Part shown: positions 1 through 64,000 of the stretch, piece after piece
Position numbering within the stretch: position 1 is the first letter of the stretch
How the letters are laid out: each line of letters opens with the position of its first letter
From: Methanococcus aeolicus Nankai-3
GTDB taxonomy: Archaea > AGJL01 > Methanococci > Methanococcales > Methanococcaceae
Length of the DNA: 64,000 bases
Assembly (NCBI RefSeq): GCF_000017185.1
Contig: NC_009635.1
Location: 1,056,563 to 1,120,562 of the forward strand
Reading direction: 5' to 3'
Translations under genes and position numbers: made by a program
Notes under the pieces: generated by a model
Database searches by the model: none
Told to the model about the DNA's origin: nothing
Seen by the model: the letters and a program-made list of their open reading frames with translations, nothing else

Positions 1-1
1 A

Positions 2-1183
2 GAAGTATTTAAAACCATATCTGAAAGCGTAGAAGTTCCTATTGATTTAGACCATTTTGGAAAATATGGAGCCATGAGATTTCCAAAGGAAATAACTCAC
101 TGTGGAGGAGATTGTTATAGAATGGGAGCTCCCTCCGAAGGTTGCCCAAGAGGTAGAATTCATAAAAGATTAATCGATAAAGAAAAAGAATATTCTTATG
201 AATTTAATGACTGGATAAAATTATCCTCCACAGTTTGCATAAATGTTGTGGAAGAACAGGGGGGAGAAGAACATGGAGCTCCACTTGAAGAAATGAAAAT
301 TGTGGCAAATGAAGCACATAAACATGGTAAAGGTTTAGAGGGCATATTCCATATTGGAGATGGATATGATGATTTAATCACTGGTTTAAAGTCATGTGTG
401 GATTTGGGGGTTGATGCTTTTGTAGTTGAGGGAGCTCCTTTTAACAGGGCAAAAGATAGATTAAAAACATTTGCAAAAGCAATTGCCGTATCCCGAATAC
501 TTGTAAAAGGGGGAGTGGTTGCCACAAATGGAGCTTATGAGGATGAATGTAGAATAGGGCTTAGAAGTGGTTTAAACATGATATTAAGCGGATTCTCTGG
601 AAACCATCACGGCTATATGTGTGGATATTCGCCAGACACAGCAAAGAGAGGAAACTTCGGAGCTCCACGGGTTTTAAGAATTATTAAAGAAGAAATTGAA
701 TATAATAAATTGGATACCTGTTTATTAACTAAACCAGTATTAAGAGCATTAACAAAAAGTGCCAAATTTTTAAATTATGGTGGAAATAGTTTAATTTATC
801 CAAATAAAATAGGAGATTTCTTTACTGGCGATGCTCATTGGGTGGCAGTAAATAACAGCAATTTAGCAAACAACCTACACACAAAAACCATTGATGACAT
901 TGAAAAAGTAGATAAGATAGGAGCTCTCGGGGGGCGATATGTAGCTTGGGGACTTATTGACGCCTTAAAACCAGAGGAAGTTTATATCTCCGATGCCAAT
1001 AAATGGGTGGAATATGCCACAATTAAAATATTAAATGATGCAGGAATAAATGCCTATGGAACAGATGGAAACGATAAAAAAGTTATAGAACAGGCAGATA
1101 AATCATTTATTACCTCATTTATCCCAGAAATTAACTTAAAAATAAAAAATAGATATAATAAAGATGTTGAAAGTTTGATTTAA
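2..1183 (+). CDS. hcgG: FeGP cofactor biosynthesis protein HcgG/HmdC (5'-truncated by window edge)
   Basis: The reading frame is open from base 2 through the first in-frame ATG at 74, and the residues before that ATG (VPIDLDHFGKYGAM) look like ordinary protein, so the real start lies outside the window. The family is found with the [Fe]-hydrogenase Hmd and is assigned to building its iron-guanylylpyridinol cofactor; its chemical step is not firmly known. Visible marks are a Cys-rich stretch THCGGDCYRMGAPSEGCPRG, a glycine-rich FHIGDGYDD and GNHHGYMCGY. The gene contains several GGAGCTCC palindromes read as Gly-Ala-Pro. The assignment rests on recalled family features, so the exact name is less certain than the gene itself. 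Neighbouring hcg genes are not visible. Confidence 0.62.
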   Translation, partial: EVFKTISESVEVPIDLDHFGKYGAMRFPKEITHCGGDCYRMGAPSEGCPRGRIHKRLIDKEKEYSYEFNDWIKLSSTVCINVVEEQGGEEHGAPLEEMKIVANEAHKHGKGLEGIFHIGDGYDDLITGLKSCVDLGVDAFVVEGAPFNRAKDRLKTFAKAIAVSRILVKGGVVATNGAYEDECRIGLRSGLNMILSGFSGNHHGYMCGYSPDTAKRGNFGAPRVLRIIKEEIEYNKLDTCLLTKPVLRALTKSAKFLNYGGNSLIYPNKIGDFFTGDAHWVAVNNSNLANNLHTKTIDDIEKVDKIGALGGRYVAWGLIDALKPEEVYISDANKWVEYATIKILNDAGINAYGTDGNDKKVIEQADKSFITSFIPEINLKIKNRYNKDVESLI

Positions 1184-1199
1184 TTTATATATTTTTTTA

Positions 1200-2009
1200 T
1201 TATTTTTTTCTTAAATGAATACAATCCCCAACAGAAATATTTTTAATAACATTATCATCTGTTTTAAGATATAATCCATTAAAATCTATATCCTGCACAA
1301 TACCGATTATTTCATTGTTTGGAGTAATTATTTTAACTTTTTCCCCAATTGTAGCAGAATATTCTTTATATTTATTTAAAATCTCCTTTTCAGTTAATTC
1401 TTTATATTTATTGAAGTTATTAATAAATACATTTAGTATTTCTTGTTTATTAAATTCTTTACCTTCTATTTCTTTTAAAGATGTTGCAATATCCTTTATT
1501 TCGGCATCTATTGTATTGTTAATATTTATGCCTATCCCCACAACTACAAAGCCATAATTTAAGTTAATTTCCCCCAATATTCCTGATATTTTTTTATAAT
1601 CTGTTGAATGGTTATTTTTTACAATAATATCATTTGGAAACTTTATTCCAAAAACCTTCGGTTTTTGTCTTCCAACGATTCCAAAAACCTTCGGTTTTTG
1701 TCCTCCCACGGTTCCAAAATCCTTAGTTGAATAATTATTTAATGTATCCACAATAGATAAAGAAGCCATAAAATTAATTTGTTCCACTTTAATATCTTTT
1801 ATATCTAATAACATGGAGAAATATAGTCCCCCATAGTTAGAATACCATAACCGATTAAGTCGCCCCTTACCTTTTGTTTGAATATCTGAAACTACAACAA
1901 TATTTCTTTTTCCTTCTTTTCCCAATTCTATACAGTCCATATTTGTGGAAATTGTAGTTTTTAAGTGTATTATTTTAAATTTATTGTTGGATTTATTATT
2001 TATCTGCAT
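1200..2009 (-). CDS. birA: Biotin--[acetyl-CoA-carboxylase] ligase (BirA-type, no DNA-binding domain)
   Basis: This enzyme activates biotin as biotinyl-AMP and transfers it to a lysine of the biotin carrier domain, in methanogens chiefly that of pyruvate carboxylase. The catalytic core is recognisable: TISTNMD near the N-terminus, then QTKGKGRLNRLWYS (the biotinyl-AMP loop), GLYFSMLL, and IKFPNDI, the counterpart of the usual KWPND motif, followed by GIGININ. The C-terminal domain ends in GDCIHL. There is no N-terminal helix-turn-helix, so it is not a repressor. Between the helix before IKFPND and that motif sits an odd in-frame tandem insertion of two 11-residue units, GGQKPKVFGIV and GRQKPKVFGIK (described separately). 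Start ATG is preceded by AAGGAAAATT. Confidence 0.9.
   Translation of the reverse strand: MQINNKSNNKFKIIHLKTTISTNMDCIELGKEGKRNIVVVSDIQTKGKGRLNRLWYSNYGGLYFSMLLDIKDIKVEQINFMASLSIVDTLNNYSTKDFGTVGGQKPKVFGIVGRQKPKVFGIKFPNDIIVKNNHSTDYKKISGILGEINLNYGFVVVGIGININNTIDAEIKDIATSLKEIEGKEFNKQEILNVFINNFNKYKELTEKEILNKYKEYSATIGEKVKIITPNNEIIGIVQDIDFNGLYLKTDDNVIKNISVGDCIHLRKK
1649..1714 (-). repeat. Tandem 33-bp palindromic repeat inserted in frame in birA
   Basis: Two hairpins CAAAAACC-TTC-GGTTTTTG occupy 1649-1667 and 1682-1700, exactly 33 bp apart, each with perfect 8-bp arms and a 3-nt loop. Read on the minus strand they encode the two 11-residue units QKPKVFGIVGR and QKPKVFGIKFP. A degenerate third unit (DFGTVGG) precedes them. 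The period is a multiple of three, so the ligase frame is kept. Confidence 0.85.
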
Positions 2010-2043
2010 AATTTTCCTTATTTTATTATTTATTAATATTATT

Positions 2044-3441
2044 TTATTTAGTATTAACTATAATAGTTTTAATTTCGCTCATTTCGTCAATGGCATATTT
2101 TATACCTTCCCTACCTAATCCACTGTGTTTAATTCCTCCAAATGGCATGTTGTCTATTCTAAATGTAGGACTATTGTTTATCAATACTCCCCCATATTCC
2201 AAATTGTCTGCAAAATATAATGCTTTATTTATGTCCTGTGTAAATACTCCCGAGTGGAGCCCATAATTTGAATTATTTGCCTGATTTAGTGCCTCATTCA
2301 TGTCATTTACCCTAATAATTGGTAAAACTGGGGCAAAAATTTCGATATTTGCTAAAATATTATCCGCTGTGATTTCCAATATTGTTGGATATATTATACT
2401 ATTTTCCCTCTTTCCACCGCATATCAATTTTCCCCCTTGCCCTATTGATTTATTTATTAATTTTTCCACTCTTTCCGCACTATCCAATGATATTAAAGAA
2501 CTAATATTTGTATCCTCATCTAATGGATTGCCTATTTTTAATTTTTTAACTTTTTCAACTATTTTATTTATAAATTCATCTGCCACTTCCTGCTCTATTA
2601 GAACCCGTCCAACAGAAATACAAACCTGACCAGAATTTAAAAATTTACCGCTCATACAAGATTCCACGGCTTTATTTATATTTGCATCTTTTAATATTAT
2701 CATTGGATTATTTCCCCCCAATTCAAGAGTTATTTTTTTAAATCCTGCCTTTTTTGTAATTGATTCGCCAACTTCTACACTTCCAGTAAATGACAGTTTA
2801 TTTATTTTATTATTTTTTACGATTTCATCCCCTACAATATGCCCCTCCCCAGTTAATAGGTTAAATACTCCCAACGGTATTTTTTTACTTTTTAAAACTT
2901 TTTCAATAATCTTTGTTAATTCAATAGTTATCATCGGAGCTTTTGATGATGGGTGAGCTACTATACTATTTCCCATAGCTATTGCCGGAGCTATTTTATG
3001 TGCAAATAGGTTTAATGGAAAATTAAATGGAGTAATTGCACCAACTAATCCAACTGGTTCTCTTTTTGTTATTACCATCCCATCGTCAAAAGGTATAGTT
3101 TCCCCCCTTAACTCCCTTGAATAAAATGCTGAAAATTTAAATGTGGTTATTGTTCTATCTACCTCAATAATTGACTGTTTTATTGGCTTTCCTACATCAA
3201 TAGTTATTAATTTTGCCAATTCTCTTTTATTTTTGGATAATTCTGAAGCTATTTTCATTAATATATTATATCTTATAGTTGGGCTTAGATTTTTCATTGT
3301 AGATTTATGTTCCTCGGCTATTTTTATTGCTTCTTTTGTCTCATTTCTACTTAATGATGGTATATACCCTATTATTTCATTATTGTATGGATTTTTTACT
3401 TCTATATCTTTTCTATTTATCCATTCTCCATTTATAAACAT
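2044..3441 (-). CDS. cofA: Aldehyde dehydrogenase, probable lactaldehyde dehydrogenase CofA
   Basis: NAD(P)-dependent aldehyde dehydrogenase of 465 residues. The methanococcal member (MJ1411 type) oxidises lactaldehyde to lactate, the precursor of the lactyl part of coenzyme F420; the substrate is inferred from that family. Sequence marks are FNFPLNLFAHKIAPAIAMGN, the cofactor-site LSFTGSVEVG, the general-base region TLELGGNNP, and the catalytic-cysteine region NSGQVCISVGR. The C-terminal PFGGIKHSGLGREG is also typical. I chose ATG at 3441 over the upstream in-frame GTG at 3450 because that GTG is itself part of the ribosome binding site GGGGTGAT, which is four bases from the ATG. The usual family length is about 463. 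Confidence 0.85.
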   Translation of the reverse strand: MFINGEWINRKDIEVKNPYNNEIIGYIPSLSRNETKEAIKIAEEHKSTMKNLSPTIRYNILMKIASELSKNKRELAKLITIDVGKPIKQSIIEVDRTITTFKFSAFYSRELRGETIPFDDGMVITKREPVGLVGAITPFNFPLNLFAHKIAPAIAMGNSIVAHPSSKAPMITIELTKIIEKVLKSKKIPLGVFNLLTGEGHIVGDEIVKNNKINKLSFTGSVEVGESITKKAGFKKITLELGGNNPMIILKDANINKAVESCMSGKFLNSGQVCISVGRVLIEQEVADEFINKIVEKVKKLKIGNPLDEDTNISSLISLDSAERVEKLINKSIGQGGKLICGGKRENSIIYPTILEITADNILANIEIFAPVLPIIRVNDMNEALNQANNSNYGLHSGVFTQDINKALYFADNLEYGGVLINNSPTFRIDNMPFGGIKHSGLGREGIKYAIDEMSEIKTIIVNTK

Positions 3442-3661
3442 ATATATCACCCCTTTTTGTATCTTGGAACTTTTTGAACATATAAAATATAAATTTAAAT
3501 AATTTGGTAATATTATTAAGGATAATAATTATAATGACAAAATACCATCAACAATGCTAATAATACCAATAATATAATCAATATTAATAATATATATGCA
3601 GTGATTTATTATATTAAGTTTTATAATTAAATTATAAAAAATATTGTATGATGTGATAATA

Positions 3662-4447
3662 ATGTTGGCCATTTTAAAACTTGGAGGGAGCATATTATGC
3701 GATAAAAATACTCCTTTTTCAGTAAAAACAGATGATTTAAAAAGAATGTCCTTAGAGATAAAAAAGGCAATTGAATATTATAAAAATAAAGGAGAGATAT
3801 TAAATTTAATAATCGTTCATGGCGGCGGTTCATTTGGACATCCTGTTGCAAAAAAATACATTAAAACAAATGAAAATGGAGAAAAAGTATTTTTTAACAT
3901 GGAAAAAGGATTTTGGGATATTCAAAATGCCATGCGAAAATTTAATAATATTGTTATTGAGGAGCTCCATCAACAAGAAGTCCCTGCTGTATCAATTCAA
4001 CCTTCTTCATTTATATTATTTGATGAGAAGGGGGAGCTCCACTTTGATACCTATGCAATAGAAGGAATGTTAAAAAGAAATTTAATTCCTGTTATACACG
4101 GCGATATTGTGTTGAAGGGAGAAAATAACTATAAAATATTTTCCGGGGACCATGCCCTACCATATTTATCAAAAAAATTAAATCCTGATTTAAGCCTACA
4201 TGCCTCCGATGTAGATGGCGTTTATGATTTGGATAAAAAAACAATAAAAAAAATTAATTCAGATAATATAAACGATGTTTTAAAATGTTTAAAACCATCA
4301 AATAAACAGGACATTACAGGGGGGATGTATTTAAAAGTAATGGAATGTTATAATTTAGGCATAAAAACCATAATATTTAATGGTAGTAAAAAAGATAATA
4401 TATATAAGTCATTAATTGGAGAGGTTAATGGAACTAAAATTAATTAA
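3662..4447 (+). CDS. ipk: Isopentenyl phosphate kinase
   Basis: Amino-acid-kinase fold enzyme that phosphorylates isopentenyl phosphate to isopentenyl diphosphate, the last step of the archaeal mevalonate pathway. The N-terminal KLGGS, the HGGGSFGHPVA loop with its conserved histidine, GDIVL, and the nucleotide-binding SDVDGVYD are all present. I start at ATG 3662 (MLAILKLGG) rather than the in-frame ATG at 3644, because the glycine-rich lysine motif should lie near the N-terminus and TGTGATAATA gives a plausible binding site; this gives 261 residues, the family's usual size. The phosphomevalonate dehydratase gene of the same pathway is about 5 kb away. Two GGAGCTCC palindromes lie inside. 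Confidence 0.92.
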   Translation: MLAILKLGGSILCDKNTPFSVKTDDLKRMSLEIKKAIEYYKNKGEILNLIIVHGGGSFGHPVAKKYIKTNENGEKVFFNMEKGFWDIQNAMRKFNNIVIEELHQQEVPAVSIQPSSFILFDEKGELHFDTYAIEGMLKRNLIPVIHGDIVLKGENNYKIFSGDHALPYLSKKLNPDLSLHASDVDGVYDLDKKTIKKINSDNINDVLKCLKPSNKQDITGGMYLKVMECYNLGIKTIIFNGSKKDNIYKSLIGEVNGTKIN

Positions 4448-4486
4448 AAAAATAAAAAATAAAAAGAAATATCGAAAATATTTAAA

Positions 4487-4975
4487 CTATTTTCTTTTAA
4501 TTTTTATCATATCGCCCAAAGTAAATTCGCTATCATCGGCGCCCCCTTCGTATTCCTCGGAGCTCCCTTCATAAAGTGTTATATTTAATTCTTTTTCTAA
4601 TCTTTTTACATATTTTTCTTCTGGCTCTAACTCATTTCTCTCAATTTTATGTAGTGTAGATTCCTTTATACCTATCTGTTTTGCAAGTTCTTTTAGTGTC
4701 CATCCTCTTTTTTCCCTTGCCTGTTTTATTACGGTTCCGTAATCTTCTACTACCATCTTTAATGTATCAAATAAATCTTTTCTTGGTTTTTTCGGTCTTG
4801 ATGATGAATATTCAGTACCCCTACCACTTCTTCTGCCTTTTGTATCGGGCATTCTCGAATAATTTTGTATAATTGTCCCAAATTTAGCACAATCGTCGCA
4901 TACCTGCATCTCTACCCCTTCAATTCTTGAAGTAAGGAGTTTTGTTGTTTCTTTTCCACATAGTTCGCACTGCAT
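4487..4975 (-). CDS. Archaeal multiprotein bridging factor 1 (MBF1)
   Basis: Small basal-transcription or translation-linked helix-turn-helix protein conserved in archaea. It opens with a zinc ribbon, CELCGK near residue 3 and CDDCAKFG near residue 27. A basic linker rich in Arg, Ser and Pro follows, then an Xre-type helix-turn-helix (residues about 78-135: REKRGWTLKELAKQIGIKESTLHKIERNE). The tail is acidic. The length of 162 matches the family. The start ATG is set by GATGGTGATATT. Known relatives bind TBP in eukaryotes and associate with ribosomes in archaea; the role here is inferred. Divergent from PAN across a 435-bp repeat-bearing gap. Confidence 0.9.
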   Translation of the reverse strand: MQCELCGKETTKLLTSRIEGVEMQVCDDCAKFGTIIQNYSRMPDTKGRRSGRGTEYSSSRPKKPRKDLFDTLKMVVEDYGTVIKQAREKRGWTLKELAKQIGIKESTLHKIERNELEPEEKYVKRLEKELNITLYEGSSEEYEGGADDSEFTLGDMIKIKRK

Positions 4976-5410
4976 AATATCACCATCATTTATATTTTGT
5001 TCAAAAAATATGTTATTTAAATGCCCATATTTTTTGTATTTATTATTAAGTTAAAATATTATGTCTATACTATTTTGTAATTTCAAATTTTCCAGAGGAA
5101 AATTTATACAATATATAAATTTTTCGTTGTAAAATTTATACGACTGTAAAAATTCTGAAAGAATTTGAGGTATCGTAAAAACTCCTTCGGAATTTTGAGA
5201 CTGTAAAAAGTTCCCGAACGAGCCATATAACAATATTTATATATAGTTAAATTTCATAATATTATGGTATAAATATATAAGTAGGATATCGTATGTATAT
5301 GTCCTATATATATTATATATTCTATATTATTCTATGTATATTTTAGATAATAATTTAATTTAAATAAACAATTAGTAGTATTAATTATTTAATATTATAG
5401 GGGATATATT
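4976..5410. other. 435-bp gap between MBF1 and PAN with palindromes and presumed PAN promoter
   Basis: The left half holds a cluster of short hairpins (5085-5199, listed separately). The right half, about 5225-5400, is almost pure A/T and has several TATA-like stretches such as TTTATATATAG near 5237 that could serve PAN. The 60-codon open frame on the minus strand here is built from the hairpins and shows no protein-like features, so I do not call it a gene. Confidence 0.6.
5085..5199 (-). repeat. Cluster of short palindromes with 3-nt AGA or TTC/GAA loops
   Basis: AAATTTTCC-AGA-GGAAAATTT lies at 5085-5105. A weaker AATTCT/AGAATT hairpin lies near 5150. A 28-bp unit at 5172-5199 reads on the minus strand CTCAAAATTCC-GAA-GGAGTTTT followed by TACGAT. 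The last unit recurs at 10448-10475 and 10512-10539 with changed arm bases but the same flanks CTC and TACGA, so this is a dispersed repeat family. Confidence 0.75.
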
Positions 5411-6637
5411 ATGACAACTCCAACTTATGATGAGGATATAGGAAATAAAAACATAGACACGGACATAGCTGAATTTAAAGAAAAGGCAAAAATTGCAGAA
5501 CTTGAAAGTACAATATTAAGAATGGATTTAGAAAAAAGGGGATTATTAAAAGCTAATGAAGAATTAAATAAGGAAGTAGAAGTCCTTAGAAGAGAATTAG
5601 AAAAATTAAGAGTTCCTCCGCTTATTATTGGGACTGTCACAGATAAAGTTGGAAAAGAAAAGGCAGTAGTTAAAAGCTCCACAGGTCCAAGTTTTTTGGT
5701 TAGTATTTCTAAATTCATAGATAGCAATGAAATCGTACCTGGTACAAGAATATGTTTAAACCAGCAAACTCTATCTGTTGTAGAAATATTGCCAAATGAA
5801 AAAGATTACAGGGCTTTGGCAATGGAAATCGAGGAAAAACCAGATATTACATTTGATAAGATAGGAGGGCTGGACAAACAAATAAAAGAAGTTAAGGAGG
5901 TAGTGGAGCTCCCATTAACCCATCCAGAATTATTTGAAAAAGTAGGTATTGAACCACCTAAGGGAGTATTGCTTTACGGGCCACCTGGAACAGGTAAAAC
6001 GCTACTTGCAAAAGCCGTAGCAAATGAAACCAATGCATCATTTATAAAACTCGTTGGTTCTGAATTAGTTAAAAAATTTATAGGGGAAGGGGCAAAACTT
6101 GTAAAAGATGTATTTAAATTGGCGAGAGAAAACGCACCCACAATAATATTTATTGATGAAATTGATGCCGTAGCAAGTAAAAGAACAGAATCACTCACAG
6201 GGGGAGATAGGGAAGTTCAAAGAACACTCATGCAACTTCTTGCAGAGATGGACGGCTTTGAGTCAAAAGGAGATGTAAAAATAATAGGGGCCACAAACAG
6301 ACCAGACATACTTGATACAGCAATATTGAGACCTGGAAGATTTGACAGAATTATTGAAGTTCCTGCACCCACAGCAGACGGAATAGTAGATATATTAAAA
6401 ATCCATACAAAAAATATGAATTTAAAAGGCGTAGATTTAGAAAAAGTTGCAGAACATGCCGAAGGTTGTGTTGGTGCTGATTTAAAGGCCGTATGTACCG
6501 AAGCTGGTATGCTTGCAATAAGAGATAGAAGAGAATTCGTTACAATGGACGACTTTTTAAGTGCCATTGAAAAGCTAACAGGGGAAAAGGAAGAAGAATA
6601 TGCATTTAAAGAACATCCTGCTGTAATGTATGGATAA
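5411..6637 (+). CDS. pan: Proteasome-activating nucleotidase PAN
   Basis: Hexameric AAA+ ATPase that unfolds proteins and feeds them into the archaeal 20S proteasome. Order of parts in 408 residues: an N-terminal coiled coil (about 20-67, strongly heptad-like), an OB-fold (about 70-125), then the AAA domain. Walker A is GPPGTGKT at 190-197, Walker B IIFIDE at about 245-250, and the second region of homology includes [20 protein letters not shown]. The C-terminus VMYG fits the HbYX rule (hydrophobic-Tyr-any) that docks into the proteasome and opens its gate. The start ATG follows GGGGATATATT. No proteasome subunit gene is nearby. Confidence 0.96.
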
Positions 6638-6877
6638 AATATTTATTTAATTATTAATGAATTATATATTTAGGAGCTCCATAATAATCCCCAATATATT
6701 TTATTCAAATAAATTATATATTTTTAATATTTTAAAAAATTCATTTTTTTATATTTTTAATATTCTTTATTTTTTTTAATAGTATTATGACATATTTAAT
6801 TTTATAATAAAACCCATAATTACAATAATGGATAATAATAATACTAATAATAATAAAAATACTTTCTATGTGATATT

Positions 6878-8092
6878 ATGAAAATAGGAATAGTAGGAGC
6901 TGGATTAGGCGGATTATTGGCGGGTGCAATTTTATCAAAAAACTACGATATAACAATATATGAAAAATTGCCAATTGTAGGGGGTAGATTTACTAACTTA
7001 CCATATAAAGGATATCAATTAACTACTGGAGCCCTCCACATGGTGCCACATGGGGCAGACGGTTATTTAGCCCAACTTATTAAAAAAGCAGGTTGTTCCG
7101 TAAATATAATTAATTCGGCCGTTGAGGGATATTTTAAAATTAAAGGCAAAGATAGAACATATAAAGAATTATTTGGTATTGTTGGATTTAAAGATAAATT
7201 AAAAGCCTTAAAATTAATGGCAGATTTAAAAATGGGAAAATTTGACGATAATGCCTCGTTTGGAGAGTTATTAAAAGATATTCCTTATGCCTACGAGGTT
7301 GGAAACTCGTTTACAGGTTGGGCTTTAAGTTTAACTGCGGATGATACACCAATAAGTGAAGTAAAAGAAATTGCGAAACACTATAAAAAATTTGGCGGTC
7401 CTGGAATGATTGTTGGAGGATGTAGTTCCATAATTAACGAACTTGTAAAAGTAATAGAAAAAAATAATGGAAAAATTATAACTAATTACAATGTAAAAAA
7501 CATTACGATAGAAAATAACAAAGGATACATTGACTCAAATGAATTTGATATAGTAATAAGTAATTTATCGCCCACAATTACGGAAAAAATATCAAATGTG
7601 GACATAATAAATAATGGCAATAATAATGGAAAAAAACCAATTCCCTCAAAAGGGATTAAAATAGCCATAGGTAGTAAAGAAAAACTAATAAATCATAATA
7701 CCATAGTATTCACTCCCGAATGCGAAAGGATAAATGGATTTAACTGCCCATCAAATGTGGATAAAAATCTTGCAAAAGAAGGACGAAATTTAATAATGGT
7801 GCACGGAATACAAATAACAAACAATGTTAAAAAAGAAATAGATATTATGTTAAATGATATTGAAAATATATATTCTGAAAAAAATATTAACTATGAAATT
7901 ATACATATTCAATCATATAGGGATGATATGCCTGTAAATCATGCTTCAAATGGAACGGATTTAAATCCTATTGTTAATGATAGGCTGTATCTAGTTGGAG
8001 ATGGAGTTAAGGGAAAAGGTGGAATTGAAGTTGAAGGCGTTGCGTTAAGTGTGATGAAAGTAATGGACAGTATAAATGATATTAATAAGTAG
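6878..8092 (+). CDS. FAD-dependent oxidoreductase, phytoene desaturase-like
   Basis: The N-terminus MKIGIVGAGLGGLLAGAILS is a clear Rossmann dinucleotide-binding motif (GxGxxGG) and IYEKLPIVGGRF is the usual second half of the FAD site. The C-terminal LYLVGDGVKGKGGIEVEGVALSV is the closing FAD contact of the amine oxidase/phytoene desaturase superfamily. The 404-residue length fits archaeal members annotated as NAD(P)/FAD-dependent oxidoreductases. Such proteins may act on isoprenoid chains, but nothing here fixes the substrate. The next gene downstream on the plus strand is in the mevalonate pathway, about 250 bp away, which is suggestive only. Start is set by TATGTGATATT. Confidence 0.75.
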   Translation: MKIGIVGAGLGGLLAGAILSKNYDITIYEKLPIVGGRFTNLPYKGYQLTTGALHMVPHGADGYLAQLIKKAGCSVNIINSAVEGYFKIKGKDRTYKELFGIVGFKDKLKALKLMADLKMGKFDDNASFGELLKDIPYAYEVGNSFTGWALSLTADDTPISEVKEIAKHYKKFGGPGMIVGGCSSIINELVKVIEKNNGKIITNYNVKNITIENNKGYIDSNEFDIVISNLSPTITEKISNVDIINNGNNNGKKPIPSKGIKIAIGSKEKLINHNTIVFTPECERINGFNCPSNVDKNLAKEGRNLIMVHGIQITNNVKKEIDIMLNDIENIYSEKNINYEIIHIQSYRDDMPVNHASNGTDLNPIVNDRLYLVGDGVKGKGGIEVEGVALSVMKVMDSINDINK

Positions 8093-8204
8093 TGTATATT
8101 TATTTAATGTCGGCGGGAGCTCCGTCCATAAGGGCAGAGTAGTTCACCTTAATAATATATATCCCATATAAATATATTAATTAAATATATTGATATAAAT
8201 ATCT

Positions 8205-8330
8205 TATAGTCAATCTCGGGCTTTTTCGTATAATGCCGTAATTGAAAGCAAATATATTATTATATTACTAAAAATATAGTGAATATACCAATAATTAGGA
8301 CGGATAAGGACGGCTATTGAACTTACTATA
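8205..8330 (+). repeat. Terminal-inverted-repeat element A
   Basis: 126-bp element that opens TATAGTCAATCTCGGG and closes CTATTGAACTTACTATA. An internal purine-rich GGACGGATAAGGACGG lies near its 3' end. It ends two bases before the ribosome binding site GGTG of the next gene (ATG 8343). Related elements lie at 10186, 10355, 26213, 32288 and 36820. Confidence 0.75.
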
Positions 8331-8342
8331 AATGGTGTTATA

Positions 8343-9590
8343 ATGTATCTCACAAAAGATGAAGAAAAAATATATAATGGAGAAATGGGGGAAACTCTTG
8401 AAACCTGTATGAATCTCATAGTATCATTGGGGGACATATATGGTGCTGAAAAACTTATTCCAATTACTTCTGCACAAGTTTCGGGAGTATCATATAAAAC
8501 CATAGGAGATAAAGGGCTGGAATTTTTAAAAGACATGTCAAAACAAGGAGTAAAAGTATCAGTCCATACTACGCTAAATCCTGCTGGAATGGATTTAAAT
8601 AATTATGAGACATTGGGAATTCCAAAAGAATTTGCAAAAAAACAGCTTGAAATAATAACATGTTTTAGAAAATTGGGCATAGAATTAGGTTGCACCTGCA
8701 CACCATATTTATGTGGTAATATTCCTATGAAAGGCTCCCATATATCCTGGGCGGAATCCTCTGCTGTATCCTATGCAAATTCAATAATTGGGGCAAAAAC
8801 AAATAGAGAAGGCGGTCCTTCTGCTCTAGCTAGTGCAATATTGGGAAAAACTCCATATTATGGCTATCATTTAGATGAAAATAGAGTCCCAACACATATT
8901 GTAGAAGTGGGAGCTCCACTAAATAACACTGCTGACTTCGGAGCTCTGGGTTCAATTGTTGGAAAAATTGTTAAAAATGGAGTTCCATATTTTAGATTTA
9001 ATAAAAATGACATAAAAGGAGCTCCCATTAAAACAAGTAAATTAAAAGGATTGGGTGCTTCAATGGCAGCAAGTGGAGGGGTAGCATTATATCATGTTGA
9101 AAACATCACACCAGAATCCCAATGGGCTAAAAATTATATTGAGAAAGAGGGGGAAAACTACATTGAAAAAATAATAATTTCAAAAGAGGACATAGAAAAT
9201 GAATACAATTCATTAAATTCCACAGATGAAGTTGATTTAATATGTGTTGGTTGCCCACATTGTGATTTAGAAGAAATTAAAGAAATTGTTGAATTTATAC
9301 AAAATAATAATTTGGATAAAAATGACAATAATAAATTTAAATGTGATTTATGGGTTTGCACATCAATATATATCAAATCCATTGTAGATAGAATGGGCTG
9401 GACCGAAATAATAGAAAATGCAGGAGGTAAAATAGTAATAGATACCTGTATGGTTGTAGCTCCTATCGAGGACATGGGGTATAAAAACATTGCAACAAAT
9501 TCTGGTAAAGCTTCCCGATATCTTCCGAGCTTTTGTGGGAGCTCCGTATTATTTGGAAATATACAAGAAATATTAAAAAAAGGAATTTAA
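8343..9590 (+). CDS. Phosphomevalonate dehydratase large subunit (aconitase X catalytic domain)
   Basis: Member of the aconitase X/DUF521 family. In archaea the large subunit, with a small DUF126 subunit, dehydrates (R)-5-phosphomevalonate in the archaeal mevalonate pathway. Family marks are the N-terminal YLTKDEEKIYNGEMGE, ITSAQVSGVSYKTIGD, GCTCTPYLCGN, SWAESSAVSYANSIIGAKTNREGGPSA, and the C-terminal DTCMVVAPIEDMG and GKASRYLPSFCG. The cysteines are candidates for the iron-sulfur ligands. The small subunit is not in this window. Start by GGTGTTATA; element A lies directly upstream. Ends 2 bp before the convergent UPF0179 gene. Isopentenyl phosphate kinase at 3662 belongs to the same pathway. 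Confidence 0.88.
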   Translation: MYLTKDEEKIYNGEMGETLETCMNLIVSLGDIYGAEKLIPITSAQVSGVSYKTIGDKGLEFLKDMSKQGVKVSVHTTLNPAGMDLNNYETLGIPKEFAKKQLEIITCFRKLGIELGCTCTPYLCGNIPMKGSHISWAESSAVSYANSIIGAKTNREGGPSALASAILGKTPYYGYHLDENRVPTHIVEVGAPLNNTADFGALGSIVGKIVKNGVPYFRFNKNDIKGAPIKTSKLKGLGASMAASGGVALYHVENITPESQWAKNYIEKEGENYIEKIIISKEDIENEYNSLNSTDEVDLICVGCPHCDLEEIKEIVEFIQNNNLDKNDNNKFKCDLWVCTSIYIKSIVDRMGWTEIIENAGGKIVIDTCMVVAPIEDMGYKNIATNSGKASRYLPSFCGSSVLFGNIQEILKKGI

Positions 9591-9592
9591 TA

Positions 9593-10030
9593 TTAATTGA
9601 TAGTAGATACTGTGGCTTTTATTAGTGAATTTCCTTTTGGACATTTTATTTTTTCATGGAGCTCCATGATTTTATATTTTTCAGGCATTCCTTCGGAATG
9701 ACATAAATTATAGTATTTACATAATATATTATTGCATTGAATATCGCTGTGGGATAAGGTTAAACCCTCCAGTGCCTTTTTTGATTCAATAAGTATTGTA
9801 AAATTATTAGAGGGCTCTACCTCAATAACTTTAACTCCGTCCCCATATGCTATGCATGGATGCTTTGCAGACCTAACACTAACTATCCTATATCTTTTCC
9901 CGACTATCAAACCATCATGACATATTTTTTTAAACCTACATTCAGAACATTCCTCCAAAACACCACAATAAATAAATTCATTTCCAGTTTTTGCTATTTT
10001 ACTTCCAATAAGGGTTATTCGTTTATCCAT
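9593..10030 (-). CDS. UPF0179 family protein
   Basis: Short conserved archaeal protein of unknown function (145 residues). Two cysteine clusters stand out: [17 protein letters not shown] at about 22-38 and [16 protein letters not shown] at about 99-114, which could bind zinc or an iron-sulfur cluster. The start ATG follows TTGGTGAGATT. The coding region contains a perfect short hairpin CATTCC-TTC-GGAATG at 9686-9700, read as His-Ser-Glu-Gly-Met. No functional link with its neighbours is apparent. Confidence 0.85.
9686..9700. repeat. Short TTC-loop palindrome inside the UPF0179 gene
   Basis: CATTCC-TTC-GGAATG with perfect 6-bp arms and the same 3-nt loop as the hairpins in birA and in the 10.3-kb gap. 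It could be a coincidence of codon choice, so I give it low weight on its own. Confidence 0.4.
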
Positions 10031-10185
10031 AATCTCACCAAGGCATAATATATAATAAATATAATAAATATAAATAATAATATTTACAAAATATATTATA
10101 AAAAGATATTATATATGTAAGATGTTTGAGAACTTTTGCATTAATAAAATTCCATAACCTACAAAATTATTATAATTAATTATTT

Positions 10186-10356
10186 TATAGTCAATCTTCG
10201 GTCTTTTTCACTAAACATCCTATGAAAAGCTAAATCTATCCATATCGTCAATAATGAAGAAATTCATTTACAAAATCTTCGATTTTGTAAAAAATCTCGA
10301 AGAGATTTTAGTTAATAATTAGGCAGATAATGGACAGTTATTGAAGATTAACTATA
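10186..10356 (+). repeat. Terminal-inverted-repeat element B with nested hairpins
   Basis: Opens TATAGTCAATCTTCGG and closes TTGAAGATTAACTATA, so the ends pair for about 14 of 16 positions. The conserved CTTTTTCACTAAAC follows the left end and GGACAGTTATTGAAG precedes the right end. Two perfect hairpins are nested inside: TACAAAATC-TTC-GATTTTGTA (10269-10289) and AAAATCTC-GAA-GAGATTTT (10291-10309). They account for most of its extra length relative to elements A and D. Confidence 0.75.
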
Positions 10357-10574
10357 TAGTCAATCTTCGGTCTTTTTCATAAATATGCTACGATTAAAAG
10401 CTAAAATCTTATCATATTATAATAAATTAGGAAATTCATTAATAATTCTCAAAACTCCGAAGGAGTTTTTACGACATGCAATAATCAGAGATTATTGAAT
10501 CCCAGGGGGACCTCAAAATTCCAGAGGAATTTTTACGATAGGACAAACAAGAGACAGTTATTGAACTTACTATA
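10355..10574 (+). repeat. Terminal-inverted-repeat element C with nested hairpins
   Basis: Starts TATAGTCAATCTTCGG, sharing its first two bases with the end of element B, and ends TTATTGAACTTACTATA. Two copies of the 28-bp hairpin unit CTCAAAA(C/T)TCC-loop-GGA(G/A)TTTTTACGA lie within it at 10448-10475 and 10512-10539. The gap downstream to glmS is about 200 bp. Confidence 0.72.
10448..10539 (+). repeat. Two copies of a 28-bp hairpin unit
   Basis: The copy at 10448-10475 has arms ACTCC/GGAGT around GAA. The copy at 10512-10539 has arms ATTCC/GGAAT around AGA. Both are flanked by CTCAAA and TTTACGA. A third copy lies on the minus strand at 5172-5199. The arms change together, so pairing is preserved while the sequence varies. 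Confidence 0.75.
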
Positions 10575-10602
10575 ATTCACTAATATTTTATGGTCTATTA
10601 TG

Positions 10603-10631
10603 GGCAATTGGTTAAAAAACCTTTGATTGCC
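10603..10631 (+). promoter_or_regulatory. Candidate hairpin upstream of glmS
   Basis: GGCAAT at 10603-10608 pairs with ATTGCC at 10626-10631, and GGTT/AACC pair inside around an A-rich loop. It lies about 140 bp before the glmS start, between repeat element C and an A/T-rich likely promoter. A function is not shown; it may simply be a chance inverted repeat. Confidence 0.3.
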
Positions 10632-10771
10632 AATAATTTCTTTAACATTTAATTTTTCGGATATATTTTATATCTATATATTATGATATAATATATAATA
10701 ATAAATAAGAAGTAATATTAATAATATTTAATTAATAATATCTAATTAATATAATAAAATATGGTGTAAAT

Positions 10772-12631
10772 ATGTGTGGCATAATAGGATATATCGGAAA
10801 CCAGCAGGCATCACCTATACTTTTAAACGGATTGAAAAGACTAGAATATAGGGGATATGATAGTTGCGGTATTGGAATTATCGATAATACCAATCCAAAT
10901 GACATAAATATCATAATAAAAAAAAATATTGGTAAAGTTAATGAAGTGTCTGCAAAAGAGGACTTTTCAAATATGAATGGGTATGTGGGAATAAGCCACG
11001 ATAGGTGGGGCACCCATGGAAAGATAACTAAGGAAAATGCCCACCCCCATACAGATTGTAATAATAATTTATGTGTTGTCCATAATGGAATAATTTCTAA
11101 CTATGCGGAATTAAAAACCATATTAATGGATAAAGGACATAAATTTAAATCAGAAACCGATACAGAGATAATACCCCACCTAATCGAAGAAGAATTAAAA
11201 AAATATGACGGTCCTTCTGAGAACGATTATATATATGCAATAAAAGAGGCTCTTAAAAAAATTGACGGAACTTATGCTATTCTTATATTAAACAAAAACT
11301 TTCCGAATATGTTGGTGGGAGTTAAAAATGAGAGCCCACTTATTGTGGGATTAAAGGAAAATGAATATTTTTTAGGGAGTGATATATCTGCATTTTTAGA
11401 ATGGACAAAAGATATTATTCCATTAGAAGATGGAGATATTGTAATTTTAAAAAAAGATGATAACAATTCAGATGCCAATGGTACCGGCGCTAATTTATCA
11501 TATAAAATATACAACAACGATATAGATGCCACCAATAAAAGAGAAAAAATAACTATTGAATGGGATATAGAAAGTGCTGAAAAGGGAGGATACGAGCACT
11601 TTATGTTAAAGGAAATTATGGAAGAACCTGAAATTATAAAAGATTCCTCCAAAATATCCACTTCTGAGATAAAAGAATTGGCAAAGGAAATGAAAAATTA
11701 TGATAAAATATATATTGTTGCAATGGGGACTTCATTAAATGCATCAATGGTGGCAGAATATTGGTTTTCAAATCATAATAAATTAATTATACCATGTGAT
11801 TCCTCGGAATTTTTAGTAAAAGGCATAATAGACGAAAATACGCTTGTTATAGGAATTACTCAAAGTGGGGAAACATATGACACCATAAAAGCCCTAAAAT
11901 ATGCCAAAAAACAGGGGGCAAAAACTGCCACAATTGTAAATGTTCTTGGGAGCTCCGCAACTCGTGAGGCCGATATTACAATTATGATGGGTTCTGGTAT
12001 TGAAATATCAGTATGTGCCACAAAAACATATATGTCCCAATTAATGATATTATATAGATTATTCATAGAATATGGGTTGGTTATTGGAAAAGATATGAGT
12101 AAATACCAGCAAGAAATGGAAAACATACCAAATTACATTAAAGAAGTAATTGGGGAGAAAGAACGGGAAAATATAAAACGAATAGCAAAAAATTTAACTG
12201 CGTCGAACTATCTATTTATATCAAAGGGAGTAAATTTGCCTAATTCATTGGAGGGGGCTCTGAAATTTAAAGAGATTACTTACCTACATGCCGAAGGTAT
12301 GAGTAGCGGGTTTTTAAAACACGGTACAATATCTCTTATTGACGAAAATATGGATACAGTTGTATTAATTCCGCCTACAAAATCGGAATTGTTTAAATCC
12401 GTGTTGGCAAATATTGAAGAAATAAAAGCTCGAAATGGAAAAATAATTGGAGTTAGTCCTGTGGAATCTCAAAATATTGAAAATATAATAAAAGTTCCTG
12501 ATGTGATGGAAGAAGTAAGTCCTTTTGTTTATGCCCCTGCCTGTCAATTGTTGGCATATTATAAAGCTGTTGAAATGGGAAGAGATGTAGATAAACCCAG
12601 AGGATTGGCTAAAAGTGTTACGGTCGAATAA
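10772..12631 (+). CDS. glmS: Glutamine--fructose-6-phosphate aminotransferase (isomerizing)
   Basis: Makes glucosamine-6-phosphate from fructose-6-phosphate and glutamine, the entry to amino sugars for surface glycans and coenzyme M/B-linked metabolism. The N-terminus MCGIIGYIGN exposes the nucleophilic Cys2 after methionine removal; RRLEYRGYDS-like (KRLEYRGYDSCGIGI), HDRWGTHG and HNGIISNYAELK complete the glutaminase domain (1-about 230). Two SIS domains follow with GTSLNASM, ITQSGETYDT and the C-terminal LAKSVTVE. The length of 619 is normal. Start by ATGGTGTAAAT. The upstream 740-bp gap is the most repeat-dense part of the window. Confidence 0.96.
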   Translation: MCGIIGYIGNQQASPILLNGLKRLEYRGYDSCGIGIIDNTNPNDINIIIKKNIGKVNEVSAKEDFSNMNGYVGISHDRWGTHGKITKENAHPHTDCNNNLCVVHNGIISNYAELKTILMDKGHKFKSETDTEIIPHLIEEELKKYDGPSENDYIYAIKEALKKIDGTYAILILNKNFPNMLVGVKNESPLIVGLKENEYFLGSDISAFLEWTKDIIPLEDGDIVILKKDDNNSDANGTGANLSYKIYNNDIDATNKREKITIEWDIESAEKGGYEHFMLKEIMEEPEIIKDSSKISTSEIKELAKEMKNYDKIYIVAMGTSLNASMVAEYWFSNHNKLIIPCDSSEFLVKGIIDENTLVIGITQSGETYDTIKALKYAKKQGAKTATIVNVLGSSATREADITIMMGSGIEISVCATKTYMSQLMILYRLFIEYGLVIGKDMSKYQQEMENIPNYIKEVIGEKERENIKRIAKNLTASNYLFISKGVNLPNSLEGALKFKEITYLHAEGMSSGFLKHGTISLIDENMDTVVLIPPTKSELFKSVLANIEEIKARNGKIIGVSPVESQNIENIIKVPDVMEEVSPFVYAPACQLLAYYKAVEMGRDVDKPRGLAKSVTVE

Positions 12632-12651
12632 TTTTAATAAATAATATTATA

Positions 12652-13482
12652 TTAAATTTCTTCATATATTCTTTTTAAAAAGATTGTATCATACTCCATT
12701 TTTGGACTTTCACAAATTACAGTCCCTGAAACATTAAAATCTTTTAAAACTTTTAAAACTTCTTTATATTTAAATTCGGAGTTATCCAGTGGTAAATGAT
12801 TTTTTTCTCCTCCTTTTCCATATTCTATTCCTGATATGTGAGCATGAATATCCTGAATAGCTCTTTTTCCCAATTTATTTTCCACATTTTCCATTATATT
12901 ATAAAATGAATTATAATCATTTATTTTTCCCAAACTTCGAGCATAAATATGGGAAAAATCTATACATGGCAATATATCCAATTCTTCGGATAAGGATATT
13001 AATTCCTCAATACTTCCAAATTGAGTAATTTTTCCCGTTGTTTCTGGCCTAATCATTGCATTTATTTTATTTTCTTCCAAATAATCAATTATTCTTTTAA
13101 TATTATTTATCATTGTTTTATATACTATTTCTTTATCCATTTTAAGATAATATCCCGGGTGAAATACCACATTTTTATTTTTTGGGCTTATTTTTCCAAA
13201 TATACTTAATATTTTAGCGGAATCCGTTATTCTTTTTATACTACTTTCAACTTTTTCCTGCTCCTTAGCATTTAAATTTATATAATATGGTGCATGGACA
13301 CTTAATGTAAGGTTGTTGGAGTGATTTTTTAATTCCTCTGCCTTTTCCTCCTTTATATTAACTCCCCTAACAAATTCTATTTCCATAGCCTTTAACTCAA
13401 TTTTTTTCAAAAATTCAAATGCTCCCAAAGTTGTTCTTGGTTTAACATTTAATGGTATTCCTGCTGTTCCAAATTTTAACAT
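12652..13482 (-). CDS. nfo: Endonuclease IV-like TIM-barrel protein (AP endonuclease family 2)
   Basis: 276-residue sugar-phosphate isomerase/AP endonuclease 2 fold. Motifs of the endonuclease IV group are SVHAPYYINLNA, VVFHPGYYL, RPETTGK with QFGSIEEL, CIDFSHIYAR and the C-terminal VICESPKMEYD. These supply the histidine, glutamate and aspartate metal ligands of the zinc cluster. Known members cut DNA at abasic sites in base-excision repair; archaeal members of this short type are often only predicted. Convergent with glmS (20-bp gap). Start ATG after AAAGGAGATTTT, a strong site. Confidence 0.82.
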   Translation of the reverse strand: MLKFGTAGIPLNVKPRTTLGAFEFLKKIELKAMEIEFVRGVNIKEEKAEELKNHSNNLTLSVHAPYYINLNAKEQEKVESSIKRITDSAKILSIFGKISPKNKNVVFHPGYYLKMDKEIVYKTMINNIKRIIDYLEENKINAMIRPETTGKITQFGSIEELISLSEELDILPCIDFSHIYARSLGKINDYNSFYNIMENVENKLGKRAIQDIHAHISGIEYGKGGEKNHLPLDNSEFKYKEVLKVLKDFNVSGTVICESPKMEYDTIFLKRIYEEI

Positions 13483-13588
13483 AAAATCTCCTTTTAAATA
13501 TGATTTACAATAAATTATAATAAATACTATATGTGTATTATTTATGATATTATCAATATTGGCATAATATATGGTGTGTGGTGCAATT

Positions 13589-14428
13589 ATGAATTTAAAA
13601 ATAAAATATTATTTAGAATTAATAAGGGTAAAAAACTGTTTAACTGCTTCATTTGGAACTATCATTGGTGGGCTAATAGCTTCAAATTTTAATTTTGGAT
13701 TAATTGGTTATATATTACTTGCCTCTTTAATTGTATTTTTGGTTTGTGGCTTTGGAAATGCCTTAAATGATATACAAGACATTGAAATTGATAAAATAAA
13801 CAAGCCAAACCGACCATTACCATCAAATAAAATATCATTAAAAAGTGCAACAATATTTTCTTATTTATTAATGATATCTGGGATTATAATATCATTATTT
13901 AATATGATTTGTTTTGCAATTGCTTTAATTAATTCCATTGTATTATATTTGTATGCTAAAAAATACAAACGAAACAAAATAATAGGAAATTTAATTGTAG
14001 CATACCTAACTGGCTCTATTTTTATATTTGGTGGTGCATCGGTTGGAAATGTGGAAATTACACTAATATTGTTTCTTTGTGCTTTATTTGCTACATGGAG
14101 TAGGGAAATTATAAAAGATTACGAAGACTTAGACGGAGATAAATCCGAAGGAGTTATTTCACTTCCTATAAAATATGGCAAAAACTCTATTTTCGTAGCG
14201 ATTGGGTTTTTACTTTGTTCTATACTGCTAAGTCCATTGCCTTATATATTGGGTATGTTCGGAGCTCCCTATTTAATGGCCATAATGATATGCAATGTTT
14301 TATTTATATTGGCAGTTTTAAAATTATTAAAAAATCCCTCAAAAGAAATTGCAGGGAGCTCCTCAAAATATATTAAAATAATAATGAATTTAGTGCTTTT
14401 AAGTTTCGTAATTGGTTCATTGATGTAA
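13589..14428 (+). CDS. UbiA-family prenyltransferase, probable digeranylgeranylglyceryl phosphate synthase
   Basis: Membrane enzyme adding the second geranylgeranyl chain to glycerol-1-phosphate, a core step of archaeal ether lipids. It has about eight hydrophobic helices, the first aspartate-rich motif NALNDIQDIEIDKINKPNRPLP and the second DYEDLDGDKSEGVISLPIKYG. The neighbours do not fix the substrate, but the 279-residue size and motif spacing match this archaeal subgroup. I start at ATG 13589 (MNLKIKYYLELIR) rather than the in-frame ATG at 13571, because GGTGCAATT gives a suitable binding site. A decayed relative of this gene lies at 55391-55862. Confidence 0.87.
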   Translation: MNLKIKYYLELIRVKNCLTASFGTIIGGLIASNFNFGLIGYILLASLIVFLVCGFGNALNDIQDIEIDKINKPNRPLPSNKISLKSATIFSYLLMISGIIISLFNMICFAIALINSIVLYLYAKKYKRNKIIGNLIVAYLTGSIFIFGGASVGNVEITLILFLCALFATWSREIIKDYEDLDGDKSEGVISLPIKYGKNSIFVAIGFLLCSILLSPLPYILGMFGAPYLMAIMICNVLFILAVLKLLKNPSKEIAGSSSKYIKIIMNLVLLSFVIGSLM

Positions 14429-14467
14429 AAAAGAATAAAAAATTTTATAATAAATATATAATATTAA

Positions 14468-17400
14468 TTAAATCTTTTTAATATTGCTTTTTCTATCTGC
14501 TAACTCCATTCTTTTAGCATCATTCCAATTACTTATATTTTGTAAGTATCCGGTAATTCTACTGTATTTTTGAATATCGAGACTCCCACAATTATTACAA
14601 TTATCCTTTAATCCTCCCATAGCAACACTACATTTTTCACAAATACTTAAATTTTTAGTGTATGTCCAGAAACCTACATCTCTTGTGGATATTTTTCTTG
14701 TTATCTCCATTAGTGCCTCTGGGTCAGCATATGCCTCTGCATTCCAGAAGTGCCCCATATGTCCTCCATTGCATAGTGGGTGGAATACCTCATCAATTGC
14801 AACTTTTTCGCCCAGCGTTATGCCTTCATCTACTCTTGGGTGAGAGGAGTTTGTATAGTATGTAGAACCAATGTTGGACAAATCTCCTTTAACTACTGAT
14901 TCTGTTTCTTTTTTATAGTGTTGGTGGTCTAATCTTGCAAATCGTCCTGCTGTGGATTCTGCTGGTGTTTGAGTGACTGTCCATCTTAAACCTGTTTCTT
15001 TTTTAAGGTTGTTTGCATAATTTCTCATGAATTCTATTACCTTTCTACCAAATTCAACAGCTTCTTTTGACTGATGGAGCTCCTCGCCAACATGGAATTG
15101 TAGGAGCTCATTTAATCCAACAAATCCAAATGTTTTTGTTGTATTATCATATCTGTAATATTGTTCCTCTTCCTGTTCCCTATCAAATCTTTGAGTCATA
15201 AATGGCATTATTCTATCATTCAATATTTTTTGAGTGATATCATGCTTTATATCAAGTGCCTCTTTAATTACGCCCATTTTTTCAGACAATATCTCAAATA
15301 ATTTATCGTCGTCCCCCCCTGCTTCGTAGGCAATTCTAGGGAGATTAAGAGTATACCATTGCATATTTCCAGTTCTAAGTGTATCTTGTTCAGCATCTCC
15401 TGTCCAATCCCCACTTAATCTAGTCCTACAACCCATGGCATTTGTGTTGTTTGCCTGCCATTCTGGATTCATATTTATAAAATAAGGTAATCCCCATTTA
15501 CTACTTAATTCGTGAAGTTTTATCATAAGATGTTTATTTTCATCTTTAAATGCATTTTCTCTTAATTTTACTATAAAGTTAGGGAATAAAAATGGTTTTC
15601 CTACGGCATCGCCCTCCATTACTACATCTATAAGGGCCTCCAATATCATTTTTGCCTCTTCTTCATATTCTCCATAAGTTCCTCTCGTAGTTCCAGCAAT
15701 TGCAGCAGGTTTATCTTTTAAGTATTTTGGAATTTCTATTTCTAAATTCATACTACTGAATACTGTATTATGGCACAATATTCCTGTTGCAGTAATGAAA
15801 TTTTCATTATCTTCAACACTTAAATCATAAACATATTCTTCGTAGTCAGTTTCTTTTATTTCTTTTATTTCAAATGGCACGTTCAATTTGAATTTAGTTA
15901 TTTCATCTCTTAATTCAGGATTCATTTCTTCAATTTTTTCCAAGGTAGTTAGTTTTAATTTCCTATTTGATGATTTCCATGCGTAATCATCGCATGGTTT
16001 TTTATCCGCAATATTTCTTAGGTATTCTTTTATTATTCTGTAATCATAACTTAACTGCTCGTAATCTGAACCTTTTATTCTGTCTTTTTTGCATTTTGGA
16101 ATAATATATTCATCTAATACATCAGTACTGTTTTTCGCTATTTCAATTACATACAATTTATGGTTTCTTTGGGATTCTATGCCTTTAATTTTAACCCGTT
16201 CCCCTTCTTCATTAACTTTGTTTATTGAATACATCATGTTTAATCCAGATAGTAAAATATGCAGTTGTCCAAGCAATTGTTCTGATGTTGTATATATCTG
16301 AACTCTTCCATCTTTACTGATGTATCCGTCTCCGCTTATAAGACCGCCCAAAAATGCCTGTTTTATTTCTTTGTCCCCTTTCAGTATAAATTCAGGAATG
16401 TTTTTATTTGGAGCTCCGCTATTTATACATATTACATTTTTGATGAATTCATACACCCCTTTGTTTGTAAATAAAATATTGTTCTCCTTTTCAATAGTTA
16501 GGGTAATGTTTTCGTTAATATTTTTTAAGAACTTCTCTATGAATTTAACGACATCATCATCTGTTGTAGATATTCTTATACTATTGGTACCATAACTTCC
16601 TTCTGCAACAAATAATCCTAAAAATTGACATAATTCTTTTGTTATTTCTATATTTTCAGGAATATCGTTTTGTCTGCTGTTGTATTTTGAATCTGACCTT
16701 GCATACTCTGTACTGATTAAGTCTCCAATTTTGTACTCAATAGTGTATGGATTATCAAAGTTTCTAATTATGTGGCTCATTTCTTTTGGTTTTACCTGCA
16801 CAAGTTGTCCATTTTCATTGTAATTGAACAGTGAGTGGTCTTCTGTAATAGATACCGTTGTTCCATCCTTTCCAACGACTTTATAGATTTTATTGTGCGG
16901 TTTATGCCTAGATAGTGCATAAACTCTTTTAAATTCTGTCTTACCCGTATTGATATTTACAGATATGGTATATACTTCATCTTTTTCATCTAAATATAAT
17001 ATTTCTGTATCTCCATTAACGGTTATTTTTTCGTTATATTTCTCCATTACTTCATTAATATATTCTCCAATTTTGCAAATTTTTAATTTTTCATTGTCTT
17101 TTATGAATATTAGTTCGTCTTTTACTAATGACTGACCTCCACGAGCCACATACATTTGATTCATTTCATAAATAAACATTTGCATGAGCTGTTTTACCCG
17201 GTCATAAGGCAATCCTTTCATATACGGTGCCAACCAGATATTAAACTCATCAATAGATTGACCTCCACTCATCTCACATTGTGCAGCACTTAACACTTTT
17301 GCGGCATGTTGTATAGCAACTTCGGCATGTTTTGCAGGTTTTGATACACTTGTATGATTTCCAGTTCCGTCAACCTTCAACCCATTTAAAAAGAATTCTC

Positions 17401-18145
17401 TTAAATCGTGCTGACAGCATACTGGTCTTATTGCGGCATACTCCAAATCATGCAAATGAATATCCCCTCTCATGTGTGCATCTGCAATATGCTTTGGAAA
17501 TACCTCCAATAAAGCATATTGTTTCATTGTTTCGTCGGCAACCCATTTGTGTATTGATTCTGGATTATGCATAAGGTTTGCATTTTCCCTGCTTCCTTTG
17601 TTTATAAGTTTTTTGATGTCATAAACTGGAATTCCCAACCTTGTATGTTTTTGCCGATATTCTTCTAATCCATACTCAATTAATTTTGCATTTACGAGCT
17701 CCCTAATCATTGGAGCAGTCAAGTAATTTAAATTAAATTTTTTTACTTCTTTTTCAATGTCATTTCCGATTTTTCGAGCCGTTTCTTTATCAATTCCTGT
17801 TTCATTTGTGAGAGCATCTATTATTTTATTTTTATCAAAAGCTTCAAATTCCTTTTTAGAAGTTCTGACCTTTAAAATATTTTTAAATTGATAGTTCTCT
17901 GTGTATTTTGTGCCCTTTTTATCGTCTATCTCTTTTAGTATATCATATACTATTTTTTTTATTTGTTCTGTGGATGTATTGTTGTAAATTTTATTACAAA
18001 CGATATTAACAACTAAATCCACATCTTTATAATCTATATTAGAATTTAAAAGAGATTTTGCCAATTTATTGACATTGAAAGACTCTACATTCCCGTCCTT
18101 TTTAACTATTGTTATATTGCATTTGGCTTTATTTGTATGTATCAT
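14468..18145 (-). CDS. nrdD: Anaerobic ribonucleoside-triphosphate reductase NrdD, intein-containing precursor
   Basis: Class III reductase making dNTPs with a glycyl radical. The 1225-residue precursor holds an N-terminal ATP-cone (about 9-100), the first extein part to residue 338 (ending MYVARGGQ), an intein at 339-793, and the second extein from TVFSSMNLE. Excised, the enzyme would be 770 residues. The C-terminus has a zinc site with four cysteines ([18 protein letters not shown]) and the glycyl-radical loop [14 protein letters not shown]. The radical SAM activase NrdG is not in this window. Start ATG is set by CTGGTGGTTAA. The extein flanks GGQ/TVFSS are the conserved active-site region, a usual place for an intein. 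Confidence 0.95.
15767..17131 (-). mobile_element. Intein with LAGLIDADG homing endonuclease in NrdD
   Basis: 455 residues (339-793 of the precursor). It begins with Ser (SLVKDELIF) rather than the common Cys, has the block B motif [10 protein letters not shown] with T-x-x-H, and ends ATGILCHN followed by Thr as the +1 residue. Two LAGLIDADG-like helices are visible, [12 protein letters not shown] (about 505-516) and [13 protein letters not shown] (about 595-607), so the endonuclease may be active. It contains one GGAGCTCC palindrome (16410-16417), the hallmark of the host genome. Methanocaldococcus NrdD is known to carry inteins of similar size. Confidence 0.93.
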
Positions 18146-18470
18146 TTAACCACCAGAAAAGTATTAATCTATAGTATATCATTACCCCGTATATTATTAT
18201 ATCGGTTTGGATATAGTGCAATATCGTATCTTATTTAACGAAATTCGTATATAATTTTGCATAATATTGGCATAGATTTTTAAATTTAATTTTAAAATAG
18301 TATGTTTTTAAAATATATAATATTTTTTACTTTGTTAAATCCTATATATGATTTAATTTAAATTTAAATAAGTAAATATTTTATTATATTTAAAAATACT
18401 TATAATTTATATTGGGAGCTCCACGAAATATCTCCAAAATAATAAATTAAAAAAGTTAAAAAATAAATAA
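18146..18470. other. 325-bp gap between nrdD and frhB
   Basis: Very A/T-rich sequence that should hold the nrdD promoter (near 18180-18300) and the 3' end of the frh transcript. One GGAGCTCC lies at 18416-18423. I see no RNA gene or strong hairpin. Confidence 0.5.
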
Positions 18471-19319
18471 TTAGTAAGGAACTGGAAGTCCAATTTCTTT
18501 TCTATGGTCTATTTCTTTTTGGTTTTTGGACTTTTTAATGTTTGCAAGTTTTGCCAATAATTCTAAACCAAATTTACCTTCATTTACTGGTTTGGTTTCT
18601 AAATATCCTGATTCTACCATGCCATTAAGGAATTCTTCTCCTTTTTCAGTTCTTGCAAATACTGTACTCCAACCATCAGGGCTACCCACTGAACCTGTTG
18701 AAATGTCGGCTAATTCTGCGGTATAATCTGTGCATACATGACATGCTATTTGCTCATATGGGTGAGTATCGGCCAATTTAATTGACTTTGTTTCCCCCCA
18801 TTTTGTGTATGTCCAGAATTTTCCTTTTCCAATGTCTAATTTAGCCACATCATCCATTTTTACTCCGCAGTGTTCTTCTACTATGGTTTTCATTCCATTG
18901 TATGGGAAGTTTTCCATACAGAAAATACCAACTGTTAAGGCAATTTTATCGTTCATATGCCTAAATCCAACTGGATATTTTAAGGATTTTCTTGTAGCTA
19001 TTATTTGGCATGGCGTTCCAACAACTCCAACCTTTTCACAGCCGTATTCTCTAATTGCTTGTTTTAATACCGATAAATTTGGACAGGTGGTATATTTTGT
19101 TCCTGCGGCTTCCAATATTTCTTCAACTGTGGTTGCCACCTTAGGAACGGCCCTAAATTCTTCCCCCACACTTGCCACAACTGCACCATCCAATAGGTTG
19201 TTTTCCAATCCATATACAAATGCTGCGGTTACAATACCTCCATCCTGTACTTTTTTAAGCACTGCTTTATCTGCAATTCTTGCAGATATTACTGATTTAT
19301 AATTTCCAAAAGCATCCAT
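18471..19319 (-). CDS. frhB: Coenzyme F420 hydrogenase subunit beta
   Basis: FAD- and iron-sulfur-containing subunit (282 residues) that passes electrons from the FrhG clusters to F420. Conserved features are the N-terminal [17 protein letters not shown], the [15 protein letters not shown] stretch, [16 protein letters not shown], and [42 protein letters not shown] near 200-225 supplies further cluster and flavin contacts. It is the last gene of the fruA-frhD-frhG-frhB operon, starting 38 bp after frhG. Start by CGAGGTGATTAA. Confidence 0.95.
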
Positions 19320-19357
19320 TTAATCACCTCGATTATGCTCTACCATTATCCAATGAA

Positions 19358-20041
19358 TTATTCCAATACCATGACATTTTTAGGAAGTTCTATTCTTGGA
19401 CATTGGAATCCACAGCACCCGCACTTTATACATACTTCATTTAAAATAAGTGGTCTTCCTTCCACCATTTCAATAGCTCTTGTAGGACATGATGCCGCAC
19501 AGCAACCACAGCCCATACAAAGCGATTTATTTACTACTTTTTCAATTACATCGCATCCACATGCTTCTGTATTGTTTTTAGCAAATTCTGAAAATGGTGC
19601 TAAATATTCCATATCTCCCTCTATTGCTGCAGTAATAAGCCCCACTATAATTTCTGGCGATGGCGGACATCCAGGAATTGCCAAATCACATTTTACAACC
19701 TCAGTAATAGGGGAAAATGAACTGTGTATAGGTTTTGACATTTGTCCACCCCTACAAAATCTGGTAATTCCACCTGTTGCCGCACAAGCCCCTAATGCTA
19801 CAAGTATTTTTGCTTTTTTCCCTACATCCTGAGCTATTTCCATTGCATGGTGGTCATCTAAACAGACACTTCCTTCTACTAATATAATATCGGCTTCAGG
19901 AATTTCTCTCGCATCTGCAATAGTTTGTGAATAAACTAAGTCAATTGCCCCCAATACATCCAAAAGTTTTTCGTATGTATCGGTTAGGGATACTAAACAC
20001 CCACAGCAACTACTCAATTGAACATGAGCTACTGTTACCAT
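19358..20041 (-). CDS. frhG: Coenzyme F420 hydrogenase subunit gamma
   Basis: Small subunit (227 residues) holding the iron-sulfur relay of the [NiFe] hydrogenase. [12 protein letters not shown] carries the proximal-cluster cysteines, with LGACAATGG and IPGCPPSPE completing it. The C-terminal third has two ferredoxin motifs, [12 protein letters not shown] and [12 protein letters not shown], for two more 4Fe-4S clusters that face FrhB. Start by GAGGAGGCGTAATC. A gap of about 100 bp separates it from frhD. Confidence 0.96.
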
Positions 20042-20146
20042 GATTACGCCTCCTCTTTGAGTTATAATTGATATATGAGTTATATATGTATTAGATATAA
20101 TATAGATATAATATATATATAAATAAATATATGATAAATAAAAATT

Positions 20147-20695
20147 TTAATTTTTATTTTTATTATTTCTAATTTCATTTAATATCCAGTTAACAGCATC
20201 ATCAACAGCACCCGCAACTTCTTCTGTTAATTCAAGAACTACATCGGGTTCGGAAACATATTTAGCCTGACATCCTACTACTTTTAATTCAATGTCATAT
20301 TTATCGCATACTTCCCGTAATGCCCTTGATAATGGCCAGTCGTGAATATCTAATTTGGTATGTTCTGGGTCTGGTAAATATTCTTTTTCAAGAATTTTTA
20401 TTTCTCCGGGATTTAGCCCATAATCGATTATATCAACTACAATGATTTTTTTTGTTTCTGAATTTTCGTCCATCAAAGATAAAACTTGCTGTGGAGCTCC
20501 GGCACCTGCATCTACCAAAGATACAAATTCTCGCTCCTCCTCAGTTAATAAATCTTGTAGTTTTTCCAATACATGAACACTAAATCCATCGTCGGCAAAT
20601 AAAATATTTCCACATGCCAATACCATTATTTCCTTATAATATGATAATGACAAATCTAATTCATTTATTTCATCGGTATTTGGCAATTTATTCAC
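20147..20695 (-). CDS. frhD: Hydrogenase maturation protease FrhD
   Basis: Endopeptidase of the HycI/HyaD type that trims the C-terminal tail of the large subunit after nickel insertion. The N-terminal [19 protein letters not shown], with its conserved Asp, then [13 protein letters not shown] and [14 protein letters not shown], are the nickel-sensing residues and fold of this family. It has 182 residues. GTG start after GGGAGATATT. Its place right after the large subunit gene fits a role in processing that subunit. Confidence 0.92.
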
Positions 20696-20786
20696 AATAT
20701 CTCCCAGTAATGATTATTAAATATTAATATATTTTTAATTTACAATAATGAGTATAATAATGTTAAATTATATTATATTTTAATTT

Positions 20787-20814
20787 GCTTGGGTCTCTTT
20801 CGAGTTCCCCTCGC
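20787..20814 (-). promoter_or_regulatory. SECIS element in the fruA 3' untranslated region
   Basis: On the minus strand the RNA reads GC-GA-GGG-GAA-CUC-GAAA-GAG-A-CCC-AA-GC. This is a lower stem of GGG/CCC, an asymmetric internal loop GAA opposite A, a 3-bp CUC/GAG upper stem and a GAAA loop. That is the archaeal SECIS consensus. It lies 15 bp after the TAA stop that follows the in-frame TGA of fruA, in the 3' UTR where archaea keep it. Confidence 0.9.
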
Positions 20815-20828
20815 ATCTTTTTAATATC

Positions 20829-22058
20829 TTATATTTTTCTTACTTCAATTAATTCTTTTGTCTGGTCATCTTTTACGATGATGTGCGTAGCACATGAAGC
20901 TCATATATCATAGGCACGCATTATGACTTCTGCATATTCGTGCGGGTATTTTTCAATTGCCTTTTCAACTACTGGGAAGTTCCATGTTGAAGCTGCAATA
21001 ATGTTGTAATTTTTAATTTTTCCGTCTTTTCCAACTTCTGCCATGTGGGTATTTGTAGCTCTTGGAGCTTCATGAACACCAATTCCAGAACCGTCCTTAT
21101 ATTCTGGAACTACTTTTGTGCTTCCATTAATATTTAGTTGGTCAAGTATATCTAATGCCCTGTATGCTGCTCCTAAGTTTTCCATAGCTCTTGCAATGTT
21201 TATATCCATTACTCCGCCACCAGCTTTTAAATCTCCAAATTTAACCATTCTTGCTCTTGGACCTCCTTCTACTGGAACTCCTCCATAAAGTGGTATTTGA
21301 CTTGTTGATGTTTGGGCTACTTCTTTATTTTTATAGTATCTTTGGGCAGGTATTTCTGTAACATCATTCCAACTTATAGCATCCTTATCTCCATATGTTG
21401 TATGTGTTGCTAAGTATGGGAAGTCGTGAGCCCCTAAATCAGGTATTCCGATTTCTTCGAGGTATCTCTCGATTAACATAGTATATACATCATACATTTC
21501 ATAGGCATCTTTTTCATATTGTTTACAAGCATAATATAATTTTGATTTTGCTCTTTCTGAAATATTGGTTCTCATACCACCAATTACTATGTTTGGTGGG
21601 TGTATTCCTTCCCCACCTACGACATCTACTATTAACTGCCCTACTTTCCTCATTCTTTGAATAAGGGTAATAGCACTTGTTTTTAATTCAGTTTCCTCTG
21701 GTTTTATAAAGTCGTCAGCAGTCAATAGATGATGTAATGGGTGGGAGTGCATTCTGTTTCCTAATCCCACCAATTCTCTTAGTAATTTACCGTCTTCTGG
21801 TATTTCGCATCCAATTGCATCTTCAACAGCCTCGCATGATGCTATACCGTGGGTGGTTTGACAAATACCGCAAATTCTCATAACGGCAATAGGTGCAAAA
21901 CTTGCAGGTTTGCCCTTTAACATTGTCTCAAATCCCCTAACGGGAGTAGTATTTGGGTAATATGCTTTACTTACTGATCCTTCGTCATTCACTTCTAATA
22001 TTAATTTAGCATGCCCCTCATGTCTTGTGGTAGGGGTAATTCTAATTTCTTCTGGCAC
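20829..22058 (-). CDS. fruA: Selenocysteine-containing F420-reducing hydrogenase large subunit (FruA/FrhA)
   Basis: Nickel-iron catalytic subunit that splits H2. The N-terminal RICGICQTTHG holds the first Cys pair. The frame seems to stop at TGA 20901-20903 after MRAYDI, but the sequence after that codon continues in frame as ASCATHIIVKDDQTKELIEVRKI to TAA at 20829. This restores the C-terminal nickel motif as Sec-A-S-C-A-T-H, so the TGA is read as selenocysteine, with a SECIS hairpin just downstream. The whole protein is about 409 residues, the family norm; stopping at TGA would remove a nickel ligand. I start at the GTG at 22058, since the GTG at 22067 lies within the ribosome binding site AGGAGGTGA. 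First gene of its operon. Confidence 0.95.
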
Positions 22059-22306
22059 AATATTCACCTCCTTATGAATAATATATATTTCAATAGCACA
22101 ATATAAAATAAATATCTTTTAAATATGTAAATGGGGGACATTAGTTTTTTAAATCACAACAAAAAACAATTAAATATTATTCATTTATTAAATAATAGAA
22201 ATATAGTATGATAATAGGTATTTAATAAACAAATAGGGGCAATATAAAATATATATGGCTTGGAGCTCCGGGAGCTCCCCATAAATAAAAATAGATAAAT
22301 AATTAA

Positions 22307-23596
22307 TTAATAGAATTTAAGATATTTAAAAGCATCTCCGCCCTCAAAAGCATAATGTATTTCCGAATAGCTTTTAGCAAATTCTACAATATCTTCTTTA
22401 ACTTTTTTAATGTCCTCTCCATCAATTGCTATTCTTTTCATAAATTCAGCAATTTCGTCCATTTCGCTTTCCTTCATTCCTAACCGAGTACATTCTTGAC
22501 TTCCCAATCTTATACCGCTTGGATTATCGGAATTGCTCACATCGTCCCACGGCAATAGGTTTTTATTTAATATTATATTGGCTTCTTCAAACATTGTTGC
22601 CAATTCTCTTGCTGAAAACTCAATGCATTCTGATTTTTCTATGTCAAGTATAACTTGGTGGCTTTCTGTAAATCCTTTGTGCTCACACAACACATTACAG
22701 CCTCTTTCATATAAAGCCTGTCCAAGTGCCTTAGCATTTTTAACAACTTGTTTAGCATAAGCTTCTCCAAATTCTTTTGTTTCTGCCAGTGCAATAGCAA
22801 GACCTGCCTTATGGTGTAAATGATGGTTTGATACAACTCCAGGGAATATTTTATCATCGATTTTCTTAGCATTCTTTTTCTCTGTTAATACCACTCCACC
22901 TTGGGTTCCAAATAATGTTTTGTGGGTGCTTCCCATCATATATTCAGCCCCTTCTCTGAGTGGGTCTTGGAATTGTCCTCCCGCAATTAATCCCAATACA
23001 TGAGCTCCATCATAGGCAATAGTTGCCCCAACTTCATTTGCAGCATCTACGGCATCTTTTACTGGGTGTGGGAATGGGAATAAACTACCACCAAATAATA
23101 CCAATCTTGGTTTTTCTTCCAAAATTTGTTTAACCATTTTATCTACATCGATGTTCATCTCTTCGGCATCGAATGGGTGAGCTGATGCTCTTAATCCTCT
23201 AATACCTGCGGCACTTACTTTCCAGTGGCTTATATGTCCCCCATTTGGAACATCCATAGCCATTAATTTATCGCCCGGTTTTGCCTCTGCGAAAAATACG
23301 GCAAGATTTGCCACCACACCACTTGTTGGTTGCACATTTGCATGTTCTGCTTTAAAAATATCTTCCGATAATTCAATACATAAATTTTCAATGTCGTCTA
23401 TATATTCGCAACCCTGGTATAACCTGTTATTTGGTAATCCTTCTGCATATCTGTGCATAAAGTCAGTAGCACATGCTTCTCTTACTGGAATACTGGTTAT
23501 ATTTTCACTTGCAATTAATTTAATACATTCTCTCATCCAGTTGTGTTGTTTTAGAGCCGTTTCTCTTACAAATTGTTGAACTTCTGATGGATTCAT
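22307..23596 (-). CDS. glyA: Serine hydroxymethyltransferase
   Basis: PLP enzyme interconverting serine and glycine, in methanogens with tetrahydromethanopterin as the one-carbon carrier. In 429 residues: SENITS and the N-terminal substrate loop, [15 protein letters not shown], then the PLP lysine region [16 protein letters not shown] (Lys in STHK). [17 protein letters not shown] upstream supplies the aspartate that contacts the cofactor. The archaeal subclass is shorter at the C-terminus than bacterial GlyA, as here. About 240 bp downstream of it lies fruA, with a double GGAGCTCC at 22262-22278. Start ATG at 23596. Confidence 0.95.
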
Positions 23597-23689
23597 ATTT
23601 TTCCTCTTTTTTATTATTTATTGTTATGTTAGTTGTTATAATTATTGTTTATTTTAAGTAGTATTTTGTTTTTGTCATATTTCTACTAT

Positions 23690-24970
23690 TTAAAATAAAG
23701 GTAATATACTACCCGCCGTTGGAGCGATAGCTGGAATTTTAAAGTTTTTCCAAATTGTCATGGCAAATGATAAAGATTGATATCTTTCACCATGCATTAC
23801 AAATACTTTTTTAGGTTTTGGTATTTTCTTCATATATCTTATTAATGAATTATAATCACTGTGGGCCGAAAATTCCACTTTTACAACTTCGCCCCTTACT
23901 GGAATTTTATTCCTAAATGGAGTTATTTCCTCTGCCCCGTCTTCAAGCTGTCTTCCCAGTGTCTCTTCTGCTTGGAACCCTGTTAATATTATTTTATTTT
24001 TTGGACTTTTTAGAAGTTTTAAATATTGTAATATGGGGCCTCCTTGCACCATTCCAGAGGTAGAAATTATAATGCATGGTTCCTTATTATATATTTCACT
24101 ACTATTTTCTTTATTTACAATGGTGACATCTCCAAATGGATTTATCCTATTTTCAAGGTTGTTTCTTATTTTAGGATTTAACCATTCTGAATGGCTCATA
24201 TATATTCCTGTGGTATGCACCAAAGAGCCTTCAACATATATGGGAACTCTTTTTAATAATTTACTCCTCATATAATTATGCAATACCGCTATAATCTCCT
24301 GAGACCGCCCCACAGCAAAAACTGGAATAATTACCTTGCCTCCTTTTTCTATGGTGGCAGATATTTCATCAATAAGTTGTTTTTCGAGTGCCTTTCTAGA
24401 TGGTTTTATATCTGTTGGAGCTCCGTAGGTAGATTCAATTATAAGGGTATCAATTTCATCAATATCTGTGTCGGCTGATTTTAGCGTTCTGGTTTCTATT
24501 TCGTTGATATCTCCAGTATATAGTAGTTTTTTACCGCCTATGTCCAAATATACAGAGGAGCTCCCCAATATATGCCCAGCATCATACAACCTCATTGTAA
24601 TATCGCTGGTGATTTTTTTAGGCTCTCTGTAATTTACTGCCTTTATATTATTCATAGCCTTTTGTATATTCTCTTCAGGGTATGTTTTTGATAATTTTGA
24701 AATATCTTTCCATAAAATATACATTAAATCAACACTTGGTATTGTGGAATAAATCGGATTTTTAAAATTAAAATAAGGAACCGCTCCACAATGGTCTAAA
24801 TGAGAATGTGACACCACAACGGCATCAATATCATTTGGATTAATTTTTGGTAATGAATTATCCGATGGATTCATACCACAATCTACAAGTATTTTTGATT
24901 TTTTTGTATCAATTTCCACACAGGACATACCAATTTGGTGACATCCTCCGTGAAATCTAACAATAGTCAT
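23690..24970 (-). CDS. Beta-CASP metallo-beta-lactamase ribonuclease, aCPSF2-like
   Basis: Archaeal RNA-processing nuclease of 426 residues without N-terminal KH domains, which separates the short aCPSF2 type from aCPSF1. The metallo-beta-lactamase motifs are VVVSHSHLDHCG (HxHxDH) at about 52-63, GHILGSSSV and LLYTGDINE. The beta-CASP part has ESTYGAPT, FAVGRSQEI, and VEFSAHSDY near the C-terminus followed by VFMHGE. It is expected to act as an endo- and/or 5' exoribonuclease in the cytoplasm. Start ATG after AAAGGGATATA. Nine bases separate it from the amidohydrolase upstream, so they may be co-transcribed. Confidence 0.88.
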   Translation of the reverse strand: MTIVRFHGGCHQIGMSCVEIDTKKSKILVDCGMNPSDNSLPKINPNDIDAVVVSHSHLDHCGAVPYFNFKNPIYSTIPSVDLMYILWKDISKLSKTYPEENIQKAMNNIKAVNYREPKKITSDITMRLYDAGHILGSSSVYLDIGGKKLLYTGDINEIETRTLKSADTDIDEIDTLIIESTYGAPTDIKPSRKALEKQLIDEISATIEKGGKVIIPVFAVGRSQEIIAVLHNYMRSKLLKRVPIYVEGSLVHTTGIYMSHSEWLNPKIRNNLENRINPFGDVTIVNKENSSEIYNKEPCIIISTSGMVQGGPILQYLKLLKSPKNKIILTGFQAEETLGRQLEDGAEEITPFRNKIPVRGEVVKVEFSAHSDYNSLIRYMKKIPKPKKVFVMHGERYQSLSFAMTIWKNFKIPAIAPTAGSILPLF

Positions 24971-24979
24971 TATATCCCT

Positions 24980-26158
24980 TTATTGGTTATTATCGTTATA
25001 TATTCTATTATTTATTTCAATATTAAAATTATCAATATTTCCCATTTCGCACCGGGTAATAATGGATGCCACAATATTTTTGGAGTATTTTATATTAATT
25101 GAATTTGGCCCAATAAATGTAAAATCTGGTTTAAATCCTTCTTTAATCAATCCCACATTATTTAGCCCCAATATTTTGGCATTATTTATTGTAGCAAATT
25201 TTAATATTTCTTTTGGCTCAATATGATACAATTTATAAATAAAATCCATTTCTTTAAATATTGAGGGCGAATTAGCCATAAAATTATCCGTCCCAAGTCC
25301 AATTAATATGTTTGATTTTAGGAGCTCCACAATATTTGGCAATCCAATATTAAAAGAGGCATTTGCCCTCGGGCAAACCACAACGGGAATATTGTATTCA
25401 TTTAAAAGATTTATTTCATGAGATTCTGAATGAGTTGCGTGAATTATAAAATTTGGATTTAGATTTAAATCTATTATTCTTTCTATTTCTGTTCTATTAT
25501 GGTGTTTCTTCGAATATTCCACAGAACCTTTATGCTCATTTGCATGTATTGAAAATAGTTTTGTGGTTTTTTTTCTAATAAATTTTAATTCGTTATCCGA
25601 ATATTCATTACATCCACTTAACCCTATTCCATTGGAATTTTTTAAAATTTCTTTTATTTCTTGTTTTAATTCTAATTTATCAGTTTTAGTTGGTCTTCCC
25701 AATATTATTGGATTTGGCGGTAGTATTTTTCTTGATTGTTCTTGTGGATATAGGAGCTCCTGGTATGATTTTTTAAATAAATCTATACCTTTCAATCCAT
25801 TTTCCCTAAAATCACAAAAATAATTTATTCCATTGTTGTATAATTCATACATACCATCCAGTATCCCATAGATTATTGTTTTATCATCACAACTATTTAA
25901 AAATTTGTGTTTTAATCCATTTGGTGGTTTAACCAATTCATCGAGAGTTTTGTTTATTCCAATATCTTTAATGACATTGTCCCCAATATGAGTATGGGCG
26001 TTTATTAGAGGGGGAATTATAATTCCATCATATTTTATGTAGTTTTTAATATTTTCGTTTGTAAATCCTTTTATTATGTTGTCTTCTATTGTTAAAATTC
26101 CTTTTTTAAGCTCAAAATTTTCCCCATATAAAAAATTTGATTTAAGATATGTTGCCAT
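24980..26158 (-). CDS. Amidohydrolase-superfamily protein
   Basis: Metal-dependent hydrolase of 392 residues. NAHTHIGDN (metal ligands HxH), FSIHANEHKG, FIIHATHSESHE and GLGTDNFMAN (catalytic Asp) follow the order in the nucleoside deaminase/chlorohydrolase branch. There are short N- and C-terminal beta strands of the composite domain. The substrate is not clear: relatives include S-adenosylhomocysteine/5'-deoxyadenosine deaminases and cytosine-type deaminases. The start is ATG after TGGTGGTATT, the same ribosome binding sequence as the putative AUA start at 27050. Likely operonic with the beta-CASP nuclease gene. Confidence 0.8.
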   Translation of the reverse strand: MATYLKSNFLYGENFELKKGILTIEDNIIKGFTNENIKNYIKYDGIIIPPLINAHTHIGDNVIKDIGINKTLDELVKPPNGLKHKFLNSCDDKTIIYGILDGMYELYNNGINYFCDFRENGLKGIDLFKKSYQELLYPQEQSRKILPPNPIILGRPTKTDKLELKQEIKEILKNSNGIGLSGCNEYSDNELKFIRKKTTKLFSIHANEHKGSVEYSKKHHNRTEIERIIDLNLNPNFIIHATHSESHEINLLNEYNIPVVVCPRANASFNIGLPNIVELLKSNILIGLGTDNFMANSPSIFKEMDFIYKLYHIEPKEILKFATINNAKILGLNNVGLIKEGFKPDFTFIGPNSINIKYSKNIVASIITRCEMGNIDNFNIEINNRIYNDNNQ

Positions 26159-26212
26159 AATACCACCATAACTATAATAATATTAATTGTATATTTTATT
26201 AAAAATAATATA

Positions 26213-26343
26213 TATAGTAAATCTTCGGACAATTTCACTAAACCCCCATACTAAAATGCAAAATAATATAAAATTAGCAAAAATAAACAATATTATAAAA
26301 TGCGTTGGGACGGATTAGGGACAGTTTTTGAAGATTAACTATA
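26213..26343 (+). repeat. Terminal-inverted-repeat element D
   Basis: 131 bp from TATAGTAAATCTTCGG to TTGAAGATTAACTATA. It has the shared interior: TTTCACTAAAC near the left end and GGGACGGATTAGGGACAG near the right end. It abuts the ribosome binding site AAGGTGAT of the thymidylate synthase gene, so it should be part of that gene's leader if the promoter lies upstream. Confidence 0.78.
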
Positions 26344-26355
26344 AAGGTGATAAAA

Positions 26356-27024
26356 ATGTATTGTATCAAGAAACCTTCCGTCAGGGCAAGTTATGAAGAG
26401 TTAGTTAAAGAAGTATTGAAAAACGGGGAAGATATGATAACAGAAGATGGGCAAAAATGTAGGGAGATAAGAAACACAGTAATAGAAATTACAAATCCGA
26501 AATTAAAAAGTATAAGCCCTAAATACCCCCTTGGAAAAAAGGCAGTAGAGCAATACACCAATAATTTATTGTATGGCTCTGAAAATGTTTTTTCTTATGA
26601 TTATCATTCTCGGTTATTCAAATATCCAGTAAATAATAAAGAAATAAACCAAATCGATTTTATTGTTGAGAAATTAAAAGAACAGCAAAATTCAAGGCGA
26701 TGCGTTGCTATTACATGGCAACCCAATATTGATATTGAAGTAAGTAATAAAGACCATGGTTCTGTTCCATGTTTGCAATTTGTTCAATTTCTTATACGAG
26801 ATAATAAGCTATATCAGACCGTATTATTTAGAAGTAACGATCTGGCAGTCGCTTTTGTAAGTAATGCATTAGGATTGATTGCATTAGGTGAAATGGTAGC
26901 GGAAAAAGTCGGCGTTGATTATGGAACATATACACACCACAGCGTTTCAATGCACATCTATATTGACAGGGATAGAGATTATATTGAAAAGTATTTTCCT
27001 GAATCTTTAAAATATTTAGAATAA
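26356..27024 (+). CDS. thyA: Archaeal-type thymidylate synthase (ThyA family)
   Basis: Short divergent thymidylate synthase (222 residues) of methanogens, making dTMP from dUMP, probably with tetrahydromethanopterin as the methylene donor. Family features are SRRCVAITWQP, the catalytic Cys139 in GSVPCLQFVQF, RSNDLAVAFVSNALGL for the dUMP phosphate and ribose, and HHSVSMHIY near the end. I start at ATG 26356 because the GTG at 26347 is part of the binding site AAGGTGAT. Repeat element D ends just before this site. Confidence 0.9.
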   Translation: MYCIKKPSVRASYEELVKEVLKNGEDMITEDGQKCREIRNTVIEITNPKLKSISPKYPLGKKAVEQYTNNLLYGSENVFSYDYHSRLFKYPVNNKEINQIDFIVEKLKEQQNSRRCVAITWQPNIDIEVSNKDHGSVPCLQFVQFLIRDNKLYQTVLFRSNDLAVAFVSNALGLIALGEMVAEKVGVDYGTYTHHSVSMHIYIDRDRDYIEKYFPESLKYLE

Positions 27025-27103
27025 TTTTTTATTTTTAGAGGGTGGTATTATAGAAAAAGAAATTATTTTTAATGAGGATTTTTATGATAAATTTATAAAA
27101 TGC

Positions 27104-29110
27104 TTGAAAGATAAGATGAAATTTGAATTAGAAAATGCAGTTGTTGAAGGAGATGTCTCTATTGCTGATATTTATAATAAAATAAAAGAAGAAAATGAAT
27201 CATTATTAAATGAAATTATTGAAGAAAAAGAGAGAAAAATAATTTTAAATATGGATATAGAAATAAATATAGAAAATGTTGAATTTAAAGGCAAATTTAA
27301 CATGGAAAAATTTCATAATTTCGAAATTAAAAAAAATGTTATACCATCATTTAATAAAGAACTTAGTTTTTATGAAATTACATTTGATAAATTTGTGGGT
27401 TTTTATGGAGTATTATTTAATGAATATGCTAATTTTAGTAAAGCCGTATTTGAAGAAGATGTTAATTTTAAGTTCTCTACTTTTAATGGAGAAGCTTATT
27501 TTAAAGATACTAAATTTAACAAACAAGATATGACAAATCAGGGAAAAACGGATTTTAATGGGACTACATTTGAAAAGTATGCTACTTTTGAAAACGCCCA
27601 ATTTGAAGGAAGGGCTGATTTTAATGAAGTCAAATTTAAAGAAAATACTGATTTTAGTGAAGCCATATTTAATGATGAGACACATTTTTACAATGCCAAA
27701 TTTAACATGGATACAAAAAAAATAGGAACTGCGAATTTCACCCACACTCAATTTAAAAAATATGCTGAGTTTACATCTGCATTATTTAACAAAAAAGTAG
27801 GGTTCTATCATAATATATTCGAAGAAGAAATTAATTTCACAGATACTAAATTTAAAGGAAGGGCTGATTTTGGGGGAGTTATATTTAAAGGAAAAGTTGG
27901 GTTTAACTACTCCATATTTTTAGATATCGTCGAGTTTAGTGATACTACTTTTGAAGGAGAAGTTGATTTTAAGAAAGCCATATTTAATAAATTGAAATGT
28001 TCTGAATCAACTTTTAAATCTCGTGCGTATTTTGAAGATATTTTTTTTAATTTATTATCTTTTGTCAAATGTGGATTTAGGGACACTACATCATTTAAAA
28101 AAGAGACATTAACTGATGAAAAAGTTAAAGAATTAAATAAAGAAGAAATAACAGAAATAGAAAATTATGAAAATTTAGCAATATTTAATTTTGTTAGGTT
28201 TGATGAATATACTACAATAGATAATTTTCAATTATCAAAAACATCTTTTTTAAGAACAGATGTTAGAAAAGTAATGCTTACAGAATATTTTGAAGATGAA
28301 AATTTTAAAGAAATATTATCTCATAAACTTTTAACTAACCGTAATAATAATAAAGGAATATATGAAAAAGCATATAAAATACTCGAAAAACAGTTAAATA
28401 ACCACATTTCCGTTCTTGCAGAATATAGAAACCTAAGATTATCCATTGAAGATAACATAACTTATGAAGAAGCTTCAAATTTATATAAGATGGAAATGGG
28501 GTTAAAAAAAAAGTATTCAAAAAATAATTTTGAAAAAATTGCTATTATACTATATGGCATATTGTCTGACTATGGAGAATCTGTGGAAAAATCTATTTTA
28601 TGGGGTATTTTTGCGATTACCTCGCTACCAGTAATAGCATTAGCTTGCAAATATTTCAGTATAACCATTGTGGGTTTATATTACTTGGTAAAAGATATTA
28701 TATTACTATTGATATTAACAGTTATAATCATGGGTTTAATAGCATATGGTGTATTGGCAACTATATCATGGGATTATAATACTACAACCACCAAACTTGG
28801 CGAGTTATTTACGAAGTTTAAAACTATAATTGGCCATATATGCGGTGCAATATCATCAATTAACCCAAAATTGTTCCCATATGCAATGTTTTTTTTAGTA
28901 GTAGGTATTTTTTACGTTAGCGTCCAATATTATGTATCACTTCTCGATACAATTACTGTATTTTTCCAATTGGGTATTAATACTACAACAGCAGAAACTA
29001 ATAATCCTGAGCACATTATGAAAAACTGGGAGCTCCCTATAAGAATAATATCATTAATTTTATTGGGTAATCTATATATCGCACTTAGAAGAAGATTGAG
29101 CAGAAAATAA
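27104..29110 (+). CDS. Pentapeptide-repeat-like protein with C-terminal membrane domain
   Basis: The 668-residue protein has, from about 75 to 320, a run of roughly 20-residue phenylalanine-rich units of the pattern FxxAxF...ADFxxxxF, as in TDFSEAIFNDETHFYNAKF. That is the degenerate pentapeptide (right-handed quadrilateral helix) type. The C-terminal part has several hydrophobic helices (about 490-560, 590-612, 646-660) and ends RRRLSRK. The role is unknown. The annotated start is TTG 27104, but the frame is open upstream and GAGGGTGGTATT directly precedes an in-frame ATA at 27050, which would add MEKEIIFNEDFYDKFIKC. The sequence lacks GGAGCTCC until its last 100 bases. Confidence 0.7.
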   Translation: MKDKMKFELENAVVEGDVSIADIYNKIKEENESLLNEIIEEKERKIILNMDIEINIENVEFKGKFNMEKFHNFEIKKNVIPSFNKELSFYEITFDKFVGFYGVLFNEYANFSKAVFEEDVNFKFSTFNGEAYFKDTKFNKQDMTNQGKTDFNGTTFEKYATFENAQFEGRADFNEVKFKENTDFSEAIFNDETHFYNAKFNMDTKKIGTANFTHTQFKKYAEFTSALFNKKVGFYHNIFEEEINFTDTKFKGRADFGGVIFKGKVGFNYSIFLDIVEFSDTTFEGEVDFKKAIFNKLKCSESTFKSRAYFEDIFFNLLSFVKCGFRDTTSFKKETLTDEKVKELNKEEITEIENYENLAIFNFVRFDEYTTIDNFQLSKTSFLRTDVRKVMLTEYFEDENFKEILSHKLLTNRNNNKGIYEKAYKILEKQLNNHISVLAEYRNLRLSIEDNITYEEASNLYKMEMGLKKKYSKNNFEKIAIILYGILSDYGESVEKSILWGIFAITSLPVIALACKYFSITIVGLYYLVKDIILLLILTVIIMGLIAYGVLATISWDYNTTTTKLGELFTKFKTIIGHICGAISSINPKLFPYAMFFLVVGIFYVSVQYYVSLLDTITVFFQLGINTTTAETNNPEHIMKNWELPIRIISLILLGNLYIALRRRLSRK

Positions 29111-29194
29111 TTTTTAAACATTGTATTTATTGCAGACTACGGGAGTATTGCAGACCTCGGAGCTCCCCCATAATTCCCCTAAAATATCCCAATA

Positions 29195-30772
29195 TTAAAT
29201 CTTCATAAATAAATAATTCCCCAACAACAAAGCATCACCAACAGATTTAAAGGACTTTAAAGCATCTTGTTCATTGCAAACAATGGGTTCGCCGTGTAAA
29301 TTAAAACTTGTATTTAAAACAAATGGGACATTAACAACGCCATTCACATAATCAATGATATTATAGTAGGTTGGATTAAATTCCTTTTTCAGAGTTTGAG
29401 CCCTAGTGGTGTCATCATTATGCACCACTCCATCTATTTTATTAATATATTCTTTTTTTACATCAAATAAAGTAGTCATAAACGGATTGTAGTGCGGATT
29501 TTTAAAATATTCCTCAACATAATCATATAGCATAGTTGGAGCAAAAGGCATAAAACTATCCCTATTAAGCATTTTATTAATCTTTTTTGCATTTTCCTTT
29601 TTAGGTAGTGCCAATATACTTCTATTTCCAAGTGCCCGAGCTCCAAACTCCATTTTATTTCTACAAATACATATAATTTTATTACTTATTAATAAATTGC
29701 CTATTGTTTCAGGAATTTCTTTTTCCTCAATGTATTTAATTTTATATTGATTTTCATTTAACTTTATTTTTTCAACAATATTAATTATATTTTCATTTTT
29801 TATATCGTATCCTAAATATGTGGTTTTTAAATCTACAAATTTTTTATTAAATAACAATGATGCACCAACAGAAAGCCCCTCGTCCCCCATAAACGGAGGA
29901 ACAAATAAATTATAATTTTCCATTATTTTTTTATTCAATTGAACATTTTGGGCAACTCCACCGCTAAAAACTATATTTTTTATGCCTGTTTCATTTGAAA
30001 ACTCATTTATTAGTTTTAAAACTTCGCTTTCCAATGTTTTTTGGGCATATTTTGAAATCAATATTTTACCATTAAACTCATTTATATTGATATTTTCTAA
30101 ATTAAATATCTTTTTCAGTGCTTTTGTAGCCTCAAATCCCACAACACCCAAATAATTATTAATCGTTTTGATTTTTTTATTGTATTCTATTATTTTTAAA
30201 TTATTTAAATCAATATTTAGGTTGGTATCATAGGTAGATAAACTCATTACCTTTCCTTCATCCTCCATCGGCTTAAATCCCAATACTTCCGTAATAGAGG
30301 CATAAAAATCCCCCATAGAATCAATTAAATCACTTTGTGCTATTGGTTCTATTCCTTTATTACTTCCAATTGATACCGTTGAGGAAAATCCATCTCCCCC
30401 CCCATCCATAGTAATAATTAAACATTCCTTATTTTTAAAATTTGATAATTTATACAATGATGCATGGCATAAATGGTGATTAAAATACAGCATAGGAATA
30501 TTTAATTTATTTTGTATCTCCTTTAATTCTTTTAATCGTTTTCCTTTTCTAAACATGCCCCCTACTGTTATTATTTCTGGTTTTTTGTCTGTGTCCGTGT
30601 TTTCTGTGTTATTATTTATGCTGTTGATTATGTAATTTATTGAATTTATGGGAGCTCCCCTTTGATTTTTTTTCCTTGTAAATCTTTCTTCGCCTACGGC
30701 ATATTTTAAATTATTGGTGTTATCAATTAAACAGGCACTAGAATTATGTCCGTCGGTTAATCCCAAAATCAT
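29195..30772 (-). CDS. Carbamoyltransferase, NodU/CmcH family
   Basis: 525-residue protein with an ASKHA-type N-terminal domain: MILGLTDGHNSSACLID (phosphate-binding), then GEERFTRKK, CHASLYKLSNF with HHLCH, TMDGGGDGFSSTV. The C-terminal domain has EFGARALGNRSILA, DSFMPFAPTML and FVLNTSFNLHGEPIV. These are the signatures of enzymes that carbamoylate sugars or antibiotics, and of the TobZ-like fold with a Fe(II) and carbamoyl phosphate site. The substrate in methanogens is unknown; a surface glycan is possible. Start ATG after ATGAGGATTATTT. The palindrome GGAGCTCC at about 30652 encodes the Gly-Ala-Pro in RGAPINS. Confidence 0.87.
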   Translation of the reverse strand: MILGLTDGHNSSACLIDNTNNLKYAVGEERFTRKKNQRGAPINSINYIINSINNNTENTDTDKKPEIITVGGMFRKGKRLKELKEIQNKLNIPMLYFNHHLCHASLYKLSNFKNKECLIITMDGGGDGFSSTVSIGSNKGIEPIAQSDLIDSMGDFYASITEVLGFKPMEDEGKVMSLSTYDTNLNIDLNNLKIIEYNKKIKTINNYLGVVGFEATKALKKIFNLENININEFNGKILISKYAQKTLESEVLKLINEFSNETGIKNIVFSGGVAQNVQLNKKIMENYNLFVPPFMGDEGLSVGASLLFNKKFVDLKTTYLGYDIKNENIINIVEKIKLNENQYKIKYIEEKEIPETIGNLLISNKIICICRNKMEFGARALGNRSILALPKKENAKKINKMLNRDSFMPFAPTMLYDYVEEYFKNPHYNPFMTTLFDVKKEYINKIDGVVHNDDTTRAQTLKKEFNPTYYNIIDYVNGVVNVPFVLNTSFNLHGEPIVCNEQDALKSFKSVGDALLLGNYLFMKI

Positions 30773-30912
30773 AAATAATCCTCATTAAATAGGTAATTAA
30801 ATATATAATATTAATTAGGTTTATATCATATATTTTATTATAAATTATACATTTAACATTAAGCAATATGTAGTGTTGTATGTTATATAATATTATATTA
30901 TTTGGTGATTTA

Positions 30913-31545
30913 ATGAATAAAAAGAAACTAATATTGTTTGACCTTGATAGTACGCTAATAGAAAATGAAACAATTGACGAATTTGCAAAAATTACAGGGG
31001 TGGAAAATGAAGTAAAGGAAATAACAAAAGATGCAATGAATGGAAAGCTAAATTTTGAACAATCCCTTAAAAAAAGAGTGGCACTTATAAAGGGAGCTCC
31101 CACCAGCAAAATAAAAGAAGCCGTATCTACATTTAAATTAACAGAAGGAGCAAAAGAGACTATTGAAGAGTTAAAAAATAGAGGGTATATTGTGGGAGTT
31201 GTTAGCGGTGGCTTTACTGTGGCAACTGATAAAATTAAAGAAATGCTTGGTTTGGATTATGCCTACTCCAACAATCTCATAGAAAATGATGGAATATTAA
31301 CAGGAGAAGTTAATGGAGTTATGATGGAGGAACAGGCAAAAGGGAAAATGCTAAAAGAATTGGCAAAAAGGGAAAATATAGATTTAAAAGATACCGTTGT
31401 TGTAGGCGATGGAGCAAATGACCTAAGTATGTTTAAAGTGGCAGGTTTTAAAATAGCATTTTGTGCAAAGGATATTTTAAAGAAAAATGCCGATATTTGT
31501 ATAGAAAAAAGAGATTTAAGAGAAATTTTAAAATATATAGAATAA
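30913..31545 (+). CDS. serB: Phosphoserine phosphatase
   Basis: HAD-family enzyme (210 residues) releasing serine from O-phosphoserine. Motif I FDLDSTLIE has the nucleophilic Asp; VSGGFTVA is motif II (Ser); GDGANDLSMFKVAGFKIAF holds motif III. The four-helix cap carries ENETIDEFAK. The start is ATG 30913 (MNKKKLILFD) with GGTGATTTA upstream, not the in-frame ATG at 30880. A coiled-coil protein gene follows 73 bp downstream in the same direction, as in Methanocaldococcus. O-phosphoserine is also the substrate for SepRS encoded at 38.4 kb. Confidence 0.93.
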   Translation: MNKKKLILFDLDSTLIENETIDEFAKITGVENEVKEITKDAMNGKLNFEQSLKKRVALIKGAPTSKIKEAVSTFKLTEGAKETIEELKNRGYIVGVVSGGFTVATDKIKEMLGLDYAYSNNLIENDGILTGEVNGVMMEEQAKGKMLKELAKRENIDLKDTVVVGDGANDLSMFKVAGFKIAFCAKDILKKNADICIEKRDLREILKYIE

Positions 31546-31618
31546 AATATATATTAGATGGTCCTATAATTAATATGATAATTAGTGCATATAGTAATTA
31601 ATATAGGGGTGCATATTA

Positions 31619-32248
31619 ATGAAAAATACCAATCTAAAAGACATATTAAATAACATAAATAAAGAAATAAATGAATTGTATGGGGATACAAAAGAATTAA
31701 AGGAAGAAAGAAATAATGCAAATGAAAAAGTTAAAATCTATAAAATTAAAAGAGAAGAAATTAATCAACTTGTTAAAGAAAAAATAGAAGAAATAAGGAA
31801 ATTAAAGGTAAAACGAGCAGAATTAATAAATGAATTTAAAGGATTAATGTTAAATAAAGAATCCATAGTTAAAGAAATAGAAAGAATAGAACAAATAATA
31901 GAAACACATCGTCCAACTATTGAAAAAGAAAGGGAACTCATAGGAGAAGTTGAATATTATAGAAAACTTCATGCCAAAAGTGAAGTTGCAGATGAATTGG
32001 GTGCTAAAATAAATGAAATATCTGATGAAATATCTGAACTAGTAAAAAAATCCGCAGAGGAACATAGTAAAGTAGTAGATAATGCTAAAATAAGTGCAGA
32101 TAGCCATCAAAAATTGATAAGGACATATAATAAAATAAACCAATTAAAAGAAGAAGCTAATAAGATATACAATAAAATAAAGGGAGAGGTAAAAGAAGAA
32201 GGGGAGAAAGAGGAGAATGAAAAAGAAACTAATGAAGAGGAAAAATAA
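31619..32248 (+). CDS. Coiled-coil protein, function unknown
   Basis: 209 residues, almost entirely heptad-like and rich in Lys, Glu and Ile, with no hydrophobic membrane segment. A short break near 110-125 (YYRKLHAKSEVADELG) divides two helical arms, and the C-terminus is a strongly acidic-basic tail (EEGEKEENEKETNEEEK). Conserved archaeal proteins of this kind are annotated only as coiled-coil, and often follow serB. It may interact with RNA or translation components but nothing here shows it. Start ATG by GGGGTGCATATTA. Confidence 0.85.
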   Translation: MKNTNLKDILNNINKEINELYGDTKELKEERNNANEKVKIYKIKREEINQLVKEKIEEIRKLKVKRAELINEFKGLMLNKESIVKEIERIEQIIETHRPTIEKERELIGEVEYYRKLHAKSEVADELGAKINEISDEISELVKKSAEEHSKVVDNAKISADSHQKLIRTYNKINQLKEEANKIYNKIKGEVKEEGEKEENEKETNEEEK

Positions 32249-32287
32249 TAAAATAATAAATGAATTAATATATTAAAAATACAATCC

Positions 32288-32422
32288 ATAGTAAATCGAC
32301 GAACATTCTTCACTAACATTGTATGTAAAAGGCGACTTATCTTCTATTAATTCCAAATTAACGATTAATTCGTCCTTAATTATTTGGGACGATTAAGGAA
32401 CATATAATGTCGATTCACTATA
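32288..32422 (+). repeat. Terminal-inverted-repeat element E with compensatory changes
   Basis: Opens ATAGTAAATCGACGAA and closes TGTCGATTCACTATA. Where the other elements have AATCTTC at the left end and GAAG(A)TT at the right, this copy has AATCGAC and GTCGATT, so both ends changed together and still pair. It keeps CTTCACTAAC near the left end and GGGACGATTAAGGAAC near the right. It lies 43 bp upstream of the DUF98 gene. Confidence 0.72.
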
Positions 32423-32465
32423 ATCAAAGATTAGCTAATTTATATAAAGATTTTTGCGTGTAAAT

Positions 32466-32972
32466 ATGAAAACCCCCCCTTATGTAAAAATATCGGAGCT
32501 CCAACAAAAATATAATTTAAAAAATGAAGAAAAAATATTTTTAGGAACTGATGGGAGCATTACCAATTTATTAGAGATATTATTTAACGATAAAGTAATT
32601 GTAAAGACCATTAGCCAAATGACCATTGAGGATACATATTATAGAACTGTTATTTTGAAAATTAAAAACATTCCTATGATATATGCCACTTCAAAGATAC
32701 CACTTAAAAATATAAAAAACAATGAATTGAGAGAAAATATATCAAAAGACCTACTATCTGCGGACATACCAATAGGCAAAATTCTAAAAATGCATAATTT
32801 AGAAACACGGCGAGAAATTAAAAATATAACCTATGATAGCATTGATAAAAATGTCCAACAATACCTTGAAACTACTAAAACGGAGCTCCCCCAAAGAACA
32901 TACAACATAATTTATAAAAATAATATATTAATGGAATTAACTGAAATATTTAATGTTGGGGAACATTTGTAG
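32466..32972 (+). CDS. DUF98 / chorismate pyruvate-lyase-like protein
   Basis: 168 residues of the DUF98 family, which is related to UbiC chorismate lyases. Visible segments are GTDGSITNLLEIL, EDTYYRTVILKI, IPMIYATSKIPL and the C-terminal LPQRTYNIIYKNNILMELTEIF, a pattern seen in archaeal members next to the AMMECR1-related radical SAM gene (as here). Archaeal members are predicted to form 4-hydroxybenzoate from chorismate, a precursor in methanopterin synthesis; that function is inferred. I chose ATG 32466 over TTG 32454. Confidence 0.72.
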   Translation: MKTPPYVKISELQQKYNLKNEEKIFLGTDGSITNLLEILFNDKVIVKTISQMTIEDTYYRTVILKIKNIPMIYATSKIPLKNIKNNELRENISKDLLSADIPIGKILKMHNLETRREIKNITYDSIDKNVQQYLETTKTELPQRTYNIIYKNNILMELTEIFNVGEHL

Positions 32973-33194
32973 TTATGTTGGGGAGCTTTTTACATCATGT
33001 CCCCATATTCTTAATATTTTATATCTTATTATTAAATATATTAAGATATGATAAAACATTACAGAACATACTTTTCAAACGGACCATATAATATATTTGA
33101 AATTTTTGAATATGTTCATTATATTGCCTGATTAATTAAATTATTTTTTTAGAATATTATTTATTATAATATATAAAAAAAGTGGGGGGATAAT

Positions 33195-34202
33195 ATGTCC
33201 AAAAAAGCACTATTTTATGAAAAAATGGCAGATAATAAAGTTAGGTGTAATATTTGTCATAGGCATTGTGTAATATTAGATAAAAAAAGGGGATTCTGTA
33301 AAGGTCGAGAAAATAACAATGGGGAACTATATGCTGTAAATTATGGAAAGGTTTGTTCAATGGCAATTGACCCAATTGAAAAAAAACCATTATTCAATTT
33401 TCATCCAAATTCATCGGTATTTTCAGTAGCAACAGGAGGTTGTAATTTTAGATGTCTTCACTGTCAAAATTGGCAGATTAGCCAGTATGCTCCCGATGAC
33501 ATACCATATAATGAGTTATATCCAGAAGATATTGTAAATATGGCAGTTAAATATAATTGCGATGGAATAGCATATACATACACAGAACCAACAATTTTTT
33601 ATGAATTAATGAATGATACTTCAAATATTGCAAAAGAAAAAGCCCTATTTAACACCATGATAACAAATGGATATATTGAAAAAGAACCTTTAAAAAACTT
33701 AAAAATAGATGCAATGAATATAGATATTAAAGGAAATGAGAAATTTTATAAAGAAGTATGTTTTGCAAAATTGGAGCCTGTATTGGAGACCTGCATTAAT
33801 GCAAAAAAATTAGGTATTCATTGTGAAATTACAAATTTAATTATTCCAACATATAATGATGCCATTGAGGACATTAGGTTAATTATAGAATTTGTAAAAG
33901 ATAAACTTGGAAAAGAAACTCCGCTTCATTTTACAGGATTTTATCCAGATTATAAACTTACAAATGTGCCACCCACTCCTGCGGAGCCTCTTATAAATGC
34001 CCAAAAAATGGCAATTGAAGAGGGGCTAAAATATGTATATGTTGGCAATGTTCCGGGCTGTGATGAAAATACCTACTGTCCAAATTGTGGGGAGCTCCTT
34101 ATTAAAAGAAGAGGATTTTCAGTGATTGAAAATAATTTGGATGTGGTAGGGAGCTCCTGTAAATGTCCAAAATGTCGTGAAAAAATAGATATTATAATAT
34201 AA
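33195..34202 (+). CDS. amrS: AmmeMemoRadiSam system radical SAM enzyme AmrS
   Basis: Radical SAM protein of 335 residues. The N-terminal part has CNICHRHCVI and GFCKG cysteines; the SAM cluster is CNFRCLHC at Cys83, Cys87 and Cys90. YTYTEPTIFYEL and DAMNIDIKG follow in the barrel. The C-terminus has a zinc-ribbon-like CPNCGELL ... CKCPKC. The family occurs with AMMECR1 and MEMO1 proteins, with an unknown but conserved modification role. Start by GGGGGGATAAT. An A/T-rich gap of 222 bp with no gene or clear hairpin lies upstream. It follows the DUF98 gene, an arrangement also seen in other Methanococcales. Confidence 0.92.
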   Translation: MSKKALFYEKMADNKVRCNICHRHCVILDKKRGFCKGRENNNGELYAVNYGKVCSMAIDPIEKKPLFNFHPNSSVFSVATGGCNFRCLHCQNWQISQYAPDDIPYNELYPEDIVNMAVKYNCDGIAYTYTEPTIFYELMNDTSNIAKEKALFNTMITNGYIEKEPLKNLKIDAMNIDIKGNEKFYKEVCFAKLEPVLETCINAKKLGIHCEITNLIIPTYNDAIEDIRLIIEFVKDKLGKETPLHFTGFYPDYKLTNVPPTPAEPLINAQKMAIEEGLKYVYVGNVPGCDENTYCPNCGELLIKRRGFSVIENNLDVVGSSCKCPKCREKIDIII

Positions 34203-34266
34203 AATTAATATATGAATATTATTAATTTTATTATAATTTTATTTTTATATTTTAATCGGTGCATAT

Positions 34267-35457
34267 ATGAACAACCCCAAAAAACCCAAAAAAGAATATT
34301 TTGGAATTGATAAAGATGTTTTATTACTTACCACAGTTAGTTTTATAAATGATTTAAGTAGTGAAATGATTATGCCAATTCTTCCATTATTTATAACTTC
34401 ATTGGGGGGTTCAAGTGTAGTTGTTGGTCTAATAGGGGGATTAAAAGATAGTATATCAAGTATTTTAAAGGTAATATCTGGATATTATTCTGATAAAACA
34501 GGCAGGAGAAAAGTTTTTGTTTTTGCAGGTTATTTAACCTCATCCATTTTTAAATTATTACTTTCATTTTCAACTACTTGGTTTGGAGTTTTATTTTTTT
34601 CGGCATTTGAAAGGGTTGGAAAAGGTGTAAGAACAGCCCCACGAGATGCCATTATATCAGATTTAATGGCCGAAAAAAGAGGAATGGGATTTGGAATTCA
34701 ACGGGCAGGAGATACATTTGGGGCAATACTTGGGTCTGTGGGCGTACTCATACTTTTCTGGTACTTATATTATGATTTTAGGGAAATTATATTAATATCG
34801 GCGTCCCTTTCATTTTTAGCACTGGTTCCTCTTTATTTTCTTAAAGAGAAAAAAAAGATTAAAAGGCAAAATTTATCGCTAAAAATAGGTTTAAAAAATT
34901 TATCAACTCCATTAAAACTATTTATATTGATATCTGGTATATTTACATTGGCCAATTTTAGTTATATGTTTTATATCCTAAAAGCCCAGACAATTTTTAC
35001 TGGTCGGTTGGCTATCGGAGCTCCCATAATATTATATATTTTGTTTAATATATTTTATGGCATATTTGCTCTTCCTTTTGGAGTTCTTTCGGATAAAATA
35101 GGGAGAAAAAAAGTTATTATTTTTGGATACCTCATATATGCCATAACTGCCTTTGGATTTGCATTATTTAATTCTTTAAATTATTTCATAATATTATTTG
35201 CACTATATGGAATATCCTATGCCATAATTGAAGGAAACCAGAGAGCTTATGTATCCGATTTATCATCAGAATATATAAGGGGAACTGCATTGGGAACATT
35301 TCATACCATTGTTGGTTTAATGGCATTGCCTTCAAGTTTAATAGCTGGGTATTTATGGAGTATCGACCCCAACATACCTTTTATATATGGGGGAATTGTG
35401 GCATTAATTTCAAGCATGTTATTTATAATATTTGCAATAAAGTTTAAGTTAAGTTAA
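34267..35457 (+). CDS. Major facilitator superfamily transporter
   Basis: 396-residue membrane protein with about 12 hydrophobic helices. The N-terminal LTTVSFINDLSSEMIMPILP, then the loop YSDKTGRRKVFVFAGY (the MFS signature between helices 2 and 3), FERVGKGVRTAPRDAIIS, and a second loop LSDKIGRRKVIIFGYL in the C-terminal half. This arrangement matches archaeal and bacterial MFS members of unassigned substrate. Start by TCGGTGCATAT. It is likely co-transcribed with amrS (65-bp gap), though no functional link is known. Confidence 0.87.
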   Translation: MNNPKKPKKEYFGIDKDVLLLTTVSFINDLSSEMIMPILPLFITSLGGSSVVVGLIGGLKDSISSILKVISGYYSDKTGRRKVFVFAGYLTSSIFKLLLSFSTTWFGVLFFSAFERVGKGVRTAPRDAIISDLMAEKRGMGFGIQRAGDTFGAILGSVGVLILFWYLYYDFREIILISASLSFLALVPLYFLKEKKKIKRQNLSLKIGLKNLSTPLKLFILISGIFTLANFSYMFYILKAQTIFTGRLAIGAPIILYILFNIFYGIFALPFGVLSDKIGRKKVIIFGYLIYAITAFGFALFNSLNYFIILFALYGISYAIIEGNQRAYVSDLSSEYIRGTALGTFHTIVGLMALPSSLIAGYLWSIDPNIPFIYGGIVALISSMLFIIFAIKFKLS

Positions 35458-35506
35458 TTAAGTGATAAAATATACAGATATAGAAAATACCAATTAATGT
35501 GAAAAT

Positions 35507-36085
35507 ATGTTTAAAGAAGATAAAAAAAGAACGCTAAATAAATTAAATGAGGCCATAAAAAATAATTTTGTGGATAAAGGCGTAATGTACATAGTAGATA
35601 AAATTAACGAAAAAGAGAATTACTATACAACAAGTAGCTGTATTGGTAGATGCGGAATAATGGAATTTCCAAAAAATAAAACTCCAAAAATATTCTCAAA
35701 ATGGCTTGGAAAATGGCATCATTATGCCACCAATGAGGAACTATTTGATGCCATGGCAAATAAATCGGAGGAATTTAAAAATATAATATTTATTATGAAC
35801 TCCCCCATATTACATATAGCTTCAAAAGATATGGAATGTGCCAAAAAACTACTTGAATGTGCATACCACAACGGATTAAAGGCGTCGTCTATAAAATCAA
35901 TAAATAAAAGGAGAATTATTGTAGAAATAATGACTACCAATAAAGTAGATGCCCCAATTGGAATTGATGGAAAAATTGTTGTAGATGATGAATATTTAAA
36001 AGTACTATTGAAAATAGGAAATGAAAAACTTAAATTATCCAGAGACGGAATATATAGATTTTATGAAAAATTGGATACCATATAA
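35507..36085 (+). CDS. taw3: tRNA(Phe) wyosine methyltransferase Taw3
   Basis: 192-residue SAM-dependent enzyme of the TYW3 family, methylating N4 of the tricyclic base at tRNA(Phe) position 37 during wybutosine synthesis. Family sequence: YYTTSSCIGRCGIMEFP, FSKWLGKWHHYAT, IIFIMNSPILHIASKDME and AYHNGLKASSIKSI. These include the conserved Ser-Ser-Cys-x-Gly-Arg and the Trp-His. Start by AATGTGAAAAT. It lies 49 bp after the MFS gene and 70 bp before the phospholipid synthase gene. Confidence 0.92.
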   Translation: MFKEDKKRTLNKLNEAIKNNFVDKGVMYIVDKINEKENYYTTSSCIGRCGIMEFPKNKTPKIFSKWLGKWHHYATNEELFDAMANKSEEFKNIIFIMNSPILHIASKDMECAKKLLECAYHNGLKASSIKSINKRRIIVEIMTTNKVDAPIGIDGKIVVDDEYLKVLLKIGNEKLKLSRDGIYRFYEKLDTI

Positions 36086-36155
36086 TTAATATACCCAAAC
36101 AAATAATAAAAAATATAAAATATAATAAAATATATAGGAGCTCCAAGATGATAAA

Positions 36156-36806
36156 ATGTTTAAAATTCGTAAAATTATAACTATATCCGATTATGTAACG
36201 GCAATAAATATTATTTTAGGACTATGTGCAATAATATTTCATGATTTTAGATTTATATATGCTTCAATAGTATTTGATGCATTAGATGGATTCGTAGCAA
36301 GAAAAACAAACACGGTTTCAGATTTTGGTGCTGAATTGGATAGTATTTGTGATGTGGTTAGTTTTGGGGTAGCTCCTGCCTATTTACTGTATTATTATTT
36401 CAATAGTCCATTTGTGTTGGTTGCCTCATTAATTTTCCTTGTGTGTGGAGCTTTTAGGTTGGCGAGATTTGGTGTGCTTGATGTTAAATACTTTATAGGA
36501 CTTCCAATTCCTGCGGGAGCTTTAATTTTGGCCATTATTTGTGAATTTTTCATAAATTATAATAATTATATTGTAAATTATGGCATTTCTGAAAATATAA
36601 TTAATATTGTTGTATCAATTTTAGGTGTGATTTTCGGAGTTCTAATGATAAGTGATATTAGCTATCCCAAATATCCAAACAAAATAATGATGGGAATTTT
36701 TGGGGTATCTTTAATATTAAGTATGTTTGGAATATTTGAACCACTTGGAATTTGTGCTGTTTGTTATGTAATTTATGGATTGTTTAAAAATGAAAATGTT
36801 CAATAA
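36156..36806 (+). CDS. pssA: CDP-alcohol phosphatidyltransferase, probable archaetidylserine synthase
   Basis: Integral membrane enzyme (216 residues) moving a CDP-activated lipid onto an alcohol. The motif DALDGFVARKTNTVSDFGAELDS follows D-x2-DG-x2-AR-x8-G-x3-D, with the last Asp in the following DVVSFG segment. SFGVAPAYLLYYY and ARFGVLDVKYFIGLPIPAGA are typical of the serine-using branch. Five to six hydrophobic helices are visible. L-serine as acceptor is inferred from similarity. Start by AAGATGATAAA. Confidence 0.88.
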   Translation: MFKIRKIITISDYVTAINIILGLCAIIFHDFRFIYASIVFDALDGFVARKTNTVSDFGAELDSICDVVSFGVAPAYLLYYYFNSPFVLVASLIFLVCGAFRLARFGVLDVKYFIGLPIPAGALILAIICEFFINYNNYIVNYGISENIINIVVSILGVIFGVLMISDISYPKYPNKIMMGIFGVSLILSMFGIFEPLGICAVCYVIYGLFKNENVQ

Positions 36807-36819
36807 CAAAAAGGCAGAT

Positions 36820-36879
36820 TATAGTTAATCTTCAAAAACCGTCCCTTGTTTGTCTCAGATAGTCCAAAGATTGACTATA
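36820..36879 (-). repeat. Short terminal-inverted-repeat element F
   Basis: A 60-bp, internally deleted copy on the minus strand: TATAGTCAATCTTTGG at one end and TTGAAGATTAACTATA at the other, with GACAAACAAGGGACGG inside. The right half nearly matches element C (GGACAAACAAGAGACAG). It lies in the gap between pssA and the ABC-class ATPase gene. Confidence 0.7.
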
Positions 36880-37019
36880 TTCAACATAGCATAACACAAA
36901 AACAGTATAATGTATGGGGGTGCATATGTCCATATAATAATGATTGAGGCATATGTGAACATCCAATATTATACACATATAAAATACCATAACTACCAGA
37001 TACTCTCGTAGGCGATATT

Positions 37020-38399
37020 ATGTATTATAATAACAATAATAATAACAATAATAATAACAATAATTCATTAATCAGCGAGATAATAAAAAACATAACAACA
37101 CCACATTTAAATAGAAAACTCCTCACAAATTTCAATAAAAACAAATTATATTATACGGCCAAACAGGCAGACAATAATATAAAAGTTGTTCTACCATTTA
37201 TTTTTAAAAGAGATGATTTGTTGGATTTAAATAAAAATGGGTTAGAAGGAAGTACTGCGAGAATTATAGAACTTATTAAAGAAGAAATAAAAAGAAAAAA
37301 ATTTCCAGAATTATCGGGAAATGGCGGAAAGCGATATATGGAGCTGTTTGAGCCCATTACCGTAGTAAATAGTGATTTAAATATCGGTTGTAATTTATGG
37401 AGGGCTGATGCCTATAATTTCATAAGCGATGATAATATTTATTTATCGTTAAAAATGATTTATGGGGATGGAGCTCCCAAAACAATTGCCAGAAATATTG
37501 ATGAATTAACATATAAATTAGATGATTTTATACAAAAAATACCATATAAAATACTTGAAAAAGAAAATATAAACACCATAAATCAGAAAGATTTAAGAAG
37601 CAAATTAAAAGATTTGGGGCTTGTGTCTTTTGTAGGAGACAGTTCAAAACCTGCGAGAGAATATACAAATGTAAGAAGACATTACAGAATTGCAGGACCG
37701 AAAAAAGGAATAAATGTGGCTTTTGAAACTCCAAAAGAATTAACGCCAATTGCCGTGGAGTTATATGATGGCAACATTATTACGGGACTCGGAATAAAAG
37801 AAAGGGAAATATATATTATCACTGGGAGAAATGCCCAGGGAAAAACAACTCTTTTAGAGGCCATTGATAGTGGAAGAGACGACCATTTAATAGGCGATGG
37901 AAGGGAATATATTATTACCACAAAAAACATATCTAAGGCTACAACAGGATGCATGCAAATGTATGGGCAAGATATAAGTCTATTTTTTGAAAAATTGCCA
38001 AAAGGAATAAAAGGCACACCCAAAGAGGTCCATGGAACTGCATCAGGTTCTATGACCATGGCATATCAAATTCAGAAGGCACTATCCACTGGCGTAGATT
38101 TAATATTAATTGATGAAGATAATTCAGCTGTAAATTTACTTGTAAGTGGTTTGCTTTCAAGCTGGTTTGAAGGAGTTAAACCACTTTCGGAAATTATAAT
38201 GAATGAAAGAGAAAAATTAAATTCTGCATTTATAATTATAACTAGTAGTTTGGATTTACTTACGGCTTCAGGAGATAGGGGGATTTATTTGGAAAATCAC
38301 GAAGCAAAATATTTGAATATAGATAAATTTAAAGAAGAGTTGAGCAATTATTATTTAACGCTTGGTAAAGATATTCGTCTTAATAGAAATAAAAAATAA
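37020..38399 (+). CDS. ABC-class ATPase (COG3044 type)
   Basis: 459 residues related to predicted ATPases of the ABC class found in archaea and bacteria. Walker A is GRNAQGKT near 268-275, followed by AIDSGRDDHLIGDGREYII. The signature-like SGSMTMAYQIQKALSTG and the Walker B LILIDEDNSAVNLL are recognisable. The N-terminus has a run of about a dozen Asn (MYYNNNNNNNN...), encoded by an (AAY)n microsatellite, which is unlike the rest of the protein and probably a variable tail. Function is not known; it may use nucleotide in RNA-linked processes. Start by GGCGATATT. Confidence 0.85.
   Translation: MYYNNNNNNNNNNNNSLISEIIKNITTPHLNRKLLTNFNKNKLYYTAKQADNNIKVVLPFIFKRDDLLDLNKNGLEGSTARIIELIKEEIKRKKFPELSGNGGKRYMELFEPITVVNSDLNIGCNLWRADAYNFISDDNIYLSLKMIYGDGAPKTIARNIDELTYKLDDFIQKIPYKILEKENINTINQKDLRSKLKDLGLVSFVGDSSKPAREYTNVRRHYRIAGPKKGINVAFETPKELTPIAVELYDGNIITGLGIKEREIYIITGRNAQGKTTLLEAIDSGRDDHLIGDGREYIITTKNISKATTGCMQMYGQDISLFFEKLPKGIKGTPKEVHGTASGSMTMAYQIQKALSTGVDLILIDEDNSAVNLLVSGLLSSWFEGVKPLSEIIMNEREKLNSAFIIITSSLDLLTASGDRGIYLENHEAKYLNIDKFKEELSNYYLTLGKDIRLNRNKK
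37023..37068 (+). repeat. AAY trinucleotide tract coding for poly-Asn
   Basis: Tandem AAT/AAC codons directly after the start of the ATPase gene. The trinucleotide period preserves frame, so length variation would alter only the Asn tail. Confidence 0.8.
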
Positions 38400-38452
38400 A
38401 AGTTTTATAAGATTAAATAAAATAAAAATACTGAAAAAAAGGAATGATATAA

Positions 38453-40075
38453 ATGTTTGATACAAAAAAAGTTTTAGAATTGGCAAATAAAGATTTTGAA
38501 AAAGCTTGGATAACTACAAAGGATTTAATAAAAGATGCCCCAATAAATAAAAAATACCCAAGAATAAAACCATCATTTGGAAAAACAAATCCAGTAATGG
38601 ATACAATTGAACAGCTTAGGCAGGCATATTTAAGGATGGGATTTGAAGAATATATAAATCCTGTAATTGTAGATGAAAAGGACATATACAAACAATTTGG
38701 ACCAGAAGCTATGGCTGTATTGGATAGATGTTTTTATTTAGCTGGATTGCCAAGACCAGACATAGGGCTAAGTAATGATAAAATTGAACAGATTGAAAAA
38801 TTAGGCATAAAAATAGACAGCAACGAAAAAAAGGAGAATTTAAGGAAAACACTTCATTTATACAAAAAGGGAGTGTTGGAAGGAGACGATTTAGTATATG
38901 AAATAGCAAATAGTTTAGGATTATCCAATGAAATGGGATTAAAAATATTGGAAGAAGTATTTCCCGAATTTAAAAACTTAAAGGCCGAATCATTACCTTT
39001 AACTCTTAGAAGTCATATGACATCTGGCTGGTTTATAACAATATCTGAAATGATGGGAAAAAAACCACTCCCCTATGCCCTGTTTTCAATTGATAGATGT
39101 TTTAGAAGGGAGCAAAAAGAGGATAAAAGCCATTTAATGACATATCATTCTGCTTCCTGTGTCCTGGTGGGAGAAGATATTACTCTTGATGATGGAAAAG
39201 CCATAGCCGAAGGGTTGTTATCACAATTTGGATTTACGGACTTCCAATTTAGGCCAGATGAGAAAAAAAGTAAATACTACACCCCGGAAACTCAAACGGA
39301 GGTATATGCATACCACCCCAAATTAAAGGAATGGCTTGAAGTTGCCACATTTGGAATATATTCACCAATTGCTTTAAGTAAATACAATATTAGCGTTCCC
39401 GTTATGAATTTGGGGCTTGGAGTGGAAAGACTTGCAATGATTAACCATAATTACGAGGATGTAAGAAAAATGGTTTATCCTCAATTTTATGAACAGACCC
39501 TTAGCGATAGAGATATAGCATATAGTATAAAAGTAGATAAAGTGCCCGTCCTTGATGAATTAAAGGATTTAACAGGGGAATTAATAGAATTATGTGTTAA
39601 AAATAAAGATAAACAGTCTCCTTGTGAGGTATTTATTGAAAAGAAAATAAAATTCTACAACACCACTAAAACCATAAAAATAACGCTATTTGAAAAAGAG
39701 GAAGGTAAAAATTTATTGGGTCCCTCAATATTAAATAAAATATTTGTGCACAATGGAAATATATTTGGAGTTCCTGAATCGTTTGACAATGTTAAAGAGG
39801 AATTTGTGAAAGTTTTAAGTGAGGCCAAAAATAAGGGAGCTCCCACAAATTTAACTTATATAGATACAATATGTTATAAAATAACATCAAAAATAGAGGA
39901 GGCCCTTATCTCAAATACTAAAAAGTTAAAAATCAGAGCTCCGATTGTAAGAAGTTTAAGCGATGTAAATTTAAAAATAGATGAGTTGGCTTTAAAGCAG
40001 ATAATGGGAAACAACAAGGTTATAGACATAAGAGGTCCCGTATTTTTAAATGTGAAATGTGAAATAAATGATTAA
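38453..40075 (+). CDS. sepS: O-phosphoserine--tRNA(Cys) ligase SepRS
   Basis: Class II aminoacyl-tRNA synthetase (540 residues) that charges tRNA(Cys) with O-phosphoserine, later converted to Cys-tRNA by SepCysS, in organisms lacking a usual CysRS. Motif 2 is FSIDRCFRREQKEDKSHLMTYHSA, the SHMTSGWF segment lies before it, and NLGLGVERLAMI is motif 3. The N-terminal part RIKPSFGKTNPVMDTIEQLRQAYLRMGF is typical of the family. Start ATG after AAGGAATGATATAA. The phosphoserine phosphatase gene (30.9 kb) and a selenoprotein gene in the same window fit the phosphoserine-based Cys and Sec chemistry of methanogens. Confidence 0.95.
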   Translation: MFDTKKVLELANKDFEKAWITTKDLIKDAPINKKYPRIKPSFGKTNPVMDTIEQLRQAYLRMGFEEYINPVIVDEKDIYKQFGPEAMAVLDRCFYLAGLPRPDIGLSNDKIEQIEKLGIKIDSNEKKENLRKTLHLYKKGVLEGDDLVYEIANSLGLSNEMGLKILEEVFPEFKNLKAESLPLTLRSHMTSGWFITISEMMGKKPLPYALFSIDRCFRREQKEDKSHLMTYHSASCVLVGEDITLDDGKAIAEGLLSQFGFTDFQFRPDEKKSKYYTPETQTEVYAYHPKLKEWLEVATFGIYSPIALSKYNISVPVMNLGLGVERLAMINHNYEDVRKMVYPQFYEQTLSDRDIAYSIKVDKVPVLDELKDLTGELIELCVKNKDKQSPCEVFIEKKIKFYNTTKTIKITLFEKEEGKNLLGPSILNKIFVHNGNIFGVPESFDNVKEEFVKVLSEAKNKGAPTNLTYIDTICYKITSKIEEALISNTKKLKIRAPIVRSLSDVNLKIDELALKQIMGNNKVIDIRGPVFLNVKCEIND

Positions 40076-40131
40076 ATCTTTTATTTATTTTTATTATTTT
40101 TTTATTTTATTATAAATACTATTAAATACTA

Positions 40132-41289
40132 TTATTCTAGGGGATTAACATAATATACAATTTTATTTCCATCTTCTTTGGCATTTACAATATCCAATTC
40201 TTCCATTTTTCTTAGATTGTATCTAACAGTTTCAACATTCATATCTAAATCTTTGGCTATTTTTCTTAAATGGGCATCATTATTTAACAGATATTGATAT
40301 ATTTCATTTTGGGTATTACTTAAATATAACAACAGTAAATCATTTTTATCCATTCCCACCGGGTAGTATATTATCTTATTACCTATCTTTTTACTTTTTA
40401 TTAATTCTGCCTTTTCCAATATTCTTAAATGCCACGACAATGTTGATAATGATATATTTAACTCTTCGGATAATTTTCTTAAATGACGTCCAGGGTTATC
40501 TATTATGTAATCATAAATTTCTTTTCTTTTTTTATTTAAAAGAACCTTATCTTTGTTATTTGTGGTTATCCTCAATACTACAAATACTGATGTGGATGCG
40601 ATATTTAAAAGAAAGTTTGCCAATTTCTTTTTTAAAACTTCAAAAATGCTTATAATGGATAATAATGAAGTCAATATAAGCAAAATCATAGGTAATGATG
40701 ATGAAGCAACCTTTTTGATTATGAAGATATATATCAAATTAGCCAAACTTAATTTATCGGGCTTAAATCCAGCATATATTTTGTTTCCAACCTTTATTGC
40801 AGCAGGTTCTCCATTTGCATATGTTGCAATAATTTCTCCCTTTTTAGGGTAGGTATAATAATCAATAACTTGGGTTTTGTTGAGTCTTAATGGGTCTTTT
40901 ACCCAATATATTGTAGTTGATGTATTGATTTTTTTAGAACTTGGCAATGGGGCAAATATTATGGCATTGGTTGTGGTATTGATATCTTTATGCGAGATAA
41001 TTAAATTTACGAGTTTGGAATCATTTGTAATTTTAAAGTTAAGTTTTTTAATCAGAGAAATTTCTGTATCTGCATTTATATATGGGGGTATGACAATGTA
41101 TTCCTTTTTTTCACCTACATAGAATACAGGGCTGTTATTTACATAATCTAAATAAACTGTATTGTTGTAAATATTAATATTTACGCCGTCAATGGTATGA
41201 TGTATGCAATTATTAAATGCAAAGGTACTACTAAGTAAATACATTGCAATTAATATAGTTGCCATTATGCCATAGCCAAATTTTTTCAT
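40132..41289 (-). CDS. Membrane-anchored regulator with two winged-helix domains
   Basis: 385 residues. An N-terminal hydrophobic signal (residues 6-26) leads to a beta-rich extracytoplasmic domain (about 27-190). A transmembrane stretch (about 195-220, SLPMILLILTSLLSIISIF) follows, then two tandem ArsR-like winged helices: KEIYDYIIDNPGRHLRKLSEEL... and NEIYQYLLNNDAHLRKIAKDLDMN..., each with a wing ending NKIIYYP or NKIVYYV. Such architecture suggests gene control from the membrane in response to an outside signal. It lies downstream of the surface-protein genes on the same strand, so these are candidate targets. Regulation is inferred, not shown. Confidence 0.82.
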   Translation of the reverse strand: MKKFGYGIMATILIAMYLLSSTFAFNNCIHHTIDGVNINIYNNTVYLDYVNNSPVFYVGEKKEYIVIPPYINADTEISLIKKLNFKITNDSKLVNLIISHKDINTTTNAIIFAPLPSSKKINTSTTIYWVKDPLRLNKTQVIDYYTYPKKGEIIATYANGEPAAIKVGNKIYAGFKPDKLSLANLIYIFIIKKVASSSLPMILLILTSLLSIISIFEVLKKKLANFLLNIASTSVFVVLRITTNNKDKVLLNKKRKEIYDYIIDNPGRHLRKLSEELNISLSTLSWHLRILEKAELIKSKKIGNKIIYYPVGMDKNDLLLLYLSNTQNEIYQYLLNNDAHLRKIAKDLDMNVETVRYNLRKMEELDIVNAKEDGNKIVYYVNPLE

Positions 41290-41319
41290 AATAACCCCAA
41301 TGAATATAAAATAAAATAA

Positions 41320-41541
41320 TCAGTAATTATTTAGGTAAATACCAATAGACATCAAAATTGAAACTATTATCAAACTTATAATTCCAAAGATTATATCTAT
41401 ATCAATAAAACCCATAAATATCAATAAAGAAATCTCTAAAAATATTATTGAAATACCCATCAATATAGAGCCAAATAAACTATTTTTTCTTTTTTTCTTA
41501 TATTTTTTTTCTAATTTTACTATAATATCATTTTCTTTCAT
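41320..41541 (-). CDS. Small two-helix membrane protein
   Basis: 73 residues: MKENDIIVKLEKKYKKKRKNS, a strongly basic head, then two hydrophobic helices (about 22-45 and 48-70: GSILMGISIIFLEISLLIF and IIFGIISLIIVSILMSIG). Function unknown. The start I chose is ATG 41541, four bases after the stop of the upstream 508-residue protein, with GGTAAAAAA as the binding site that overlaps the upstream stop. The longer open frame reaching 41640 overlaps the upstream gene and I reject it. The tight coupling suggests the two proteins work together. Confidence 0.65.
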   Translation of the reverse strand: MKENDIIVKLEKKYKKKRKNSLFGSILMGISIIFLEISLLIFMGFIDIDIIFGIISLIIVSILMSIGIYLNNY

Positions 41542-41545
41542 TTTT

Positions 41546-43072
41546 TTACCAATTACTATGTTTTCCATTATTATAATACACATCCAAGCCCAGGTTAATT
41601 GCAATTTCATAAGATTTTTTATTTGACAAATATATAGCATTTCGAGTAGTATTTAACGCTAATACAATTGCCTTTGCATCATTTAGTGATATATCCTTTA
41701 ATTCATGCAAATCCCTAATATCCATCCATTTTTCATCACTAAATTCATATATTGTAGGATTATATAGGTTTTTATAATTACAACCCTCAGGCATCATTAC
41801 TCCTTTAAAATCTGAATAAATTGTAGTTAATAATTCATCGGGTAATTCGCCACCAATAATTAAAGTTTTCCTTCGATTTATACCCAACAACGGGAATAAT
41901 ACCAATATACTTGGTAATATAACACCATTAAGCACAACTGCGGATTTTAGTTTTTTTGATGAAGTGGGTTGTTTTATTACCACAGAGAAGACTTTTAATT
42001 CCTTTGGTTTATATTCCTCATATTCTGTATTTTCGGAAGTTTTTTTATTTTTATTATTATTTTTATTATTATTTTTATTATTATTTTCTTCGGTTTTGGT
42101 ATTGGATGATGATGATGATGGTGTGTTTTTATTGTTTTCATTATTTTTTGGAAGGAGTGTTGTAATTTTATGATGGTTATTGGATGGACTTAGAGGGTAT
42201 GTATTATAGGGCATATAAAAATCCAAACCTTCAACTTTGGCTATTCCAATGACATATGACTTTCCCACTTTAAGTGCTGGTTTTATAGCTATATTCTCAT
42301 AAGTGTCATTCCAAGCGTAAAATCTTAAATAAAATGTAGGAACATTATCTGATATTATATTAAAAGATTTCGTTATATCTTCATTTGGATTTAATACTGT
42401 TGAATCGTTCCCAAGATGTATTTTGGTATTATTAATCTCTACCCAATAACTGACATTCATATTCAAAGAGATATTTTTATCGTTTTTTATTATATAATTA
42501 GCTGTCCATTCAGTAGATCCATTACTTAAAATTTTATTTGACTTTGTTATTGAAAATGGGATAGATAGCGAATATCTCACTTTTACCTTTGCTGGAATTT
42601 TAAAACTTATGTTATGTTCTTTAAAGTATAAAGTTGAAGAGCTATCAATTTTTGATAATGTTATTGTTTTATAGGAATTAGCTGGAACTAAAACTGAAGT
42701 GTTTTTAATAACAAATCCATCTGGAAACGAGACATTAACTAGTATATCATATGGATAGTTGTTTGTTATATTGTAATAAACCTTCCATTCATTTTTATTG
42801 ATTTTATTTGCTGATATACCTATAAACATGTTAAATTTTTCAGGAGATAGGGAAATAGTTATATTTTTTGGTTGTGAGAGATAAGTAGAGACATTTATAT
42901 AGTATATATTAATACCAAAAGACTCTGGGTTTTCATAATCTATATATAATTTAGAAATATTTACCCCTTGAGAATCATTTGGGTAGAAGATAACATCCCT
43001 ATATTCATACATTTCCCCATAACTTACAGAAAGCAATACAAAAAATATTGCTATTAAATATCTCTTTTTCAT
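41546..43072 (-). CDS. Surface membrane protein with possible cytoplasmic PIN-like domain
   Basis: 508 residues. Signal-like helix at the start (MKKRYLIAIFFVLLSVSYG), a beta-rich Asn/Ser-rich ectodomain with many N-x-S/T sites (about 20-300), an Asn/Lys-rich linker (NNNKNNNKNNNK, TTTATT microsatellite), then a membrane helix near 395-415 (NGVILPSILVLFPLLGI). The last ~100 residues have a pattern like PIN/DUF3368 domains: GVMMPEG near the middle and SLNDAKAIVLALNTTRNAIYLSNKKSYEIAINLGLDVYY at the end. The usual acidic residues are only partly kept (YLSNKK in place of LTDD), so if PIN-like it is probably inactive. Start ATG 43072 rather than 43084. Confidence 0.6.
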   Translation of the reverse strand: MKKRYLIAIFFVLLSVSYGEMYEYRDVIFYPNDSQGVNISKLYIDYENPESFGINIYYINVSTYLSQPKNITISLSPEKFNMFIGISANKINKNEWKVYYNITNNYPYDILVNVSFPDGFVIKNTSVLVPANSYKTITLSKIDSSSTLYFKEHNISFKIPAKVKVRYSLSIPFSITKSNKILSNGSTEWTANYIIKNDKNISLNMNVSYWVEINNTKIHLGNDSTVLNPNEDITKSFNIISDNVPTFYLRFYAWNDTYENIAIKPALKVGKSYVIGIAKVEGLDFYMPYNTYPLSPSNNHHKITTLLPKNNENNKNTPSSSSSNTKTEENNNKNNNKNNNKNKKTSENTEYEEYKPKELKVFSVVIKQPTSSKKLKSAVVLNGVILPSILVLFPLLGINRRKTLIIGGELPDELLTTIYSDFKGVMMPEGCNYKNLYNPTIYEFSDEKWMDIRDLHELKDISLNDAKAIVLALNTTRNAIYLSNKKSYEIAINLGLDVYYNNGKHSNW

Positions 43073-43102
43073 AATTATCATCATTATATATTGTACATAT
43101 AA

Positions 43103-46100
43103 TTAGTTAGGAGGATCTATACCTAGGTTATATGCATCGGATACCCTACAATTTTCAGAGATGTTTAAGATTATGTTTATTTTTTTAATTTCTCCCCCAG
43201 AGATATCGTTGAATTTAAACCGATAGACATTGTTAGTGTTATTAAATTTATTGAAGTATCCAGAGACATTTGTTACATTTGAGTTATTTGGTTTTACCCA
43301 ATAGACATAGACATTACTTACATCGTTGTATGATTTGACCGTTATTGATATATTTATATGATTATCTTCCAAAATTGCAGAAAGTCCAGCTGAAATATTT
43401 ATCCTTTTTATTAACAAATAATCCGGACCAAATTCTGATGTTCCTTTACCTTTTAAAGTGGTAGTTGCAGTTATTAAACATCCTTTTTCAACACCCCTTC
43501 CAGAAATATTAATTGTTCCATTGAAATTCCCATTGTTATCAGCTGTTAAACTACCCTGATAAATCCAGCCTTCTCCATAATGGTTATCCAATACCGAACC
43601 GTTTGAGGAGATATTATTTCCTATTAAATTATCTCCACCACTTGAATTTTTAACTAAATATATCTCAATTGAAGTATTTGCAAATGCTGAGGAACCGCTA
43701 TCATTTCCAACATGGCCTTCAATGTAAAGTTTAGTACTGTTAAGTTTAGCGTAGGTTATAATAGGATAATCTACACCATAATTGGCCTGTGATGAATAAA
43801 TAAAACCGTCATTTGCAGTAATGCCATCTCCTGCTGTTTTATTTATGTTATCTAAATCTATGCCCAATCCACTATTGTTATACATTGAATTTTTAGATAT
43901 TGTAATATTTATTGGACTACCGGAGTATCTGCTTACCACAACCCCTGCGGTGGTGTAATTTTTACCACAATCGTGAATTATATTATATTTAACTACTCCA
44001 TTGTTACTATCATCATCAAAAAGGATTCCTGCTGAGGCTGTGTTAAAAATTGTATTTTCTATTATATCCGCATTTTCAGAGCCATACCTTATTTCAACAC
44101 CCTTTCCCGCACTTCTTGGGTTAGTTCCGCTCCCCATGTATGTATCATGTATCAGGTTTTCTTCCACTGTAATGTTATCGGCATAAACAGCAATGGCATC
44201 TGGATATTTATAGTTAGAATCGCGACCTGCATCAAAGACTTCATTCCACCTTACCAATGTTTTAAGTGGTTCATTTCCTGTTGTGGTTGATTTACCAAGG
44301 CCTATATCGTAACGACCGCAATAACCGATGTAATTTCTTTGAATTATTCCTCCAATATTGGGAAGTGTATTGTCATAGATTACTATACCTTCTTTTGTTA
44401 TATTGTTATTAATTGGGGGATAACTACCATTTGCCCTAACACCAATTATATTTTTTTCTATAAGGAAATTATTACATCCTCCCTGGACTTCAATACCGTC
44501 TCCTGAATTTATCATTGCTATTTTTCTGATAGTAACATTGGATGGATTGATTGTTCCATTTCCTATCTTAAAAGTATAGGAGCTCCCACTTCCATTTACC
44601 TCTAACTCCAATTTGTCAAATCTCGGTAAAGTTGGTTCATCTCCAGTATTTGGAACACCATCAGGCCCTACTCCGACTGTTCCACCAGTCCCTATTTGTC
44701 CAGGATTGCTATCTCTCACCGTCATATTTGGAAAATATGCAGTTCCATCAATAGTTGTAATATTATCCATTATAATGGGTAATTTTTTATTTAATGCAAC
44801 AGACCACCACTTGCCACTTCCATCATTTTCGTTTGGATTCACCATTGGAATAAAATACATGTGGTTTGCTCCATTAATGGCATTGGCATTCTCTATAAAC
44901 TGCCTTAATGTTCCCTGTGCATATCTGTTTGAACTTGAATCGTCATCGGTATCTTTTGTATTAACAACAACATCAAAACTGAATCCAAATAAAATATTAT
45001 TTTTGCTGCTATTGTATTTGCTCGTGTTTATTTTTACATAATGCTCATAAACTCTATTACCCCAATCATCAGATTTTGTTGCATTTCTACCTCCAAAGAA
45101 TGGGATAACTTGGGAATAATTACTATCATTCGTTTGATATGTTTCCTCAGCCCATATATTATTTATAGTGTATCCAGAATTTAATCCTCTTGTTGTATTA
45201 ACAGTTTTTGAATTTACAACAATGAAGTAAATCCCATCTCCATTTACCGTAAAATTAAAACCCCCACTTGAATTCGTTGTAGTATTTTCAATAAATGAAT
45301 CGTTAATATCTAAGATTCCGTTTGCATTTGTATCTTTAACTAAACTTACATTTACATTTGAGATTGGACTATCATTTTTATCATATTCCCCTAAAACTCC
45401 CAAATCCTCATATATTGTTCCTTTTATAATTTTTGGTATGACTTTGACTGAATAATTACTATTATATATAACTCCATTTGATTCTATTCCCGTTATGGAT
45501 ATATTATATGTTCCACTAACCGGTAGATTAAACGAATAATTGTATAATTTCCAGAATGATGGATATATTCCATCAACTTCTTGTAAATCCATTGAATCTT
45601 TTAAATACATTGTTCCATTGGGGTAGAATACTGTTATATTTGCTCCACTTATATCATAAGAGCCTATTGGGTCTGTAATATTGGCAAAAATACTTGCATT
45701 ATCCCCAGAATAATAAACTGTTTTGTCAGTGAATATATTGTTAACTTTAACATAGGTTGTTGTATTTAGCGTTATATTCGATATATGTGCTGAATCATGA
45801 TAAACATTTATAGGACTCTGGGAATTCTGATTTTCCACCCTTAAAACTAAATAGTAATCTTTTGGTATTGTAGTTATTGATGATAGGCTAATATTAAATA
45901 TGTAAGGATTTATGTTGTTATTTAATAATATAGTTTCTTTATCACTTCCTAAGGTGAATGAGCTGCTTCCATCAGTAGCTATTATACTAACTACAACATC
46001 ATGGCTGTTTGTTCCTGATGGATCATCTACATATAATAAAATGGGAATTTTTGAGGTTATAACAAAGTCATCTGCAAATACTGGGTATTGATACCAGGAA

Positions 46101-49100
46101 CTTAACGAGTTTCCATCAATTATTGTATAATTATTTGATTTTAGGGGAACTGAGGTGTTTAATGTTTTTAATGAATTTCCATGTAAATAAAAAGTTTTTT
46201 TAACTGATGGTGGATAAGGTGTTGAAGTTTGGAAAGATACATCATCATATATTAATGGATTTGATATTTGAATAAACTTTAATTTAGTTAAATCAACTTC
46301 CCCCAAGGGAGTTGTAAGGGGTATCTCTTTTAAAACTGTTAAATTGAGCTTACCATTTGGTATATATACATCAGGCAAATTATTTGAATTAGAATCATAA
46401 CCACTAGCGATATAATTCCAGTTTCCATCTCCACTGCTATCTTCGGCTATTAAAAAAGAGTTATTATATATTTTTGTTACCCAACCTTTTGTTGAATTAG
46501 TTATATTTATATCAAATTTATCACCGCCTCCATTATTGTTGACTGTTATATTATAGTATATTTCGTCCCCATCATTTCCTATTTTTTCCTGATAACTTGG
46601 CGTTATTGAAAATGAGGATATATATACAACAATGCTTTTTTCATCATTTGAACTATTTTGGTCATTTGGAAGGTTTGTTTTTATGGATATATTATATTTC
46701 CCATACGGAATATTTGAAATATTTATTGGAAAGCTTATCTTTTTTTCTTCATTATGGGGTACTGATAGATTTATTAAAGTGAAATTTGAATATGAATAAG
46801 TTCCATTAATTTGGCTCATATTTATTGAAACATTTAAATTATATGCATCCACTAACCCATACAAAGCAATTGTTGAATTTACATAGATTATCTTTTGAAT
46901 ATTTGGATTAAAACTATCCCCATTATTTGGGTAATCGATACTTTTAACCCCCGCATCATATAGTTCATTTAATCCAATGTTTATATCATTTATCATATCA
47001 GAATAATTATAACCCAATCCCCAAATTATTGGAATTACCCAAATATCTCCAGAGGCTAAAGAATTTTTACTCCATGATAATGCAGTTCCTGCATCACCAA
47101 TGTACGATGAAGCGTTATTTAAATTATTATTAGATATATCGTTCCACATATATCCATAGTAATTAACATCGTGGGCATAACTTGGGATATTCGACTTAAA
47201 CCCGCCATATTGTATATTATCAACAGGTGCATTAGAATCATACCCATATACTATATCGTCAGAGCCATTATAATATGCATTGTCATTCTGATAACTTCCA
47301 TCAAAATTCCAATCCATACCTTGGAAAAATCTTAAATCATTGTAATTTTTCGTTGTAGGATTTTTTACATAATAAATCGTAGCAAACCATTTGTTATTTC
47401 CTCTAATTATGACTTTTTGAGTGATATTTAAGTTTTTATTATTCCACGGAGCATACATATCTGTTAGAATTAAACTCTCTAAAATACCATTTGGAACTGT
47501 ATTCAGTGCAATGTCTGTCCTATTAATTTCAGATAAATATCTAGATGCAGTTTCAAAATTGTCTCCTCCATTTCCATACTGTCTTGTTCTTGTATTTACA
47601 GTATATCTTATTGCTATTTTTGAACCTGCATCAGCATCAATATTATTTGCATAATTATTGTCACCCGTTCTTCCCGCATGGTCATAAGAAGCTATTGTTG
47701 ATGAATTATCCCCTTCATTATAAGGAAAGATAATTGCAGAAATTTGACCGCACCCTCCATCAGACTGTCCATCATAAGACAATTCAACAGCAATTGAATT
47801 ATTTGGTTTAGGGGGCGTTAATGATATATCATACCCATATACTGGGTCATCGTAGAAATACAATGTATTATTTTCAATATACCACCTTATATTTCCAATA
47901 ACTTCCCCTGTTGTTCTATTTATTGAGATATTATTAAATATGGCTATACCATCATCTCTAACTATTTTTTTAACACCATATCCTTTTGGAATCTTACAAC
48001 TAAACTTATACCAGACATCGTCCAACTTATTATTCACTTCAACCCTAATTTTAGTATTATCTATTTTTTTTTCATTTGCTGTGGTATTTAAAATACCCAT
48101 CGGAAAATTATATTCATTTAATATTTTCTTATCGGCTTTGATTCTAATTTCAATAACTTCATAGTTATTGTTAATTTGTTCTATTTTTAATATACTATAT
48201 TTTTTTTCTTTTCTGTATTTTTCAATGGTTTTTTCAATTTCCTTATTACTGCCTTCAAGATTAATAACTATTTCTTTGCTAATAGGGTCATATGAAACTA
48301 ATTTTTTAATTTTTTTCTTATTTTTAACATTTATAGGTATATGCATCTTCTGTTTTGCATTACCATACAATATTTCAATTTTTTCAATTTTTGATATATT
48401 TAACATATTACTTAAATGAATTAAAGAAATATTGAAATTTCCATTTGTTAATGAAATATTTATTTTCTTTTTAGATGGGTAAACTATAAATTTAACATAT
48501 TTGGGTTTTTTAACATAATATGATACATTACCAAAAATACAGCTATTGTTAAAATCAGCGTTAATTTTGTAGTAATCTACAACAAAAGATTTTTTAAATT
48601 TATCAATTACAACTGTGTAATTTCCCAATATAATATCTTTATTTAATTTTGTCGATAAACTGTAATTTTTTCCTTCTTTATGGATTTTTAAATTAATAAT
48701 TTTATTATTTGGAGTTATAATATAAGCATTATTTGGTTTAAAGTTGGTTTTTATAATTATTTTTTCTGATGGAAAATAGATATCTTTTATTATTACTGTT
48801 TTATTTTTTATTTCATATTTTTTTGTATAGTTTAAAAATATGGTTTTATTTGATGTTTCATTGTCAAATTTTGCGTAAATTTCAATAGGGATGTTTAAAA
48901 TAACTGGAGAGACAATATAAGTCCCATTGCTTGTGTTAATAAAGTTTAAGGTAGTTCCATTTGCAAATCCATATGGAATCCCGTTAGTTTTTACAATAAC
49001 CTTATATCCTTCTACTAAAACATTTAAATAATGTGTATCTTCATTACTTTCATTTTCAAGATTTTCAGTTGTATTTGATAAATTATCAGCCATATTACTC

Positions 49101-49297
49101 AAATTAGCTGAATCAGTTATATCTGGAGTTATATTATATGTTTTATTAAATTGGGAGATATTTGATAAATTTTCATAGATTGATATATTTGAGTTATTTA
49201 AAGCTGATTCATTTAATGTTGGTAAATTGGCCATTGCAAAATTTGATAACAACAAAACAATTACTAAAAACATTGTAATAATCTTTATAAATTTCAT
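43103..49297 (-). CDS. Giant exported beta-rich surface protein (2064 residues)
   Basis: Signal peptide MKFIKIITMFLVIVLLLSNFAMA, then an Asn/Ser/Thr-rich stretch with very many N-x-S/T sites. Beta-sandwich-like repeats follow, among them a CARDB-like segment near 890-960 (NISNIPYGKYNISIKTNLPNDQN) and an SdrD-like domain near 1290-1360 (GTIYEDLG, NGILDINDSFIENTTT). A right-handed beta-helix-like region near 1450-1780 has short repeats such as GDGIEVQGGCNNFLIEKNIIG. The end is NCRVSDAYNLGIDPPN, with no membrane helix or anchor. Likely an adhesin or surface-layer partner; role unknown. The next gene starts 30 bp downstream. It holds only one GGAGCTCC. Confidence 0.72.
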   Translation of the reverse strand: MKFIKIITMFLVIVLLLSNFAMANLPTLNESALNNSNISIYENLSNISQFNKTYNITPDITDSANLSNMADNLSNTTENLENESNEDTHYLNVLVEGYKVIVKTNGIPYGFANGTTLNFINTSNGTYIVSPVILNIPIEIYAKFDNETSNKTIFLNYTKKYEIKNKTVIIKDIYFPSEKIIIKTNFKPNNAYIITPNNKIINLKIHKEGKNYSLSTKLNKDIILGNYTVVIDKFKKSFVVDYYKINADFNNSCIFGNVSYYVKKPKYVKFIVYPSKKKINISLTNGNFNISLIHLSNMLNISKIEKIEILYGNAKQKMHIPINVKNKKKIKKLVSYDPISKEIVINLEGSNKEIEKTIEKYRKEKKYSILKIEQINNNYEVIEIRIKADKKILNEYNFPMGILNTTANEKKIDNTKIRVEVNNKLDDVWYKFSCKIPKGYGVKKIVRDDGIAIFNNISINRTTGEVIGNIRWYIENNTLYFYDDPVYGYDISLTPPKPNNSIAVELSYDGQSDGGCGQISAIIFPYNEGDNSSTIASYDHAGRTGDNNYANNIDADAGSKIAIRYTVNTRTRQYGNGGDNFETASRYLSEINRTDIALNTVPNGILESLILTDMYAPWNNKNLNITQKVIIRGNNKWFATIYYVKNPTTKNYNDLRFFQGMDWNFDGSYQNDNAYYNGSDDIVYGYDSNAPVDNIQYGGFKSNIPSYAHDVNYYGYMWNDISNNNLNNASSYIGDAGTALSWSKNSLASGDIWVIPIIWGLGYNYSDMINDINIGLNELYDAGVKSIDYPNNGDSFNPNIQKIIYVNSTIALYGLVDAYNLNVSINMSQINGTYSYSNFTLINLSVPHNEEKKISFPINISNIPYGKYNISIKTNLPNDQNSSNDEKSIVVYISSFSITPSYQEKIGNDGDEIYYNITVNNNGGGDKFDINITNSTKGWVTKIYNNSFLIAEDSSGDGNWNYIASGYDSNSNNLPDVYIPNGKLNLTVLKEIPLTTPLGEVDLTKLKFIQISNPLIYDDVSFQTSTPYPPSVKKTFYLHGNSLKTLNTSVPLKSNNYTIIDGNSLSSWYQYPVFADDFVITSKIPILLYVDDPSGTNSHDVVVSIIATDGSSSFTLGSDKETILLNNNINPYIFNISLSSITTIPKDYYLVLRVENQNSQSPINVYHDSAHISNITLNTTTYVKVNNIFTDKTVYYSGDNASIFANITDPIGSYDISGANITVFYPNGTMYLKDSMDLQEVDGIYPSFWKLYNYSFNLPVSGTYNISITGIESNGVIYNSNYSVKVIPKIIKGTIYEDLGVLGEYDKNDSPISNVNVSLVKDTNANGILDINDSFIENTTTNSSGGFNFTVNGDGIYFIVVNSKTVNTTRGLNSGYTINNIWAEETYQTNDSNYSQVIPFFGGRNATKSDDWGNRVYEHYVKINTSKYNSSKNNILFGFSFDVVVNTKDTDDDSSSNRYAQGTLRQFIENANAINGANHMYFIPMVNPNENDGSGKWWSVALNKKLPIIMDNITTIDGTAYFPNMTVRDSNPGQIGTGGTVGVGPDGVPNTGDEPTLPRFDKLELEVNGSGSSYTFKIGNGTINPSNVTIRKIAMINSGDGIEVQGGCNNFLIEKNIIGVRANGSYPPINNNITKEGIVIYDNTLPNIGGIIQRNYIGYCGRYDIGLGKSTTTGNEPLKTLVRWNEVFDAGRDSNYKYPDAIAVYADNITVEENLIHDTYMGSGTNPRSAGKGVEIRYGSENADIIENTIFNTASAGILFDDDSNNGVVKYNIIHDCGKNYTTAGVVVSRYSGSPINITISKNSMYNNSGLGIDLDNINKTAGDGITANDGFIYSSQANYGVDYPIITYAKLNSTKLYIEGHVGNDSGSSAFANTSIEIYLVKNSSGGDNLIGNNISSNGSVLDNHYGEGWIYQGSLTADNNGNFNGTINISGRGVEKGCLITATTTLKGKGTSEFGPDYLLIKRINISAGLSAILEDNHINISITVKSYNDVSNVYVYWVKPNNSNVTNVSGYFNKFNNTNNVYRFKFNDISGGEIKKINIILNISENCRVSDAYNLGIDPPN

Positions 49298-49360
49298 AAT
49301 TATCCCATTATAAACTTTTTTTGTTGTTAATAATAATAATATATTTAAGGGAGTATTTAA

Positions 49361-49430
49361 AATTTATAGAACATTTTTTAGACAGTTTTTTATTTTAAAA
49401 ATGAAAAAATAAAATAAGATAAAATAAAAT
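49361..49430 (-). promoter_or_regulatory. Upstream motif shared with a second surface-protein gene
   Basis: Lies 64-133 bp before the start of the giant surface gene. On the minus strand the core reads AACTGTCTAAAAAATGTTCT followed by ATAAATT. A closely matching block precedes the surface gene at 53341-55179 (55287-55352). The CTATAAA string could be a TATA box, with the preceding bases a shared upstream element. Confidence 0.5.
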
Positions 49431-49458
49431 AAGATAAATAATTAATAAAGATTGAGTG

Positions 49459-50190
49459 TTATTCATTTTCTTTTTTTCTATTGGATCTTAACTCTGTATA
49501 TACCAATATTATTACCAAGATTGCCAATACAGTTAACCAAAACAACACATATCCATAAGTTGGCAATTTTGGCAATGGCAATATTGAAAATTCTGCTTTT
49601 ATAATATGTAAGGTATTTTTTGGAACTCTAAAATTGTTTCCATCAGGTTCTTGATATGTTAAGTGATAAGGTGAGTTAAATTTTATATTTAAATTATCTA
49701 TATCCATGTCACAACCTACTGGCAAAGATACTGTTTTAAATAAAATTCCGTCATCTACAATATCGGCATTATATTCTAATATCACCGTTACATTGGAATA
49801 TTTATCAATGGGCTCCCAAATCTCATAGCATATAGTTGTAAAATCACTACTACTATTTTTTATATAAACATTCATAGGTGTTAATTTACCGTCTCCAATT
49901 TTATAATAACCTTCTAAATGGCTTATATCAATAGATTTAACCTCCTTTGTAAATGGAATCGGTATAATAAAAAGTTTTTTAGGTCCTCGCTCCTGCAATC
50001 TCAACTCTCCAATACCTGGAACTAATGGATATGATGCAAGGTTTTTTATTGCAAATATATTTTTAACCGTAGTTTGCCCATTATCTATTTTTATGTCCAT
50101 AGAATAATTAGTTATTTTTTCAACATCTGCATAACTACAAGATAGGGTAGATAGCAATAATAGTGAAAATATTAGGCCTATTTTTTTCAT
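49459..50190 (-). CDS. Exported protein with C-terminal membrane helix
   Basis: 243 residues: signal peptide MKKIGLIFSLLLLSTLSCSYA, a beta-sandwich ectodomain (about 22-210) with FTKEVKSIDIS, YNADIVDDGILFKTVSLPVGCD and NLNIKFNSPYHLTY, then a membrane helix (about 213-235, YVLFWLTVLAILVIILVY) and a short basic tail RSNRKKENE. The function is unknown; the fold suggests a cell-surface protein. Start at ATG 50190 with GAGGGAAAGT; the in-frame TTG at 50202 is less likely. Same strand as the other surface genes, between the two paralogs and the giant gene. Confidence 0.78.
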   Translation of the reverse strand: MKKIGLIFSLLLLSTLSCSYADVEKITNYSMDIKIDNGQTTVKNIFAIKNLASYPLVPGIGELRLQERGPKKLFIIPIPFTKEVKSIDISHLEGYYKIGDGKLTPMNVYIKNSSSDFTTICYEIWEPIDKYSNVTVILEYNADIVDDGILFKTVSLPVGCDMDIDNLNIKFNSPYHLTYQEPDGNNFRVPKNTLHIIKAEFSILPLPKLPTYGYVLFWLTVLAILVIILVYTELRSNRKKENE

Positions 50191-50271
50191 ACTTTCCCTC
50201 AAATTCCCCTGATTTATTTTTAATTTTATTTATAAATTTTTATATTAAGGCATATTTAAACTTTTTTCTAA

Positions 50272-50817
50272 AAAAAAAGAAATAAAGAATTTATTATTTA
50301 TTTAGTTATTTTTTCTTCTTCTTATTATACAACCTACACCAACTAAACCACTCAATAGCATCAATAATGGTTCGTAGTTATCTGCTATTGCACCACTAAC
50401 AAGTGTTATCTTTGGTGAGGTTGTAGGAAGTAATGAATGCGTAGGGTCGATACCTACAATGAATGCATCTGATGGATTGAATACACCAGTTCCATTTATT
50501 GTATAGTGTATAACTACTGTTTTACTGTTAGTTATTTCTGATGTATCGTTATAACTACCATCCCCATCTGCTCCTCCATTGAGAGGATTCAATGCCCAAT
50601 ATACACTCATATTATATCTTGGGTCAGATACCGAATGATTTCCAGTGTTATTTAACATGTCCGTTCTATTTACAGATATACTACCAACAATTGAGAAGTT
50701 CTGAGGTATTAAATCGTAGGCATAAACGAAAGGTGATGTTTCGCTTCCAATATTTTCCACTACGATATACATGTCATAGGTTCCATCTGCATTTGGTATG
50801 ATATGTTTTGTTACCTT
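50272..50817 (-). repeat. Near-identical 546-bp tract, copy 1
   Basis: Corresponds to 53311-53856. It spans the 3' intergenic bases and the last about 170 codons of the 980-residue gene. I see only about two mismatches across the block, while the genes diverge sharply outside it. Confidence 0.88.
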
Positions 50818-53244
50818 TATCATGTAGGAACCTACAACCAAAATTTTTTCTATTACTATATATTTATTTCCCATTCCTCCGGTTTCTCTTGTTATGGAAT
50901 AATCGTCATTGGTTATTTTAAATGAGCAATTTGCCCAAACTATTGGCACGCCATCAAATGTAAAGTTATATGCCAGAGTATTCCAAGATTCAGAGGGTTC
51001 TAATTCAATGTTTGGTGTTAGGGAATGATTGCTATCATTATCATATCCATTATCTCTTGTAATCCAAATACTCTTATCGAATGGGTCCCAACATTGATGA
51101 TATGCCGATTTATTAACTGCCCAGATATTCAAACTTGTTAAATTAAAATTGTAGGATTTTGCCTTATTTTTGAAAGTTGCAGTTTCATTCCAATGATATT
51201 CATCATCAGAACCATGAATTGTAGAAATTGACCCTATACCTGAGGCATAAACTCCTTTTATTGATGAATTTGTGGATATACCATTGTAATTAAATTCTAC
51301 CACTGCAAATCCATATCTTTTTAATGCACCATCCCTTTTAGATATATTTCCGTTGTAAATACCATGAATTGTAAAGTTTATCTCGGCTTTTTGAGAATTA
51401 TTTAATGATATATTATACCATTTTAGGGCATTTGAAAAACTATTAAAGTATTCTCCATCAAAGGTATATGCATTTCCTCTATTGTATGACATATTTGTTA
51501 TATTTAGCATACTCCAATTTTCATCACCATAAAATCCATCATTTGAAGGAATTACCCTTAAATCATCTACATAGTAAGGATGACCTCCCCTTATTACAAT
51601 TCTATCAAATGACTTATAAGTATTATCATTTGCGGAAACTTCTTTTTGATAATCCATGCTTTCATTGTATATTTTTAAGGTTATTGTTCCATTGGAGTAT
51701 ATATATAACTTAAATTTATACCATTCATTTTCGGGCGGATTCCAAGATATTTTATTAGATATACTATTAGCACCACCATTTGTTCTTTTATCTATCCATA
51801 TTTCATTACTACTATGAGATACTGCAATAGTATACCCATTAAAGTTTTCATCCTCTAAACCAACCCTATCTATTGGACCTGCCCAACTACTTGCATAAGG
51901 TCTATAAATCCAACCTTGAAGGGATATAGTCCTATTGTACTGTTTTGGTAATATGTAATATCCTCCACTCGGGTCATTATAGTTAGAATCACTCGTATTG
52001 TCGTTTCCCTTCCAAAGTGAATGATTTTTAGAGTGGGAGAAATTTGAAGACCAGTTTATAATTCCCGTCCCATATTGGTGCCAATTACTCCAATTGTTAA
52101 AATCCTCATAAAATGAATTATTACTCAGATATTTTGTGAAATTAACATATACAGTATTATTACCAATTACATCTTTATTTGGGATAATATCGACTTTAAC
52201 ATTCCAATAGGTTTGATTGTAATGTGCAGGTATCTTTGTTGTGGAATAGGTTTCATTTATTGTTATAGGCAGAGTTTTTGAGGGGTTTATATCAAAGGCA
52301 CAATCCACATAACTATTATTTGGGAGCTCCGATATGTGTATATAATCAGTTCCTTTTCCATTAATTCCTGTATATGATGGGGCATTATTGGTAATATAAA
52401 CGCCTTTTGGAGTGCCGTTATAAACTACTCTTAGTGGTGTAATATTGTCTGAAATATTTACTACAACCCAAACATCATGCAATGTGTCATCAATATATGG
52501 GGCTGTATTTTCAATAATAAAATGACCCACTAAACCTCCTGAGGAGTAATTTAATTCTCCATTTCCATCTGCAACCGCTACTGAGTTAAATTTTTCCACA
52601 TACTTAATTTTTAAGGGACTACTTAAATTTACAACCTCTAAATCATCAACATAATATTGATAACCCCCATGAATAACTACCCTATCAAATGAATTATAAG
52701 TATTATCATTTGTGGAAACTGTTGCCCCTAAGGTTCCATTATTATAGTATGTTGAAAGTGTTATTGTTCCATTGGAGTATATATACAACTTAAATTTATA
52801 CCATTCATCTTCTGGTGGATTCCAAGATATTTTATTAGATATGGTAGCAGCACCCCCATTTGTTCTTTTATCTGTCCATATTTTATTACTGCCATGGGAC
52901 ACTGCAATGGTGTATCCATTAAAATTTTCATCCTCTAAACCAAGCCTATCTATTGAACCACTACTATAATTACTCGGTCTATAAATCCACCCACTAATAA
53001 CAACATCCCTTCCAACCACTTCTGATAAATTTTTATAACCGCCATTTGGGTCGTTATTATTATCTTTTTTCAACGAGTAATTTCCAGAATAATGTTGTTC
53101 ATTTGATTGATATACTGTTCCAGAGCCATAATTGGCCCACCCACTCCAATTTTCAAAATTATCATAAAATATCATATTTGATGCTGAAATAGTATTAACA
53201 CATGCTATTAATAACATTAACAGTATAACATATTTAAATTCCAT
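50302..53244 (-). CDS. Surface protein with two inserted LamG-like modules
   Basis: 980 residues. Signal peptide (about 1-21), a first jelly-roll-like module at about 26-205, a beta-domain also found in the 612-residue paralog, and a second copy of the module at about 378-565. The modules share GLEDENFNGYTIAVSH, DKRTNGGA and NKISWNPP at equal spacing (101 and 461). The second copy is inserted right after KYLSNN, where the paralog continues directly. The C-terminal half ends GLVGVGCIIRRRKNN, a hydrophobic helix plus basic tail. Each module may bind a surface glycan; this is inferred from the fold only. Start ATG after GGGGCAATATT. Confidence 0.75.
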   Translation of the reverse strand: MEFKYVILLMLLIACVNTISASNMIFYDNFENWSGWANYGSGTVYQSNEQHYSGNYSLKKDNNNDPNGGYKNLSEVVGRDVVISGWIYRPSNYSSGSIDRLGLEDENFNGYTIAVSHGSNKIWTDKRTNGGAATISNKISWNPPEDEWYKFKLYIYSNGTITLSTYYNNGTLGATVSTNDNTYNSFDRVVIHGGYQYYVDDLEVVNLSSPLKIKYVEKFNSVAVADGNGELNYSSGGLVGHFIIENTAPYIDDTLHDVWVVVNISDNITPLRVVYNGTPKGVYITNNAPSYTGINGKGTDYIHISELPNNSYVDCAFDINPSKTLPITINETYSTTKIPAHYNQTYWNVKVDIIPNKDVIGNNTVYVNFTKYLSNNSFYEDFNNWSNWHQYGTGIINWSSNFSHSKNHSLWKGNDNTSDSNYNDPSGGYYILPKQYNRTISLQGWIYRPYASSWAGPIDRVGLEDENFNGYTIAVSHSSNEIWIDKRTNGGANSISNKISWNPPENEWYKFKLYIYSNGTITLKIYNESMDYQKEVSANDNTYKSFDRIVIRGGHPYYVDDLRVIPSNDGFYGDENWSMLNITNMSYNRGNAYTFDGEYFNSFSNALKWYNISLNNSQKAEINFTIHGIYNGNISKRDGALKRYGFAVVEFNYNGISTNSSIKGVYASGIGSISTIHGSDDEYHWNETATFKNKAKSYNFNLTSLNIWAVNKSAYHQCWDPFDKSIWITRDNGYDNDSNHSLTPNIELEPSESWNTLAYNFTFDGVPIVWANCSFKITNDDYSITRETGGMGNKYIVIEKILVVGSYMIKVTKHIIPNADGTYDMYIVVENIGSETSPFVYAYDLIPQNFSIVGSISVNRTDMLNNTGNHSVSDPRYNMSVYWALNPLNGGADGDGSYNDTSEITNSKTVVIHYTINGTGVFNPSDAFIVGIDPTHSLLPTTSPKITLVSGAIADNYEPLLMLLSGLVGVGCIIRRRKNN

Positions 53245-53310
53245 AATATTGCCCCAATAATATTAATTATCATAGCCCAAATATCGTTAAATTATTATTA
53301 AAAATAATTA

Positions 53311-53856
53311 AAAAAAAGAAATAAAGAATTTATTATTTATTTAGTTATTTTTTCTTCTTCTTATTATACAACCTACACCAACTAAACCACTCAATAGCAT
53401 CAATAATGGTTCGTAGTTATCTGCTATTGCACCACTAACAAGTGTTATCTTTGGTGAGGTTGTAGGAAGTAATGAATGCGTAGGGTCGATACCTACAATG
53501 AATGCATCTGATGGATTGAATACACCAGTTCCATTTATTGTATAGTGTATAACTACTGTTTTACTGTTAGTTATTTCTGATGTATCGTTATAACTACCAT
53601 CCCCATCTGCTCCTCCATTGAGAGGATTCAATGCCCAATATATACTCATATTATATCTTGGGTCAGATACCGAATGATTTCCAGTGTTATTTAACATGTC
53701 CGTTCTATTTACAGATATACTACCAACAATTGAGAAGTTCTGAGGTATTAAATCGTAGGCATAAACGAAAGGTGATGTTTCGCTTCCAATATTTTCCACT
53801 ACGATATACATGTCATAGGTTCCATCTGCATTTGGTATTATATGTTTTGTTACCTT
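53311..53856 (-). repeat. Near-identical 546-bp tract, copy 2
   Basis: Partner of 50272-50817, 3039 bp away in the same orientation. It covers the C-terminal coding part of the 612-residue surface gene plus its 3' flank. The sharp edges suggest gene conversion or a recent partial duplication. Confidence 0.88.
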
Positions 53857-55179
53857 GATTAAATAACTTCCAACGATTTGTATTTTTTCTGTAATGATAT
53901 ATGCACTACCATATTTTGTGCTATATTCATTTACTGACCTATTTAGTAAGGTTATATTATTATCCACTACCTTAAATGTGCAGTTTGCCCAAACTACTGG
54001 GACACTACTAAATGTAAAGTTAAATTTAGAGGTATTCCAATGAGCTCCTGGTGCAAGTGTTGTAGGTAATGGACTACCATAGGTATAATTTGAACCACTT
54101 ATTAATAAACTTGAATCGAATGGGTCTAATGTTGTTGGATTACTTCCATCTACGGCCCAAATATTAACATTTGTTAGATTGAATGAATATGATTTTGCTT
54201 TATTTTTGAAGGTTGCATTTTCATACCATAAAACATAATTTCCACTTGCATCTTGTTCAGGACCTTGCTTATTTGCACTAATTTGTCCATAACCTGATGC
54301 AAATATTCCAGGAATTACAGAGGTTGCATTGTAATGTGTATTATTATAATTGAAGTAAATTACTGCAAATCCATAAGGTATTTCTAATGCATTTCTACCT
54401 GTATATGAACTATCTGCATTTACTGTGAAGTTTAACTGTTGTATAGAATTATCAGATAATAATACATCGGTCCAATTTAAAGCATCATTGTTATTTGATA
54501 CATAAGGCCCATTCCAAACTACTGTTGAACCTGTGCTACTTGCATTATTTGATATATCTAATTGTGTCCAAGTGCTATTTCCATAGTTATTAGGGTCATT
54601 ACTCAAATATTTAACTACTTCTACACTTACATTTGAATTTGTTACTGAATCATTTCTTTTTACTGTCATATATACTGTCCAATTTACTACTGTATTGGCG
54701 GGAACTTTTGTTGTTGAATAGGTTTCATCTACAATAATAGGAGCTCCTGCATTGGGTACATTGGATACATTGTAGCTAAATGTATATATAATCCAGCTGT
54801 TAGGTCCAAGAGTACTTATATGTATATATTTATCACCTCCTGAAAGACCAGTTTTTGCATCAGGAGAATCTGCTATATTATTTCCAAGAACCGTTCCAGA
54901 TTTGTTATAATATTCTAAACCTGTTATGTTGTTTGTCATATTTACTGTAATCCATACATCATTTAATGTATCATTTACATCAGTTGCAGTGTTGTTTATA
55001 ATTACATATGCAGTGATATTATTAACAGTTGGATTTACTCCAGTTGATGTGGCAGTTCCAGTTATATTATATTTCTCTTCATAAGTTACCTTTAATGGTC
55101 CGTTCGTGCCGTAGGCAGATACCATAGATATTGCCCCGACAATGCACAACAGACTTATTAATGCAATATATTTTTTCAT
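53341..55179 (-). CDS. Surface protein with C-terminal anchor (612 residues)
   Basis: Signal peptide MKKYIALISLLCIVGAISMVSA, then beta-sandwich domains rich in Asn and Thr with many N-x-S/T sites. It aligns with the 980-residue neighbour along its whole length, apart from that protein's two extra modules. The C-terminus has DNYEPLLMLLSGLVGVGCIIRRRKNN: Glu-Pro, a hydrophobic helix and an Arg cluster, like the PEP-CTERM type sorting tails handled by exosortases and archaeosortases; no such enzyme is in the window. Start ATG after TTTGGGTGAACTATA. It has a promoter-proximal block shared with the giant gene. Confidence 0.75.
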   Translation of the reverse strand: MKKYIALISLLCIVGAISMVSAYGTNGPLKVTYEEKYNITGTATSTGVNPTVNNITAYVIINNTATDVNDTLNDVWITVNMTNNITGLEYYNKSGTVLGNNIADSPDAKTGLSGGDKYIHISTLGPNSWIIYTFSYNVSNVPNAGAPIIVDETYSTTKVPANTVVNWTVYMTVKRNDSVTNSNVSVEVVKYLSNDPNNYGNSTWTQLDISNNASSTGSTVVWNGPYVSNNNDALNWTDVLLSDNSIQQLNFTVNADSSYTGRNALEIPYGFAVIYFNYNNTHYNATSVIPGIFASGYGQISANKQGPEQDASGNYVLWYENATFKNKAKSYSFNLTNVNIWAVDGSNPTTLDPFDSSLLISGSNYTYGSPLPTTLAPGAHWNTSKFNFTFSSVPVVWANCTFKVVDNNITLLNRSVNEYSTKYGSAYIITEKIQIVGSYLIKVTKHIIPNADGTYDMYIVVENIGSETSPFVYAYDLIPQNFSIVGSISVNRTDMLNNTGNHSVSDPRYNMSIYWALNPLNGGADGDGSYNDTSEITNSKTVVIHYTINGTGVFNPSDAFIVGIDPTHSLLPTTSPKITLVSGAIADNYEPLLMLLSGLVGVGCIIRRRKNN

Positions 55180-55286
55180 TATAGTTCACCCAAATATATA
55201 GTTGTGATAGGCATATAAAATAAGATATAAAATTAATTAGTAGATAGTATATTATTATTTAATTTAACATATTATCTCATATATAT

Positions 55287-55352
55287 ACTTTATAGGACAT
55301 TTTTAGACAGTTTTATTTCAAAAATGAAAAAAATAAAATAAGATAAAATAAA
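55287..55352 (-). promoter_or_regulatory. Upstream motif shared with the giant surface-protein gene
   Basis: Lies 108-173 bp before the start of the 612-residue surface gene. The minus-strand core AAACTGTCTAAAAATGTCCT and the following ATAAAGT match the block at 49361-49430. The match includes the A/T-rich run upstream (TTTTATCTTATTTTATTTTT). Confidence 0.5.
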
Positions 55353-55390
55353 AAAACTAATAATATCTTGTAATATATTTATATTTATAT

Positions 55391-55862
55391 TTATATTAAA
55401 ATTGAACCTATTATACAACACAAAAGCATAAAATTCATGATATACATTATATTTTTTGATGATTTTTTAGCACCACTTTTTGAAGGAGCTCCAACAATTT
55501 AACGATTGAACATATATATAATATATCATACAGAATTATCCCCACTAAATAAATCTCTCTAAATATGTCCATAATATAGGACAATAAAATTAGAATAACT
55601 GCAACTATTAAAAAAATCCCTGCAATATATAAGGATTTATCGCCATATTTTATTGGAAGAGAAATAACCTCTTCTTTTAAACCCCCTCCTCAAAATTCTT
55701 TATTGTCCCCCTCTAATCCCGTGTTGTAAACATTGCACATAAAACTAAAATCAAAGTAATGCCAACATTATTAACGGATGCACCACCAAATAGAAATACT
55801 GGGCCCGTAAGATAAGCCACTATTAAATTTCCAATTATTTTATTTTTTTGTATTTTTTAGCG
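55391..55862 (-). pseudogene. Decayed, 5'-truncated UbiA-family prenyltransferase gene
   Basis: Read on the minus strand, AKKYKK, then after a one-base frameshift NLIVAYLTGPVFLFGGAS, matches NLIVAYLTGSIFIFGGAS of the intact gene at 13589-14428. Further on come LCAMFTTRD followed by an in-frame TAG, then after a scrambled stretch EEVISLPIKYGDKS (intact: EGVISLPIKYGKNS), and the end MNFMLLCCIIGSILI before TAA. The second aspartate-rich motif is destroyed, so it cannot be active. The first ~130 codons are missing; the break lies exactly where the microsatellite beside the cas genes begins. It still has a GGAGCTCC. Confidence 0.85.
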
Positions 55863-55864
55863 TG

Positions 55865-55917
55865 TATAGATATAGATATAGATATAGATATAGATATAGA
55901 TATAGATATAGATATAG
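55865..55917 (+). repeat. TATAGA hexanucleotide microsatellite
   Basis: About nine tandem copies of TATAGA. It sits at the junction between the pseudogene and the cas locus. The plus-strand frame MYRYRYRYR is only a translation of the repeat and not a gene. Confidence 0.93.
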
Positions 55918-55937
55918 TGCATTAATAATTGCCATTA

Positions 55938-55966
55938 GTTTCCATCCATTAAACAAGGATGGAAAC
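55938..55966. repeat. Single CRISPR-repeat-like palindrome next to cas6
   Basis: 29 bp: GTTTCCATCC, a 9-base centre, then GGATGGAAAC, with perfect 10-bp arms. Its GTTTCC...GGAAAC form and length fit CRISPR repeats of type I-B systems, and it sits two bases after the cas6 stop codon. No second copy or spacer is visible in the window, so it may be a lone remnant, or a transcription terminator or 3' end hairpin of the cas operon. Confidence 0.5.
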
Positions 55967-55968
55967 TT

Positions 55969-56631
55969 TTATAATGACGACACAGAGCCAAATCCTTTTG
56001 ATACTTTCCCACCAATCCCCAACAGATTTGGAATATTAAAATTAACTTCAAATTTGCCAAAAAATCCAATAAATTTAGTTCCCTTGTATTTAACTGGGAT
56101 TTCATCATATTCTAAAATATTTGCTTCTATTCTCTTATCTACTGTGTAGTTTAAGTATTTACTCATTGATAGCAGGTTTCCTATCAATATTTTTTCAAGT
56201 TTTTCTTTTCGTCCATTCTCATTTAATTTTTTGTAATCTAAATAATTTTTCTCATTTAGAGCAACCCATGGAGATACAAACCTATATTTTTTTAAATCAT
56301 CACATGCTCCAAAATCCTCAGATTTTACAGAGATATATCCATCAACAACATCATATAATTCATGATTCAATTCTAATTTGTCAATATCGAGTACCATACT
56401 TCCTAAAATATTTGTTCCTTCATCTATGCCTATTAGATAAGCATTACCACCCATTATTTTGTACTGAATTTTGGGGTAAGAGTATATAAATCCATTTCCG
56501 CTGTGGTGGTGTAGTTCTTTATGACCGCATTTATTAAATTTATTTAAAATATACCCCCTTAAATAAGAGGTTTGAAATTTTTTTAATGGTCTATCTGTTT
56601 TTAATTTACAGTGCATTGTTTTTAATTTCAT
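55969..56631 (-). CDS. cas6: CRISPR-associated endoribonuclease Cas6 (Cas6b type)
   Basis: 220-residue RNA nuclease that cuts pre-crRNA within the repeat. The closing glycine-rich loop GIGGKVSKGFGSVSSL is the Cas6 hallmark, and HHHSGNGFIYSYPKIQYKIMGG at about 45-65 fits the N-terminal half of Cas6b. His residues in KELHHHSG could be catalytic. The stop of cas3 overlaps ATG 56643 (ATGA), but GAGGGAAAAT gives a better binding site for ATG 56631, which I chose. Last gene of the cas operon; a repeat-like palindrome follows it. Confidence 0.87.
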   Translation of the reverse strand: MKLKTMHCKLKTDRPLKKFQTSYLRGYILNKFNKCGHKELHHHSGNGFIYSYPKIQYKIMGGNAYLIGIDEGTNILGSMVLDIDKLELNHELYDVVDGYISVKSEDFGACDDLKKYRFVSPWVALNEKNYLDYKKLNENGRKEKLEKILIGNLLSMSKYLNYTVDKRIEANILEYDEIPVKYKGTKFIGFFGKFEVNFNIPNLLGIGGKVSKGFGSVSSL

Positions 56632-56639
56632 ATTTTCCC

Positions 56640-58958
56640 TCATAATATTAACATATTATCCTCGACAGCATTAAATCCTGTCTCTATATTATAATATTTA
56701 TTATCAATTATGGTTATATCTTTATTTTCATCTATTAAAATATCTTTTCCTTTGATTGCATGTTTTTGGATTGATATTATGTACTGATAAAATTCCTTTT
56801 TTATTTTTAAAAATTCCCTCTTTCTTTTAAATGGGTCTTTTATACTTTTTATCCGTTCATATTCAGCATATACTTTTTTTGCATCATCTTCAACATTCAC
56901 AAACAGATTTATTTGTGGTATTTCGTCAATTAATTTAAAATTTTTAGGTACATTATTATATTTGAATGATTTAATAATTTCTAGGAGCTCCCTCGATGAA
57001 TCATCATATCCTTTTAATTTTTTAAAATAACAATTGTTAATATTTAGGAGCTCCCTTTCTTCAATTTCATCATAATTTTTTAATAATTCCTCAGTCTTTG
57101 AAATGAGAGCTCCGTTATAAATATACCTGCTGAATGGATGACCATTATCATTGATTAGTTTGACTATGTTTATAATTCCCTGTTCTGTTCCTTCTCCATG
57201 TCTGTTACATCTCCCCGCAGTTTGATTTATTGAGTCCAATGGTGCAATGTCCCTATACACAATATCAACGCTTATATCCACTCCTGCTTCGATTAACTGG
57301 GTGGATACTATGATTTTTCGGTTATTGTTTTTATTATTTTTATTAATCTTCTCAATACGGTTTAATCGTTCCTTTGGATATATATTGGTGGATAAGTAAT
57401 AATATTCAGTATTTTCATAGTTATATTCCTTTAATAAGTCATAAACTTCTTTTGATGATTTTATGGTATTCAATACTATTAAAAAATCTTTATCTGGATT
57501 GTTGTTTATGTCTTCGTCTAATACGCCTACAAATTCAGTTAAATCCATAGGTTCATTGTGTATTTTCATTTTTATTCTATTTAAGTTTGAAAAATAATGT
57601 TCTTTATCGTCAAGAAGTTCTACGCATTCATTTTTATCAAAAATCATAGGTAGCGTGGCTGTTGTAAGTATAAAATATATATTATACTCCTCTGCCAAAA
57701 ATCTGAATATTTTATTTACTAAATGCCAGTATTTGTGGGGAATGGACTGTATTTCATCCAATATAATTATGCTGTTAGATAAGCTGCTGAACTTTTTTAA
57801 GTCGCTGTTTTTATTTGAAAATATGCTGTAAAACAACTGCATAAATGTTGTTGTAATTATTTTGGAGCTCCATGTTTCCATTAAATGAAGTGATTTATTT
57901 TCATCCAGTATATTCTCTTCCCCATTTTTCTCATGCCAATATACCACATCTGACAGATGGTGATGTTTTAAAAGAATATTTGAAGGAGGATTTTTTAAAA
58001 CTTCATTTAAAACTTTGTAGTTTTGGTCAATGATACTTAAAAATGGAAGGCAGTATATTATTTTCATATCGATATTTTTTTCAGTTTTTATCCGATTTGA
58101 CAATTTTAGGGCAAAATTAAAAATAGTAAGAGTCTTTCCAATTCCTGTTGGAGCGTTTAATGTGTATATTTTCTGATTTAAATCTAAATTATGTACTTTA
58201 TTTGAAATTTTATAAAATATTTCTGTTCTTAGATGGTCTATTGGTTTGATTTTAGGTTTATTTTCGATATAATCAATAATGTCGGAAGGTATTTCATTAG
58301 AAACTCCGAGTTCTGTATTTTGTCTAAATATGGCATCCTCTTTATCCGATGATATTAATAGAGAAAATAAATATTGATATAAATAATATGTCTCAATTTT
58401 CATTTCATCGTTGATTTCGTATTTTAAGTCATCACAGAGATATTCCAATTCTTCAACTTCTGAAATAAGTTCCTCAATATCACAATTCAATTTTGGGAAA
58501 TTATTTTCATTTAATATATTGTTTATAAAATTGAAATTTAATTCATCAAACTGTTTTTTTAAAATGTCTTCATCCTGTATGGAGGCATCATTTAGGAGCT
58601 CCGATAAATTGCCATGATGCTTTTTTATACACAATGAAAATATTTGATAATATTTGTTATCTATATTTTTTGATTCTAAATAGCTCTTTATAACATAATT
58701 TGCTAAAACAAACGATATTTCCGAATGTCTTTTTAATATTCTTTTTTCTATTTTCTCATTTCTTATGTATTTTTGAAAATAGGTTGTAGTTTTTCCAAAA
58801 TCATGAGATAAGCATATTATTTTTAAAATATCCTTTATAATAGCATTATTAAAGTATTTTAATTTTAGAGAATTGTATTTAGATAATGCCCTATTTTTTG
58901 TCATTATGAGGTGTTTTTTTAGTGGATAGTCAGGATTAGGATGAGATATAAGCTCCAT
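56640..58958 (-). CDS. cas3: CRISPR-associated helicase-nuclease Cas3 (HD fused)
   Basis: 772 residues. The N-terminal HD nuclease shows CLSHDFGKTT and KKHHGNLSE; the superfamily 2 helicase shows NAPTGIGKT (Walker A) near 268, IILDEIQSIPH (DEAH-like), TTATLP (motif III), VSTQLIEAGVDI and QTAGRCNRHG (motifs V, VI). It degrades DNA bound by Cascade. Start by TTGAGGGACAATAT. It is placed between cas5 and cas6, 17 bp after cas5, with several GGAGCTCC palindromes, so this locus appears well adapted to the genome. Confidence 0.95.
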   Translation of the reverse strand: MELISHPNPDYPLKKHLIMTKNRALSKYNSLKLKYFNNAIIKDILKIICLSHDFGKTTTYFQKYIRNEKIEKRILKRHSEISFVLANYVIKSYLESKNIDNKYYQIFSLCIKKHHGNLSELLNDASIQDEDILKKQFDELNFNFINNILNENNFPKLNCDIEELISEVEELEYLCDDLKYEINDEMKIETYYLYQYLFSLLISSDKEDAIFRQNTELGVSNEIPSDIIDYIENKPKIKPIDHLRTEIFYKISNKVHNLDLNQKIYTLNAPTGIGKTLTIFNFALKLSNRIKTEKNIDMKIIYCLPFLSIIDQNYKVLNEVLKNPPSNILLKHHHLSDVVYWHEKNGEENILDENKSLHLMETWSSKIITTTFMQLFYSIFSNKNSDLKKFSSLSNSIIILDEIQSIPHKYWHLVNKIFRFLAEEYNIYFILTTATLPMIFDKNECVELLDDKEHYFSNLNRIKMKIHNEPMDLTEFVGVLDEDINNNPDKDFLIVLNTIKSSKEVYDLLKEYNYENTEYYYLSTNIYPKERLNRIEKINKNNKNNNRKIIVSTQLIEAGVDISVDIVYRDIAPLDSINQTAGRCNRHGEGTEQGIINIVKLINDNGHPFSRYIYNGALISKTEELLKNYDEIEERELLNINNCYFKKLKGYDDSSRELLEIIKSFKYNNVPKNFKLIDEIPQINLFVNVEDDAKKVYAEYERIKSIKDPFKRKREFLKIKKEFYQYIISIQKHAIKGKDILIDENKDITIIDNKYYNIETGFNAVEDNMLIL

Positions 58959-58975
58959 ATATTGTCCCTCAATAA

Positions 58976-59746
58976 TTAAATAAGCGTAATATTCTCTTTT
59001 AGTTCTGGGATATGATAATACTCTTTAACCTTGCAATTTATTGATTCTCCATTTCGTTCGTAAAATATATCAATATACTCTGTGGTTAATCTATTTTCAT
59101 CCATTTCATTTGGTATCTTTGAAAATAAATATTCCTTATTTAGTTCTAAATTAATATCGTCATTTATGATATTATCTCGTCTAATTAATGAGTTAATGGT
59201 TGTGTATTCGTCATCGGAAACTTTTTTCTCAAATTCAAATTCTCCCATATATTCAAAATTTGCTAGGAGCTCCGATAGTCCCAACGATATAGTATATACT
59301 GTTTTATGCTGTTCCAACAATTTCTTTAATTTTGAATATAGTTTTTCATCGGTTAAATGAACATACAACCTATATTTTGGATTTTTAAGCATTTCAAATC
59401 GTATTTGGGTTCTATTTGGAATTAAATTTACATTATATATCTTAATACTTTTAATACTTTTATTATCTAAGGAGATATTGGATTTTTTTATCTTGTCTCT
59501 CTTTGTATCAATTAGATTCAGGGCAATATTGGTTTTTTGTATAGGATTTTTTATTTTTAGGGCTATCTTTACAGTATCTTTATTTATATGCTTTAAATAG
59601 TCTTCCTTATCCAATCCTAAAAATGCTCCCAACATGCCATATATTGAAGTTTTTGGGGGAAAATCATAAGATAAAGGACTTGTAGTTGTATAGATTTTTT
59701 TAAAATGCCCATAATCCCCCCAAATATCAAAAACTATCATCTTCAT
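58976..59746 (-). CDS. cas5: CRISPR-associated protein Cas5 (type I-B)
   Basis: 256-residue RAMP subunit that caps the 5' handle of crRNA in Cascade. The N-terminal IVFDIWGDYGHFKKIYTTTSPLSYDFPPKTSIYGMLGAFLG has the family's FP-P-S-ls-G-L-ga-lG pattern. C-terminal segments include NRTQIRFEMLKNPKYRLYVH and SLGLSELLANFEYMGEFE, as in the Hmari-type Cas5. Start ATG 59746 after TTTGGTGAAAAT. The gap to cas7 is about 60 bp, to cas3 17 bp. Confidence 0.93.
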   Translation of the reverse strand: MKMIVFDIWGDYGHFKKIYTTTSPLSYDFPPKTSIYGMLGAFLGLDKEDYLKHINKDTVKIALKIKNPIQKTNIALNLIDTKRDKIKKSNISLDNKSIKSIKIYNVNLIPNRTQIRFEMLKNPKYRLYVHLTDEKLYSKLKKLLEQHKTVYTISLGLSELLANFEYMGEFEFEKKVSDDEYTTINSLIRRDNIINDDINLELNKEYLFSKIPNEMDENRLTTEYIDIFYERNGESINCKVKEYYHIPELKENITLI

Positions 59747-59806
59747 ATTTTCACCAAAAAGTGTGAAATAAATTAAAATAAAATAATATGGTGTGTGTTG
59801 AATATA

Positions 59807-60799
59807 TTAAATATTAATTTCTTTAAACTCAATTTCATTGCCATCTACATTGAATTTAAACTCTTCGTCGTTGTAAGTTAGTTTTAATCTATCATCCCAC
59901 ACATATTCAACATTTTCAATTTTATCTTTATTTTTCAACAATATATCTATTAATTTTGTCATATCAATTTTATAGTCATCGGAGCTCCTAATTTCCTCAT
60001 CATTAACATCGGATTTAAGTATTAAACATTTGTCCAAATCTCCAATATGGTAGTTGTTTTCTTTGTAATTCACTTTAATTAATAATTTTGGAGTTTGTCC
60101 TATTTTACTTCTACTGATTAGGTTTTTTGTTCCATTCCATATGGCATCGATGAGTTTATTTATGTCTTCGTTTGATAGATTGGTATGTTTTGCAGCATTT
60201 TCGTTTATTATTCCATAAAATGATATTAATGAGTATGGAACGACATATTCTTCCCTAAAAGTCTTCTGTCCTTTATCCTTTCCAGATGCAAATGCCCCCG
60301 TACCTTTTACAAACATTAGCTCTACTTTGTGGAGAGATTTTCCAAATCTAAACTGAACAGGTCCTGTGAGTGTAATGGAACCTCCTTTATTTTTATTTAA
60401 TTCGATAGGGATTGTTCCTCCAAAAAGTCTAACATCGATACAGTTGTTTAAAATATTGTTTTGCATTATTTCTTTCATATCGTTTAAAGTTAGTTTTGAT
60501 TTGTCAATTTTATTGTTGTCTTCCCCATGAAGAAAATCCTCAGCCCTCAACTTTGCATCTTGAATATTACCTTTATCATCTTCAATTTCCCTTACAAATA
60601 TTTCTTCTCCATTAAAGTTATTTAAATAATCTCTAATGGTTCTTTTTAACCTAACATCACTTACTAAATTTATTCCAGTAGATGGGTCAATCCTTGGTTT
60701 GTTATCGTCCAACGGGTCTCCATTTGGATTTATGTATTGGGCATCGTATAAAAATATTAATTCACTTCTATTTATGGCGTTTGATTCAGTATTACTCAT
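59807..60799 (-). CDS. cas7: CRISPR-associated protein Cas7 (Csh2, type I-B)
   Basis: Backbone subunit of Cascade (330 residues). NRSELIFLYDAQYINPNGDPLDDNKPRIDPSTGINLVSDVRLKRTIRDYL is the conserved Csh2/Cst2-type N-terminus. GTIPIELN, LTGPVQFRFG, and VKGTGAFASGKDKGQKTFREEYVVPYSL follow. I start at ATG 60799 (MSNTESNA) with GAGGGTGAAAAAA upstream; the start overlaps the end of cas8b by eight bases, which implies translational coupling. Confidence 0.94.
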   Translation of the reverse strand: MSNTESNAINRSELIFLYDAQYINPNGDPLDDNKPRIDPSTGINLVSDVRLKRTIRDYLNNFNGEEIFVREIEDDKGNIQDAKLRAEDFLHGEDNNKIDKSKLTLNDMKEIMQNNILNNCIDVRLFGGTIPIELNKNKGGSITLTGPVQFRFGKSLHKVELMFVKGTGAFASGKDKGQKTFREEYVVPYSLISFYGIINENAAKHTNLSNEDINKLIDAIWNGTKNLISRSKIGQTPKLLIKVNYKENNYHIGDLDKCLILKSDVNDEEIRSSDDYKIDMTKLIDILLKNKDKIENVEYVWDDRLKLTYNDEEFKFNVDGNEIEFKEINI

Positions 60800-62645
60800 T
60801 TTTTTCACCCTCATTGTTTTTATTATTTTTTAAGTTATCAAAAACGGAGCTTAGGGACATACCTAATGAAAATATGTAGGATATTTCATTGTTTGACAAA
60901 TTCCAATTACTTCCTGAATTTATATATTTAAGTGCAATTTCTTTTTTTAGGGGAGAATAATAATTAATACCATCTTCCTGCCCATATTCCATTAATTTTT
61001 GACTTGCCTCCTTGAATATGTTTTCAACTTTGGATTTATCCAATTTTAAACCTTGAAGTTTTGCTAAAAACGGCTTTGACTGTCGTTTATGGGCTTGAAG
61101 ATTTAAAAGTTTATTAACCAACACACCAGTTAAAAACACTGCCTTTTTATCCTCACTGTTGAAAAACTCCTCATAATCTTCAAAAAACTTATCTATTTCA
61201 CTGTAATCGTATGATGATTTTTCTAAAATAATATCACCCCTCGGTTTTAAGTCAATATTTAATAGATTTGTATTAATTAGGAAGTAGATAATCATAAATG
61301 ATTTATAGGTGGATAAACTGATGGATTCACTGTTTTTAAATTCTCGCCGTATTTTTGAGATAAATTGGTTAATTATGTAATGATAATCGATTTTTTCATT
61401 TGAAAATATGCTGTTTATCAGTTTTAAAAATATTTCATTATCGTTATCAACAAATTCTTTGATATATCCCAATAAAAACCTTAACTCTTCCAAATCCTCG
61501 CTATTTTTGAATATTGAAACGAAATAATCTCGCTGATTTTTATTTAATTTTTTTAAATTAACATTTACTTTATAGTTTTTAAATAATGGAATGTTTTCAG
61601 TTTTTTCCATGGCCTTATATAATATACTAAATCTTGAAGGAAGAACATCCTCAATCATTTGAAGAACTTTGAAATCATTACCTTCATTAAAAAACATAAA
61701 TGTTGTATAACAGTAAATGTCGTTGTTTTTTAAAACGCTAAATAATCTTTTTTCCTCTTTTGAATACTTCCCATTAATTTTATTCTCTTTTGATGATAAT
61801 TCTTTGTATCGTTCCAATACTCTTTCTAAATCCCCCTCAAATAAAACCTTTGGAATCATATAAAATTCTGTTCCGTAGAATCTATCCCTTAAATTTTCAT
61901 CCAAATATTTTTTCCCCTCTTCAACAGCCAATGCACATTTTAAACATATTGGAAAGGTTTTCCATGCCTCATTTGGATTAAATCCACTTACATTTCCAAT
62001 TTTATCCACGGAGTAAAACCCAAATTTTCTAAACAACCCATATACTTCATTTTCTTTATTACATATTGAACATACACCGGAGCTCCTTGAAGTTATTTTA
62101 CCAGTTTTTATATAATAATAATCCATGGTTGCCTTGTATATAAAGTAATTTCTAAATTCTTCAATATCTCCAACAAAATATTCATTTTCGCCATCTTTAA
62201 ATGTTATGGTCAATATAGTGCCGTCTTTTCCTTTTTTGTCGATGATATCGCTTAAAATTTTATCTTCATTATCTTTTAAGGATTTTTCTAATTTTTTAAG
62301 TAAATTAGATTCTTTACAATTTTTATGATTTATTGTTTCGGACACCGCTTTGATTATCTTTTTTTTCAGGGTTTTTTCAGATTCTGTAATTTTAGAAGTT
62401 GGTGAAAAATCGGCACCGTTGGGAGCTCCTGCTTTATACATTAATTTTAGTATTTTACTTTTATCGAATTCATCAATATTAACCCCCAAATAATTCATCG
62501 TATTATAATCAAAAGTTATTTTCAATATATCTTTATAATTTCCCTTTACATTTGGATTTTCGACCAATATGGATAATGGATTATTCAAATCTTTTCCTTC
62601 ATTTTTTATTATATAATTTCCAATTTGTGCTACACTGGATAACAT
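60792..62645 (-). CDS. cas8b: CRISPR-associated protein Cas8b (Csh1)
   Basis: Large Cascade subunit (617 residues) for PAM recognition, type I-B. The N-terminal MLSSVAQIGNYIIKNEGK and a zinc-finger-like CSICNKENEVYGLF ... FPICLKCALAVEEGK (about 195-245) are the Csh1/Cas8b features. The rest is helical and typical of TM1802-like Csh1 proteins. The start is ATG 62645 after GGGGGGAGT; upstream ATG codons are not preceded by a good site. First gene of the minus-strand operon cas8b-cas7-cas5-cas3-cas6. Confidence 0.9.
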   Translation of the reverse strand: MLSSVAQIGNYIIKNEGKDLNNPLSILVENPNVKGNYKDILKITFDYNTMNYLGVNIDEFDKSKILKLMYKAGAPNGADFSPTSKITESEKTLKKKIIKAVSETINHKNCKESNLLKKLEKSLKDNEDKILSDIIDKKGKDGTILTITFKDGENEYFVGDIEEFRNYFIYKATMDYYYIKTGKITSRSSGVCSICNKENEVYGLFRKFGFYSVDKIGNVSGFNPNEAWKTFPICLKCALAVEEGKKYLDENLRDRFYGTEFYMIPKVLFEGDLERVLERYKELSSKENKINGKYSKEEKRLFSVLKNNDIYCYTTFMFFNEGNDFKVLQMIEDVLPSRFSILYKAMEKTENIPLFKNYKVNVNLKKLNKNQRDYFVSIFKNSEDLEELRFLLGYIKEFVDNDNEIFLKLINSIFSNEKIDYHYIINQFISKIRREFKNSESISLSTYKSFMIIYFLINTNLLNIDLKPRGDIILEKSSYDYSEIDKFFEDYEEFFNSEDKKAVFLTGVLVNKLLNLQAHKRQSKPFLAKLQGLKLDKSKVENIFKEASQKLMEYGQEDGINYYSPLKKEIALKYINSGSNWNLSNNEISYIFSLGMSLSSVFDNLKNNKNNEGEKNE

Positions 62646-62773
62646 ACTCCCCCCATTAATACAGTAAATAAATATTAACATATAAATATAGTAATAATTA
62701 TATTAATATAGTATATAAATTTTTTGTTATATAAATTTTTTATTTCAAAATTAAAAAAATAAAATGGGGAAAT
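62646..62773. promoter_or_regulatory. Divergent promoter region between cas8b and cas1
   Basis: 128 bp, nearly all A/T, with tandem TTATATAAATTTTTT-type strings (62701-62740) that could be TATA boxes for both directions. No CRISPR repeat is present. Confidence 0.45.
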
Positions 62774-63778
62774 ATGGATTTACTTTTGAAAACTAATGGA
62801 TTTTTCATATCTAAAAAAGAAGATAGATTCCGCGTAGAATTAGAAAAAGATGGTAAAATCATAAAAACAGACATACCTGCAACAAAAATAGAAAGAATAA
62901 TCCTTTCAAACAATGGAACAATCACTACGGGGGCGATATCTCTTGCCATTGAAAATAATATTCCAATAATATTTTTAAAATGGGAAGAACCAACAGGCAT
63001 GATTTGGCATTGTAGAATTGGAAAAACTGCTAAAACTCGAAGAAGTCAGCTAAAATTTAGTGAATCCATTAATGGCATAAGGTTTGCGTCCAATTGGATT
63101 AAACAAAAGATGGGAAACCAGTTGAATTATCTAAAAGACTTAAAGAAGAACCATAATCATAAAGGTGATTTTGATACAGTAATAAAAAATATTAATAACT
63201 ACATTATGGAGCTCACCCAATACACAAATAACATCGATGATAAATTACCACACAGAGAAATAAAAGATACTATAATTGGGATAGAAGGAATTGCTTCAAA
63301 ATACTACTTTGAAGGTATAAATCATGCCCTGCCTAAGAATTATAAATTCAAAGAAAGAAGTAGAAGACCTGCAAGGGATAAGTTTAATGCCCTTCTAAAT
63401 TATGGATATGGAATGCTTTATCCAATGGTTGAAAAATGCCTTATTGTTGCAGGATTAGACCCATATGTTGGTTTTATACATGCCGATAATTATAATAAAA
63501 CTACACTGGTTTATGATGTAATTGAAATGTATAGGGCCCATATAGATAGAGGAGTTGTGAATTTTATAAACTCTAAAAAAGTTAAGGGTAGTCATTTTAA
63601 TATTTTGGAAAACGGGATTTCATTATCTGATGATGGAAAGGGGGAGTTTGCACCGTATATAAAAGATATCGTATTTGGAAAGGAATTTTATTTTAAGAAT
63701 AAAAAATATTTATTGCCTGATTTTATACAGAAGGAATGTTATGAGATTGCCAAATCAATAAGGGGGAAGATTTTATGA
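62774..63778 (+). CDS. cas1: CRISPR-associated integrase Cas1
   Basis: 334 residues. The N-terminal beta domain starts MDLLLKTNGFFISKKEDRFRVE; the metal site is TIIGIEGIASKYYFEGI (Glu), then LLNYGYGMLY, and GFIHADNYNKTTLVYDVIEMYR (His and Asp). It integrates new spacers with Cas2. Start by ATGGGGAAAT. The stop overlaps the cas2 start in ATGA. It is transcribed away from the cas8b operon across 128 bp. Confidence 0.95.
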   Translation: MDLLLKTNGFFISKKEDRFRVELEKDGKIIKTDIPATKIERIILSNNGTITTGAISLAIENNIPIIFLKWEEPTGMIWHCRIGKTAKTRRSQLKFSESINGIRFASNWIKQKMGNQLNYLKDLKKNHNHKGDFDTVIKNINNYIMELTQYTNNIDDKLPHREIKDTIIGIEGIASKYYFEGINHALPKNYKFKERSRRPARDKFNALLNYGYGMLYPMVEKCLIVAGLDPYVGFIHADNYNKTTLVYDVIEMYRAHIDRGVVNFINSKKVKGSHFNILENGISLSDDGKGEFAPYIKDIVFGKEFYFKNKKYLLPDFIQKECYEIAKSIRGKIL

Positions 63779-64000
63779 TTTATGTGATTTATGACATTAG
63801 CGACAATAAAATAAGGAAAAAAATATCGGATAAATGCTTAAATTATGGACTTTACAGGATTCAGAAGTCAGTTTTTGCAGGAAGCTTAAATAACAATAGG
63901 GTGGATGAGCTCAGGGTTTTTTGCGAAAATATTTTTAAAGAAGGTGACGAGAACGATAAAATATACATCATTCCAGTATGCAAAAAGTGTTTTGGAAGTT
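63775..64000 (+). CDS. cas2: CRISPR-associated protein Cas2 (3'-truncated by window edge)
   Basis: The 75 visible codons begin MIYVIYDISDNKIRKKISDKC and continue LNYGLYRIQKSVFAGSLN and IYIIPVCKKCFGS. IYDISDN with the metal-binding Asp, and RIQKSVF, are the Cas2 signatures. The ATG at 63775 shares bases with the cas1 stop (ATGA). Any cas4 or CRISPR array would have to be beyond the window. Confidence 0.93.
   Translation, partial: MIYVIYDISDNKIRKKISDKCLNYGLYRIQKSVFAGSLNNNRVDELRVFCENIFKEGDENDKIYIIPVCKKCFGS

Follow-up and report, generated by a model that had tools for sequence, protein, structure and literature searches.

Described PIN domains are RNases and toxins, and bacterial transmembrane activators of the ToxR/CadC type unite an outer sensor domain, a membrane helix and a cytoplasmic winged helix in one polypeptide. 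In archaea, the membrane-bound one-component regulators ArnR and ArnR1 are found in Sulfolobus acidocaldarius, ArnR being built of N-terminal HTH, HAMP-like and sensor domains with two C-terminal membrane helices (PMC6396743); biochemical study of archaeal membrane-bound regulators extends to very few cases (PMC6396743). Here we describe a gene cluster of Methanococcus aeolicus Nankai-3, a genome of 1,569,500 bases in a single contig whose relatives are the Methanococcales, in which surface proteins, a membrane protein with a PIN-like cytoplasmic domain and a membrane-bound winged-helix protein are encoded side by side. All coordinates refer to the window, the whole stretch of 64,000 nucleotides that was analysed. 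A literature search by locus names found no publication naming the cluster genes or assigning a function to any member.

Results

Organization of the gene cluster

The cluster comprises seven genes, all on the minus strand, between 55179 and 40132; the genes and the two domains discussed below are as follows.

53341-55179, minus strand: s612, exported surface protein of 612 aa with a C-terminal anchor and 32 N-glycosylation sequons
50302-53244, minus strand: s980, the other s612-family protein, carrying two additional repeats at the N-terminus
49459-50190, minus strand: p247, surface protein of 243 aa with a transmembrane helix at the C-terminus
43103-49297, minus strand: giant protein, exported, 2064 aa, 101 sequons, lacking a membrane anchor
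41546-43072, minus strand: PIN-like membrane protein, with signal peptide, ectodomain of ~350 aa, one transmembrane helix and cytoplasmic PIN-like domain
41549-41878, minus strand: predicted PIN-like cytoplasmic domain (residues 399-508), assigned by profile comparison, AlphaFold, Foldseek and active-site columns
41320-41541, minus strand: small two-helix membrane protein, 73 aa
40132-41289, minus strand: membrane-bound regulator, with signal peptide or helix, ectodomain of ~170 aa, transmembrane helix and tandem winged helices
40144-40542, minus strand: tandem winged-helix DNA-binding region (regulator residues 250-382), matched above cut-off by Pfam PF24266, PF13412 and PF01022 in two stretches

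An earlier note, made from the sequence alone, had singled out the last four genes, and its positions, strand, lengths (2064, 508, 73 and 385 aa, all open reading frames) and gaps (30, 4 and 30 bp, in order from the giant gene to the regulator gene) all hold; the set was nevertheless drawn short, as p247, s980 and s612 belong to it by conservation. T-rich stretches are found 3' of s612 and of s980, and the p247 and giant genes are each preceded by about 110-160 bp, so that the giant, PIN-like, small and regulator genes most likely form one transcript, judging by spacing.

Beside the cluster lies what is left of a decayed UbiA-type prenyltransferase gene (55403-55861, minus strand), whose product shares 67% identity over 57 aa with that of an intact copy at 13571-14428 and then continues in a second frame. 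An intact UbiA-type homologue occupies the same cluster edge at another locus (L017), and the cluster therefore probably once had such a gene as its neighbour. The gap upstream of s612 contains the hexamer TATAGA in tandem repeat (55865-55912), and adjoining the surface cluster at 55969-63778 are cas genes with Cas3-, Cas5-, Cas7- and Cas1-like products, which look like a type I CRISPR-Cas system. At 14468-18145 (minus strand), the window also encodes an anaerobic ribonucleotide reductase-like protein that appears to contain an in-frame intein.

The surface proteins

The sequon density of s612, s980 and the giant protein is about five per 100 residues. The C-terminal domain of the giant protein (~130 aa) is homologous to that of s612 (hhalign 96.1%, E 3.7e-9), and the giant protein terminates at a 'GIDP' motif, before the point at which an anchor would follow. 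No relative of s612 other than s980 was found elsewhere in the host genome. These two genes are identical at their 3' ends over 300-302 nt (50271-50570 vs 53310-53609), including sequence beyond the stop codon, and differ outside this segment, which looks like recent gene conversion. In p247, 27 residues are invariant from Methanococci through Archaeoglobi. A search for kinship among the ectodomains of the regulator, the PIN-like protein and p247 found none.

Conservation of the neighbourhood

The core of the cluster, to which s612, p247, the PIN-like protein and the two-helix protein belong and often also the giant protein, is found again in 16 of the 36 Methanococci and in Archaeoglobi. By protein search, the 508-aa PIN-like protein is present in the same number of Methanococci (16/36), as a single copy in each, and the 15 loci that were inspected hold s612, p247, giant, PIN-like and small genes together, often along with the regulator gene. 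One scan for related loci extended to Archaeoglobi, and a profile search detected the PIN-like family in 17 of the 394 genomes of their phylum. Archaeoglobi loci keep s612, p247, PIN-like and small genes in tight order with frequent 4-bp overlaps and with the giant gene present or absent; in one genome (G149) this run of four adjoins neither a giant gene nor a regulator gene.

The small gene immediately follows the PIN-like gene at all loci fully sequenced at that point, bar one outlier (L096), and the presence of PIN-like protein and p247 agrees in 34/36 Methanococci (Fisher p = 4e-8, a significance inflated by the kinship of the genomes), the two exceptions being fragmented draft genomes. 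Although such co-occurrence tests overstate independence, the genomes being related and several incomplete, these two observations place the association of the cluster genes above chance. Conservation of the neighbourhood, which the earlier note had named as a check on its proposal, is thus borne out by a core found across Methanococci and Archaeoglobi.

Several loci show individual departures. In genome G004, whose cluster includes a protein of 2894 aa, the p247 gene is split into two frames (L021:2361-3070); elsewhere the regulator gene is split (L022) or the small gene frameshifted (L023), and these changes are either true mutations or sequencing errors. At the outlier locus (L096:9009-10508, genome G406), the membrane helix of a PIN-like protein homologue is followed by PKD-like sequence where the others have the PIN-like domain, and no small gene adjoins it.

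The cytoplasmic PIN-like domain and the small two-helix protein

The 508-aa protein bears 14 N-glycosylation sequons in its ectodomain, which a transmembrane helix (residues 378-396) separates from a cytoplasmic part of about 110 residues. When the PIN-like and small proteins were scanned with Pfam and NCBIfam models, also as single domains, no match rose above cut-off, and none of the 28 PIN-like members reached the gathering cut-off of DUF3368 (PF11848), whether scanned at full length or as domains. When profiles were compared using hhalign, the 28 C-termini matched a DUF3368 set from Archaeoglobi at 94.8% (E 5e-8) and the Methanococcales C-termini alone did so at 84% over 94 columns; the PIN-like profile scored 42-68% with a PF01850 set, compared with 0.4% for a winged-helix control and 0.7% for 12 Archaeoglobi RCK domains, in a test stringent enough that two accepted PIN sets scored just 0.5% against each other. 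The AlphaFold model of the domain, computed from a ten-sequence alignment (pLDDT 84, pTM 0.79), shows alternating strands and helices in the order E-H-E-E-H-H-E-H-E, for which ranks 1-6 among solved structures in Foldseek were human NOB1, VapC-type PIN and archaeal Nob1 (best E 0.012, probability 0.99), a modest E-value with RCK and other Rossmann-like folds further down the match list. In a PDB sequence search with the domain, the natural matches were 2mdt (E 0.0004, 'putative uncharacterized protein') and Nob1 2lcq (E 0.13); the top-scoring matches, designed repeat proteins, were discarded. Alignment places the first-strand aspartate in 13 of the 28 sequences, and the third-site and fourth-site acids in 11 each, so that none is conserved, and the copy in the window has G and N at two catalytic-acid sites. 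By profile comparison and structure prediction, the C-terminus of the 508-aa protein is thus PIN-like in both fold and kinship. The degenerate PIN/DUF3368 domain that the earlier note had read into the end of this protein finds confirmation in these matches and in the variable acids, and the fold prediction that it had proposed for the 41546-43072 protein did return a PIN fold.

Archaeoglobi have a longer small protein of 176-190 aa, in which the two membrane helices are joined to a further C-terminal domain, and the membrane parts of the short and long forms match at 97% by profile comparison. For the additional domain, profile probabilities were 95.4% with the PIN-like domain and 60% with DUF3368; the structural model of the long form is of low confidence and has no match to PIN structures, so the putative PIN-like kinship of the domain comes from profiles only. 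Searched against PDB sequences, the small protein family gave chance matches only. Many Methanococcales small proteins end in a PPIVID- or PPIVVE-like sequence where the first strand (RIVADS) of the Archaeoglobi domain starts, which makes truncation the likelier origin of the short form, as judged from the alignment, rather than gain of a domain in the long one; the small protein in the window has lost this stub as well. As the small protein of Archaeoglobi bears a second, homologous C-terminal domain, the ancestral unit may have been a pair of membrane PIN-like proteins.

Two other readings of the cytoplasmic domain were considered. It might be a membrane-tethered RNase that cuts RNA near the membrane, such as surface-protein mRNAs, when the ectodomain is triggered, as the PIN-like fold and an invariant first-strand aspartate in the domain of the Archaeoglobi small protein would allow; the poorly conserved acids, substituted in the window's own copy, make an active nuclease unlikely, and we give the RNase reading as a whole little credence. 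Equally hard to credit is a Rossmann-like ligand-binding domain of another type (RCK or CARF), with the complex acting as a gated channel or ligand sensor. MthK/TrkA RCK and Cam1 CARF chains do occur among the Foldseek matches and MthK heads those for the small-protein model, but PIN chains come first for the better of the two models, and the 12 RCK domains scored <=1% with both domains, which DUF3368 matched at 95% and 60%. Kinship with RCK or TrkA_N was rejected on this profile probability of at most 1%.

The membrane-bound regulator

Two HTH stretches of the 385-aa protein match ArsR and HVO_0163-type models above the Pfam/NCBIfam cut-offs, with whole-protein scores of 54 bits for PF24266 (cut-off 31), 47.6 for PF01022 (cut-off 22) and 62.9 for NF033788 (cut-off 55), and hydropathy and domain positions indicate that the HTH domain is tethered by a membrane helix. 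No match to a HAMP domain was obtained in the regulator, and a search of the host genome at E 0.001 yielded no further paralogues. The regulator ectodomain occurs in 8/36 Methanococci, without exception within the cluster; the gene lies 3' of the small gene in seven of these genomes and before the giant gene in one (L031). No regulator was found in Archaeoglobi clusters or in 8 Methanococci that have the cluster. Since the core thus exists in Archaeoglobi and several Methanococcales without such a regulator, the regulator is a Methanococcales addition and not the general output of the core.

A promoter element shared by the cluster genes

In the window, alignment of the sequence upstream of s612 with that upstream of the giant gene scores 106, compared with a maximum of 60 among 500 shuffles, and both stretches contain an element with the consensus TGTC-N6/7-TGTYCTAYAAA.

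55289-55309, minus strand: promoter element TGTCTAAAAATGTCCTATAAA, 130 nt upstream of s612
49363-49384, minus strand: promoter element TGTCTAAAAAATGTTCTATAAA, 87 nt upstream of the giant gene

The element core, TGTC-N6/7-TGTYCTATAAA, also precedes s612, giant and PIN-like genes in other species. A genome-wide scan of the 36 Methanococci located 22 exact copies in 12 genomes (reversed-pattern control, 0), 17 of them at cluster genes and none in any genome without the cluster. At <=1 mismatch, the element occurs in the 250 bp upstream of 17 cluster genes; of 102 other ORFs, 0 have it there at <=2 mismatches. Among these related genomes, all 8 that have the regulator also have the element, compared with 2 of the 8 in which the cluster lacks a regulator (p = 0.0035). 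These two come from a Methanocaldococcus group, whose relatives have the regulator between the small gene and the next gene, consistent with loss; because they keep the element, a factor other than the regulator could bind it. The element stands before the regulator gene itself in one genome and before the PIN-like-small-regulator unit in others, which suggests autoregulation.

Outside the cluster, the element precedes a pilin-like secreted protein (L174:676-1521) and a secreted protein resembling cell-wall-binding families (L177:246-1521), suggesting a wider surface regulon; chance may account for the other three outside copies, which stand in front of a small ORF, a pdxT-like gene and a nucleotidyltransferase-like gene.

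Discussion

The reading that we favour, at roughly even odds (about 0.5), is that of a surface-structure module seated on a membrane platform with a dead PIN-like scaffold and controlled, in Methanococcales, by a membrane-bound factor. The s612/s980 and giant proteins would be glycosylated cell-surface proteins, the anchorless giant probably docking on an anchored s612-type protein or on membrane subunits, and p247, the PIN-like protein and the small two-helix protein would form the platform that holds or assembles them in a physical complex. On the cytoplasmic face, the PIN-like domain would serve as a catalytically dead scaffold, which in Archaeoglobi would have a partner of the same kind on the small protein. 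To this the Methanococcales would have added the membrane-bound tandem winged-helix protein, with an ectodomain that may sense the state of the surface layer and winged helices predicted to bind two TGTC half-sites beside the TATA box, thereby controlling the cluster and itself. A tandem winged-helix protein would be well matched to a pair of like half-sites that lie beside a TATA box at a spacing of one helical turn, and we think it probable that the factor acting on the cluster is this 385-aa predicted binder.

An unrelated transcription factor might bind the element instead, with the winged-helix protein regulating something else, a possibility that we hold to be real though not probable: two genomes keep the element without the regulator and 5/22 copies lie away from the cluster, yet the element occurs in no genome that lacks the cluster and in a minority of those that lack the regulator, and two of the five outside copies precede secreted, surface-type proteins (L174 and L177). 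The earlier note had pictured a relay of surface contact, in which the PIN-like ectodomain and the surface proteins bind a ligand and the cytoplasmic domain signals to the neighbouring winged-helix protein. The adjacent genes with their 4-bp and 30-bp gaps, the protein topologies, which permit it, and a common promoter element that fits local gene control all speak for such a relay, but the PIN-like protein persists in Archaeoglobi and in 8 cluster-bearing Methanococci that lack the regulator, the regulator gene of L031 sits before the giant gene and not 3' of the small gene, and the regulator owns an ectodomain, so that no relay is needed; we consider the relay unlikely. As the purpose of the system it finds no support, because the same core exists without any such regulator, while the idea of surface-linked gene control survives in the form of a membrane-anchored regulator linked to surface genes and a promoter element of the cluster. 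The term 'trans-envelope', under which the relay had been proposed, is apt for a path across one membrane; an archaeon of this kind has no outer membrane. A bolder version of the module, which we offer as a doubtful extension, is that two paralogous membrane proteins with dead PIN-like domains form a structural switch, holding giant surface proteins outside and signalling their state inside, and that in Methanococcales the membrane-bound tandem winged-helix factor takes its input from the surface and governs a small, dedicated regulon via TGTC-N7-TGTTC sites.

Were the favoured reading of a surface-structure module on a PIN-like platform true, the PIN fold would be put to a new use, in the form of a conserved pair of dead PIN-like domains joined to surface proteins. 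With the shared element, what had been a guess at surface-linked gene control in archaea narrows to one candidate regulator and a small, testable set of promoters. Relatives are known for every single part; what appears to be new is their combination, together with the pairing of membrane PIN-like proteins and the dedicated element.

The predicted cytoplasmic domain has in common with the PIN superfamily (DUF3368/PF11848, VapC, NOB1) its strand-helix topology, profile similarity and structural matches, and differs in being joined via a membrane helix to a surface ectodomain and in its non-conserved catalytic acids. Both HTH stretches of the regulator match winged helices of the ArsR/HVO_0163 type, which here, unlike in those families, share a polypeptide with a membrane helix and with an ectodomain that has no family assignment. 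Compared by domain layout, the regulator resembles ArnR/ArnR1 as a membrane-bound archaeal helix-turn-helix factor tied to surface structures; its order is the reverse of that of ArnR, the N-terminal domain being extracellular and followed by a membrane helix, and the tandem winged helix standing at the C-terminus. Like ToxR/CadC-type activators (CadC is the subject of PMC5430869), it combines these three parts in a single polypeptide, but its domains follow the opposite order and its winged helices are tandem and of the archaeal ArsR/HVO_0163 type.
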